Made by a program: the position numbers and the translations under genes. 64,000 nt of DNA from positions 3,038,001-3,102,000 of the forward strand of contig OZ020311.1 in assembly GCA_963971305.1 (NCBI GenBank). Reading direction: 5' to 3'. This document shows positions 1 to 64,000 of this stretch, one piece after another (position 1 is the first letter of the stretch; each line of letters starts with the position of its first letter). The notes under the pieces were generated by a model, which did no database searches, was not told where the DNA came from, and worked only from the letters and a program-made list of their open reading frames with translations. This DNA comes from Arcuatula senhousia. Taxonomy: Eukaryota; Mollusca; Bivalvia; Mytilida; Mytilidae.

Positions 1-1
1 C

Positions 2-283
2 AGAACACTTTTGACAATGTTAACAATGTATTGTGAAAAACAACAAAATCTCTGGGATGAATATCTTCAGCAAGTTATGATGGCATATCGTTCATCAGTT
101 CACAAAAGTACGTCTAAGACACCAAACTCCATGGTATTTGGTAGGGAAATCACCATGCCACTTCAAGCAGTAATCAGTGTTCCAGAAGAATTAGATTCTA
201 ATTACCAACTCACAGAGGCAGATCAGTATATCTCTAATCTGAAAAAGAAATTACAAAGTAACCATGAAATTGCAAGGAAATGA
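2..283 (+). pseudogene. Ty3/gypsy-type integrase C-terminal fragment
   Basis: An open frame entering from the left edge and ending at a stop at 283 encodes the end of a retrotransposon integrase. The diagnostic stretch is an MMAYRSSVH motif followed by STSKTPNSMVFGRE, the conserved end of the Ty3/gypsy integrase core (x-AYR-x-x-H-x-x-T-x-x-x-P). The rest of pol lies outside the window, and the frame stops soon after the core, so this is a truncated remnant. The inverted repeat of the next element begins 9 bp after the stop, so that insertion may have cut it off. The catalytic D,D-35-E residues are not in view. Family call is by motif recognition. Confidence 0.75.
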
Positions 284-504
284 TACCAGTGTGTAATAGA
301 CGGACGGGTGGTCTTCTTCAACTGGTCTTCAGTAGGGGCAATAAATAAAGATTCTCTTCAATAAATATTTGTATTGTATAAATCTGTTATCATGAGTTCA
401 TTTAATTAGTAGTAGTACAACGTTATTCAACAGCAATCAAATATTGTAACAATAAAAATGCAGGATGTTGGCCTTCCTTTTCCCCAATAAAACCAGTGCT
501 GCTT

Positions 505-539
505 ATATATAAGGCGGTGCGTCGGTGTGGTGGGACATC
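505..539 (+). promoter_or_regulatory. Putative inward-facing promoter at the left end of the TIR element
   Basis: A TTATATATAAGG TATA-like box is followed by GTGTGGTGGGACATC (525-539), identical to the 15-mer at 3656-3670 on the other strand. A donor-like AAG/GTACGT follows at about 575. No long + strand ORF follows, so if this is a promoter its gene is lost, spliced or non-coding. Confidence 0.3.
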
Positions 540-1775
540 GCATCATCTGACAGTTTCGTTAAATTCTTTCTATAAGGTACGTTTCTCTTTAATTCTTTTT
601 ATAATCTTAAGGCAAAATTTGGTATATTCAAAACGGAAGTAAACAATGGACATCTTTCTTTGGTTGACTGACTTTCAATTTGGAAATGGAATATATTCAA
701 TATGGCTTTGTATAAATTATATTGTTGGACTATTCTTTCTTTAAATTACTATTGGTATTCTCTAAATATTCTTCTTAAAACTATCGGGACTGGTACCTGT
801 CTTAAGGCTTAATAGCAAAGTTGGTTTATTTCAGCGATGTGAACGTCTTGAGCGTCAGATGCGATATGCCATCTTGAAGTGCTTCCCGCCTTATATAGGG
901 GCAGGAAAAGCCGGCAAATCCCTACTCGGCCGGCAGCCCCCTTACTTAAGCTTATAACATTCACAATCTATTTATTTACTTTGCCGGCAGTCTAAAAATA
1001 CGATTACAATAATAAAAGAAACCTATAATTTAAATTTCCCGGCATAAAAACTTCTATCAGTGATGAGTCATCGATTATGCGTCAGCCGACTAACTTGATT
1101 TAAATGGAATGTACATGAATCCCTACACATAAAAATAGTTCCGTAGAACAAAGTTAGCACAGTGGTTAAATATGAATTACGTAAAAATCTACATAGATTC
1201 TGGAAGGCCAATTTGTCTTATAAAGACTCGGAAATATTATTTCACTCTTAAAAAATGTAAAAACGTGCCAAAGTTAAAGATTATTTTGTAAACTTCCGGT
1301 GTTTCTATGAACGCTGACAAAAATGAAAGTAGCGAGTTTCAACCACTTGTTGCAACACTTTCTAGTAAAAGTACAATATATATGGCACCTGTATAAAGGA
1401 ATTGGTTAGCCTCGGATGAGGGGAATGTAAGCATATAGCTTTTAATACCTAAAATCCACTAGGGTTACACTAAAACAAGAGAAAAGGGGGATCAAAGACT
1501 GACAAAAATGAAACACAAAAATCTACTACAATTAACAGGGGTAAAACGATCTATGAGTACTACAAGATCTTCCAAAGGGGCATCAAAAAGTTGTCAAATC
1601 CAGGCTAACCCTTGGAGGTATACTACACCCTCCCTACCTTAAGCACTGAATTCTCCCGAATTCAAAAAAGTGATTCAGGATAATTCTGCACTTTAAAGTC
1701 ATAGACTTGAAATTAATTTGAATGTAACAATAACATCATGCAAAAGTAAAAATGTCATGAAAGTCTGTTTTCTGT

Positions 1776-3602
1776 TCAGCTGGTGTCTGTTGAAGTGTTC
1801 AGTCTGAGTGGGACATGTTTTATGCGGGCAAGTATGGCTTGGGTGGTATCATCTGCTCCCTTCACGGCGGCTTCAAATACTGATACGATAGGCTCTGCTA
1901 TTCGTGTTGGCATCTTTCCTTGACAAATGTCTCTTAAAAGGTTGTAATTGGTGAGCCTGACGTCTATCATAGGGTTGGCTTTCTCAGTCTTGTCAATGGG
2001 TGTTCCTGGTAATGCAAGGAAGGCATATTTGTCGAGGATTTCTGTTTTATCGGTGACTATACTGGTACCTCTATGGGCCTCTATTGCCATTGATGTGAAC
2101 ATCCAGGAGGTCAGTTTCTCCTCTTCCTTGTAGTCCTTCCAGTTCAAAGGTGGCCACGTGATGGTAAGTTCCTCTTTCCGCAGGAGCTCCACCGGCTCTA
2201 CATTGGCCCACTCTCGTCTTGCAGGGGGTACGAGGGGCATCACCCCACTGCTCAAGATGTTCCGTGCCCGATCCTCTAAAGTTAATGATGGCTGTTCAAG
2301 GGTGGTGTCAACCTCAATTTCTTCTGGCTGCTGGAGGATTATGACTTCTGGCGTTAGTGGGACATGACTGCTAGTCACTCTGTCTGCCTCTATTGCATCT
2401 CCTTCACTTAGGTGGTTTCTATCTTGGTGGTTATTACTAGCAGTTTCTTCTAGCTGGTTCTGTTCTAGCGGTGTTCTTTCCAATGGTGGTACCTCTTCTT
2501 CGATGGTCTCTGTCTGCTCGTGACAAGGTGGTTCATTACTCAGCTGGTCTTGACCGATGCTCTCCTCACGTACTTCATGGTCTTGTTCACTGGCTTTCTC
2601 TTCTGGCTGTTTAGCTTCTTGTGAAGTCCTGCTGGAGGTTCCAGGTGTAATTGGCCCTTCAGTTTGCATCTTAGTCTGTTCTTTAGGTTTTTTCTTTTCT
2701 GTCTTCTTTGTCTTCTCACTTGACTTGAGTGGTGATATCATCCTGACAACCTTGAGTTTTTCTGTGGGCTCCTTTATCTCTACATCATCTATAACACCTA
2801 GTTCTTCGGCGAGCTTGTCCAACTTCCTCTTCTTGGCTACTATGTTAAATGTCACAATCTGTCGGTAGATCTTCTTGATGAATTTGTCTGGGATGCCCAA
2901 TTCTTTAGATACGGCAGCGGTGATCCCGTGGACGTCACTAACTAGCGTATTGAAGTTGTCTGGGAAGGCTCTAGGCGACATCAGGGTAGACATCCTTCTT
3001 AGGAGTGCGTCTGCTGCTTTTCTGTCCATAAGTATTTCAGGGGTCATGATGGCCTTGTACCAAACGTCACCAATGGTGGCTCCCTCGTCTTTGAGATAGG
3101 CTGTGGTACCTATGGAACTCATCTCTATGTTAATCAGCTTGACTTTTGCCACTGGGATTTGGGGTTTCGAAGGACTATACGTATTGGTGAGTTCAAGTAA
3201 TCCCCAGCCTTGGTGCCACTGTCCCTTGGATCTGGATGGGGTCTTCCTTATCTTTGTCAGCCAGCGTTCTACAAATGATCTTGTCTTGATAGCCAGCGTG
3301 CTGTCCTTCAAGGTGACATTAGGTACAATCTTCTTATAGTCTTCTGGCTTGATGGCCAACCAGAAGCCGTTTCTCTCCGAGAAGAACTCCCCTCTCTTAA
3401 GGTCATCTTCCACGTAGTGGTGGCGCTTGTCAACATGTTTCAGCAGCTCAGCAGTAGATCTATATGTATTTTCGTCTTCGAAACACCAAGGACATACAAC
3501 CCTCATGGCAGAGTGTTTAGAGGAGGCATGGTTCTTAAGTTCCTTATTGGTCCCGAAGGTGTCCGGGCATATCCAGCACTTCATGGTAACAACTGAGGAC
3601 AT
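1776..3602 (-). CDS. 608-aa protein with two N-terminal C2H2 zinc fingers, element-encoded
   Basis: I do not recognise this protein. It is a single uninterrupted reading frame of 608 codons starting at an ATG at 3602. Residues about 8-29 form CxxC-x12-H-x4-H, and residues about 37-62 form a second CxxC-x15-H-x4-H finger, so nucleic-acid binding is likely. Residues about 80-290 are mixed charged/hydrophobic and look folded. Residues about 300-430 are very rich in E, K, Q and T and look disordered. The C-terminal 150 residues (WPPLNWKDY, LTNYNLLRDI) look folded again. No DDE, RT, protease or HUH motif is evident. It lies inside 28 bp TIRs, and a TATA-like site at 3675-3684 reads toward it. An intact frame of this length amid decayed repeats implies recent activity or selection. 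Confidence 0.7.
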   Translation of the reverse strand: MSSVVTMKCWICPDTFGTNKELKNHASSKHSAMRVVCPWCFEDENTYRSTAELLKHVDKRHHYVEDDLKRGEFFSERNGFWLAIKPEDYKKIVPNVTLKDSTLAIKTRSFVERWLTKIRKTPSRSKGQWHQGWGLLELTNTYSPSKPQIPVAKVKLINIEMSSIGTTAYLKDEGATIGDVWYKAIMTPEILMDRKAADALLRRMSTLMSPRAFPDNFNTLVSDVHGITAAVSKELGIPDKFIKKIYRQIVTFNIVAKKRKLDKLAEELGVIDDVEIKEPTEKLKVVRMISPLKSSEKTKKTEKKKPKEQTKMQTEGPITPGTSSRTSQEAKQPEEKASEQDHEVREESIGQDQLSNEPPCHEQTETIEEEVPPLERTPLEQNQLEETASNNHQDRNHLSEGDAIEADRVTSSHVPLTPEVIILQQPEEIEVDTTLEQPSLTLEDRARNILSSGVMPLVPPARREWANVEPVELLRKEELTITWPPLNWKDYKEEEKLTSWMFTSMAIEAHRGTSIVTDKTEILDKYAFLALPGTPIDKTEKANPMIDVRLTNYNLLRDICQGKMPTRIAEPIVSVFEAAVKGADDTTQAILARIKHVPLRLNTSTDTS

Positions 3603-3655
3603 CCTGAAAAAGGAGCGTCTTTTGAGTTATGCTATCAAAATTATACACGTAGTTA

Positions 3656-3684
3656 GATGTCCCACCACACTGAACCTTTATAAT
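3656..3684 (-). promoter_or_regulatory. Putative promoter of the 608-aa ORF
   Basis: On the minus strand an AATTATAAAGG TATA-like box (3675-3684) is followed by GTGTGGTGGGACATC (3670-3656), about 55 nt before the ORF's ATG. The same 15-mer follows a TATA box in the same order near the opposite end of the element, which supports a promoter-like module. No experimental support. Confidence 0.35.
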
Positions 3685-4021
3685 TAGCTTGCCAAATTGC
3701 ATTTTCTATTTTAATTTCAATTTCTCCCTGGAAGGCCATCATCCTGCTGGACCAAAAACGTCATGCATAGAAACAACTTCAACAAAAATACATTTTAAAG
3801 TTTCCAATCTGTCTTCAGTCAGAAATCTACTTTTCCTGACTACTGTGATTTGACCGCTGGGTGATCAGGCCAGCCTCAAATTCCAAAAATGTCGCCGGCT
3901 ATACTACTAAATTATTGACTGGAACTTTACTGGCATAGACTCCCATCTGTGTCTATGCAATGTCTTATGTTTCTCATATAACGTACTGTCCACGAAGAAG
4001 ACCACCCGTCCGTCTATTACA

Positions 4022-5057
4022 ATATATATTGTTTAATTCTCTTTCTTGGGAAAAGATAATTAGTCTAGTTATGAAAATAATGTTGTATGTGATGACTCAC
4101 AACCTAAATTAAAATGGGAGAGAAAGGGACAGAAAGTTACCTGAAATAGTAATAATAAAACTTATATTGATATCATGAATAAATTTCATTCCTAATCTGC
4201 TTTGAATAAATAGTTTTGCTGACATGTACCATATAAAAATATATGGTACATGTAATTTGTACACAATATCCACTGCCTTTAAGTTATCTCCCTTTTGCCC
4301 AAAGTTGTCTTTCTTTGTTTATGTAATTTACTGCCAAAATCAAATGTGTGAAATCAATGTTTTGGACTATATAATCGTAAATATTCAAATATTCATTCTT
4401 TAAGGTAAAAAATCATTCTTTTATCTTAATCAGTCTTTTAGTTTTGGTTTTCATTTCTTTTTCATGCAAGCTCAAAAACCCACGTATATCAAACACATGG
4501 CTTGTGTTTGTTTTTATTTTGGTCAATTCTGATTGGTTGTCCAACCAAAATAATACACTGGGCTACAGGTGCCTACTGTCGGCAAATCACCTGTAATCAA
4601 GCCTGATTAGGTAAAAATCGATATCTTTCAATTAATTGACAACAGACCAATCATTTATTTGATAATTGGCTTGGGGTTGTAAAGGTGTCATTACCAAAAG
4701 GTTCTGAATGGCTTCATTGTACAAATTTTAAGCAATTTTATAGCGTCTCAGTACAGACCGATAGCATCTCGGTAAAATCTGATAGCGTCTCGGTCCCGAG
4801 ATGCTATAAGGGCCTGGGGAGAACACTGGGCTATGATTTTGCATTGAAAGATCATTTGCAGTATTTTGTCACATATAAATCCTGTGTCAATTAATTCTAC
4901 TGTTTACTATACTTCTTTTTGCAAATTTACAATTTCAACCAAGTTCACAGGTACTAAATTTCACCTATTCTGCTCTATATTCTATTTATGTTATCCATAT
5001 TATTTTATTTCCCAAAAATAAGCATGTTAACAGTATTTGAATTCATGTGTATTTCAG
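4022..5057. other. No gene seen; probably intronic to the Rheb gene
   Basis: AT-rich sequence with no convincing exon. I looked for the upstream Rheb exons (G1 P-loop, switch I, DTAGQ G3 motif) and did not find them, so they probably lie left of the window. That would place the gypsy remnant and the TIR element inside a Rheb intron. Confidence 0.4.
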
Positions 5058-6448
5058 TATTCCTATTGTGCTGGTTGGAAACAAGAATGATTTGACAAAT
5101 GACAGGTAAGATTTTGTCTACTAGATGGAAAATGTTTATTGGCTCACATCTGATAACCTAATAAGAATGTGAAGAAATACTAGAGAGCACTCACAGACTT
5201 GGCGAAATTCGTCGGTCCTACGGACATGTCCGGTGATTTTCATCATCGGTCCGACCAAAGTCAGTACTGCACCGGACCAGATGTCTGTCAGATTTATGGA
5301 TCATAATGTTTTTAATTGTTATTTTTCATTGTTAGATTTTCTTCCAATCTTTTGATTTTGACTAAAATATCACAATTTTACTTGCTTTTTATTGACAGCC
5401 GGTTTATTAACAAACAACATCAACAAATGGATGAAATTGTCAACAAAATTTGTTGCACACGCGCAAATTATCGGAAATAGTGAAACCATGTGTTGAAATC
5501 CGGAAAAAAAAACATGAATGATTTCCAGAATTTGATGATAATATCAAAGTTCAATAAAATTTTGGTCCGATGGTGTTTTGGTCGGACTGGCAAGTGATAT
5601 TACGTTGTAGGACCAAAAGTCCGGCCTATTCCAAAACTATTTGGCCAAGACTGACACTCACTGATATACCATCATGAAATAAAAAGTAGATTCATGGGCA
5701 GACTGAGACATGGAACAATTTCATTTTATATAAAAAAGTGTGATAATATAGAATTGCTTGATATATCTGACGCAATAAATTTTGGAATAACATCTAGCGA
5801 CAGCATTAAAATTAAACACTTGAACTGTTCAAAGCCAAAGTGTTAAAAAATATTATTCTTAATTTTAGAGTTGTATCCTCAGAGGAAGGTAAAAGATTAG
5901 CAGCAGAATGGAATGTACGATTTTTAGAAACATCAGCCAAAGAATATCATGTAAGTAATCATTTAAATTTACATTTGTGTCTATCCTCTAGTACCATAAG
6001 TCACTCTGGCTATGCTTTTATGTGGAACCTCTCTTGCATTTCATAGGTTTTACTGAAAAAGTTTGAATATAAAAGATAATGAGATGTTGACTAAATGTTA
6101 AAGACACAACACATATACATCACCAACAATTTAAAAATCCACAATAAAAACCAGCAGTCAAACTGCAAAACACTGCTCATCGTTTTGCAATTATGACTCA
6201 TATTAGAAATACAATGCATATTGTTGAAAACCAATCCTACAATTTGCAAAGAGAGACATAAAATGATAAACATAAAGAATTTCTAATATAAAAATGATGA
6301 TTACAAACATACCTGTTTGTTTAATTCATCAAAAAAATTGATTTATTTTTAGACTGTAAATGAAGTATTTGTACAGATAGTTCAAGCCATAGATAAAGCT
6401 GAAGGTGGTGGTACTCCGGATAAAAAGGAGGGATGTACTGTCTCATAG
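5058..6448 (+). CDS. RHEB: Rheb small GTPase, last three coding exons (gene partial at left)
   Basis: Exons: 5058-5105, 5869-5950, 6353-6448 (stop TAG), all with GT-AG introns and consistent phases. The first encodes IPIVLVGNKNDL, containing the G4 NKxD guanine-specificity motif. The second encodes VVSSEEGKRLAAEW followed by FLETSAKE, containing the G5 SAK motif. The third ends in a CTVS CaaX box for farnesylation. The SSEEGKRLA segment and short tail resemble Rheb (Ras homolog enriched in brain), which activates TORC1 at lysosomes, more than Rap or Di-Ras. The P-loop and switch exons are outside the window. No frameshift or missing key residue in the part seen. A MITE starts about 160 bp after the stop. 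Confidence 0.85.
5185..5665. repeat. Degenerate inverted-end repeat in a Rheb intron
   Basis: Ends carry imperfect inverted copies of a CAGACTTGGC-like / GCCAAGACTGAC-like sequence, and the interior has CGGTCC/GTCCGG-rich motifs like those of the MITE at 16635-16853. Probably a decayed relative of that family. Boundaries approximate. Confidence 0.35.
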
Positions 6449-8616
6449 TAACCATGGTGATAGACGTCTGCTCTCGACTCTTAGTGCTTCTGGGAGGGAA
6501 ATATGCAATGCACTTTGACCTTTGGAGTGATAGCAGACTGTAATGTGTTCCAAATATATTGACCATTGATAAAAAAACTTTGATACATGTATTTAAAGGA
6601 TTTTTGTCTCGCCTGCGAAGCAGAGCGGGACATAGGTGTTACTTTACCGGCGGCGGCGGCGGCGACGGCGGCGTTAACTTTTTGGAAAAGTTTTATGAAC
6701 ACCTCCATATCTCAAGAACTATTAGTCCTAGGTTGATGAAACTTGGTATGCATATGCCCCAGTAGTAGCTTAGCACAGTTGCATCCCCATCTTTTGACCT
6801 TGACCTTGATTTTCCGGTTGAATGACTTTGACAATTTTCAATACATATAATAGCAATGGAAAAGTTTTGCGAGCACCTCAATATCTCAAGAACTATAGGT
6901 CCTAGGTTGATGAAACTTGGTATGCATATGCCCCAGTAGTAGCTTAGCACAGTTGCATCCCCATCTTTTGACCTTGACCTTGATTTTACGGTTGAGTGAC
7001 TTTGACAATTTTTAATACATATAATAGCAATGGAAAAGTTTTGCGAGCACCTCCATATCTCAAGAACTATAGGTCATTGGTTGATGAAACTTGGTATGCA
7101 TATCCCCCAGTAGTAGCTTAGCACAGTTGCATCCTCATCTTTTGACCTTGACCTTGATTTTTCAGTTGAGTGACTTTGACAATTTTCAATACATATAATA
7201 GCAATGGAAAAGTTTTGCGAGCACCTCCATATCTAAAGAACTATAAGTCCTAGGATGATGAAACTTGGTATGCATATGCCTCAGTAGTAGATTAGCACAG
7301 TTACATCCTCATCTTTTGACCTTGACCTTGATTTTCCGGTTGAGTGACTTTGATTATTTTTATTGCATATATTTGCAATGTTTAAGTTCTATAAACATTT
7401 TTTGATCTCAGAAACTGAAAATCCATGTAAATTCAAAATATAGTGGATGTAAGAAAGAATAATTGTTTCTGATGGTGCGGGCTATGGAAGGTAATCTCCG
7501 CCACCTTCAAAAATTTTATATTTTAAATTCTTATTTTCTGTTTCATTTATTTTATATTCTTTATTTCTTATTTTACATTTTCTCTATTCTATTTTGACAA
7601 TTCTATATTTTATATTTCATATTTTATATCTTAAATTACATTTCATTAATTTTGTATTCCTCATCTCTTATTCTTTAATTTGTATAATGCCAATGCGGGT
7701 ATTCTGTATTTTGCATTTCAATTCTGAAGAATCATTCAAACAAAATGCATTTATCTTTGTTCCTCTTTCCTTTCTTCATTATTCTTTCGTCTTAATTCTA
7801 ATATTTTAATAAAAAAATAATCCATTCTACATTCTATTTGTTCATGCAACCTACAAACATTACTATTTCTCGCTTTTCTACATTTTGTTTCTTTATATTG
7901 ATGCATTGTAACAGGTGGCGGATTTTACGCATTTGTTAAATTATGACGACAGATGGCGCTGTTAACATAATAATGCTGACACGGATCGAGTTACTACGTT
8001 GTGAAACAAAATTGAAACGAAAATTTAATCGATGAGGCACAATTTGTGATGGTATAAGGGACTAATTTATTGAGAGCTATATGTTTATGGGTTCGGATGT
8101 CCATGCATGGGACCCCTTCCCAACAAAAAGGTAATATGAGTCTGAGGTGTCTGAAAATCGCTATAAGAGCATACCGTTTGTCAAATCTGCCGGCCAAATC
8201 TCAATTGATTATCATGTTGCTCGCCGAAATTTTTCATATCGGCTCAGATCCTAACAGGAAGTAGGAGTCCGACAGGTCTTAAGCAATCAACTTGAGTTAG
8301 CATTAAAAATGCCATATTATACCAAATTTGGTTATCACATTCAAATAACAAAATTTAGTCTATGAACTCATAGACGGAAATGTGTAAGCCATAAATTTGA
8401 TGTTCCCTCTCAACATTTGTTTGTACGGATGTTTAATTATTATCGTAAAGTTTCACTTTAGGGTTGTTAGTACATGTAAGTAAGTTATTATTTCTGGCCA
8501 GTCAGGCTTTCCGTATTATGTTCTGATGATATTGAACTACTTGCATGTGTCACACACCCCAGTTGATCTAATGGAAAATCAGAGTTACCTCTTAATACAA
8601 ATGACAACAAAGTTCA

Positions 8617-8722
8617 AGACAATAAATTTTGCTACGCCTGACGCGCGTTTCGTCTATTCAAGACTCATCAGAGGCGCTCTACCAAAAATATTGAAAATGC
8701 CAAACACTGTATGAATATGAAG
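8617..8722 (+). repeat. Dispersed mussel repeat fragment (TTTCGTCTATTC family)
   Basis: Contains GCTACGCCTGACGCGCG, TTTCGTCTATTC, GACTCATCAGAGGCGCTC and a tail ending in GAATATGAAGAGCAT. The same sequence occurs in reverse orientation at about 29990-30110. I recall it as very common in Mytilus genomes; function unknown. Confidence 0.6.
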
Positions 8723-9620
8723 AGCATAGGTAACTTTTACTGACAAGCCTCAGATAAATAGTTTGTCAAACCTAATTTTAAAACTCAGTTTACAAGCAGT
8801 GTTACCGTAAGTTCTGTTCGTAGACTCGATCCGCTCTTCCTCCCGTCCGTCAAACTCTCTGTCTCCAACGCCTTGGTGGATTTTCCAAATATTTCTAAAT
8901 CATTCTTATATCGATGTACATACATATGCATCTTCTATTTCATAATTTGATTTAACTCATTGTTGTGGGACCGGACATTTTTTTGCAAGCTTTCTTTGTA
9001 AGCTGCGACTCGCATTTTTTCTAATAGATTATTAATATTCATCACATCTTTTGAAATACAAAGAGATCGAAGTTTCATTATTTTCGGACGATGCAAAATG
9101 AATTTAAAAAATAAGTCTTATATGTTATGCAATTAAGGGAATTTCGATACAGAAGTTATTAGCGAGTCGGGCAACACCATAATCCGTTGGTTCGATCCAC
9201 CTCAGGGGTGAAAAACTCATGGACCAATAGTTCGACTCCCTCTCTCTTCTGACACCATTTGCGAGGCGGGTCTCAAAAAACGATTCTAGTTATTCGGAGT
9301 TATCGAATTGTCCCGTGTACATCTATGGGGGGACAATACCTTCTATGCCTTAAAGACCCCTAAGGTACACCTAAATTAAGACCCATTTGTATATAGTTCT
9401 ATATTCTGTGCGGGGCCCTGGTGGAGAATAGGCCCGCAGCAGAGCCTAGCTTGTCGCAAGGGGCGACTAAGGGTCTTGGGATTCTGAATACGGGTCAGTG
9501 CTCAGCCCACCGAGTGACCAAGGTGTATACCCTAGGTAGCTGAATTAGGTGGCCCTCGTCCGCGAGGGTTGTCAGGTCTATAATTCGAAAACCATGACCG
9601 CTGACCATAGTGGGCCAACA

Positions 9621-9680
9621 TGTGTGGAGAGTGCCACGCTTTATGCCCCTAAGACCCCTTTGTGGTACACTCTCCACACA
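9621..9680. other. Short hairpin inside the foldback element
   Basis: TGTGTGGAGAGTG (9621-9633) pairs with CACTCTCCACACA (9668-9680) around a 34-nt loop, immediately next to the right arm. Could be a structural end of an older element or chance. Confidence 0.5.
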
Positions 9681-10515
9681 CGTTGATTGCTTAAGACATG
9701 TCAGACTCCTACTTCCTGTTAGGATCTGAGCCGATATGAAAAATTTCGGCGAGCAACATGATAATCAATTGAAATTTGACCGGCAGATTTGACAAACGGT
9801 ATGCTCTTATAGCGATTTTCAGACACCTCAGACTCATATTACCTTTTTGTTGGGAAGGGGTCCCATGCATGGACATCCGAACCCATAAACATATAGCTCT
9901 CAATAAATTAGTCCCTTATATCATCACAAATTGTGCCTCATCGATTAAATTTTCGTTTCAATTTTGTTTCACAACGTAGTAACTCGATCCGTGTCAGCAT
10001 TATTATGTTAACAGCGCCATCTGTCGTCATAATTTAACAAATTTAACAAATGCGTAAAATCCGCCACCTGTTACAATGCATCAATATAAAGAAACAAAAT
10101 GTAGAAAAGCGAGAAATAGTAATGTTTGTAGGTTGCATGAACAAATAGAATGTAGAATGGATTATTTTTTTTATTAAAATATTAGAAATAAGACGAAAGA
10201 ATAATGAAGAAAGGAAAGAGGAACAAAGATAAATGCATTTTGTTTGAATGATTCTTCAGAATTGAAATGTAAAATACAGAATACCCGCATTGGCATTATA
10301 CAAATTAAAGAATAAGAGATGAGGAATACAAAATTAATGAAATGTAATTTAAGATATAAAATATGAAATATAAAATATAGAATTGTCAAAATAGAATAGA
10401 GAAAATGTAAAATAAGAAATAAAGAATATAAAATAAATGAAACAGAAAATAAGAATTTAAAATATAAAATTTTTGAAGGTGGCGGAGATTACCTTCCATA
10501 GCGGGCAGGCGAGAC

Positions 10516-10944
10516 ATACTTTAGTGTTAACTCTTGTTTAATAATTGTACCAAAATGATACACATGTATTAATTGTGAAGTAGTCTTTGCTACATGTTCC
10601 TTAATGAATTTTTATTAAGATAACTGTACAAATGTATTAAATGTATAAATCAAATTGTACATATGTGTGATAGCTGCACAAAATTTGTTTTGTACATGAA
10701 AGATATTTAAATATTGTTTGTAAAATAAGTATTTTAAAACTTTCCATTTCAATTTTTGCAATTTTGTTGTTGTTGGGACAATTAAAGTTTTATATATTGC
10801 ATAATATGTAATAATAAATGATTCATTAATATATATACATATTGTAACAAATTAAAAAGATCAGTAATATTTCATGAGGGTTTTCAAATTTTTATTTTTG
10901 AAAAGTTTGTTTTTAACTCAAAGCTAAATTGGGGACATATTTTT
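10516..10944. other. No feature seen
   Basis: AT-rich sequence without a convincing ORF or bounded repeat. It contains several short direct repeats of TGTACA-type motifs. Confidence 0.4.
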
Positions 10945-12180
10945 ATACGACCGCAAAAAATTTGCGGACGTATAATGGTATGATGCTGTCGTCGTCGTTG
11001 TCGTCGTCGTCGTCTGTTAACTTTAGTGTATACACGATAACTTTAGTTCTAGTTATCCAAATGCAATGAAATTTGACAATGATATTTCTTACCATTAAAG
11101 GATGGATGGGATTGATTTTGGGAGTCCCCCCTTTTTTCGTTTGGAAATTAAGGGCCAAAAGGGGCCAAAATTGTAACTTTTTTGTTTGTTCTTACAATAA
11201 CTTTTTCAAAATCTTCCCCTCTGAAACTACTGAACAGAATTCAATGAAACTTGGTATGATTGATCATTAGGGTGTCCTGCACTAAAGTAATGTTTCAATT
11301 TCTGATTCGTCAAAAAACATGGCCCCCATGGCTAAAAATAGACCAGGGGGGTCAGACTACTGTTTTTGGCTTGTAATTCAAAAAGTATAAGGGATAGATG
11401 AAATCTGATGCCACCCTACTGCTTCAGGATCAAAAGTTCTACAAAAGTCTCCATTTGGTCGAAGTTGTCAGAAGACCCCTTATAGGGGTTACGGCCCCTT
11501 AAAGGTGAAAAATAGCATTTTTTCATGTTTTTGCCCTATAGTATGAAAATTATTGCAGATAGCAAAAAGCTGTTGCTTGCTTAATTGTTCAGCTCATTTA
11601 GCTCTACAAAAAACTCCATACTGTCGAAGTTGTCAGATGACCCCTTATAGGGGCTACAGCCCCTAAAATAATGTTTTTTCATGTTTTTGGCCTATGAAAT
11701 GAAAACTATAGCAGATAGAGAGAAGCTGTTGCTTGCTTAAATGTTCAGCTCATTTACACAATTAAGAATTAATTTTTGCGACCCCCCCCCCTTTTTCCCC
11801 TATTACGTAATTAACTTTTTTAATTTGTGGTCTGATTTAAAAAAATTTTTTGCAAGTTTATTCTTGTCAGGTAGTGAATCCAAATTTGAGAATTAATTTT
11901 TGTGACCATCCCCTTTTTCACTTGTTTTGCAATTAGGGGCCAAAAGGGGCCGTAATCAAAACTTTTTTATTTCTGGTTTGTTTTTGAAATTTTTTTTTGC
12001 AAGTTTATTTTTGTCAAGTAGTGAATTCAAATTTGAGAAATTATTTTTGCAACCCCACCCCTTTTTCACCTGTTACATAATAAGGGGCCAAAAGGGGCCG
12101 AAATTGATTTTTTTTTATTTCTTTATTCGCAAGAGTAGAATACATGTACAAAATTGAAAATTTATATTTTTACCCCCTGG
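10945..12180. repeat. ATACGACCGC-family repeat, copy 1
   Basis: Starts with ATACGACCGC facing an inverted TTTGCGGACGTAT, then a GTCGTCGTCG stretch and repeated AGGGGCCAAAAGGGGCC segments. A second copy is at 56681-57330 with the same order. The right boundary is uncertain. No coding capacity. Confidence 0.55.
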
Positions 12181-12423
12181 GTCGAAAGTCCACCAGAGCA
12201 GCATGTGTCAAAAACCTTTGTCAGTCCACCATGGGCTGCATGTTTTCAGAGCAATAGACTATCCATATCGGGCCTAAAATGTACAGGGTTCAACATGTTG
12301 CGATCGTATCATGCTGCGCTCGGCGAAGCTTTTTATTTTGGCAATCTGTGTGTATATCCAATCTGACATATTGGTTATAACTTTTAAAAATGAATATAAT
12401 TTTTCAAATAAATCTATATCAAT

Positions 12424-12903
12424 TGTAACCGGAGAGCATGAATTACTTCACAAAATCGACATGTCCTGACCGGGACTCGAACCCGGGACGTCTAGGTTTA
12501 CAGTCAGGCGCTCTACCTCTGAACCAAAGAAGTACTTCCCTTGTTCAGGGATAAAGGCTGGCAATTTAAATCTACTAATTAATGTACGAAGGGGAGCAAC
12601 CCCGTTACACTTCCCCCTCCTCAAGAGTCATCATACCTTCATGTATGACTCTTAACACAACTAACCCTGGCTAGTTTTCCTGTTCTAACCATCGTGGGTT
12701 TTTTAGTTGGGCGCCAATGTAACCGGAGAGCATGAATTACTTCACAAAATCGACATGTCCTGACCGGGAATCGAACCCGGGACGTCTATGTTTACAGTCA
12801 GGCGCTCTACATCTGAACCAAAGAAGTACTTCCCATGTTCAGGGATAAAGGCTGGCTATTTAAATCTACTAATTAATGTACGAAGGGGAGCAACCCCGTT
12901 ACA
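12424..12903 (-). mobile_element. TRIM retrotransposon (480 bp) with tRNA-like LTRs
   Basis: Two 186 bp direct repeats (12424-12609, 12718-12903) start TGTAAC and end GTTACA, as LTRs do, and enclose 108 bp. On the minus strand the internal region begins TTGGCGCCCAAC, a primer-binding site of tRNA-Lys type (TGGCGCCCAAC). It ends with the purine tract GAGGAGGGGGAAG next to the other LTR. CAAT flanks both sides (12420-12423, 12904-12907) as target-site duplication. No ORF, so it is a terminal-repeat retrotransposon in miniature. Each LTR carries a tRNA-like domain with Pol III A- and B-box sequences. The LTRs differ at a few positions, so the insertion is not brand new. Confidence 0.85.
12466..12540 (-). 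other. tRNA-like Pol III promoter inside TRIM LTR (second copy about 12760-12834)
   Basis: Minus strand: A-box-like TGGTTCAGAGGTAGAGCG, an ACTGTAA anticodon-loop-like stretch, then B-box GGGTTCGAGTCCC in a pairing T-arm (CCGGG/CCCGG). The acceptor stem (GTACTTC versus TCAGGAC) and anticodon stem do not pair properly, so this is tRNA-derived and not a working tRNA gene. GGTAGAGCG and ACTGTA recall tRNA-Tyr; that parentage is a guess. The second copy's B-box has one change (GATTCCC). Confidence 0.7.
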
Positions 12904-13039
12904 CAATTATCAAGTTAGATTCTCATGAAGGTCCATATACCTATACCTCATAACCTCATAACATGAACAACATACTTTTTTATCAACGTGTATGCTGACC
13001 AGGACTAGTGTATCTCAGAGGCAGATTCACACTTTTTGT

Positions 13040-13120
13040 AAAATGGGGGCCTATGTATAACCAAAATGGGGGCCTATATATAACCAAAATGGGGGCCTTT
13101 GTATAACCAAATGGGGGAAG
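13040..13120 (+). repeat. Short tandem repeat, about 24 bp, four units
   Basis: Four successive AAATGGGGGCCT / TATAACC units, followed by T- and C-runs to about 13200. Simple minisatellite. Confidence 0.75.
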
Positions 13121-13927
13121 GGTTTGTCAGGCTGCTCTGATTTCCTTTATGTTCAAATATTTTTTTTCATAAAAGAACACACCCCCCCCCCCCCTCAGAT
13201 CTGCCTTTGGTTTTTTTTTCAACACATTTGAATATGAAATAATGATTACATAAATAACATTGATGTTAAACTAGTACTTTTTGTTTTTTTAATAATGAAC
13301 TACACTACAGTATATGAAAATTATGAAATACATTGGGAAATGATTGGTGAATTCATATATTGTAGATATGATTTTGATGAAAGAATCATAGCTATTATAT
13401 TTAAATATTACATCTACTAGTATCATTTGGGATACACATTTGTATTAAGGTTGAGATCATGGTCAATTCCTGCTGGCATAGACTATGTGTGTGTCACTCA
13501 ACTAGGTCAATATGGAAAGCCAAAAGGAACATAAAATCAGGAATTCATAATTGTGAAATTAGAAGAAAGAAATAAAAAAATAGAATAAAAGATGGATAAT
13601 TATGCTATTGAGATGTGGAAGAAGAAACATGGAATAAGAATATTGAAATCCAAAATGTAAAATTAGAAAGTAAGAAAGATGAATTTTGACCCTTTTGGCT
13701 TTCCATAGGTGAACAGCCCATCCTGGATTACTTTGGTTTCATCCGCCATTAAAACTGACTGTTCTGTATGGCCCAGGCCAAGTTTAAAAATTTGAAATTC
13801 TGTGCCTATGAAAATTACCTGTTCATATAGTACTCAATGGTCTGTGAGAGTTTTTTTAGTTGTTTCAGAGATAATGGTGTCTGTAAACCTTTGAAAAATA
13901 TCAATATTTTTGAGGGTATTATTATTA

Positions 13928-14556
13928 TGTCTCCCAAACGAAAGTTTGGAGACATATTGTTTTTACTCCGTTTCTTATTATTATTTTTATTATTATTCTT
14001 TTTCTTCTTTCTCCGCGGCATGAAACTGTCCATGCGAGTTCTCAGAAATTGCTTGACGGATTTGCACGAAACATTGTGTGATGGTAGATGGGTCTTTGAA
14101 GTAAATCCTAACCTATTCGGAATTTCCAAGATGGCCGCCATTTTCAAAATGGCCGCCATTACATAAGGGTACCCCAAAATTATCTCAAAAACTACTGGAC
14201 GGATTTCGACCAAATTTGGACGTTCATTGACAAAATTAAAAAGGAGTTGATTGGTGAAAAAAAAAATTTCAAGATGGCTGCCATTTTCAAAATGGCTGCT
14301 ACTGAAAATAGGCAAAATTTGAAATTGTCAACCGATTTGCATGAAACTTAGTATATTAGTAGAACAGGGTAAGGCGACCTCAAATCTGTAAATAAAATTT
14401 TCAAGATGGCCGCCATTTCAAAATGGCCGCCATCCAAAGTTGTAAAAATTGACCAATTTCAACCAATGCTTCAATTTCAACAAAATTTTGTATCTAGAGG
14501 TTTTTATGAATGGTGAAATAGAATACGGTGTCAAAAATGCGTTCGTTTGGGAGACA
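13928..14556. mobile_element. MITE-like element with TGTCTCCCAAACGAA ends
   Basis: TGTCTCCCAAACGAA (13928-13942) is matched by its reverse complement TTCGTTTGGGAGACA (14542-14556). The left end is itself a small palindrome. The interior holds repeated AAGATGGCCGCCATTTTC segments and a TTATTATTATT tract. No clear target duplication. Lysine- and phenylalanine-rich reading frames across it are low-complexity artefacts. Confidence 0.65.
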
Positions 14557-16634
14557 TTTTGTGTTGGGCATCCCCAACACAGTCAGCACTTGTTATTTTT
14601 TTTTTTTCAATTTAAACTCTAGATGCAATTTATTTTTGTCTTTTGTTTATTTTAGCTTCATAGGCACGAGATATTATGCATGGTTCAATTTTTGTATGTT
14701 TTTTGTAGTAATCCTCATGAAATATTGAATTTTGTAGTATATACCATAAAAAACTATCATTATTGTGTGTATTTTATAGAGTTGATAATTTTGTGTGATC
14801 TTCTAAGGACTGTTCAAGAATTAAATGTGGAGAGGGGTTCTGGAGATACTACTATTAGGCCAATATGAAAAATATTATAGGTTCTCATCCCCTCCAGTCC
14901 ATTTTTTTTTCAATCGCTTCAAAAAGTTTTATCTTATTTTTTGGAAAATTATGTTCCTTTTTAAATCAGTTTCCTTTGAAATTGCAAAACATTGAAGCAA
15001 AATGGATAAAAAAATAAAACGCCTGCACACCCCATATTTTCAAGAGACTTGGATGAGAATCTAGGAGTTATTTTATTATGGCATAACTAGTTAAGAATGG
15101 TGGGTTATGGGTAAGATTTTTTGCATGAAGCAATAGAAATTTTATGGATGGTTTTGGGTAGCAAAGGATTCCTCTGACTTCCCTCGCACTTCATTCTTGA
15201 CCAGCCCTCATGTATAATGATAAATTGTGGGTGTATGTGTATTACTAGTGATAGATCTGTGTTGTATGGATTTGTTTTGTTGTACATAGGTAGTGATTTT
15301 AGTAGACTTTGATTTGTTTAGATATTTACATTTGTCTTTAAATTTTGGTCACAGTTTTCAAAATATTAAGTTATATCACTATCATGTATTTTTAATACCA
15401 TATGAATGTGGTTTTTTTTGGTGGTTATTTAATTTTATACCCCAAATATCACAGGGTTGTCAAGCTCTCCAATTTTCATGGGTTTTCGCGATTAAATGAA
15501 TATTAAGGGAAACATCAAGAAATAATAAAAAAATCTTATTTCAAAATTTCAAGAGTTGGCTGCCTTGATACCAGGACACCAGAATTTGTTTTTCTAATCA
15601 GTACATATATTTTAATAGTCATGCCATGACCTTATTTGAAGTGATTTAATCAGCTATAACTATTTTCTTCACCGGGTTGATAAGGAGTCAATTACCGTAG
15701 AAGCAGAAATATTCATGGAGGATTTAATTTCGTTTATTTCGTCCGTAAGAAAAATCCATGAAATTACATCCACATGAATTCAAAATATTCAGTTAAAGAG
15801 TGTATATAAAAATAAAAAATCCATGGAAACTTGTCCCTACCAATTCAGTTTCATGCTATAAACCACGAAATATAAATGCTTATACAGTATTATACAGGTA
15901 TTTTGAAATTTTTCATTTAAATCTAGCTTGAAAAACTCTGCCCAACCCAGGGAATAAAATTAAGTAATTCAAACATTAAGGAAAATGCATTTATAACTCA
16001 CCTGTACTTAATATAATTATGGACGACAAATATAAGAAAAAAAATATGGCATTACAAATATGGGGTAGGGGCTCTAAGTGAACCTCTAATATATATGCTG
16101 CTGTCCATTATCTACTGTTTTTAAATGACCCTTTATACATATATATCAGTATATATTAGACAGTTTTAATTATATATATAGATATTAGAGCATTATTTAA
16201 TTTTTGTAAATACATATCAACAGGTATATAGAATAGAGAAAAATTCAAACTATTAACACTAATTGGGACTATTTTGTGACTTGGTTTAAAGCTGTACCTT
16301 ATTACCATTTGCTCTTATAATCTTATGAATAAAACCATAATTATTGACTTTTCCTTTAATATGTATTTGTTTAAAAACAAGGAAACTGGTATAAACATGC
16401 ATCACATTATATATATTTGAGAACTCCATATGAATACAAATATTTAAATTCTCTATTGACAAATGAGGAGCCCATATTGTATATGGGCATTTGGTTTTCA
16501 CATACAAACAAGTTTAATTCAGGCCAGGATTGATACATGAGGTGAATGACATAAGTATAAGTTAAGACAGATGATATAAATGATAAAGAACAATAAAACT
16601 ACTAGTATATTTATAATGATAAAGATGTTTGTAT
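14557..16634. other. No gene or bounded element seen
   Basis: AT-rich sequence. A stretch near 15690-15880 with ATTCATGGAGGATTTAATTTCG resembles other dispersed repeats in the window (26040-26170, 30290-30480). Nothing with coding character. Confidence 0.4.
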
Positions 16635-16853
16635 CAGAGTTCGTGAAATGTGTCGGACCCGTCGGACCTGACTGGTAAAATTTAAGCAGGTCCAGCATTT
16701 TTAACATACTAACTGGACCCATGTCCGGTAGATTTTAGAAATTTTTTACAAGTTGTAGAAGACAGGACCAGAAAACGAAAATTAGGTCCATCAAAGATTC
16801 CATTTTGGCGGACCTATGTCCGGCAAAAAAATTTTTAAGTTTCGCGAACTCTG
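16635..16853. mobile_element. 219 bp hAT-like MITE
   Basis: Starts CAGAGTTCGTGAAA and ends TTTCGCGAACTCTG, inverted repeats with one mismatch beginning with the CAG common in hAT elements. TTGTAT flanks both sides (16629-16634, 16854-16859), consistent with part of a target duplication. The interior has GTCCGG-type motifs. Non-coding. Confidence 0.65.
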
Positions 16854-17380
16854 TTGTATCTAATCACTTCACATTTTAAAAAAAAAGGAGAAGGGAAAGA
16901 ATAGAGCTGATGTTTCATTAGGTCATAATAAAATAATTCCTTGATTCTCATCCAAATTTCATAAAAATATGGGGTGGGCGGGCAAATTTTATATTTTATT
17001 TTTTATCCATTTTACCCGGTAAATAAAATATTTTGCCATTTCAAATGAATTTGAACAACAACAACAAAAAATAAACATTGTACACATATGGCTTCATAAA
17101 TTTTGAAGCATTGCAAACTGCTATTGAGTTCTAAACTGTTTTATAATGCAGAATAAAAATGTTTAGTTGGCTGATAAAATCAGGTTGGGAGGGGAAGAGA
17201 ATGTAGCATAATTTCATATTGGCCTTACATATACAGTGACATGCCAAAATTATTGCAGCTTTTAAAAATTTCCCTTTCAAATTAACCAAATTGGAATTTT
17301 TTTGAAAAATCATTTTGACTTCATTTTTGAAATGACTTTCATCAAATTTTTACAGTAACAAGAAGATATATTGAACTTTA

Positions 17381-18560
17381 TTTTTATGCCCTGCCTACAA
17401 AAGTAGGAGGGGCATATAGTGTTTGAGTCCATTCTTCCGTCAGTCCCAAGTCCTCATATTTCCAAATTCCTTCTTACTGACAAGCGCCACATCAATCATA
17501 TTGGTATGATATGTGCACCTAGTGATGTTTAGCACAATACCAGCTTTGGATGCTGGATGTGACCTATAGTTTTCACATGGATGACCACTTACTGAAGAAT
17601 GGTTAAAGTCCATTCCCTCTTACTGACAGGTGCCACATCAATTATATTGGTATGGTAGGTGCATCTAGTGATGTTAAGCACAATGCAAGCTTCAGATGTG
17701 CAAGCTGGATGTGACCTATATTTTCGGCATGGATGCCCACTTAATGAAGAATGGTTTAAAGTCCATTCCCTCTTAGGCAGCAACCATTTGAAATTCTAGG
17801 GGGGGGCGGTATGGATTTTTTTGAAAAAAAATATTTAGTTTTCAATTTTTTTGAAAAAAAAAAAATGTCCTTGACCCAGAAAGAAAAATAAATTGTTTTT
17901 GGTGAGCCTGGGCTACACAGTGTAAACTTAATTGCGAATAAAAAAATTGTTTACAGTGTCGTTCAAAAAAAATTTCTCGTCTTCGATAATTTTTTTAAAA
18001 AATTGTCGAGGGGCTAAAATCCATACCCCCCCCAGAATTTCAAATGGTTGCTGCCTTACTGATCGATATGGTTAAAGTCTATTCACTCTAACTGACAAGT
18101 GCCATTCTTGTCCATTAATTCCCTCTACTCTCAAGTGCCACATCAACCATATTGGTATGGTAAGTGCTCTTAATGATGCTAATCACAATGTATGCTTCAG
18201 ATGCTGGCTGTGACCTATATTTTCCGCATGAATGACCACTCAAAGGAAAATGGTTAAAGTTCATTCAGGCTTACTGACAAGTGCCACATCAACTATATTG
18301 GTCTTGTAGGTACACCTAGTGATGCTAGGCACAATGCATGCTTTGGATGCTGGCTGTGACCTACATTTTCCATATGAACGACTTCTTGCAAAAGAATGAT
18401 TAACATCCATTCCTATTTACTGACAAGTGCCTTATGAACCAAATTGGTATGGTAGGTGCAGCTAGTGATGCTCAGCACATTGCATGCTTCAGATGCTGGC
18501 TATGACCTATATTTTCCGCATGAATGACCACTTGCAGGAAAATGGTTAAAGTTCATTCAC
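17381..18560. repeat. Tandem array of about 146 bp units, ATGCCC/GGGGCAT family
   Basis: After a TATGCCCTGCCTACAAAAG head come about five diverged units sharing CTTACTGACAAGTGCCACAT, ATATTGGTATGGTAGGTGC and GATGCTGGCTGTGACCTA. They start near 17474, 17620, 18090/18133, 18270 and 18414. A Harbinger-like MITE interrupts the array at 17776-18055. A related head fragment lies near 31555-31600. Non-coding. Confidence 0.7.
17776..18055. mobile_element. 280 bp PIF/Harbinger-like MITE
   Basis: Terminal inverted repeats GGCAGCAACCATTTGAAATT and its complement bound the element. TTA flanks both sides (17773-17775, 18056-18058), the 3 bp TWA target typical of PIF/Harbinger. The interior is mostly A/T runs. 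It is inserted in the 146 bp tandem array. Confidence 0.8.
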
Positions 18561-18826
18561 GCTTAAAGATGGGAATAATTCACTGTTATTAGAATTCAAT
18601 CTTGAATATTAAATGTTTTCTAAAGTATTTCCAACACCAAATGGATTAATTCTATTAGAAGAAAGTAATTATATCATAAATTACACAATTCTCTTCAATT
18701 CTAACACTTTCGGTCATGATTTGGAAGGACATCGTAATTGACGAATCAAAATCGCCGTTACAAACATCCACAAGGTGAAGGTTACAGACCGACGAAATTT
18801 TAGAAAGTGCAGATGATTTAACTGAA
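18561..18826 (+). promoter_or_regulatory. Presumed promoter/5' UTR of YME1L
   Basis: Lies between the 146 bp repeat array and the start codon. It has somewhat more CpG than its surroundings (ATCGCCGTTAC, GACCGACG) and lacks a TATA box, as expected for a housekeeping gene. Assigned only by position. Confidence 0.35.
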
Positions 18827-18859
18827 ATGTTTTCTAGTCATACACTTTATCAGCCACAG
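18827..18859 (+). CDS. YME1L1: YME1L exon 1, 11-codon start exon
   Basis: Encodes [11 protein letters not shown] and then a GTAAAG donor. Human YME1L1 also begins with an 11-codon first segment starting MFS and ending QPQ, and exon 2 here continues in phase 0 with VVAALTQF, so the start is placed with good confidence despite a 7.8 kb intron. The ATG is the first in this frame after an upstream region (about 18580-18826) that is presumably 5' UTR and promoter. No TATA box is evident. Confidence 0.85.
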
Positions 18860-21800
18860 GTAAAGTTTTCCAACCTTTCTCTTCGAAATTCTAACAAATT
18901 TATTTATGCCTTTTAAGTTTTACTTTTGCACAGAAACTCTAAAATCGAAATTAAAGACGACCATGTGTTTCATAACCCCGTCATTGGCATCCTTGGCCTG
19001 TGCTTTTGTCTGACGTAATTATAGAAAAGAGTCGCACATTCTGTTTAACCTGATGCAAACAAATTTCTATTTACCAAACATCTTCTTCTCAGTTAAAAGT
19101 TGTCCTTAGGTTTGTGTGAAAACTCTGTGTTAGACAGACAACAGTGTGAGGTAGTGCAATTGAAGACCTGCTTCAAGAATTACAAAACCTTAACTTGCAT
19201 ACCTTATGTAATAATTTTAAGCAGTTACCTGTCCATGGTTGTGGTATCCACAGGGTATTGGTCCCCCCTCCCAACCATAATTAAAAGCTCTGTGACTCAA
19301 GTGGGTCGAAAAGGGCAATGCATCCATACACAAACACAAATGTAATATTTGATTGATCAATATTTTCACAGGGACGCTTTGCGGTTATTTGGGGCCTAAC
19401 TTCGTGTAACCCAATTTCGGCATGCTACCCTTATTTGTCATTTTACATAAAAACATCAGAGAAAATTTTAAACTGGTAAACTTTGTAATATTTTGTCTAT
19501 CAGAAGAAACTACTGAATCTAGAAAACAGAATAAAATCGACAGTCTCTAAGATTATTGTTATTTTTAGACCCAAAATCAATAAAATACTAACTTTTGTGA
19601 CGTCATTTGCTAAATATTGACGTAGCTTGCGATAAAGCCTACACTTTCTAACAGTGAAATGGATACAAAACGAAAATAAAAATTGATCTGATTCAATGAT
19701 TTTGTTTGAAATGTTCTGAATTTAACAAATTACATCTGATTGTTTGGTAAGTAAAGGGATTATCAATAAATATTAGTATATGCTGAAACAAGGTTACACC
19801 ACAGAGACAAAAATGCATTTAGGAAGTAAGACACAGTTCGGTTTTGTTTACAAGTTAGTTTCGGAGAGTGACATCCTAGAATTTCTAAAGTAAAATACAA
19901 AGGTCGAACTTAAGTAGCTATAAATTAAGAATGCCTTATAATTAAGTAACGAAAGTGTGCTCAACTGATAGGGTGTCTTTCAGAGATAACATTTTTGACA
20001 AAACATAAAAATATTCGAAAAAAACGAAAATTTAGCATCCCTTTTCCGGCATGGTGTCATTTTTATTTTACCGATCTTTTGAACGTTTTTATTAATGCTT
20101 GTTTTTAAGGTAAAAAATGCGACGTCATTTCTTGAAAAAGTAAGCCGGTCGATGTATAGGTTTTTTACTTTTAATAAACAGTCAGGCTTATGTACTTTCA
20201 GAGCATGTATAGCACTATGATTTAGTGCAGGTTTGAGTCTAATCTAGGCTTGAATTATGGTAAGAATGTGTAAATTTTAGTGTTTTTTCATGTATAATTT
20301 GTTTTCGGAGTTATCGGTTTGTAATGAAAAGATCTTATTTTTGCAAGTAACAACTAACTGGAAGATAATCTATGGAATGTAAGGATTTCAACGATGTATG
20401 ATAAGTGTTTATAAGGTTAAATATAGTTTTAGAATAGTTATTGGAAGAAGCATAGGTGCTGCAAAACTATGGATGTTTCTGACGTTTTACCTAGAAGTGT
20501 GTTTTACTACCATTAATGTAATTGTCAACAATTATACTAGCATTGAACGCGAACTAAATACCCATGTTAATTGGTGGAATTAAAGCTAAATAAATATACA
20601 ACAGATTAGTTAAAAAAAAATTGGAAAATATTAGTTGTCTTGGAAAAAAGGCCATAGCAACCAAAACAGCATATTTTAAAAATTTCGAGTGAAAACGTTG
20701 CGTAACGTTTTGCCAACTTTTCAGCTACATCATTTCTGTTTTTATAAAGGCGAAAACGACCAAATAGACAAAATCTCTTTAAAATAAAATTAATGTATGG
20801 ATACTTATTTATTTGCTGAATTTTTTCGACAGAACTCCGTAATTTGATGCAAAATGTGACGATTTTGTCTCTTAGGAACACGATATTCAAAATTGTCGTA
20901 CTTGGTCTTTACTTTGCAAACTGTGTTAATTTCATAGGTAAAATCTCCCCGGACTTTAAAAAATAATCAATTAAAAGGTAAATGTCAATTATTTTATCAA
21001 TAAATAACAAAAATGTGTAAAAATGTTGATTTTCATCTTAGAAACACAAAGACACCATAATATGATATACTTTTCCAAAAAATATTGCAAAACTACGGTC
21101 AAAAGTAAAAATAGGGTTCCAACTTTGACTGGCCACAACATGGCTTATATACATGTATGACCTAAAAGAAATTGCCAAACATCATTTTGTTCCAAATATA
21201 ATCAAGTTTTGAAATATACAAAGCACTTACATACATAAAAAAATGTTTATCTATTAAGGAAGTAAGACACAGTTCGGTTTTGTTTACAAGTTAGTTTCGG
21301 AGAGTGACATCCTAGAATTTCTAAAGTAAAATACAAAGGTCGAACTTAAGTAGCTATAAATTAAGAATGCCTTATAATTAAGTAACGAAAGTGTGCTCAA
21401 CTGATAGGGTGTCTTTCAGAGATAACATTTTTGACAAAACATAAAAATATTCGAAAAAAACGAAAATTTAGCGTCCCTTTTTCGGCATGGTGTCATTTTT
21501 ATTTTACCGATCTTTTGAACGTTTTTATTAATGCTTGTTTTTAAGGTAAAAAATGCGACGTCATTTCTTGAAAAAATAAGCCGGTCGATGTATAGGTTTT
21601 TTACTTTTAATAAACAGCCAGGCTTATGTACTTTCAGAGCATGTATAGCACTATGATTTAGTGCAGGTTTGAGTCTAATCTAGGCTTGAATTATGGTAAG
21701 AATGTGTAAATTTTAGTGTTTTTTCATGTATAATTTGTTTTCGGAGTTATCGGTTTGTAATGAAAAGATCTTATTTTTGCAAGTAACAACTAACTGGAAG

Positions 21801-24800
21801 ATAGTCTATGGAATGTAAGGATTTCAACGATGTATGATAAGTGTTTATAAGGTTAAATATAGTTTTAGAATAGTTATTGGAAGAAGCATAGGTGCTGCAA
21901 AACTATGGATGTTTCTGACGTTTTACCTAGAAGTGTGTTTTACTACCATTAATGTAATTGTCAACAATTATACTAGCATTGAACGCGAACTAAATACCCA
22001 TGTTAATTGGTGGAATTAAAGCTAAATAAATATACAACAGATTAGTTAAAAAAAAAATTGGAAAATATTAGTTGTCTTGGAAAAAAGGCCATAGCAACCA
22101 AAACAGCATATTTTAAAAATTTCGAGTGAAAACGTTGCGTAACGTTTTGCCAACTTTTCAGCTACATCATTTCTGTTTTTATAAAGGCGAAAACGACCAA
22201 ATAGACAAAATCTCTTTAAAATAAAATTAATGTATGGATACTTATTTATTTGCTGAATTTTTTCGACAGAACTCCGTATTTTGATGCAAAATGTGACGAT
22301 TTTGTCTCTTAGGAACACGATATTCAAAATTGTCGTACTTGGTCTTTACTTTGCAAACTGTGTTAATTTCATAGGTAAAATCTCCCCGGACTTTAAAAAA
22401 TAATCAATTAAAAGGTAAATGTCAATTATTTTATCAATAAATAACAAAAATGTGTAAAAATGTTGATTTTCATCTTAGAAACACAAAGACACCATAATAT
22501 GATATACTTTTCCAAAAAATATTGCAAAACTACGGTCAAAAGTGAAAATAGGGTTCCAACTTTGACTGGCCACAACATGGCTTATATACATGTATGACCT
22601 AAAAGAAATTGCCAAACATCATTTTGTTCCAAATATAATCAAGTTTTGAAATATACAAAGCACTTACATACATAAAAAAATGTTTATCTATTAAGGAAGT
22701 AAGACACAGTTCGGTTTTGTTTACAAGTTAGTTTCGGAGAGTGACATCCTAGAATTTCTAAAGTAAAATACAAAGGTCGAACTTAAGTAGCTATAAATTA
22801 AGAATGCCTTATAATTAAGTAACGAAAGTGTGCTCAACTGATAGGGTGTCTTTCAGAGATAACATTTTTGACAAAACATAAAAATATTCGAAAAAAACGA
22901 AAATTTAGCGTCCCTTTTTCGGCATGGTGTCATTTTTATTTTACCGATCTTTTGAACGTTTTTATTAATGCTTGTTTTTAAGGTAAAAAATGCGACGTCA
23001 TTTCTTGAAAAAATAAGCCGGTCGATGTATAGGTTTTTTACTTTTAATAAACAGCCAGGCTTATGTACTTTCAGAGCATGTATAGCACTATAGAGGATTT
23101 AGTGCAGGTTTGAGTCTAATCTAGGCTTGAATTATGGTAAGAATGTGTAAATTTTAGTGTTTTTTCATGTATAATTTGTTTTCGGAGTTATCGGTTTGTA
23201 ATGAAAAGATCTTATTTTTGCAAGTAACAACTAACTGGAAGATAATCTATGGAATGTAAGGATTTCAACGATGTATGATAAGTGTTTATAAGGTTAAATA
23301 TAGTTTTAGAATAGTATTGGAAGAAGCATAGGTGATGCAAAACTATGGACGTTTCTGACGTTTTACCTAGAAGTGTGTTTTACTACCTTAAGGGAGGTAG
23401 GTTTGACAGCATTTTACAAAGACCCAACAAACTTACTGTCCAAAAATTTAGGCTAGAATTATTTAACAAATGTTGAAGATTTCCTATGAAAAATTTTGTT
23501 TTTATATTGCCAGTCACAAAATTATGACATTGAAAAAAGGTGAAAAACTGCCGAATTTGGGTGACATGATGTTAGATTTAAAGAGTCATTGACTGTTCAA
23601 CCTGTGAGTAAAATCCAAAACTTGATATCAGAACAACATAACCAATCTGCAAAAGTTAGCACTGGCCAGTAAATATGATTTTTGGCAAATTCAGGGAATT
23701 TGACATTTGGAGAAAATTTGTATAAGATAAATAGTAAAAACTAAAATTCAGGATTCTGACAAGCGAATCTCACATCCTAATTAATCAGGCTGTCAAACTG
23801 AAAGAAAAAAAACAATGATGGGGCACTCTAATGTTGGAAGACTGGAAATTCAAAGGCAAAACCAGCAGAATAAAATGACAACTACAAATTTCAAATTCTT
23901 TGGTAATGATCGGGCATGTCCTGACAATCATCACATATCAGTGCAACAAATCGCTGCACTCCAGAAAAATCAACACTTGGTACTCTTGTATAAAGTATAT
24001 AATGAACGAATTAGATATACCTAATCCAGGGGCTGCTCTGGCCTCAAAATTTTTGTCGCCAGAAAAATCGCCAGAAATTAGTCGCCAGTACGTACGTTTT
24101 CATTGAGGGGTCATGCTTGTGTAATGTATGTTTAAATGATATTGTTTTCAGTCTTTTTTTCAGGTGCATGTTGAAGAATGGTTTATTCTCATTGAAAGAC
24201 TTTTTAAATAATAAATGATGAAGGTGGAGCCTTTCTTGTTTGATATCTTTTTGAAATAAAACATACCATGATTTATTTAATTATTTATCATGTTAATTGC
24301 CATATACAAATCAAATAATAACAATACAATAAACATAACAATACACAAAAAAACACAGCACCATATGAATGAATACTCAACCTAGAGAATAAAGATCACT
24401 GAAAGCACTAAATGAGCACTATGAAAAAAGTATTATTTAGAAAAGCAAAGATAAAATTTTGTAGAATCCATCACATTTTCATGACCAACAGAGATTGCAA
24501 AAAATCAATGTTTGACAGACCGTGGACACATTATAAAGATTCATCAATCATCACTCATGTGGTTTCTATTGAATCCTGTACATTATTAGAATGTTTTAAT
24601 AAAAATTATCATGATTTTCACAAATAAAAACTTCTTATTCCAGTATTGTTGTGTGTTTGTTTATTTATTTCATTTTGAAAAAAAACAGCTGATGGTAATA
24701 GTTTGGTAAAAATATTTCTGTTCCTAAAAACAACTTCTTTTCAGTTTCTTTTTTTTTTAAATAAGAATAATAAAATAAGTTTTATTTTGATTTATTTATC

Positions 24801-27800
24801 TTCCCTTTCTTTGTTTGCTCTCTGAAATCATTATCGTGTATATCCCTCAGTAACCTCATTTGAATTGTTCTAAAAATAGAATGGTTTGTTTACATGTGTA
24901 GTTTCTTTCTTGTGATTATTTGAGGAACTTAATAAGGTACAGATTACTATTCTCTCATTGTTTTGTGAATTAAAACTCATCCCAAGCTGGAGATAATTTT
25001 GATTTACCGGCAATTATTTGTTTTGACACCTTGGCTGACATGAGGCCATGTGTGCAATCAACAGACGATACTTTGTCAAATTGGCTTGGACAATTAAAGT
25101 CATTCAGGCGTACATTAGAAATTTGTTCCTGATCACTGTTTTGACACCTTTATTGCATTATCAAAAGATGTAAGCCTAATTTCTAATTAGTCGTTAATCC
25201 TTTTCTTCAACCTGCTGTGATCTACCGTTTACCTATTCAATTATCTACCTGCTCATCCGTGGCGACGCTTGATCACACACGATAACTTACCTGTTGACAT
25301 ATTGATCAATACTGGCGATGTGTATTCAATTTCCGGTCGAAAATGATAAAACTTACTTAGGCGCCAGAAAAATCGCCAGCAGCCGTTTTTTGTCGCCAGC
25401 AAGAAAAAAATATCGCAATTTGCGACATTGGCAAAGCCCAGCGCGATCCCTGCTAATCTGAATATGAAAGCTGGAGCTTTAGCTAACAATATTAAAAAAA
25501 CTATTATGTTATGTGACAACTATTTTGAGTATTGGCATAAAATGCAGCATGAAGCCATAGCAACCGCAAGGGGAAGCTTTGCACCTACTTACTTTTAAAC
25601 AGTGTTTTGAGAGAGAGAAATATTCAGAAAATAAACAGTTTAAAATTAGACAAGCACTGTGTAAATTAAGAATCAGTGCTCATCCTTTATTAATAGAATA
25701 TGGCAGATATAAAAATATTGACAGAAAAGGGCTTCAGTATGATGTCCTTAACGGGAGTATCAAAACTAGGTCTGTCGGATATCTACTTCCTGTTAACTGA
25801 CTTAGTCTATTTTCAACATTACTGGTCAATTGTTGAAAATTTCTGTAACATTTTTCTTAGCAACTACATATCGCAGTGACTTGAAATTTGGTATATGGCT
25901 TCAGTATGGTGTCCTCTATCATGAGTATTGAAATAAGGTGTGTCTGATGTCTACTTCCTGTTTACCAACATAGTTAATTTTGGGGGTAGCAGGGGTATGC
26001 TAAGTGAGCAGTAGCTCACAGATTACTTGTTTTCACGAGGTATTTATTTCACAGATTTCGCAGTCAAGCATTTTTGGCAAAATTAAATACCCGCGAAAAT
26101 GGAATGAATTGTATGAAATGAATAGAATGATGAGCAGAATTTGTGAAATTAATCACCCCCGAACTTGGGTGAAATCATAAAAAAAGTATGTTAACTTTAC
26201 AGTACGTTAATTGTCATGTTTTCCCATTGAGTCTTGACTTTCCCTCAACTCAAGTTACAAAAATTTAGTTATAATGGAAATAAAATATGAGGTACATTTG
26301 AAGCTAATTGATGTGGAATAAATGAACAAAAATTTAGATATTAATTGAAGTCTGCTAACAGAAAATAATCCAATGTGGAATAAGTGAACAATGTATGTGA
26401 AACAAGTTAAATCAGCAGCAATTTAAACATGCAAAATAGAAAACGGTCAGCATTCTTGAATGTGAGCGGTGGTTGCTGATCAATGTCTTTGCCTAGATCA
26501 AAGATATAATGCCTATAATGATATGATATATACAATGTATACCCGGTATATCTATACAGGGAAGAAACATAAGTCCATGTCTAACCAAAATAACACACAG
26601 AATCTGGACATATTTGTTGACATTACTGGATAAACATGTATACTCTATTGTATTTTAGGTGGTTGCTGCCTTGACCCAGTTTTCTAGCCTATTAAATACA
26701 GCCAGAACCAGTTCAAATATCAGAACATACAGAGGTGTAAATAGGAAACATAGGAAAGAAATAAGGCCTTCAGCACAAACAACAGAAAATTGTTCAGAAA
26801 AAAATGAAGATGGCGAAAAGGTAAATGTATGCTTCAAGAAGTCTGAAAGGTTCTCCATGCAGTTTTGTCTAGTCCAGTTAAAGAGATGTGGAATAAATGT
26901 GCCACAATCTTCATATGTAAGCAACATTTTAAAACAGACAGTCAGTGACAGGACAAGTGTTTGCTGCCCACTTCCTTGCAATAAGCACTAGATTGTTGAT
27001 TAAAACCCAATCCTAAAAAAAATTAACATCTTTCCTGCTTATTACAACAGAGCACACTGTTAATTTTGCCAGAAGTATGAATTAATTGAAAATTTATTGA
27101 ATGGTTATATAAATAATGTAAAGAATTCCAAAGAGGCAGCTTACAGGGCAGTTTGGTTTTGACCCTATTTTAATTTTATTAAGGTTCTGTTTAGACAGGT
27201 AATATTGTTAAAGTAAAACATGATAAACACAAACACCTATGCCAACATTTCTTGATGGTTTTGTTTTCAGAAATACATTGAGATTGAAGACATCTTAAGA
27301 CTACCTGCTGTTGTCAGTTTAGAAGAGTTATGTGCCCCTTCATCTATTGCCAGAAAACTTGGAGAGTCAACCCATGTATCAGCTGAAACTTTCTTTGAAA
27401 ACAAATCAGGTAGGCTAGCAGCTTAGTTGTCAGGAATCTTCAGTTTAAACTTTTTAAATTCCAAGACAGCTTTCAAATTCCATCACATGAGACATTCTTT
27501 AGTGAGGACAGATCTTCTGTTAAATTTGAACGAAAAGCAATATTTGTATTAACCTCCTGATTATGGCTGAAACATTCAACATTTACTGGAATCAACCAAA
27601 CACCAATTCAATTATAGTCACCATTGTTTGTCATATCATGTGTTACCCTTTGTTAGATTTAATGATCACATCTATCTGTCTGATACATTATTGTCCAGAT
27701 GATAATTGTTAAATGAAAAGGCCTCAACAGATATTTTACAGTTTAAACAACTGTATTGAAAAAAAAGTCAAGTTTGATAAGAATTAAACGAAAAAGATAA

Positions 27801-30800
27801 TTTTCAAGTAAGAATATTGTTGTTCATCGGCAGATCCAGGGGAAAATGTTTTTTCACAACAATTTACATGTAAAACTAACTAACCCCCTTAGCCATGCCG
27901 GCATGATAAACCCCCTGTAAGGGTAAGTCAATCTCAAAATTTTTCAATTTATTTTCTTATGTCGAAAATAATTCCAGATTCAAATAATAATTTGTTTAAT
28001 CATGATAATTTTTGCCAGTTTTAAGGGATGTGCACGCCCTCCATGCCCCCTCTAAATTGTCCTCCTGACATTAAATTTGTAACCATGCTAGAATTATAAT
28101 GCTTACCCCGTTGATGCCTAATTTGTTTGTTATTTACAGGTTTCCCTGAAGTATTATTGGACTCTAATGTACAAGAAAACCATAGAAAATTATGGCATTC
28201 TGAACCTTTTAAGAAGTTATTACACCAGACTCATTCTCTTTGTAAGTACAATATGCTAACATTACCAGTCTAGAAAACTATATTGTTTATTATTAAGTGA
28301 TAATTTTAGTTTTAAGGTGATGAATGTCTGCGGACAGATATGGGGAGGGGATAATTTTTTTAACAGTTTCCTCAACAACTACTTATCTGATAGGTCTGAG
28401 CCTCTTGATATTTGGTATGACCCATCAGCTTGGTGTCCCATATATGATTTCAGGGTTGCTGCTCACTAAGGGCTGTTCCAGAATTAATCGTGTGTGGTGG
28501 TTTCTATTTTAATTTCTATTACATATATGGTGGGTGGTGGGTGTTTTAGACATATTTTGTGAAGAAATAATGATAAAAATTGATTATTTTTTTATGGGTG
28601 GTGGGGTAAAGAAAAAAGTGCCTCACGACCCCCCCCCCCCCCCCCCCCCCACACACAAACACATTTAATTCTGGAACAGCCCTAACTTCCAATTTAATGA
28701 AATCTGGCCATTTTTGTCTTGAATCCATTTGATAATATATTTGTCTTTTTATAGTTTTTCAACAAACAAGAGGATTTAAAACGAGAAGATCAGGAGCCAC
28801 TGGTATTGGTAGTGCCAGACAAGAAGATACAGACCAAACCTTATTTACAGATTTTAAGGATGTAAGCATTGTCAAAACAAACAGGATTTGCAAAGTTTTT
28901 ATCCGATTTTTACTTCAAATTCTTTAAATACATAAAATAAAGCTGTAATTTATAATTGCTAGAGAAAATTGTACATTTCAAGTTAGTCAGATCTTAATAT
29001 TGCTTGTTGCTAATACACATAACATGCAGCTTTTTTGCAGTAAGGACACACAAGGTCAAATATACAAATTATCTCATTATTTCAAAGATTATTATTTCGA
29101 ATTATAATTATTACCCTTTCTTAGAATATTTTTATCAAATATTAGACATTTTTATTTAAATTGACAAGATTTTTGGCCAGATTTCACGGAGTGAAAAATC
29201 CGGGTTATAAAATGGTGAATGTCTGGCGGGGGGGCGGCGTGCGGGCGGGGAAAATATTTTCGTAACAGTTTTCTCAGCAACTACTAATCACAGCCACTTG
29301 ATATTTGGTATACAGCATCAGGGTGGGGTCCCATAATGTGGGATGCGATTTTAGGTTTGTCGCTCACCTACTTCCTGTTTAACGAAATCCGGCCATTTTT
29401 GACTTTGACAGATTTTTTTCAGGTTAGGGAACAAGTCCAGGATAAAATACTAGGAACAGGCAAACATGCTACTACAGATAAATTAAAGAAATTGTTAAAG
29501 GAAAACAGTAGCGACGAGATACAGAAAAAGATCAAAGTTGCCTTTGCAGAGGGTTACATTGCTAACGATGAAAAGAAAGGAACGACCAAGGCTGTATCAA
29601 CTTACCTCGTCAGAGCTTTGATGTTTTGTTTTTTTGCCTACGTTATCTTTAACTTTCTAATGTCATCAGGTACATAACAATCCAATTTAATTAATACTAT
29701 CAAAGTTAAATTCCTGAGCGTAGCAAAATTTATTGGCTGGAACTTTGTTGTCATTAGTATTTGAACACACGTGAAGGTTAGCACTGCTGGTGGAGTTTTA
29801 ATTCCCCGAGGTTAGCCCGCTCCGGCACCAACACTTTTGAGTTGGAGAAAACATCAAAGTTTTAAATTATCCGTCTAAATTTCAAAATTATATAAACCCA
29901 AAGGTTCTTCCTACCCCAGACATAGGTTGATTATCTTAGTTATAATTTGGTTTCCCAGTTTGGTATTTTTGGATTTTACTGTTATATGCTCTTCATATTC
30001 ATACAGTGTTTGGCATTTTCAATATTTTTGGTAGAGCGCCTCTGATGAGTCTTGAATAGACGAAATGCGCGTCAGGCGTAGCAAAATTTATTGTCTGGAA
30101 CTTTGTTGTCATTAGTATTTCTGGATTGGGAATAAAATAGCTACTTCTTGAGTCAGAAATTTGAATTTTATCATACCTTTATGTGTCATTGAAATCAAAG
30201 GGAATTTTCTTTTTACATGTAGTTCGGAATTAAATTTTGTGGTTTCCCTGGCCCCTGAAAATTGTAAATATATGAAAATTAATTGCAATAACTGTCAATG
30301 TACTTTTTTTTAGGGTACTTATTTTCACAATTTAACAATTTCAATCAAGTTAGCTGGTACTTTATTTCACGTTTTCAGTGTATTATTCTAATCATTTTCA
30401 TAGTAATATTTGCGGTTATTTAAATTTGCTATAAATGCCTGACGGTGAAATCCGTGAAAATAAATACCTTGCAAAAATATTAAAGTATGCTAACAGTAAA
30501 TGTATATCACAAGATATAGTACCTTCTCTTTGATTGGGTAATCAAAATCAAATGCTTACCATTAATAGAATTGATGCCCTGTATATTGCTGTATTTGGTA
30601 GAACACAGAAAAAATTACAACACACAAATTAATATCATAACTATAATACATGTAATATAAAAAAACTGACCTAAAATAGAGCTGAAATTTTCTGAAGTGC
30701 ATCCTTTGTCAGGGGCAAAATATACTAGATAAAAGAAGAAATTAAATGTGTTAATATGTCATAAATAAATTATATTTGTTATGGCAGGAGGGAAGAACAT

Positions 30801-33800
30801 TGGACTCAGTATCATTACAAAGGAACCTCACGAGGTCGCACCTGAAGATGTTCATGTCACTTTTGATGATGTGAAAGGGGTATGTATGTATGATTTGATA
30901 GTGTAGAAAATAATGAGATGTGGAATAAGTGTATGCAGCACAACTCGCATAACAAGTGGTAATTTAGTGAAAACCACATGGACAACTGCCAGCAGCCTTC
31001 AAGGAGGCCAGTGGGCGCTGCTCATTGTTCTGCATTTGGCCCATAGTCTAAATAAAATGCAGACTTGAGGAAAACAAGTGCCATGTGAAAATGAACTTTC
31101 AGATTTGCAGGATTTTGCTTACTGTTTCCAACATTTTGGATATGGATACTTTTCTTTTGAAATGTGGGGGTTTTGGCCTCCCAATGTTTTGATTTTAATG
31201 ATCCAGGTGAGATGTTACTTCTTGAAATAGTTGTATATTTCAAGCAAAACCAATATACCTACATTTAAATTTTAATAAGTTTGTTTTCAACTTTCACAAG
31301 GAAAAGAAATACATTTAAAAATGTTCAAAATGAGCATTCAGGTAGTTTTACATTTTACATGAGCAAGTATGTTCAAAAGTTTCACAAATTCTACCTATCT
31401 TCTCTAAAATTATGGCATGGGAATAATTTATAATTTGACAGGATGGTTCAATTAGACAAACTGTATTTCCTAAGCAAGGTCCTTGGATCTGTTGGATTCT
31501 CTCCTGTTTTGAGTGTGGGACATCATTGTCCCATGGACTCATTTCTCAATTATTTTTATGCCCCATCTACCAAAGTAGGGGGCATTATGTCTTTTGGACA
31601 TATTCTTGTTAAATATACAAAAAGATTTTCATGATAATATTACATTTCATGAACCAACTGTTAAGATATTTTATTCCTTTCATTAACAGATTGATACTGC
31701 CAAAGACGAACTTATGGAGGTTGTAGATTATTTAAAAGATCCAAAGAAATATACTTCATTAGGAGCCAAGCTGCCTAAAGGTTTGTTCAGTTTCAGACCA
31801 TTCTATAGTTTTTATAGGCCGAACAAATAGACTTCTAAGTTGATGGAGTCTATGCCACCACAAAAATGTCTTGCTAATTATTTACACTGCATGTTGTCCA
31901 ATTTTTATACCCCGCCACACGAAGTGGCAGGGTATTATGGTCTACCCACAGTTTTTTTTGGTATCTGTCCGTCCCCCGAGGTTTCCGACCAATTACTTAA
32001 AACGCGTCAAAGGATTTGAATGTTATTTTGCAAGTTCGATTTCCAGCATGATCCAAAAAACAGTTTGAAAAATCAAATTTCATGAAATTTTGAGTTTCCA
32101 ACTGATAACATGAAAATGTGTCAAGGGATTCAAATGACATTTTGTACAGCTATTGAGTATAATAAAATACAGGTCAAGTTTGATTTCCAGCATGATCTGA
32201 AAAACAGTTTTCCAGATAGGCCACTTTGAAAAATCAAATTTCATGAAATTTTGAGTTTCCGACTGATAACTTGAAAACACATCAAGGGATTTTAATGATA
32301 TTTTGCACAGCTGTTTATTACAATTAAATACAGTTCAAGATCAATTTCCAGCATGATTTGAAAAATAGTTTTTGAGATTGGCCACTTTGAAAAAATCAAA
32401 TTTTATTATGGAGACTTTTGTAGAGCTAAATGAGCTGAACATTTAAGCAAGCAACAGCTTTTCTCTATCTGCAAAAGTTTTCATTCTACAGGCCAAAAAC
32501 ACTATAACTTTTGATATCATATTGTGGCGGGGTATCATTTAATGTCACATTACATGCCCTATTTTTGTATTGTATATTCATGGAGACGACAATCAATAAG
32601 TTGGTTAAACTAAATGTCCAATCAATTTGCTTTATTTGCAATAGAATATTAATAAACCAACTAAAAAAGACTACAACAATATTCTTTCGTATTTAATACA
32701 ACAATAAAATTAAATAAAAACCCAAACCAACCAGTATTTCAACCATCTTGACAATATCAATTGTCATTCACACTTAAAGTCATTGTTGTCAGGAATGATT
32801 TTAAAAGCTTCATGTATTCAACACATATGGCATGTATCAACCTCTGTTTACGCCTTCTCCCACAACTATACGATTGGAATAAAAAAGTCTACTAGTAATC
32901 TAAATTCATCCATATAAATGTCCCATAAACACTTATCACACATGTTTGTTTGTTTCAGGAGTGTTGTTGGTTGGACCACCAGGTATTGGGAAGACTCTGT
33001 TAGCGAGGGCTGTGGCAGGTTTGTTCTTACATCAATGTCCATCTTGTGGTCTCCTTAGGCGAGCAGCATAAAAGAGATTTCAGCACAACTTTCTCTGAAA
33101 CTTTGTTTAATAAACCTAGGACAATTCTTTCTTACATGTATTGTGAACAAGATTATTCTTGAAATGGCGTTTTGCCTGATTCATTTGTCCGTCCATTTGT
33201 TAATCTCTCTACAAGGCAAAGTTAATTAAATTTGTAACTTTAGAAATAATAAAAGATAAAGCTTTCAAACTCATAACAGCAAACAGCTTAGTGGCTACAT
33301 TCATACTGAAGATGTGTTACTACATGTACATGTATTATAGAAGAATTTGAAAAAAAAATTGAAGATTTGCTTGTTAAGCTTAAGAATTCAAATACAGTGG
33401 CACAGATCCAGAAATATAGATAGTCTAATGATTATGAGTTTCATTTTAGGAGAAGCTGGTGTTCCCTTCTTCCAATGTTCTGGATCAGAGTTTGATGAAA
33501 TGTTTGTTGGTCTGGGAGCAAAGAGAGTAAGAGACCTATTTAGTAAGTTTTGACTGTCTGTTAAGTCACTGAAAAAAAAATAAAGCTAAAAATTCAAAGG
33601 GCCTTGGTTTGATTTAAACACAATTCAATAAGAAAATGATTGGATAGCAGGCCAAGGCCTATACATATCCTCTCCCCAAGAGGTCCTTGGGAACTGGGAT
33701 GGTTACAATGGCAATACTTCTTACTTTTTATAGGTAATTCAATAAAATTGTGAGGTCACAGATATAAAAAAAAAACTTGAAAAATAGCTATACCTTTCTC

Positions 33801-36800
33801 ATAATCCTGATTTATGAGGTTGTCACTACACTTGCAATGTGGTGTGAAAACCAGTTAGTTTGTGCTTATATTGAGATGATTGTTAAAGCTGTGAATGCAT
33901 AAACCATGTACATGTATTTTATTCCATGTAAGCTTTTTAATTGAAAGAAAAATTTCTGTGGTCTTATTTGAAATTTAAAACTTTATTTCTGTAGAGAAAG
34001 CCAAGTTACGAGGGTCCTGTGTGATATTTATAGACGAGATAGACAGTGTAGGGGCCAGTAGAACCAGTTCAGAGCTCCACCCATATGCCAATCAAACCAT
34101 CAATCAACTGTTAGCAGAAATGGATGGGTAAGACATTTTAAACTAGTATTATATACACATATAGTACTAGGGTAAGACAAAATAGACCGAAATATTAGCT
34201 TTTAAAGGATATCTCAATGTTTGAGTCATGTTAACAATAGTTATCATGGTCACAAATTGATGCCACTCAAACCACCAATCAACTGTTGGCAGAATAAGAT
34301 GGGTATGACTAAATGATGACTTTAATTATAACTTAGGGAAGGGAAGGGGGTTGTGTTAAACAGCATCAAATCATCATTCAACAGTTTAGTGAAATTGGTT
34401 AGATTTAATGGTAGACTGCATTTATAGATAAACTAATGAAGTCTTAAGGTTGAGTGAAGTGGAACATAACAAGTGTTACGGTCACACATATGCCAAACAA
34501 AAAACAGCAAAGTGTCATGATCTTATTACCAATCACATCATCAACCAAGCATTAAGTGCTATTCTCTGTAAGAATCAGGCAATGAGTGAATCATGATTTT
34601 AAAAACACAAGTTTGACTTCAAAATACTGTTCAAAATGCTTAAATAGTATCAAAAAATGCATTGATTTTTGAGATATATTTTGGTTGAAATGCATACAAA
34701 ATTTGATCTAAGGGAGATAACTTGTATCAAGTCATACTAAATCCCTAACATTGTAACATAATTTTTTTTCCCATCCTCTGACACTGGAGATGACAACTTA
34801 TGATTGTTATGATTATGATTACCATGCGTTGTCAAAACATCATGATTCAAACATTTTCGATTTTGCCTGATTTTTACAGAGAACTGCACTTAATAGCTAA
34901 GACTTAATACTGTGATATTACTTAAAAGGGGGGGGGCTTTCTGTTTTTCATTAAATCACAGACAACACACGTCTTCCTAAGTATGAATAGGGAAAGAAGT
35001 ATCTTTAGGTATCTGTTTAAAAAGTACTGTGGTGTAGAGTTATTAAGAATTAAAACTCTTCTTGTTAACACAGAAATTGTATAATTTAAACCACACACAT
35101 TATTCCTTTTGTCTTGATTTTCAGGTTTTCACAGAATGATAATATTATAGTTCTTGGTGCTACAAACAGAGTGGACCAACTTGACAAGTATGTTTACAAC
35201 TAATTAAAACATGCAAATGTAAAGAAAATAATAACCTCCTGCAATTTGTAGTATTCAAAATGACAACACAATACCATTTTGGAATAAGCAAGGTATAGCA
35301 AAACAATCTAATGTTATGAACTAGAAAAATATTAATGTCATTAGAACAGTTTAGTACAGCTATTTAAAATAACAACAGCCTGCTTTTAGCTATGCATGCT
35401 ATGTATGCTATGTATTGCAATATAACAAACATATTTACAATACAACACAATGCTCATATTGACAAATGCTAGCATTTAGAATTAAAAGATTGTTTAATAA
35501 TTTATATTTAGGCAATCAAAGAAGCTTAAAAAAACTTTCAAATTGTTAAAGGTCTTTTTTTCATGTAAACAGACTTTCAATTGCTTTTGTATTCATAGGG
35601 CTTTGCGGAGAAAGGGGAGATTTGATGTAGAAGTAAGAGTTCGACCTCCAGATCTTAAAGGAAGAATGGAGATATTAGAATTGTATCTTGGTAAAGTCAG
35701 AGCTAGTCCAGGTATGTTTACAAAAAGACATATGGAGTAAATAAATACGCATTAAACAACATCACATTATAAACATTAATACAAAACAAAGCTATCCCCA
35801 GCATATTGCAAGTTGGGTCCGCAGGTAACATTGACCATTAATAACATTATAAATATACAAAATGATATCAAGCAAAGAAACAGTTCTTAATTTCATCAGA
35901 AATCACTGGAAAAACTGCATAAAACAAATATACAAATGAAGAAATATTAGATAATTATGCTTTATACAAAATGACATTAATATATACATTGTAGATATTG
36001 AAATAAAACAAATAAAAGAAATTAACCAGATTAACATTCTGATAAACCCATGTACATGTATTAATCTTTATTAAACTGTCCTTTAGGCCAAAACAAAATA
36101 TATGTTTGTTTCCTGCTTCTTACTCTTGAAAATTAGGGTAGGTAGGTAGGATTTTTTTTTTTACAAAATTATTTTACATTGAGTCAATGGGAAAGCAATC
36201 CCAACTTTAAAGGTGCTTGTTCCAAAATACCAATAAAAACTTAAGGGTAGGGTTAAAACAAATAGGGAAGGTAGGGGACCAGGAAACAGACTTTTTTTTT
36301 GGCCTTAAACAAAAATTGGGAACCTGAGTTGCTGAGTGGTCTAAGGTGCTGGTTTTAGTACCACACTATTGATCACCAGTCAATTACAACTACAGGTTGT
36401 TTAATCGATTCCCAGTCTGTAATTTCACAAAAATGGGACTATCCACCTGTAAGTAATTACAATGTAAGTTTGTCAGTGAGCCACCCAAGGTCAGTGGTTT
36501 CCTCTGTGTATTCTGGTTTCCTTCATCATTTGAACTGACTGCACCATATGGCTCAGGTGCGTCAGAGAGGGTGTTAAACACCAACACACACACACACACA
36601 CACACACATCTTTTGACATTTTTACTTTCAGATATAAATCTTGAAGGCTTGGCGAAAGGAACCATAGGTTTTACTGGAGCAGACTTGTCCAATCTTGTCA
36701 ACACTGCTGCCCTGAAGGCTGCCATGGACAATGATAGTGTGGTTACAGAGAAGAATCTGTACTGGGCCAGGGATAAAGTCCTCATGGGTAAGATTGATGT

Positions 36801-39800
36801 TACTAGGGTGAGGGGGGGGGTCTGATTTATCCAATCTTGATAACACAGCCGCCCTGAAGGGATGTGGACAATGATAGTGTTGTCAAAGAGAAGAATCTTT
36901 ACTGGGCCAGGGATAAAGTCCTCATGGGTAAGATTGATGTTACTAGGGAGAGGGGGGGTCTGATTTATCTGATCTTGTCAACACAGCCGCCCTGAAGGCT
37001 GCAATGGACAATGATAGTGTGGTGTCAGAGAAAAATCTTTACTGGGCCAGGGATAAAGTCCTCATGGGTAAGATTGCTGTTACTAAGGAGAGGGGGGGTC
37101 TGATTTATCTAATCTTGTCTACACAGCCGCCCTGAAGGCTGCCATGGACAATGATAGTGTTGTCACAGAGAAAAATCTTTACTGGGCCAGGGATAAAGTC
37201 CTCATGGGTAAGATTGCTGTTACTAAGGAGAGGGGGGGTCTGATTTATCTAATCTTGTCTACACAGCCGCCCTGAAGGCTGCCATGGACAATGATAGTGT
37301 TGTCACAGAGAAAAATCTTTACTGGGCCAGGGATAAAGTCCTCATGGGTAAGATTGCTGTTACTAAGGAGAGGGGGGGTCTGATTTATCTAATCTTGTCT
37401 ACACAGCCGCCCTGAAGGCTGCCATGGACAATGATAGTGTTGTCACAGAGAAGAATCTGTACTGGGCCAGGGATAAAGTCCTCATGGGTAAGATTGCTGT
37501 TACTAAGGAGAGGGGGGGTCTGATTTATCTAATCTTGTCTACACAGCCGCCCTGAAGGCTGCCATGGACAATGATAGTGTTGTCACAGAGAAGAATCTGT
37601 ACTGGGCCAGGGATAAAGTACTCATGGGTAAGATTGCTGTTACTAAGGAGAGGGGGGGTCTGATTTATCTAATCTTGTCAACACAGCCGCCCTGAAGGCT
37701 GCCATGGACAATGATAGTGTTGTCACAGAGAAGAATCTGTACTGGGCCAGGGATAAAGTCCTCATGGGTAAGATTGCTGTTACTAGGGAGAGGGGGGTCT
37801 GATTTATCTAATCTTGTCTACACAGCCGCCCTGAAGGCTGCCATGGACAATGATAGTGTTGTCACAGAGAAGAATCTTTACTGGGCCAGGGATAAAGTCC
37901 TCATGGGTAAGACTGCTGTTACTAGGGAGAGGGGGGTCTGATTTATCTAATCTTGTCTACACAGCCGCCCTGAAGGCTGCCATGGACAATGATAGTGTTG
38001 TCACAGAGAAGAATCTTTACTGGGCCAGGGATAAAGTCCTCATGGGTAAGATTGCTGTTACTAAGGAGAGGGGGGGTCTGATTTATCTAATCTTGTCAAC
38101 ACAGCCGCCCTGAAGGCTGCCATGGACAATGATAGTGTTGTCACAGAGAAGAATCTTTACTGGGCCAGGGATAAAGTCCTCATGGGTAAGACTGTTGTTA
38201 CTAGGGAGAGGGGGGTCTGATTTATCTAATTTTGTAAACACAGCCGCCCTGAAGGCTGCCATGGACAATGATAGTGTTGTCACAGAGAAGAATCTGTACT
38301 GGGCCAGGGATAAAGTCCTCATGGGTAAGATTGTTGGTACTAGGGAGAGGGGGGGGGTCTGATTTATCTAATCTTGTAAACACAGCCGCCCTGAAAGCTG
38401 CCATGGACAATGATAGTGTGGTCACAGAGAAAAATCTTTACTGGGCCAGGGATAAAGTCCTCATGGGTAAGACTGCTGTTACTAGGGAGATGGGGGGTCT
38501 GATATATCTAATCCTGATAACACAGCTGCCCTGAAGGCTGCCATGGACAATGATAGTGTGGTGACAGAGAAGAATCTTTACTGGGCCAGGGATAAAGTCC
38601 TCATGGGTAAGATTGCTGTTACTGGGGAGAGGGGGGGGGGGTCTGATTTATCTAATCTTGATAACACAGCTGCCCTGAAGGCTGCCATGGACAATGATAG
38701 TGTGGTGACAGAGAAGAATCTTTACTGGGCCAGGGATAAAGTCTTCATGGGTAAGATTGCTGTTACTGGGGAGAGGGGGGGGTCTGATTTATCTTATCTT
38801 GTTAACACAGCTGCCCTGAAGGCTGCCATGGACAATGATAGTGTGGTGACAGAGAAAAATCTTTACTGGGCCAGGGATAAAGTCCTCATGGGTAAGATTG
38901 ATGTTACTAGGGAGAGGGGGGCCAGGGATAAAGTCCTCATGGGTAAGATTGATGTTACTAGGGAGAGGGGGGCCAGGGATAAAGTCCTCATGGGTAAGAT
39001 TGATGTTACTAGGGAGAGGGGGGTCTGATTTATCTGATCTTGTCAACACAGCTGCCCTGAAGGCTGCCATGGACAATGATAGTGTTGTCACAGAGAAGAA
39101 TCTTTACTGGGCCAGGGATAAAGTCCTCATGGGTAAGATTGATGTTACTAGGGAGAGGGGGGGTCTGATTTATCTGAGCTTGTCAACACAGCCGCCCTGA
39201 AGGCTGCCATGGACAATGATAGTGTTGTCACAGAGAAGAATCTTTACTGGGCCAGGGATAAAGTCCTCATGGGTAAGATTGCTGTTACTAGGGAGAGGGG
39301 GGACTGATTTATCCAATCTTGTAAACACACTCGCCCTGAAGGCTGCCATGGACAATGATAGTGTGGTGACAGAGAAAAATCTGTACTGGGCCAGGGATAA
39401 AGTCCTCATGGGTAAGATGGCTGTTACTAGGGAGAGGGGGGGTCTGATTTATCCAATCTTGTAAACACAGCCGCCCTGAAGGCTGCCATGTACAATGATA
39501 GTGTGGTGACAGAGAAAAATCTGTACTGGGCCAGGGATAAAGTCCTCATGGGTAAGATTGCTGTTACTAGGGAGAGGGGGGTCTGATTTATCTGATCTTG
39601 TCAACACAGCTGCCCTGAAGGCTGCCATGGACAATGATAGTGTTGTCACAGAGAAGAATCTGTACTGGGCCAGGGATAAAGTACTCATGGGTAAGATGGC
39701 TGTTACTAGGGAGAGGGGGTCTGATTTATCTAATCTTGTCTACACAGCCGCCCTGAAGGCTGCCATGGACAATGATAGTGTTGTCACAGAGAAAAATCTT

Positions 39801-42800
39801 TACTGGGCCAGGGATAAAGTCCTCATGGGTAAGATTGCTGTTACTAAGGAGAGGGGGGGTCTGATTTATCTAATCTTGTCTACACAGCCGCCCTGAAGGC
39901 TGCCATGGACAATGATAGTGTTGTCACAGAGAAAAATCTTTACTGGGCCAGGGATAAAGTCCTCATGGGTAAGATTGCTGTTACTAAGGAGAGGGGGGGT
40001 CTGATTTATCTAATCTTGTCTACACAGCCGCCCTGAAGGCTGCCATGGACAATGATAGTGTTGTCACAGAGAAGAATCTTTACTGGGCCAGGGATAAAGT
40101 CCTCATGGGTAAGACTGCTGTTACTAGGGAGAGGGGGGTCTGATTTATCTAATCTTGTCTACACAGCCGCCCTGAAGGCTGCCATGGACAATGATAGTGT
40201 TGTCACAGAGAAGAATCTTTACTGGGCCAGGGATAAAGTCCTCATGGGTAAGACTGTTGTTACTAGGGAGAGGGGGGTCTGATTTATCTAATTTTGTAAA
40301 CACAGCCGCCCTGAAGGCTGCCATGGACAATGATAGTGTTGTCACAGAGAAGAATCTGTACTGGGCCAGGGATAAAGTCCTCATGGGTAAGATTGTTGGT
40401 ACTAGGGAGAGGGGGGGGGGTCTGATTTATCTAATCTTGTAAACACAGCCGCCCTGAAAGCTGCCATGGACAATGATAGTGTGGTCACAGAGAAAAATCT
40501 TTACTGGGCCAGGGATAAAGTCCTCATGGGTAAGACTGCTGTTACTAGGGAGATGGGGGGTCTGATATATCTAATCCTGATAACACAGCTGCCCTGAAGG
40601 CTGCCATGGACAATGATAGTGTGGTGACAGAGAAGAATCTTTACTGGGCCAGGGATAAAGTCCTCATGGGTAAGATTGCTGTTACTGGGGAGAGGGGGGG
40701 GGGTCTGATTTATCTAATCTTGATAACACAGCTGCCCTGAAGGCTGCCATGGACAATGATAGTGTGGTGACAGAGAAGAATCTTTACTGGGCCAGGGATA
40801 AAGTCTTCATGGGTAAGATTGCTGTTACTGGGGAGAGGGGGGGGGTCTGATTTATCTTATCTTGTTAACACAGCTGCCCTGAAGGCTGCCATGGACAATG
40901 ATAGTGTGGTGACAGAGAAAAATCTTTACTGGGCCAGGGATAAAGTCCTCATGGGTAAGATTGATGTTACTAGGGAGAGGGGGGCCAGGGATAAAGTCCT
41001 CATGGGTAAGATTGATGTTACTAGGGAGAGGGGGGCCAGGGATAAAGTCCTCATGGGTAAGATTGATGTTACTAGGGAGAGGGGGGTCTGATTTATCTGA
41101 TCTTGTCAACACAGCTGCCCTGAAGGCTGCCATGGACAATGATAGTGTTGTCACAGAGAAGAATCTTTACTGGGCCAGGGATAAAGTCCTCATGGGTAAG
41201 ATTGATGTTACTAGGGAGAGGGGGGGTCTGATTTATCTGATCTTGTCAACACAGCCGCCCTGAAGGCTGCCATGGACAATGATAGTGTTGTCACAGAGAA
41301 GAATCTTTACTGGGCCAGGGATAAAGTCCTCATGGGTAAGATTGATGTTACTAAGGAGAGGGGGGGTCTGATTTATCTAATCTTGTCTACACAGCCGCCC
41401 TGAAGGCTGCCATGGACAATGATAGTGTTGTCACAGAGAAGAATCTTTACTGGGCCAGGGATAAAGTCCTCATGGGTAAGATTGCTGTTACTAGGGAGAG
41501 GGGGGACTGATTTATCCAATCTTGTAAACACACTCGCCCTGAAGGCTGCCATGGACAATGATAGTGTGGTGACAGAGAAAAATCTGTACTGGGCCAGGGA
41601 TAAAGTCCTCATGGGTAAGATGGCTGTTACTAGGGAGAGGGGGGGTCTGATTTATCCAATCTTGTAAACACAGCCGCCCTGAAGGCTGCCATGTACAATG
41701 ATAGTGTGGTGACAGAGAAAAATCTGTACTGGGCCAGGGATAAAGTCCTCATGGGTAAGATTGCTGTTACTAGGGAGAGGGGGGTCTGATTTATCTGATC
41801 TTGTCAACACAGCTGCCCTGAAGGCTGCCATGGACAATGATAGTGTTGTCACAGAGAAGAATCTGTACTGGGCCAGGGATAAAGTACTCATGGGTAAGAT
41901 TGATGTTACTAGGGAGAGGGGGGTCTGATTTATCTAATCTTGTCTACACAGCCGCCCTGAAGGCTGCCATGGACAATGATAGTGTTGTCACAGAGAAGAA
42001 TCTGTACTGGGCCAGGGATAAAGTCCTCATGGGTAAGACTGCTGTTACTAGGGAGAGGGGGGTCTGATTTATCTAATCTTGTCTACACAGCCGCCCTGAA
42101 GGCTGCCATGGACAACGATAGTGTTGTCACAGAGAAAAATCTTTACTGGGCCAGGGATAAAGTCCTCATGGGTAAGATTGCTGTTACTAGGGAGAGGGGG
42201 GGTCTGATTTATCAAATCTTGTCAACACAGCCGCCCTGAAGGCTGCCATGGACAATGATAGTGTTGTCACAGAGAAGAATCTTTACTGGGCCAGGGATAA
42301 AGTCCTCATGGGTAAGACTGTTGTTACTAGGGAGAGGGGGGTCTGATTTATCTAATTTTGTAAACACAGCCGCCCTGAAGGCTGCCATGGACAATGATAG
42401 TGTTGTCACAGAGAAGAATCTGTACTGGGCCAGGGATAAAGTCCTCATGGGTAAGATTGATGTTACTAGGGAGAGGGGGGTCTGATTTATCTAATCTTGT
42501 CTACACAGCTGCCCTGAAGGCTGCCATGGACAATGATAGTGTGGTGACAGAGAAGAATCTTTACTGGGCCAGGGATAAAGTCTTCATGGGTAAGATTGCT
42601 GTTACTGGGGAGAGGGGGGGGGTCTGATTTATCTTATCTTGTTAACACAGCTGCCCTGAAGGCTGCCATGGACAATGATAGTGTGGTGACAGAGAAAAAT
42701 CTTTACTGGGCCAGGGATAAAGTCCTCATGGGTAAGATTGATGTTACTAGGGAGAGGGGGGCCAGGGATAAAGTCCTCATGGGTAAGATTGATGTTACTA

Positions 42801-45800
42801 GGGAGAGGGGGGCCAGGGATAAAGTCCTCATGGGTAAGATTGATGTTACTAGGGAGAGGGGGGTCTGATTTATCTGATCTTGTCAACACAGCTGCCCTGA
42901 AGGCTGCCATGGACAATGATAGTGTTGTCACAGAGAAGAATCTTTACTGGGCCAGGGATAAAGTCCTCATGGGTAAGATTGATGTTACTAGGGAGAGGGG
43001 GGGTCTGATTTATCTGATCTTGTCAACACAGCCGCCCTGAAGGCTGCCATGGACAATGATAGTGTTGTCACAGAGAAGAATCTTTACTGGGCCAGGGATA
43101 AAGTCCTCATGGGTAAGATTGATGTTACTAAGGAGAGGGGGGGTCTGATTTATCTAATCTTGTCTACACAGCCGCCCTGAAGGCTGCCATGGACAATGAT
43201 AGTGTTGTCACAGAGAAGAATCTTTACTGGGCCAGGGATAAAGTCCTCATGGGTAAGATTGCTGTTACTAGGGAGAGGGGGGACTGATTTATCCAATCTT
43301 GTAAACACACTCGCCCTGAAGGCTGCCATGGACAATGATAGTGTGGTGACAGAGAAAAATCTGTACTGGGCCAGGGATAAAGTCCTCATGGGTAAGATGG
43401 CTGTTACTAGGGAGAGGGGGGGTCTGATTTATCCAATCTTGTAAACACAGCCGCCCTGAAGGCTGCCATGTACAATGATAGTGTGGTGACAGAGAAAAAT
43501 CTGTACTGGGCCAGGGATAAAGTCCTCATGGGTAAGATTGCTGTTACTAGGGAGAGGGGGGTCTGATTTATCTGATCTTGTCAACACAGCTGCCCTGAAG
43601 GCTGCCATGGACAATGATAGTGTTGTCACAGAGAAGAATCTGTACTGGGCCAGGGATAAAGTACTCATGGGTAAGATTGATGTTACTAGGGAGAGGGGGG
43701 TCTGATTTATCTAATCTTGTCTACACAGCCGCCCTGAAGGCTGCCATGGACAATGATAGTGTTGTCACAGAGAAGAATCTGTACTGGGCCAGGGATAAAG
43801 TCCTCATGGGTAAGACTGCTGTTACTAGGGAGAGGGGGGTCTGATTTATCTAATCTTGTCTACACAGCCGCCCTGAAGGCTGCCATGGACAACGATAGTG
43901 TTGTCACAGAGAAAAATCTTTACTGGGCCAGGGATAAAGTCCTCATGGGTAAGATTGCTGTTACTAGGGAGAGGGGGGGTCTGATTTATCAAATCTTGTC
44001 AACACAGCCGCCCTGAAGGCTGCCATGGACAATGATAGTGTTGTCACAGAGAAGAATCTTTACTGGGCCAGGGATAAAGTCCTCATGGGTAAGACTGTTG
44101 TTACTAGGGAGAGGGGGGTCTGATTTATCTAATTTTGTAAACACAGCCGCCCTGAAGGCTGCCATGGACAATGATAGTGTTGTCACAGAGAAGAATCTGT
44201 ACTGGGCCAGGGATAAAGTCCTCATGGGTAAGATTGATGTTACTAGGGAGAGGGGGGTCTGATTTATCTAATCTTGTCTACACAGCTGCCCTGAAGGCTG
44301 CCATGGACAATGATAGTGTGGTCACAGAGAAGAATCTTTACTGGGCCAGGGATAAAGTCCTCATGGGTAAGATTGCTGTTACTAAGGAGAGGGGGGGTCT
44401 GATTTATCTAATCTTGTCAACACAGCTGCCCTGAAGGCTGCCATGGACAATGATAGTGTTGTCACAGAGAAGAATCTTTACTGGGCCAGGGATAAAGTCC
44501 TCATGGGTAAGATTGCTGTTACTAGTGAAAGAGGGGGTCTGATTTATCTAATCTTGTTGACCGAACCTCCCTCATAGCTCCTTGGGATAATGCTAGTGTA
44601 TACAAAGAGAAAAGTCTTTAATGGGCCAGAGATAAATTTTGATGCCCATATCAGTTCAATCTGCAGGAAAGCTTCACAGCAACTAAATGTTTTAAAACAT
44701 TTGAGTTCTCTTTTGGGCAGACTTAGTAAGCTAACTATCTTTCACACTTTTATTCTAAGTAACTTTAACGTTTGCCCTTTGGTGTGGCACTTCTGTACAG
44801 AAAAAAATTCTAAAAAACTAGAAAAAGTGCAGGAAAGAGCACTTCGTTTTGTTAAGGATGATTATCATAGAAGAAAATGAGATGTGGAATAAGTGTATGC
44901 GACACAACCTACTATCATAGGGTATCATAGTACTTATGATACCCTTCTTCAAAAAGCTGAGGTGCCTTCCCTGCAGATTAGACGGATACGGACTATGGCT
45001 CTTGAAACCTTCAAAATTGTGAATAGAATTTCTCCTATATGCCTACAAAATTTAGTTAATGTGAAAAACTCTAAATATGTTTTTAGATACACAAAAGTTT
45101 TAGAAGTGGCTCATGTTAAATCAACTACCTATGGGAAAAAATCTTTTAAATTTGCTGCTGCCACTCTATGGAACAGCCTTCCAAATCATTTTAGAACTGA
45201 AAATAGTTTTTCGCACTTTAAAAGTCTCATTCAGTCCTGAAACGGTGTTGATTGTCGGTGTCCTGTATGCAGATAGATTTTTAAATACCTTAAATCCCGA
45301 TTGGAGTTCACTGCCAATGAATTTAATAGATTTTTAATTTTTTTTAATTTTAATTTCATTATATCTTTCCTGACATATTTTTACTGTCTTGTAAAGTTTT
45401 GTGTAGTAATTCCAAATTTTTAACCGTCCTATTAACGTTATGTGGGTTTTTCTTCAATTTTCCCTAGGCACTTTCTATAAATTATGTCTCTTGCATGATG
45501 TTTTTTAACTTTTGATTGTTTTTATTGTTAATGTATCTGTTTTATATATTCGGTTAAAAGCTCCTTAGAGCTTGTGTTGTATTGTTTTTATCATGCCGAA
45601 TCTAAATAAAGTTTTTCTTACTTACTTACTTAAAGTCATTTTTGGGTCAATGAAGCTTTAACTAGAGGCTGGATGGAGGGAAGGAGTCTGATTCATTCTT
45701 GCAAACAAAATGATAATGTAACAAAGAAAATACAATTTATACATCCTTCAAATAATTATGGCATGAATTAATTTTTTTTTAAAAAGGATTAATCTAAATA

Positions 45801-48800
45801 TAAGTTGAGAGTGACATCAAGGTGTTTCTTTTGATACCCTGTCACATAAAATGGCAAGTTATTAATGAAACCACACAAATTGTTTGTCTGTAACTTAAAA
45901 ACTCTTCAAGAGATTTGCATAAACATTTGCACAGCTGTTTCAGTACAACAAAATGACAATCTTGCCTGTTGTATATAATAATTTACTAAAACCCTTTTCT
46001 TCCAGGTCCTGAAAATAAGCAGAAGATTCCCATTGATAAGGTGAACTGGGTCACTGCTGTCCATGAAGCAGGCCATACAATAGTAGCTTACTATACTAAA
46101 GAAGCTGATGCTCTACATAAAGTCACAATAAGGGCAAGAGGTCAATCTCTAGGACATGTAAGTTGTTTATAGATTTAGAAACATGTAAGTTAAGGGACTT
46201 CCCCAACTGTATGTTATTAGTTTGTCAGTTACTTTCCTAAGATCGGTAATTTCCTCCGGGTACTCCAGTTTCCTCCACCATTAAAACGGCCCAGGTGCGT
46301 CAATAAAGGGCGCTAAACACCAACACGCACACACTCTGAAACAGTTTAGTAAGTTATAATTCAAGGTCCTACTAAACTTATAAAAATGTGCCCAGTACAC
46401 TTATCACATTAAATAAGACAAATATGAATAAGATGGTACACATGTCTACAGGTTATATAAAAACATGGACTACGAGGATCTTTTTTCCAAACAAAATTAG
46501 ATTGTGACAAAATGTTCCAAATTTCCATTGTTAACATGGTTTTCTGTATTTTACAAAGAGACTTTTCATATTAAAAGCAAAATTTACAGAAATTCATACA
46601 TTTGTCAAAAATGAATGGAAGAAAATGAGATGTGGAATAAGTGTATACAACCTACAATATAAACGGGTATCTTTATAAGTGAATCATTAGATTTCATTTG
46701 ATTATACACATCATCAAGGACCAATTAATTAACTGTAGTCGTGATCTTGCCCTACTTGACAACAGAATTTCATTTGGTTTTTGTTTTTACAGACATCATT
46801 TATCCCTGAAGATGAGATGTACAATGAGACAAAGGCCCAGCTAATGGCCAGGATGGATGTTAGTATGGGTGGTCGAGTTGCTGAAGAAGTTGTTCTGGGT
46901 GCTGACCAAATAACCACTGGTGAGACAACAGATGAAAAATCAATTGAAAATAGCAAGCCACAAAAAATAGAAAAAAATGAAATCAGAATTAATTGTACAT
47001 TGCACAGCATCCATAAAATAACCACAATTTAAAACTGCTTGCATCATTCAAGCAACACAACATCCACCTAGTAAGACTATATTCAAATGTCTTTCCCTTA
47101 AAAGAGAGGTAAATTTGAATTGTTATGACAGCTGTGTTATGCTGAAGTAGTTATAGTTAATAGTTGTGTTCCTATTTTGTGTTATGCTGAAGAGTAAGTT
47201 GTGTCTCTATTTCACCTGTTTCCCTCTAGAAAGATAAACAAGTGTACAGTTTTAATTCTGGTTCATCAACAAGAAACATTTGGGATGTTTCTGTCATATT
47301 GGACTTTCTAAAGTCAATGTAAAGTGTTGTATAAGGGTTCCTGGTGATCGCACACTAACCGGTTGTCAGAAGTACAGTAAAACAATTTACGTTGTGTAAT
47401 TGTAACATATACCCCCCCCTTCCCAAAAAAAAACCCAAACCACAAAGCACCTTAATACAGAGTATAACAAGATGTGGAATAATGAACGTGACACTACATC
47501 CATCATCCATTATACATCAGGCGTTGACAATTGAAATCATTCAGCAGTTTTCATTAGACATTTGGATAAGATGTAAATAAAGGACATAACAAAATAACTG
47601 AACTTGGAGTATCAATGTCAAAGAGAAAACACAAACCTGAAAAATTATAGATCGCAATGGTCCTGACTTGGTACAGGCAAATGAAATGAAACATTGGACA
47701 ATGATAATGTAACAGAAGGTTGAAAATATGAGATAGAATACAGCCAGCATCTCTCAGTATACAACCATGAAATTGTCTTTAAACCATGTGTGTGTGTTAA
47801 TGGCTGTTCCATTTAAATTGACGAAAAGGGGGGGGGCACACTTTGTTCAAGACCCCCCTCACCAATATAAAAAAAAAATCATTACACATCCTCAAAAAAA
47901 GATAATTTAACCCCCCACCAACAGAAAAAATAAAAAACTGCATCCCCCCAGTCCCACGTCAATTTAAATCACATATCAATATTTCAGGTGCTTCCAGTGA
48001 TTTCCAAGGGGCTACCTCTATAGCTTCAGCGATGGTGAAAAGATTGGGAATGTCTGAAAAGGTCAGCTTCACAAGGAAAAAATATTTTAAAAGGAATTTT
48101 GAAAAATACTATTGGATCATATAGTGTTTGAGTTATGATTATCTGTCTGTCTGTCTCAAATTAGTTTTTACCTTCAGGTTATAGTTACTTTACAATGTTG
48201 CAAGGTCTTTAATACAAGACAGCTGAGTGACTGGTAGCCTCTTGTAATGTTGTTGACTATCAGGAAGAACCAGTAGACAAGACAAACATAAGTGCCACTT
48301 TTGTTTTAATTGACAAATCACATGTTTTAAGACTTTCTTGTGGTTAAAATATCGTGCTATTGACCCAATAAGTCTTTCACCAATGCAGTTGAGAGTTCTA
48401 TTCCTGTTTCCTTATTTATAATGACTTTCACACCTGTTTGTAATTAGTTAGTTGGTAGCCTGCTCTTTTTTTTCCAGCAGGTATTGAGATATCTTCAACT
48501 ATTGAAACTGACTGCCCTATATATGACCCACCACTTGCCTTTAAATAGGTGAAAATCACTACTATGGATTCATTATTTTCATGGAAACCAGTTTTCGAGG
48601 ATTGATGAAAAGTGTCTGTTTGGCTGGTTCTTAAATTTGTGGTTCTGAAGTCTACAGTAAATAAAGCAATGTTGAATATCCTTTTCATATTAAACCAAAT
48701 TCCCTCACTTACCCATGACAATTGATACTGAACCAAAAAAAAATGAATCACAGCAAGTTATGATGGCAAGAGATGAACTATTGTTCTGACTTATACAACA

Positions 48801-50415
48801 TATATACCAAGACATGTATGGCTGGCTTGTTGTAACTTTGCATATTGTCTTTTACAGACTGGAGTTCAAGTTTTTAGATCTAACTTTGTCTTTTTCAGAT
48901 TGGAGTGAGAGTTTTTGGAGCTGACAACCAGGATTCGGGTCTTGGAATTATTAAAGTGAACAATGACAGTGAAACTATTAAACATGAGATAGATCTTGAA
49001 ATTAAAACGATGTTACAGGTGAGAACAAAATAGGAAACAGTGATGCAAATTACCCTCAATTATTAGGGAAGAAGTATAGTTTTCATTTTGTTCTGATCCA
49101 TCAACAATTGTTTTGTTAACACAGGGTTGCCACACATCCTTGAAACCTGGAAAAATCCTTGAATTTCATTTGTCAGTTCAAGGTCCTGGAAAAATCCTTG
49201 AATTTTTAAAGAATGAAAATATCCTTGGAATTTGCTAGTACCACAATCAAAGGTTCATGATTGAAATGTTTCACAAAAAATTTCATCAGTGACTGAAATT
49301 TTGTTTACTATCATCATTTTTGAAAATGACTTAAATATCATTGAAAAGTCCTGGTAAAACCCTTGAATTTTGCAACAACAAAATAGTGGCAACCCTGTTA
49401 ACACTAAATCACCACAATAAAAAGGAGTACTGAACTACTGATCTTAAATTATACCCAATCATTTTAAAATAGAAGATAATCAGTTGTGGTAAAAGTGTAC
49501 GCAACACAACCTACAAACCTACAATATAAACAACAATTAAAAAAAATCCACATTGGAAAAGTTCTATGCATGGAATTGCATAAGCATCTGTAAAAAAAAA
49601 ATGGAAATTATTTTCATCTCTGCACCCTTCTGCTGATTACATTGACCCTGTCAGAAATGGGCAAATGTTTGGCATATTATCAAAAATGATTTGGTTTGAT
49701 GATGTGATTAACAAAAAGATTGGTAATTAGCACACAAAAAAAGAAAGGATTTAGATTGTTAGATATCAAATTGTATACCTCATAAATGACATTGAAAACC
49801 TCAAACAATACTAAACAAGTTGTTTTTTGAATGTCGAGCAGGAAACAAATTTTCATAACAGTTTTTTCAGCATTATTTTTTACAGCCTTTTGATATTTGG
49901 TATGCAGAGTCGGCATGGGATTTGATTTAAAGCCTGTCACTTATCTACTTTATCTATCAAAGCTGATGTTTGTTTTCGTCGAATTTGTGTTATTTGTTTT
50001 TTGTCAAGAAGAGGGTCTTTCATTGACACTTTAGGATTGGGCTTGATTCATATGTAGTTTATTTTCAATCCAGGGCCAACAGCAAAACAGCAAGCATTGA
50101 CCCCTGGTCACATTGAAGGCTCATTGCTGTTTTCTGATGTGGATTTTTAAAATTTTTGTTAATATTGTACGGTATGTCACGTACACACATTCCACATCAA
50201 ATTATCTTCTATTTCTGGTTAATGAATCCTGCCATTTTTGACTGACAGATTTTATTTATCTATTGCAGGAATCCTATGACAGAGCAAAGAAGATAATTAC
50301 CCAACATTCTAAACAACATATTGAACTTGCTAAAATGTTGATGAAATATGAAACTTTGAGCAAGGAAGACATAAACACTATATTACAGGGCAAAAAATTA
50401 AATAGAAAAATATGA
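18827..50415 (+). CDS. YME1L1: YME1L-type i-AAA protease, mitochondrial inner membrane, 19 coding exons
   Basis: Exons: 18827-18859, 26659-26916, 27271-27409, 28140-28241, 28755-28861, 29423-29669, 30788-30879, 31690-31780, 32959-33018, 33450-33542, 33995-34127, 35125-35187, 35599-35711, 36632-36787, 46006-46157, 46793-46919, 47988-48061, 48899-49018, 50269-50415. All phases agree, giving 768 aa, close to human YME1L1 (773). YME1L is an ATP-driven zinc metalloprotease that faces the intermembrane space and processes or degrades inner-membrane proteins. Seen: SAETFFENK and TRGFKT in the N-terminal region, one membrane span at about 274-292, Walker A GPPGIGKT (362-369), Walker B VIFIDE (417-422), GRFD arginine region (479-482), HEAGH zinc site (582-586), and TTGASSD with the third ligand Asp about 660. 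Odd: I in place of T in Walker A, the exon 14 array, and a possible shorter exon 2 ending at 26820 (GTAAAT donor, same phase). Confidence 0.93.
19821..23387. repeat. 1.44 kb tandem duplication, 2.5 copies, in YME1L intron 1
   Basis: The unit starting AGGAAGTAAGACACAGTTCGG begins at 19821, 21257 and 22694 (periods 1436 and 1437). Copies 1 and 2 are full length. Copy 3 breaks off at 23387 after TTTACTACC. Copies differ by only scattered bases and small indels, so the event is recent. Each full copy contains the same two short ORFs on opposite strands (for example 20398-20583 and 20606-20890). These look non-coding by composition and match no family I know. Confidence 0.9.
23900..25800 (+). pseudogene. 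LINE ORF2 C-terminal remnant, split by a transposon insertion
   Basis: Upstream of 24027 the frame ends in [16 protein letters not shown]. After 25453 it resumes as [18 protein letters not shown], then after a frameshift near 25570 as [17 protein letters not shown] and GRYKNI. The last resembles the region just before the zinc-binding end of non-LTR retrotransposon ORF2 proteins. Stops and a frameshift make it dead. It lies in YME1L intron 1. Confidence 0.6.
24027..25452. mobile_element. 1.43 kb non-autonomous DNA transposon with CAGGG ends
   Basis: Begins CAGGGGCTGCTCTGG and ends CCCAGCGCGATCCCTG, imperfect inverted repeats starting CAGGG. CTAATC occurs immediately on both sides (24021-24026, 25453-25458), a 6 bp target duplication. 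TCGCCAGAAAAATCGCCAG is present near both ends. Removing the element plus one CTAATC rejoins the LINE reading frame. No transposase frame inside; the interior is AT-rich. hAT-like ends, but the expected duplication would be 8 bp. Confidence 0.65.
28315..28480 (+). repeat. Dispersed repeat with TTGATATTTGGTATG core, intron 4
   Basis: Contains AACAGTTTCCTCAACAACTAC and GATATTTGGTATGACCCATCAG. Related copies are at 29200-29422, 49855-49960 and 25860-25960. A C-run of about 24 bases follows at 28630-28652, and a GAAATCTGGCCATTTTTG tail at 28695-28715. Confidence 0.6.
29200..29422 (+). repeat. Dispersed repeat ending at the YME1L exon 6 acceptor
   Basis: Starts with a G-rich stretch (GGCGGGGGGGCGG), then AACAGTTTTCTCAGCAACTAC and TTGATATTTGGTATACAGC. 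It runs through GAAATCCGGCCATTTTTGAC to the exon 6 acceptor at 29422. Confidence 0.6.
29990..30110 (-). repeat. Dispersed mussel repeat, inverted copy
   Basis: Reverse-orientation copy of the sequence at 8617-8722 (CATATTCATACAGTGTTTGG through GACGAAATGCGCGTCAGGCG). Lies in intron 6. Confidence 0.65.
31907..32535. mobile_element. MITE-like element with ATACCCCGCCAC ends, intron 8
   Basis: ATACCCCGCCAC (31907-31918) and GTGGCGGGGTAT (32524-32535) are perfect inverted ends. The interior is about three tandem units of about 115 bp with AATCAAATTTCATGAAATTT and CATGATCTGAAAAACAG. Its last part shares GAGCTGAACATTTAAGCAAG with the 10945-12180 repeat. Non-coding. Confidence 0.7.
34258..34565 (+). 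repeat. Degenerate copies of the exon 11 3' end in intron 11
   Basis: Exon 11 ends with ATCAAACCATCAATCAACTG then TTAGCAGAAATGGATGG and its donor. A clear decayed copy is at about 34261-34310 (ACTCAAACCACCAATCAACT, then GTTGGCAGAATAAGATGGGT). Weaker ones are near 34362-34400 (CATCAAATCATCATTCAACA), 34482-34510 (CACATATGCCAAACAAA) and 34528-34565. Frames are broken, so these are relics, not exons. Confidence 0.6.
36086..36310. repeat. Imperfect inverted-end repeat (AGGCCAAAA family)
   Basis: Ends read TAGGCCAAAAC...GTTTCCTG and CAGGAAACAGAC...GGCCTTAAAC, imperfect inverted copies about 220 bp apart. Probably a small MITE. It abuts the SINE that precedes exon 14. Confidence 0.45.
36320..36608 (+). 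mobile_element. tRNA-derived SINE with (CA)n tail, 23 bp before exon 14
   Basis: An A-box-like TTGCTGAGTGGTCTAAGG near 36340 (as in tRNA-Leu/Ser) and a B-box-like AATCGATTCCC near 36403 head the element. The body includes TATGGCTCAGGTGCGTCAG, and the tail is (CA)n at about 36582-36608. A 5'-truncated relative lies at 46225-46335. The exon 14 acceptor follows at 36631. Confidence 0.6.
36632..36787 (+). CDS. YME1L1: YME1L exon 14, original of the amplified cassette
   Basis: Encodes residues about 511-563, the end of the AAA module and its helical lid: [20 protein letters not shown], then the acidic NDSVVTEKN helix start, ending VLMG across the donor. It begins after ...TTTTACTTTCAG and ends ATGG/GTAAGA in phase 1. 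The 3' 107 bp plus the first about 33 bp of the intron form the unit repeated downstream. In the exon itself the position that becomes an AG acceptor in the copies reads AACACTGCT. Confidence 0.92.
36821..44635 (+). repeat. Tandem array of about 53 extra copies of exon 14 3' part plus donor (about 139 bp units)
   Basis: Each unit carries TCTGATTTATCTAATCTTGT, AACACAG, then 81 bp equivalent to codons 536-562 of YME1L, the donor ATGG/GTAAGA, and a spacer GTTACTAGGGAGAGG with a run of 5-10 G. Unit starts step by 138-142 bp; length variation is mostly in the G-run. The 81 bp block is stop-free in the YME1L frame in essentially all units. The first extra unit (near 36850) has a 2 bp deletion, three units (near 39325, 41530, 43310) have CACACTCGCC in place of the AG, and the last (44570-44635) is strongly diverged. 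Blocks repeat at a higher order (1777 bp between 40.8-42.6 and 42.6-44.4 kb). It lies entirely within intron 14. Confidence 0.95.
38870..39028 (+). repeat. 51 bp sub-repeat triplication inside array units (also 40933-41091, 42710-42868)
   Basis: The segment from GCCAGGGATAAAGTCCTCAT through GGTAAGATTGATGTTACTAG and the G-run occurs three times in a row with a 51 bp period (for example 38921 and 38972). The period is a multiple of three, and each repeat has its own GTAAGA donor. It occurs once in each higher-order block. Confidence 0.9.
44636..45627 (+). pseudogene. 3' end of a CR1/jockey-like LINE, interrupted by a 60 bp insertion
   Basis: Encodes the C-terminal part of a non-[24 protein letters not shown], then [11 protein letters not shown] and [12 protein letters not shown]. 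After an insertion at 44871-44930 come [19 protein letters not shown] and [12 protein letters not shown]. The 3' UTR ends with a polyadenylation-like AATAAAG and a CTTACTTACTTA tail, as in CR1-like elements. It is joined directly to the last diverged array unit. Confidence 0.75.
44871..44930 (+). mobile_element. Short mobile sequence (GATGTGGAATAAGTGT family) inserted in the LINE
   Basis: TATCATAG occurs at 44863-44870 and 44923-44930 (and again at 44913-44920). The 60 bp between breaks the LINE frame with a TGA; removing it restores [11 protein letters not shown]. Related sequences lie near 26310, 26882, 30910, 46622, 47468, 49475 and 53237, and in reverse near 50175-50215 and 54800-54840. 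Confidence 0.6.
46006..46157 (+). CDS. YME1L1: YME1L exon 15 with the HEAGH zinc-binding site
   Basis: Starts GTCCTGAA after TTCTTCCAG in phase 1, so it joins exon 14, or any array mini-exon, as G-PENKQ. Encodes [19 protein letters not shown] (His582, Glu583, His586 of the M41 peptidase) and RGQSLGH. The catalytic residues are intact, so the protease should be active if expressed. Confidence 0.92.
46225..46335 (+). repeat. 5'-truncated SINE copy, intron 15
   Basis: Contains CCTCCACCATTAAAACGGCC, CAGGTGCGTCAA and a CACACACTC tail, matching the 3' part of the SINE at 36320-36608. Confidence 0.55.
48858..48898 (+). repeat. 41 bp tandem duplicate of the exon 18 acceptor and start
   Basis: Just before exon 18, CTTTTACAG/ACTGGAGTTCAAGTTTTTAG mirrors the real CTTTTTCAG/ATTGGAGTGAGAGTTTTTGG. 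Use of the upstream AG would add 41 nt and shift the frame, so the downstream AG at 48897-48898 is taken as the functional one. Confidence 0.75.
49855..50268 (+). repeat. Dispersed repeat copy leading to the exon 19 acceptor
   Basis: Includes TTGATATTTGGTATGCAGAG (about 49888), a reverse copy of the short mobile family (CACACATTCCACATC near 50186), and TTAATGAATCCTGCCATTTT with TGACTGACAG just before the exon 19 acceptor. Confidence 0.5.
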
Positions 50416-50990
50416 GACAATATTGATAATAAGAAGAGGATGTGATATCGTACTACTCTAACGTACGTCTTAGATATAAAGGATGCAGATAATTTTCGTG
50501 ATTGTACGACCTTTCAAAACAAGCGATGAAGATCATTTTGAATCATTCTTATTAACATTTAAGTAAAAAAAATAAATTGTGACGGCAGATAATTTATCAT
50601 GATCATGCATTGCATTTTGAAGATTCATTCAGGATCCTGTATTGAAGAAAACTGAAGTATTGTGAAGGCTTTCCCTCTAAAAGAGAGTTCAGTTCTTCAG
50701 ACTGTGATGCTTTTATTTTTTAATGTCATAAAGATGACTCCATAACATAGTGACATAAAAGGACTTTTTCTGTAACTGTTTGTTATGAATGAACTCAAAG
50801 AAATTTTAAATGTGCAAGTTACTTGTATTGTATTATTTTTATTCTCATAGTTCCATCACACTGTCTGTGAAAGCAAGGAGTATCACTAGTGAGCATTTGC
50901 CTACAGCTTTTCTTGTTTTACCCCTTTAATTTGTTTGGGTATAGTATGTACTGAGCAATCTGTCAAAAGAACTGAATAAAACCCTTTCTG
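50416..50990 (+). other. YME1L 3' UTR (presumed)
   Basis: Non-coding sequence after the stop, with AATAAA at 50571-50576 and again at 50975-50980 as candidate polyadenylation signals. The end is not determinable from sequence alone. Confidence 0.5.
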
Positions 50991-51438
50991 AAGAAGTACA
51001 CCAAAAGAATAAGTGGATTAAGGAATTAAAACATTTAGTTGAATATGGGTTTTGCTTTACCCCATATGTGGAATTAGGCTGTACATCATAATATGGTTTA
51101 ATACTAAAAACTTGTATCAAAAAGTCCTATTTAAAATACCGGTATTTACTTGGAATTATTATTACCCTTGCAAACAAAGTTCTGGGGATGTATAGGAATC
51201 ACCTCGTTTGTCTAGCTAGATATCTAAGTACTGGTACAACTCTTCATAAAGATAAGGGATAAGCTTTTTATGCAATTGTGCATGTAAAATTCTATTGCTA
51301 TGCAATAACATTCAAGGGAGATAATTGGACTGGGTATATTTCATTGAGTTCAATATAAAGTTGAGGGTATTCTTTGGTTAGTTTGCTCACAGTATTCCTT
51401 GTTGGACCTCTTTGTATCAAGGACATTTATGGAAGACC

Positions 51439-52738
51439 AGTCAAAGAAATTAGGAAGTTGAGTCCGGTGGACCGAATGCCTATTTTCATTAAATTTGCTA
51501 ATTTTTTTCCCATATATTTAATATAAATTAATGCAAAATTTAACTGTTATCTGGATATTTCCAATAGGTCCGGCCTAATTTCGAAGACTGGAAGACCCAT
51601 TCTTTATGTGTACTTGTATTTGTCACATGACAAAATCCATGTATATATGTTTGTTCTTGTAATATTATTTTAATTGTATGTTCTTATAAACTGGAAACTC
51701 ACTGTTTTGTTAAATCATGTCTTTAACATCTCATACATTCACAAACATTTAAAAAATTATAGCATGTCACAGTGAAACTATTTTACAGATTTCTTAAAGT
51801 ATGTTTTGATTGTCTGCTGCTGAAATCAGTGTTCTCTTAAAAAAAATTCAAATAGCATCCTGATATTTTTAGTTTGCACAATAGCATCTTTTGCTTTGAA
51901 ATTATGGCATCTAATTGCCAGGATGCTAAAAGGGAGAACATTGGTACATATTCATAAATTTGTTAAAGGAAGAGGGGAGTGCACCTAAATCCAGGAGTTT
52001 CTGGTCAATTACCTCATTAATATGCCTTAAACTGTCAAACGTTTCCATGGGAAGGAATTATGCCAGACCTACTGGAAACATCCAGTTAAAATTGGTTCGG
52101 TCCAGTTAATAAAATAGCAAAGGACTAGAGCCACGAACCCCCATTTTTAGCCCTGTAATACTCAAATATCAAAATTGGTTTGTTTTACACCAAAATTTGT
52201 GTATGTATAGCTGGATGTCTGTGTTAAAAGAGAAAAGATTAGATTATGGTGTATAAATGAATTTTCAAGTACCCTTACCCTTCAAAAATAGCCTAAATCA
52301 GGGATTTTTCACTTTTTGGCCAAAATGACTTGTTTTTCAGTCACAATTTTGTGATTTTCTATGTGGCGCCACCTCTAGCCCATCAAAATTTTTGTTGAAA
52401 TATGAAGAAAATAATGTATTTATAAAATTTAAGCAAAAATATTTATTGGTGAGGGGTGGCGCCCATGTCATTTTACCAAAAACCAGGTGGAAAATTGTGA
52501 AATTTAGCTGAAATTAGCATATTTTCAATTACAACGTCACAAGTACAGAAAACTTTAAAATTGATTTTGTTTTGTAACAAGTAATCATTCTAGACTACTT
52601 GGCCACAAAAATCTTATCTAACAAATGAATTTGAAAAAATGGCCCGATTCAGGGCCAAATATGAGGGTTCATGGCTTTAGTCCTTTGATGAAAATAGGCA
52701 TTCTGTCCACCGGACTCCACTTCCTAATTTCTTTGACT
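51439..52738. mobile_element. 1.3 kb element with about 51 bp terminal inverted repeats
   Basis: AGTCAAAGAAATTAGGAAGT (from 51439) continues with GAGTCCGGTGGACCGAATGC. It is matched in reverse complement at 52688-52738 (GCATTCTGTCCACCGGACTC, then ACTTCCTAATTTCTTTGACT) with few mismatches. Flanks TGGAAGAC and TGGAAGGA suggest a partly decayed 8 bp duplication. No ORF of note. Inside are ATGTGGCGCCACCTC and GGGGTGGCGCCCATG. Confidence 0.65.
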
Positions 52739-53690
52739 TGGAAGGAAGAGGGACCCTCTTGAACATCCCCCTTTTTAATTCACCACTTCCTTTTCAACAC
52801 TTGATGGTAGTTATCTTTCTTAGTTACTGAGCGCACAATCTCATAACAGGACTGTTAAGATGTTGATTAAGCTACTTTTGGGATTATCTCTAATACATAG
52901 GTCTTCTACCTTCTATGTTACATCTTGATTTAGGCATATCCAACATATCTTAATTTACTGGGTTTTTATTTATTTTTAAGAGAAAAAGTGGATTTCTCAA
53001 GCTTAAATCAAGAAGACTATGTCTTCAAATCATGGTTTCTTGTTATTATTTCTTAATATAAATGAAACTTTGTTCGTTGATATTCACAAAATTTTATTTC
53101 AACAATGTTTTATCTGTATAATTGTTACTAGTACATCTGAATTAAAATTTAACAAATATTTGCATTGTTATTTTTACTACATTAGAATAGATTAATGAGA
53201 GGCAGACTTAATGTACAGACATTGCTATATATAATAAGATGTGGAATATACATGTATAGACTACACTCATATAAATAGCTACACTTGTTCCAGGCCCCTT
53301 TTTTATTGCTTTGTATGATGTATTTTTAATTAAAAAAAAGAACTAAGAAATAAATGATAAAGTAAATAAATAACCCAGAAATAAAACATCCATATTAGAA
53401 ATGTTACATTGGAAAGTATTTTAATGAGAGAATTTTTACATTAGAATTATGATTAAAGAGAGACAACTCTAAAATAAAAGTAAACAATCAGTGACCATCA
53501 TAATCATTGTAGACAAAACTCTTTTTGCTACCTTTCTTGTCTCCTCTTCTCTCTGTTTTGACTCCTCTATGTATATTAGGAAATAAGTTGGTTTTTTTCC
53601 TAATTACAAGGATCAACAAGGGAAAGGTAATGAATCAACCAAAGCAAATTCCCTGTTGAAGGCTGCTGGCAGTTGTCCATTGTGGTTTTT

Positions 53691-54747
53691 GTCTCGCCTG
53701 CGAAGCAGAGCGGGACATAGGTGTTACTTTACCGGCTGCGGCGGCGACGGCGGCGTTAACTTTTTGGAAAAGTTTTATGAGCACCTCCATATCTCAACAA
53801 TTATAGGTCCTGGGTTGATGAAACTTGGTATGCATATGCCCCAGTAGTAGCTTAGCACAGTTGCATCCCCCATCTTTTGACCTTGACCTTGATTTTCTGG
53901 TTGAGTGACTTTGACAATTTTCAATACATATAATAGCAATGGAAAAGTTTTGGGAGCACCTCCATATCTCAAGAACTATAGGTCCTAGGTTTATGGAACT
54001 TGGTATGCATATGTCCCAGTAGTAGCTTAGCACAGTTGCATCCCCATCTTTTGACCTTGACCTTGATTTTCCGGTTGAGTGACTTTGACAATTTTCAATA
54101 CATATAATAGCAATGGAAAAGTTTTGCGAGCACCTCCATATCTCAAGAACTATAGGTCCTAGGTTTATGAAACTTGGTATGCATATGTCCCAGTATTAGC
54201 TTAGCACAGTTGCATCCCCATCTTTTGACGTTGACCTTGATTTTCCGGTTGAGTGACTTTGACAATTTTCAATACATATAATAGCAATGGAAAAGTTTTG
54301 CGAGCACCTCCATATCTCAAGAACTATAGGTCCTAGGTTTATGAAACTTGGTATGCATATGTCCCAGTATTAGCTTAGCACAGTTGCATCCCCATCTTTT
54401 GACCTTGACCTTGATTTTCTGGTTGAGTGACTTTGACAATTTTCAATACATATAATAGCAATGGAAAAGTTTTGGGAGCACCTCCATATCTCAAGAACTA
54501 TAGGTCCTAGGTTTATGGAACTTGGTATGCATATGTCCCAGTAGTAGCTTAGCACAGTTGCATCCCCATCTTTTGACCTTGACCTTGATTTCTGGTTGAG
54601 TGACTTAGAATATTTTTATTGCATATATTAGCAATGTTTAAGTTCTATAAACATCTTTTGATCTCAGAAACTGAAAATCAATGTAAATTCAAAATATTGT
54701 GGAAGTAAGAAAGAACGATTGTTTCTGATAGTGCCGGCAGGCGAGAC
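53691..54747. mobile_element. MITE-like element with GTCTCGCCTGC ends, copy 2 (uninterrupted)
   Basis: Same ends (53691-53701 and 54737-54747) and GC-rich head as the copy at 6606, with about five 175 bp internal units (about 53768-54600). Both copies continue past the right end with ATACTTTAGTGTTAACTCTT, so the true border may lie about 23 bp further out. Non-coding. Confidence 0.8.
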
Positions 54748-54969
54748 ATACTTTAGTGTTAACTCTTGTTCTGAATTGCCGCTTGATTGTAGGCTGTAGG
54801 CTGTGTCCATACACTTAATCCACATCTCATTATTTTCTATCAGTAACCTAATGTCACAAAAGTGCCTAATGTAGGTATCATGTATTCTTTAAAGGACATA
54901 AAACCTATCATTTTCGAAATTGTTGTTATTCTAGAAATGGTGTCAATCAAATATGGATCCTGAAGAATT

Positions 54970-55900
54970 CGAAAGAACTGATGGAGATTCTTAACTTTAA
55001 ATCAGTTTCATCAAAACATTCGATTTCTCCACACTTTACACTTCTATTCCACATGAACAAATGCAATCGCGATTGGCACAACTGATTAAACGCAGCTTTT
55101 TAAAAAAAGAATGGAAAACGCAGGTACAAATATCTAGAAGTCGATTATACCAAGACATTGTCATCAATGAGTCCAATTGTGCACCTTTGCTTGCTGATTT
55201 GTTTCTTCATTCATATGAAGCAGACTTCTTACAATCACTTTTAAACAAAAAAGATCGTAGACTAGCTCTCTCTTTTCATCTCACTTTCCGTTATATTGAT
55301 GATGTCCTTTCACTGAACAATTCTCGATTTGGTGACATTCTCCATCTTATATGTCCTCAGGAACTTGAGATTAAGGACACAACAGATTCTAGGAAGTCTG
55401 CTTCATATTTATATCTACATCTTGAAATTGACTCTCAAGGAAAACTTTCAACAAAGCTCTATGACAAACGTGATAACTTCAACTTTCCAATCGTCAACTT
55501 TTCCTTCTTCAATTTTGTGTAGCAACATTCCGTCCGCTCCATCTTATGGAGATTACGTATCCCAATTGATTCGTTACTCCAGAGCTTGCGGGAATTACAT
55601 CAATGTCCTTGGCAGAGCGTCGCGTTTTACACAGTAATTGCTGACACGGGTTTATGTTGCTCTTCGGTTGCTGTATTCACTCAAGAAATTTTACGGAAGA
55701 CATGCATTTATAGACAAATATGGGATTCCGATCTCTCAGATGAGTGCAGACGTTCGTTTGTCATAGGGTTTTGTTTTGTCTTCCTTTACCGGATTTGACA
55801 CACTGAATTGACTGTTGGCAACGCGACGGATGCGCTAAAGCAAGCAGGAACTGCTTACTCTTCCGGAACACCTGAGTTCAATCTCGTTTCGAAGTGTAAT
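54970..55900 (+). pseudogene. Penelope-like reverse transcriptase remnant
   Basis: Frame 55061-55522 encodes NCAPLLADLFLHSYEADF, LTFRYIDDVLSLNN (the YIDD catalytic box) and LEIKDTTDSRKSASYL. Upstream, in another frame, is a decayed FSTLYTSIP-type motif. Downstream, after a frameshift near 55515, come CSNIPSAPSYGDYVSQLIRY and a KYGIPISQMS-type motif. This pattern is abundant in bivalves and I assign it to Penelope-like elements with moderate certainty. At least three frame breaks; non-functional. Confidence 0.65.
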
Positions 55901-56680
55901 TCGCGTTGTTAATTGATACCCCCGGTATTCAGTCATTCTGTGTTTCCATGTTTTACATGTTGTTTGTTTTTGTCCTGTTCTTGTTGGTTTCTACTGGTTT
56001 TGTCTCTGCCCTTTCGGACTATTGACATTCGGATACCCCATTGATACCTCTGCTTCTTTTAAAACAAAAGTAATGAAATTCACGTTTAGTGAAGAATATA
56101 GTGAAAAATCATTGAAGAAACTGTTCAATTTTCAAAAACTAACTTGTGGAGTTTTATTTTCGAGGAAAAGCTGCAGAAAAAATGCTCTATCTATAAGGAC
56201 AAACTAATTATCAAATTTCAACACTGGTAGCTTTGGCGATTTATTGACCGGGTTGGTCACGGGTCAATTATTTCGGGATTCTTCGTTTAAATCTTACCTA
56301 AAAGACTGAGAAATTTAAGCTCCGCCCAACCTTGTGAATAAAATAGAGTAATACCTAGATCGGGTATTTTGTACTTCAAAAGTCAAATCACTCGATCATT
56401 TAATCTCTCAAAGAATACCTGGAGATCCCGTAATCGTAAATTTGCTTGATGCCATAAAATCCTGTTTATTATTGTTATTTAGCAGTACACCAAAATGGTT
56501 TGTTTTCATAAAAATACTGTTTTACGGAATAAGAAATGTCAATTGAAATTAATTGAAATGAAATTTGGTATGCTAAACCAAAACAGTTTCATCCTTATCG
56601 TTGGAATTTCAGTCAACGGACTTTGATATATAGTTTTCATTGATAATTTCAGAAGTATAAAGAGTTTGGATTGATTTTTT

Positions 56681-57330
56681 ATACGACCGCAAAAAAAAAT
56701 TGTGGTCGTGTTATGGTATGATTCTGTCGTCGTCGTTGTCGTTGTCTATTAACAGGTTAAGTGTATACACGATAACTTTAGTTCTACATAATTAATGTAG
56801 CTATCCGATTGATCTGAAATTTGGCAGTGTGGTTCCTTATCATGAAAGGATGGATGAGATGACTTTGGGGGTGCCCCTTTTTTGAGGGGCCAAAAATGCT
56901 ATTTCTTTGTTTGTTGCCATGATAAGTCGGTTTTAGTTATCTAATTGCTTTGTAATTTGGTAGTGATGTTCCCTACAATAAAAGGATGGATAGGATTGAT
57001 TTTGGGGGTCCCTTCTTTTTTTGTTAGGAAATTTGGGGTCCAAAAGGGGCAAAAAATTCTAATATTTTATTTGTTCCTACAATAACTTTAGTCCTAGTTA
57101 GCCAATTAGTATGAAATTTGTCAAGGATGTTCCTTACCATGAAAGAATGGGCCTGATTGAATTTTGTGCCCCCCCCCCTTTTCCCCGTTATGTAATTAGG
57201 GGCCGAAATTGAAACTTTTTATTTTTGGTCTGATTTTGACAATTTTTGGCAAGTTTATGCTTGTCAAGTAGCAGATATATTTTTGTGTCCCCCTTTTTTA
57301 CTGTTATAATATGTCATTAGGGACTTGCAT
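56681..57330. repeat. ATACGACCGC-family repeat, copy 2
   Basis: Begins ATACGACCGCAAAA with an inverted TTGTGGTCGTGT, then CTGTCGTCGTCG and repeated GGGGCCAAAA segments, as in the copy at 10945. Confidence 0.6.
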
Positions 57331-59577
57331 TTCTAACCACTGTGTAATTTTATCTTTGGCACATATCTTCCTGTGTGGTATATGTCATTCAATTTTTCGG
57401 TATTTTTCTGTTGATCTATATATAAAACCTTATTCTTTCATGTTACATAATTTGTAAAAGGAAGTTCAATTTATAAAACACAAACTAAGAAGTATCTATT
57501 GAAATCATGTATTCAGTTTGATTAAGATAGAATCAATCAAAATACATATATCAACATGCAAACACACAAACTAAGAAGTAAACTGACTGAAAAGTGGTTA
57601 TAAGTCAATGAACCAGGAAAACTTGTGCAGTTGTATCAAAAGCACAAAAGATGTAAGGAAATGTGGTTAAAGTGATGTGATAAAAAGTGGGTCTAAGCAT
57701 CCAATTAAGAACATGTTGCCAAGAAAAAAAAAGAAATACATTGGTTTTGGATTATTATTTGGCTTGCATTTCGGTGCATCATGTTTTTTTTCTATCCCAT
57801 TTGTTCCTTGTCTGTTTTCACCACTGCTTATAATATTTCTTTGCATATTTTGCCCTTTGTAAGACTTTTGTGCATGACGTGTTCAGCCGTTGTAATTGTA
57901 AGTACATGTGTATTTTCGTTTTCCTGACTTTATTTTTCTATACTCATTATATAAAGATATTATTGTTAGCTGTTAGTACAGACATTAAAAGGGGGTTAAA
58001 CAACTAAATGAGCAAATTTTTTTTTATATATATAATTTAAGAGGGAATCTATGTGTCAGATTACAATTGGAAGTTGATCCGTTCTCAATATCAAAGAAAA
58101 TTACGCCAACTCTGTTTTCACAAGTAATTTTTAGGCAAGCGTTAGCTGTCTTATGTAGTCATAAGATTACTGCTGGTTTTCGTGATTTTTTTTCAATCTA
58201 GACGGAGTAATCTCCACTATATTCTTTATTTTTTATATTACTTTCAAAATTTGATCAAATATGTTAGAATTCAATGCATTTTTATATATCTCCATTTTCC
58301 AACGACAGACAACGATTTGTAATTTACAAAACGATCTATTCAATGATCACCGTATGGACTCATGAGCGTAGGAAAAGGTTAATCACGCACATGGAAATGG
58401 TAAATAACACACTCTGAAAAGGCAAAATTTTCCAAAATAGCAATATGTCATCAAAAAGGTCCATAATAAGCCCTGCAGCCATTCTTATATAAAAACAAAT
58501 GCTATTGCACGGAACACCTCATACATTTAGGTGTTTACTTTTGTTGGCATCATAATTCATTATTGAACGATTTGTTCCACAACCACTTTACAAAATCAAT
58601 ACTTCATTTGGAATATAAATTTATTTACAAAAAAAGTTTTTACACACATTTCTGCTCATACAGGTCAATATTTTAAGACAATCATTATCACATGGAATAT
58701 TTTAACATGATAAATGAATTCATTTATCTTATATATCGCTTGTAAATGCCGATGCACCGATAACGCAGGACGAAAAGGTTAAACGATGCGTGAGAGAAGC
58801 TAAAAAGGGTCAATGCGTAATATATTACAATATAATAATGCAAATAAAGCGCAATTTGTTAAAAAATTGTTTTTTATTCTCATATAATATTATTTTTAAT
58901 CAAATGTTGCATATACACGTACATGAGGCGAAATAACAAACACAATTCATGAAAACCAATTTTTAATTGCATAAATATACATACATCTTTACATAAATAT
59001 GTGTTACTGTTTTGAACATAAATATAACTATCAGGCAAACGAAAAGAGGTTGTCAAATTCAGATAGCACGCGTAGAAATTTGATGTATTTGCTTGTCTTA
59101 ATTTCTATCAAACTTGATGTTAACTTTTGGCTTTAAACTTAATTACCAACAATCAGGGACAGGAGTTTCTTAAAACAGTTTACTGAATTCCAGCATAAAA
59201 TTAATTTGAAAGAGTTGTTTAGACAATAGGCATTTAAAATTATACTATACTACATAGCTTAATTTCTACAAACTATCAGTTAATCCAAAACAAAACAAAC
59301 TACATGTATAACTGCTTTTTTTACGATTTTGAATTATAAAATAATGCTTGTATTGATTAAGGATGGTCACTCTTCATGTTTCAGGATTTCAGTCTGATTT
59401 TGGAACTCCTCTAGACTTTGCCTTTAAATATTGAAGAAATTTTTTGCACACTGACCCCTACTTTTTATGATATTTTCTCATTATATAGACCTTAACAACC
59501 AACTGTATAAAATTTCTTGAACTTGATACAACTTCATGGTTTTTAAGGCCAAAAACGTCATAATGTTAAAGTTATGT
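57331..59577. other. No gene or bounded element seen
   Basis: Very AT-rich intergenic sequence with only short, low-complexity reading frames. Confidence 0.45.
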
Positions 59578-59586
59578 AAAATCTAG

Positions 59587-59721
59587 AGGAGTCTGATTTC
59601 CCGCCAAATTTTTGACGTCATTTATCGCGAAAACGAGCAAATAGCAAAAAGAAAATGATAGGTCTGTGTGCTCGTTTTCGAGATAAATGACGTAAAAAAT
59701 TTGGCGGGAAATCAGACTCCT
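59587..59721. other. Long hairpin, 53 bp arms
   Basis: The left arm 59587-59639 (AGGAGTCTGATTTCCCGCCA...) pairs with 59669-59721 with only two mismatches around a 29-nt loop. AAAATCT / AGATTTT flanks extend the symmetry. Either a tiny foldback MITE or a structured RNA source. Confidence 0.8.
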
Positions 59722-59830
59722 TTCAGATTTTATTGAAACACTCAGACACATACATGTGTAACATGAGGACATACAACAAAATAACATATATTACAAATGA
59801 CAGAATGAGCTAGTCATACAGCATATAAAG

Positions 59831-60811
59831 TTAAAATAACAAATTCAGTTTATGTACAAACGATGCTATGTTTGTTAAAAGTTTAACATTACAAAGAGAC
59901 AACATACCACTCATCTTGTTTTTATCTGGATTTATGAAATAATACCTTGGTATATGTTTTTGTTGCAATTGTTTAACATAGTCATTTTGGCATTTAAATA
60001 AGCAATGGAATTCGTCGCCGATTCCATCCCTACAAAGTGAACACACTCTTGCTTCTCTAGGAATGTTTGACCATCTCCCAGTTTCAACCGGCAACTTCAG
60101 GTTGGAAGTTCACATTTTAGATATCTGAGTTCTTCCAAACTCCGTTTACCTTAATTAGTAATTTTCAAAGCAAAAGTTTGTTTTGAATAAGGAGTACAGT
60201 TGACCCTTAGATGAGTTTTCTATATCTGAGAACCATTTCTGTATGAACTGGTCTCTAAGACGCTCAAATAATATAGGTTTTAGAGTACAAAATTCTACTT
60301 GGATTTGGTTAGTAAAAATATATCCAATACCTGTATTGTCAAACTTTAAGACAGATTTTATACTAGATATCCATTTAAAGCTTTGACTTTTATTCAGTTG
60401 CAGATCATACAATAGTCTGTAAAGGATGCTGCTAAGCTTCCTTTCGTTCTGTACTGATCTACACCAGAAAGAAATCATTCTAAGCTTGACTTTTATACAA
60501 AGAAGATATCGGCCTAACTCACCATATACCATTGAGTTGGGGGTATACTGTCTCAGATTGAGTATTCTTTTGCAAAATTGAAGATGTACTCTTTCTAACA
60601 CATTTTCATATCCCCATACTTCAGAACCATATAGCAGGATAGGCTCAACTAATGAATCAAATAGTTTCAATTGAATATCAATCGGAATCTTATGATTTCT
60701 TATCTTCTCATACATTGCGAATAATGATTTTTGTGATAGCTCCGCTAATTTCTTCTTCGCCTCATCATCAAATGATTCAGCAAAAATTACCGTGTCATCG
60801 GCATATAACAA
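59831..60811 (-). pseudogene. LINE ORF2 remnant, RT end plus zinc-binding domain
   Basis: The minus-strand frame 60811-60155 starts with YADDTVIFAES (RT catalytic box), then jumps, apparently by internal deletion, to KIPIDIQLKLFDSLVEPILL and YGSEVWG. After a break near 60100-60155 the frame 60094-59831 gives PVETGRW, CSLCRDGIGDEFHCLFKC (zinc-binding end typical of these proteins). Truncated at both ends and not functional. The intact LINE to the right has the same domain order and may be a relative. Confidence 0.75.
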
Positions 60812-61396
60812 TATGAAAAGTTTTATAAAAATACGTAGGGAGCTTTGAATCTTCTCTTTGACTAAATTTAAAGGAAGGACATGGAGCTCTTCAAAATTTT
60901 TTCCAAGTCGTTTCAGACATGTTAACTTTTCAGAGGGCCTCTCAGGGAGATTTTTAACTTTTCAGACAACCTCTCAGGGAGATTTTTATCGACATACCGG
61001 AGTGTCATTTAAAACCGCAAAATGGTTGCAAATTTCAATTAATACCAGGATTTTTAAAGCATTTTTGCTGTTATGCATGTCTTTAATTTAGACTGACATT
61101 ATCAGCAGATCATAAATTTCTTACTTTTAGTAAAAATTCTACCTTATTTTTCAGCAGAATCATTCATCTTTGATTTTCTGATTATCACATTTTTGAATAT
61201 AAAAATGGTTGTGAAATTGTATTTGAAAACTAAGGTGAATATAATAAAATAAAAGTACAAAAATAATATTTTTATCGGGAGAATGTTTCAAAATTGTTCC
61301 ATTAATCCAAATTTTATATATTTCTTTGCATAATTTAAAGTAAAAAACTAAAATATATTGGAAAAATATCCAATAATCAAATTTATCTTTTTTTAA
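60812..61396. other. No gene seen between two LINE fragments
   Basis: A short direct repeat, TTTTCAGA(G/C)(G/A)(G/A)CCTCTCAGGGAG, occurs twice near 60927-60985. Otherwise featureless, AT-rich sequence. No endonuclease domain for the following LINE was found. Confidence 0.4.
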
Positions 61397-64000
61397 AGGG
61401 ACATAACTCCACTTCACATAATTACCTCAGACCATTGTCAGATAGAAACCAAAATATGGTCTCAATTTCTCAGTTCAAATATATATAAAGATATGCTCCA
61501 TGAGCCAAAGAACACACGATGGAATGATAAAAGAGAAAAAATATTTTTAAGTAATATAAATAATATTGACTTCAATGCTTGGTGCAACGAATTTGAAAAA
61601 AAAGTTGAAACTAGTAATGATGAAGATACTATTAATGCTAAGATTTCAGAATTTTCTTCCATTCTAATTAACGCATCAAATAGCAGAAATTTTACTAAGA
61701 AAAAGAAATGCAAAAAACCTAAGAAACAATGGATAGATGATGAATGTAATATTAAACATAAAGAAGTGAGGAGGTTATCTAGACTGTTAACAAAAAATCC
61801 CTGGGATACAAATTTGAGACACAAAGTGGCCTTTACAAAAAAGGAGTTTAATAGATTAACAAGGAAAAAACAAAGAGAATTTAAAAATAAACTTTTAGGG
61901 AAAATTATGGAATGTGAAGAAAAAAATCCCAAAGAATTTTGGAAAAATATTAATCTGTTAAAAGATAAAAATATTAGTGACCCTAGCTCTAACATCTCCC
62001 CAAACATTTGGATTGAATATTTTCAGAAACTCATGAATAAAGATTATATAGCAGAATATTCTGAAGATGAAAATTATAACTTTGAAAAAGCAATTGATGT
62101 TGATTGTTTAAATAATATTATTACGACTGAGGAGGTTCTTAAAGCAGCTAACCATTTAAAAAATGGGAAATCATGTGGCCCAGATGGTATTTTAAATGAA
62201 ATGCTTAAAGTGTCATGTACTCATTTTCCACAATTATATGTATCTATGTTTAATGTATTGTTAAAATCTGGTGTATATCCAAAGCAATGGAGAAATAATT
62301 ATATAAAACCCATTTTTAAAGGTGGATGTTATAATGACCCATCTAACTATAGAGGAGTAGCATTGTCAAGTTGTTTTGGTAAATTTTTCTCAAAAATCCT
62401 TTCAACCAGATTAGATATTTTTCTAGAAAAGAATAATATAATATGTAAAGAGCAAATTGGCTTTAGAAAAAACTGTAGAACAAGTGACCATATACTGACA
62501 CTTAAAAGTCTTATTGATAAAACTTTTAAATACAAAAAGAAACTTTATGTATCTTTTATTGACTTAGAAAAAGCCTTCGATACGGTTGATAGATTAGCTT
62601 TACTTTTTAAACTTAAAAGACTTAATTTGAGTAATAATTATTATAATATTTTTAGGAGCATGTACCAAGAAGTTAATTATGGAGTTAAACTTGCCGAGAG
62701 TGTAACAAATATATTTTCTTCTAAAGTTGGGGTTAAACAAGGTTGTGTATTGAGCCCTACCCTATTTTCAGTGTACATTAATGATATGGTTAAAATATTT
62801 GATGAAAAATGTGATCCACCTTCTTTTGATATGTCTAATAAAATATCTTGTTTGTTATATGCAGATGATATAGTATTGTTATCTGAATCTGCAGCTGGGC
62901 TACAAAAATGTTTAGATAACTTATCTGGTTATTGTCAAAAATGGAATTTGACAGTTAATATTGAAAAATCCAAAATAATGATTTTCAATAAAGCTGGAAA
63001 ACTTTTGAAAAAAGACAAATTTTTCATCAATAACTATGAATTGGAATTAACAAATGAATATAAATACTTGGGGATTATTTTTAAGCCTTCAGGAAGCTTT
63101 ACTAAAGCTAATGATTATCTATGTAAAAAAGCAATCAAAGCTTTATTTTGTGTGTATAAGAAACTGTATTCTGACAAAGCTAATATTCAACTTCATTTAA
63201 AATTATTTGAATCATGCATAAAACCAATACTTTTATATTGTAGTGAACTATTATGTTTAGATATGTTAGTAAAGGAGAATTCCTTTTTTAATGATAGACA
63301 TTTCTTATACCAACCAGTTAAAGTTCAAATGAAATTTGCAAAATATTTATTAGGAGTCAATAAGACCTCATCCAACATGGCTGTACTTGGTGACTTAGGT
63401 ATGTTCCCTTGCTCTATTGATGCATTAAAACTTGCAGTAGGATATTGGTATCATATTGTAAACTCAAATTCTAAAAGTTTGGTTCATTTAATGTATAACA
63501 GCATAAATAATGATAATTGGTACAAGTCAAAAATGAGAAATATATTTGAAAAGATTGTCAAATTTGATCATATCTGGAAGAACCAGAATTCATTAAGTAA
63601 AAATAGATTAGTCTTTTCTACTCAAAAAAAACTCAAAGAGGAGTTTATTTTTTTCTGGAAAGAGAAAGTTTTTCATGACACAAACCCTAATAAGGGAAAT
63701 AAACTTAGAACTTATAGATTAATAAAATCCAGTTTCGAAATGGAAAATTTTTTAAAAATAGACATAAGAAAAAAGGTAGTTTCAGAATTTGTTAAAATAA
63801 GAATAAGTAATAGTAATTTAGCTGTTGAAACAGGAAGACATAAAAACTTAGCACTAGAAAATAGAATATGTAAACTTTGCCACGTTGAGATTGAGGATGA
63901 GATTCACTTTGTATGTAGATGTACTCGGTTATCTGATGCCCGTAAAAATTTTTTTGATTATTTATCTAATATTATTCCAAGTTTTATTCAGATGTCTGAA
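61397..64000 (+). CDS. Non-LTR retrotransposon ORF2, open and running off the right edge
   Basis: 868 codons with no stop from 61397 to the window end. It enters with ITSDHCQIE, the tail of an AP-type endonuclease domain, so the 5' end is probably truncated or frameshifted. RT motifs in order: NGKSCGPDGI (about 62163), SFIDLEKAFDTVD (about 62550), QGCVLSPTLF (about 62740), LLYADDIVLLSES (about 62855). Near the right edge CKLCHVEIEDEIHFVCRC is the zinc-binding module. RT copies genomic RNA at a nicked target. All catalytic residues in view are intact and the frame is unbroken, so this is a young copy. Clade uncertain (Tx1/CR1/I-like). Confidence 0.85.

Follow-up and report, generated by a model that had tools for sequence, protein, structure and literature searches.

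A mussel YME1L intron holds a many-copy array of lid-exon ends with a codon-level signature in its variation

An intron of the YME1L (i-AAA protease) gene of the mussel Arcuatula senhousia contains some fifty tandem copies of the end of the preceding exon, each with its splice donor, which raises the question of whether these copies are used as exons or skipped as a minisatellite. We analysed this locus in a window of 64,000 nucleotides (contig OZ020311.1, positions 3,038,001 to 3,102,000, forward strand), and all coordinates below refer to that window. The host gene and the exons that flank the array are the following:

29423..50415, + strand: YME1L gene, 14 exons modelled by hand
36632..36787, + strand: lid exon, parent of the array, ending ATG/G in phase 1
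46006..46157, + strand: exon after the array, with a phase-1 start and the protease motif HEAGH

The joined model yields an open 555-aa frame with GT/AG at all 13 introns, and it shares 71% identity over 97% with a YME1L1-like protein of Mytilus trossulus (P0001). Additional N-terminal exons appear to be located upstream of the modelled gene. The single joined frame combines an AAA module harbouring Walker A/B motifs and a lid with the HExGH motif of M41 proteases; its assignment to the YME1L/i-AAA family is based on that frame, on the identity to the named mytilid protein and on a Pfam match for the lid only (AAA_lid_3, 1.1e-11, on the lid exon). The lid exon is the ninth of the 14 modelled exons, "exon 14" being the numbering of the preliminary description. 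The array-bearing intron is 9218 nt long, and the other modelled introns range from 411 to 1250 nt. None of the 120 best proteins listed has more than 71% identity to the model, so the species' own YME1L is probably absent from that protein database. In a 106-aa protein fragment (P0121), the lid exon seems to begin at GADL, near the start of the repeated unit. A literature search for YME1L in bivalves matched only work on annelid mitochondria.

The anchor GCCCTGAA[G/A] occurs in 54 copies. The first of them (copy 0) belongs to the lid exon, leaving 53 additional repeats of the exon's final 81 nt and donor between 36849 and 44506, in agreement with the earlier estimate of about 53. The array is far above chance expectation (TRF scores > 3,000), with a repeat unit mostly of 138-144 bp, and of the spacers that precede the 53 units, 50 measure 57-63 nt and the other three 160 nt. 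With a 140-base DNA query against the 1.04-Gb assembly, at least 60 matches were found among the best candidates scored, all of them within the array. Its components are:

36849..36927, + strand: unit 1, a 79-nt block, frameshifted and with stops
36987..44506, + strand: units 2-53, 52 copies of an 81-nt mini-exon, each ending G/GTAAGA; AG present in 49, absent in 3
38892..39051, + strand: first of three 160-nt spacers, with two extra 51-bp copies of the exon end and donor
40955-41114 and 42732-42891, + strand: the other two 160-nt spacers with 51-bp copies (51-bp period in TRF)
40732..42508, + strand: higher-order block, units 28-39, 1,777 bp, 100% identical to units 40-51
42509-44285, + strand: higher-order block, units 40-51, 100% identical to units 28-39
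44540..44636, + strand: decayed edge copy, aligned, with indels and one stop; 44540 is the first base of the searched stretch, and the final intact block stops at 44506
45631..45707, + strand: possible continuation of the decayed copy past a retroelement-like fragment; weak (score 49 against a 300-shuffle maximum of 41)

The identical blocks lying side by side hint at a recent change in copy number. Because these 1,777-bp stretches are indistinguishable, the exact copy number needs long reads, and 53 is the figure of one assembly.

Most copies look ready for splicing. The 81-nt block is found in 52 of the 53 units and an AG in 50, and 49 units are splice-ready, stop-free and frame-neutral, as the preliminary description had proposed for nearly all of them. 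That description placed the block between AACACAG and ATGG/GTAAGA: the length and the closing TGG/GTAAGA (53/53) hold, and the literal AACACAG precedes only 32 units, with TACACAG in 18 and a common ACACAC in the three that lost the AG (units 18, 33 and 45, at 39331, 41534 and 43311). The phases are compatible, as previously noted, since the lid exon ends in ATG/G, the mini-exon runs from CC to ATGG and the next exon starts with GTCCT. Thus, any number of 81-nt copies is frame-neutral, and full inclusion would add 1,404 residues for 52 units, matching the announced 1,400 or so (1,323 for the 49 intact ones). The array donors lie at the 97.7th percentile of GTs. The acceptors are weak, with a median of 0.2 bits, which ranks at the 81st percentile among background AGs, against -0.4 to 13.0 for the real ones in leave-one-out scoring, by a matrix trained on only 13 introns that penalises C at +1. 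A branch-site-like word, CTGAT, lies 23 nt upstream of the end of the intron in all 53 cases. At 48 of the 54 donors, the frame continued into the spacer runs into a stop within 11-23 codons. The predicted mini-exon junctions are ATGG joined to CCGCCCTGAAG and ATGG joined to CTGCCCTGAAG, with the junction peptide VLMAALK.

Beyond the preliminary description, we observed a codon signature in the variation among copies. Nine of the 13 variants of the 81-nt block, on which the whole signature rests, are silent, against an expected silent fraction of 0.21-0.26 (P 2e-4 to 1.6e-3). Codon positions 1 and 2 are variable at 4 of 54 sites, compared with 21 of 54 adjacent intronic sites (P 1.7e-4) and with 9 of 27 sites at codon position 3 (P 0.0075), the latter proportion being statistically indistinguishable from that of the intron (P 0.81). 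The adjacent-intron rate predicts 11.6 silent and 32.2 protein-changing variants; 9 and 4 were found, placing the silent class near the intronic expectation and the changing class about eight-fold under it. The pN/pS ratio is 0.043 for the mini-exons (15 haplotypes) and 0.49 (13 haplotypes) for the 27 nt that lead up to the AG, a coding-derived stretch in which the same constraint is absent. The direct comparison of silent and changing variants between the block and that upstream stretch alone gave P 0.058, which fell to 0.034 when the dead-acceptor variant was left out. The decayed edge copy has no clear codon-position bias, with 4, 5 and 7 substitutions at positions 1, 2 and 3, of which 6 are silent and 10 changing. 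The parent's exact 27 residues are encoded by 42 of the 52 81-nt copies, and only 5 peptides are found overall. A neutral intronic minisatellite would display no codon-position structure of this kind.

Because codon positions 1 and 2 vary little while the upstream stretch and the decayed copy display no comparable pattern, the mini-exons look constrained at the protein level. Such constraint implies translation, and we consider it probable, judging from the pattern of variation, that the mini-exons are or were translated. By the same reasoning, the copies have probably been spliced in, at present or through most of the life of the array, as alternative cassettes adding 27 lid residues. The array would have started with a partial tandem duplication of the 3' end of the lid exon, together with its donor and some 30 nt of the adjoining intron, and the duplicate would then have grown to a 53-copy array of coding exons within the next intron. 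The parent's ACT corresponds to ACA in the copies, a difference that is silent in the parent's frame; a change that presumably went from ACT to ACA makes an AG and thereby an 81-nt frame-neutral cassette exon. Splicing of the copies as cassettes would lead to the removal of protein-changing mutations. Most mRNAs probably have the lid exon joined straight to the next exon, and where copies are included, one or a few non-adjacent ones seem likelier than a series, since most neighbours are only 57-63 nt apart. Inclusion in mRNA, translation, exclusivity and an effect on the protease are all what we infer from genomic sequence. The copy nearest the parent (unit 1) is frameshifted and three others have no AG, observations that count against use.

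The main alternative, which we regard as unlikely, is that the array is a skipped minisatellite whose untranslated copies borrowed their silent bias through repeated exchange with the constrained parent exon acting as a hub. Consistent with exchange, the variable states at block columns 1, 34 and 52 (numbered from 0) are common to parent and array; the variants found in at most four copies split into 4 silent and 4 changing (position 3 against positions 1 and 2, P 0.43); and among states missing in the parent, position 3 differs from positions 1 and 2 with P 0.076 only. The weakness of the acceptors and the decay of edge copies, as in ordinary tandem repeats, also fit with skipping. However, all 52 81-nt copies carry 2-6 silent differences from the parent, with no protein-changing difference in 42 copies and one in 10, and the parent's T at block column 37 (counted from 0) is found in none of them. 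Moreover, states missing in the parent are still rarer at positions 1 and 2 (4/54) than at upstream sites (11/28; P 7.6e-4), and tracts copied from the parent would be expected to bring the contiguous intron as well. The codon pattern favours the reservoir of alternative exons over pure neutrality, partly supporting one of the two interpretations initially offered.

Serial inclusion of many copies, which would give YME1L a long helical repeat stalk between the ATPase and protease rings, appears very improbable. The frame would tolerate any number of copies, as initially claimed, and every unit duplicates part of the lid, but splicing of neighbours is less likely: in one 59-nt spacer intron, candidate branch points fall at positions 36 and 45, short of the donor-to-branch distance of ~50 nt given for human splicing in an excerpt of PMC6692369, a human limit that may not hold in this mussel. 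The array introns are also far shorter than any other intron modelled in the gene, the smallest of which measures 411 nt. Adding some 1,300 residues at the end of the lid would be a drastic change, and one tandem-unit protein search (candidates of about 424-1349 aa, 7993 scored) revealed no such protein; the six proteins listed by this and a second tandem-unit search, in a database that probably lacks the species' own YME1L, have ordinary single lids and none contains the VLM-AALK junction. We see equally little reason to favour a regulatory decoy, in which strong donors and weak acceptors tune expression and erroneous inclusion or retention leads to stops and decay. The donor strength, the early stops in the spacers and the frameshift caused by inclusion of unit 1 agree with it, but it needs no protein-level constraint, and yet positions 1 and 2 vary less than the intron. 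Least probable of all is an assembly artefact that largely inflated the copy number from a few true units; the adjacent identical blocks are compatible with it, but few true units would not yield the 30 distinct sequences seen when the 53 exon-plus-spacer segments, parent through unit 52, are compared. Returning to cassette use, a more specific version, which we hold to be doubtful, is a copy-number rheostat: about 49 redundant cassettes, most encoding the same lid segment, would compete for approximately one inclusion per transcript, with short spacers forbidding the joining of neighbours and copy number setting the frequency of the long form.

Among known systems, the array is best filed with coding-exon VNTRs, as a different form from the KIV-2 repeat of LPA, whose units are routinely translated. 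Both consist of many tandem protein-coding units carrying exons and introns in one gene, and 49 of our 53 units are frame-neutral with a complete exon and splice sites. The KIV-2 unit spans 5.6 kb with 1-40 units per allele (PMC11462820). It contains two exons and long introns, its subtypes having three synonymous differences against over 100 intronic ones (excerpt of PMC11201333), a contrast that resembles the signature found here. Unlike KIV-2, the YME1L unit comprises only part of an exon, to which a new acceptor has been added, in an AAA+ protease, and its use is putative. Mutually exclusive clusters of the Dscam, OGDH or tropomyosin type are likewise arrays of similar exons, and their members code for distinct alternatives, one taking the place of another. 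In contrast, the YME1L copies mostly encode the same peptide and would add to the parent exon. In such clusters, short introns with a branch point too close to the donor can forbid the joining of neighbours (excerpts of PMC7969005 and PMC6692369). Intron gain by tandem genomic duplication or internal tandem repeats shares the use of splice sites within the repeat. The cases that we know of involve one or few copies, unlike the 53 copies, higher-order repeats and codon-level signature of YME1L. New introns arising from duplicated exon segments in this manner are described in PMC2812944 and PMC4974935.

Should the mini-exons be in use, a mitochondrial protease with a housekeeping role would possess a stock of about fifty exons that leave the reading frame intact, with an acceptor born from one silent change and selection acting on the copies. 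The birth of exons and of introns, and the control of splicing by copy number, would then become measurable at one locus. If they are not in use, the array would be a stringent test case for how splicing passes over some fifty good donors and for the ways in which tandem repeats may mimic selection.

The YME1L lid exon, which encodes part of the AAA lid, is followed by 53 more copies of its final 81 nt. The features concerned are as follows.

29423-50415: YME1L gene, 14 exons, modelled by hand
36632-36787: lid exon, parent of the array
44540-44636: decayed edge copy, a degenerate copy after the last unit
from 46006: exon after the array

In all 53 units the repeated block, a candidate frame-neutral mini-exon of 27 residues, ends in TGG/GTAAGA. 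It is 81 nt long in 52 units, the AG before it is kept in 50, and 49 units combine 81 nt, the AG and the absence of a stop. Unit 1 is frameshifted, its block being 2 nt shorter than the others, and units 18, 33 and 45 share the loss of the AG. The preceding spacers, which are the candidate introns, measure 57-63 nt in 50 units and 160 nt in three, the latter containing two additional 51-bp pieces. Comparison of the 53 exon-plus-spacer segments that run from the parent to unit 52 yields 30 distinct sequences, and the array harbours higher-order repeats, units 28-39 being 100% identical to units 40-51 over 1,777 bp. A DNA search of the assembly (1.036 Gb, 1,803 contigs) with a 140-base unit, which scores the best candidates only and passes over very common words, returned 60 matches, every one inside this array.

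Each unit starts ~30 nt upstream of the mini-exon, and there too it is homologous to lid-exon coding sequence. This upstream stretch reads GACTTGTCCAATCTTGTCAACACTG in the parent and GATTTATCTAATCTTGTCAACACAG in the array consensus. ACA in place of the parental ACT, silent in the parent's frame, provides the AG of the mini-exon. Altogether, four codons of the stretch differ silently and one, at the duplication edge, changes the amino acid; the silent differences hint that the stretch was itself coding for some time or that changes arose on the parent side. In P0121, a protein fragment of 106 aa encoded on a 554-base contig, the lid exon apparently starts at GADL. This is near where the repeat unit begins on its 5' side, possibly reflecting an intron or a partial duplication at the same point.

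The variation among copies was analysed counting each distinct variant a single time, because the higher-order duplication would inflate counts. The 52 mini-exon copies of 81 nt (without unit 1) carry only 13 variants, on which the constraint statistics rest: 9 are silent, against an expected silent fraction of 0.21-0.26 (P=2e-4 to 1.6e-3), and 4 are changing, present in 1-3 copies apiece, one of them in the three dead-acceptor copies. The upstream 27 nt (53 copies) show 4 silent and 9 changing variants, matching the no-constraint expectation; the silent/changing contrast between the two regions gives P=0.058, or 0.034 with the dead-acceptor variant removed. Variable sites amount to 4/54 at mini-exon codon positions 1+2, 9/27 at position 3, 11/28 upstream and 10/26 at the intron start. 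Positions 1+2 are less variable than the intron (P=1.7e-4) and than position 3 (P=0.0075), and position 3 compares with the intron at P=0.81. Intronic rates would predict 11.6 silent and 32.2 changing variants, against the 9 and 4 observed. pN/pS (Nei-Gojobori) is 0.043 for the mini-exon (15 haplotypes) and 0.49 upstream (13 haplotypes). Among variants in ≤4 copies, 4 are silent and 4 changing, with P=0.43 for position 3 versus 1+2 and 0.018 for 1+2 versus the intron. In the decayed edge copy, codon position 1 has 4 substitutions, position 2 has 5 and position 3 has 7; of these, 6 are silent and 10 changing, one of the latter creating a stop.

Sequence exchange between the array and the parent lid exon could mimic such a codon signature for some of the shared silent states, but hardly for the scarcity of changing ones, which are rare beside an adjacent intron that varies freely. 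Every one of the 52 copies is separated from the parent by 2-6 silent differences, and none has the parental T at block column 37 (from 0). When only states absent from the parent are considered, positions 1+2 (4/54) are still less variable than the upstream stretch (11/28; P=7.6e-4), with P=0.076 for position 3 versus 1+2.

From its sequence, the array looks like a coding-exon VNTR. The KIV-2 subtypes of LPA are distinguished by three synonymous variants and more than 100 in introns (PMC11201333). That pattern is similar to the one found here, whereas the YME1L array has units of another size, arose from part of an exon and lies in a gene for a different protein, and use of its copies is putative. 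A literature search found no such array in YME1L described in the titles or abstract openings of the papers listed.

Joining the exons of the hand model gives an open YME1L frame of 555 residues, and all 13 introns have GT/AG ends. Its closest relative among the matches listed (best 120 of 7994) is the YME1L1-like protein of Mytilus trossulus (P0001; 71% identity over 97%). Both have LRRKGRFD instead of the usual LxRPGRFD in the arginine-finger region, found in none of six other homologues (P0002-P0005, P0009 and P0040). Both results point to a mytilid mussel as the probable host. Walker A is GPPGIGKT in the window YME1L, P0001, P0003 and P0009, GPPGVGKT in P0002, P0004 and P0005, and GPPGTGKT in P0040. 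Shortly downstream of the exon at 33995-34127 lies a degenerate copy of its 3' end and donor (34201-34309; alignment score 76, shuffle maximum 44, n=300), which we regard as a second, decayed exon-end duplication within the gene.

Other repeats are present in the window. A tandem block of 1,436/1,437 bp occurs in two copies at 20083-23090 (1431 matches, 5 mismatches, one gap position), with a partial third copy apparently starting at 22956. A 174-bp tandem repeat occupies two distant sites, 6683-7380 (4 copies) and 53765-54636 (5 copies), and 163-165 of 174 bases agree when the first unit of one site is compared with each of four units of the other. The stretch at 44637-45630, which ends in CTTACTTACTTAC, was identified by eye as the 3' fragment of a retroelement with similarity to reverse transcriptase; its insertion apparently interrupted the decayed edge copy. 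An 868-aa open frame at 61397-64000, extending past the window end, resembles a LINE reverse transcriptase, judged by eye, and open frames at 55001-55795 resemble a reverse transcriptase of Penelope type.

With matrices built from 13 introns (12 for donors), the unit donors reach 8.0 bits, which places them at the 97.7th percentile of GTs. The unit acceptors, with a median of 0.2 bits, are at the 81st percentile of AGs and under most real acceptors (leave-one-out -0.4 to 13.0). No tandem-unit protein was found among the matches listed in the protein database, which probably lacks the YME1L of A. senhousia itself. In a 59-nt spacer, the A of the candidate branch word CTGAT, a word present in all 53 units, lies at 36, 23 nt from the end, and that of a second candidate, CTAAT, at 45, 14 nt from the end. 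In human splicing the branch site has to lie ~50 nt from the donor, a value that may not be that of mussels, and too short a spacing can make exons mutually exclusive (PMC6692369, PMC7969005). Given these short donor-to-branch distances, we favour inclusion that is rare or conditional and limited to one copy or a few non-adjacent ones, each of which would add 27 residues to the YME1L lid.
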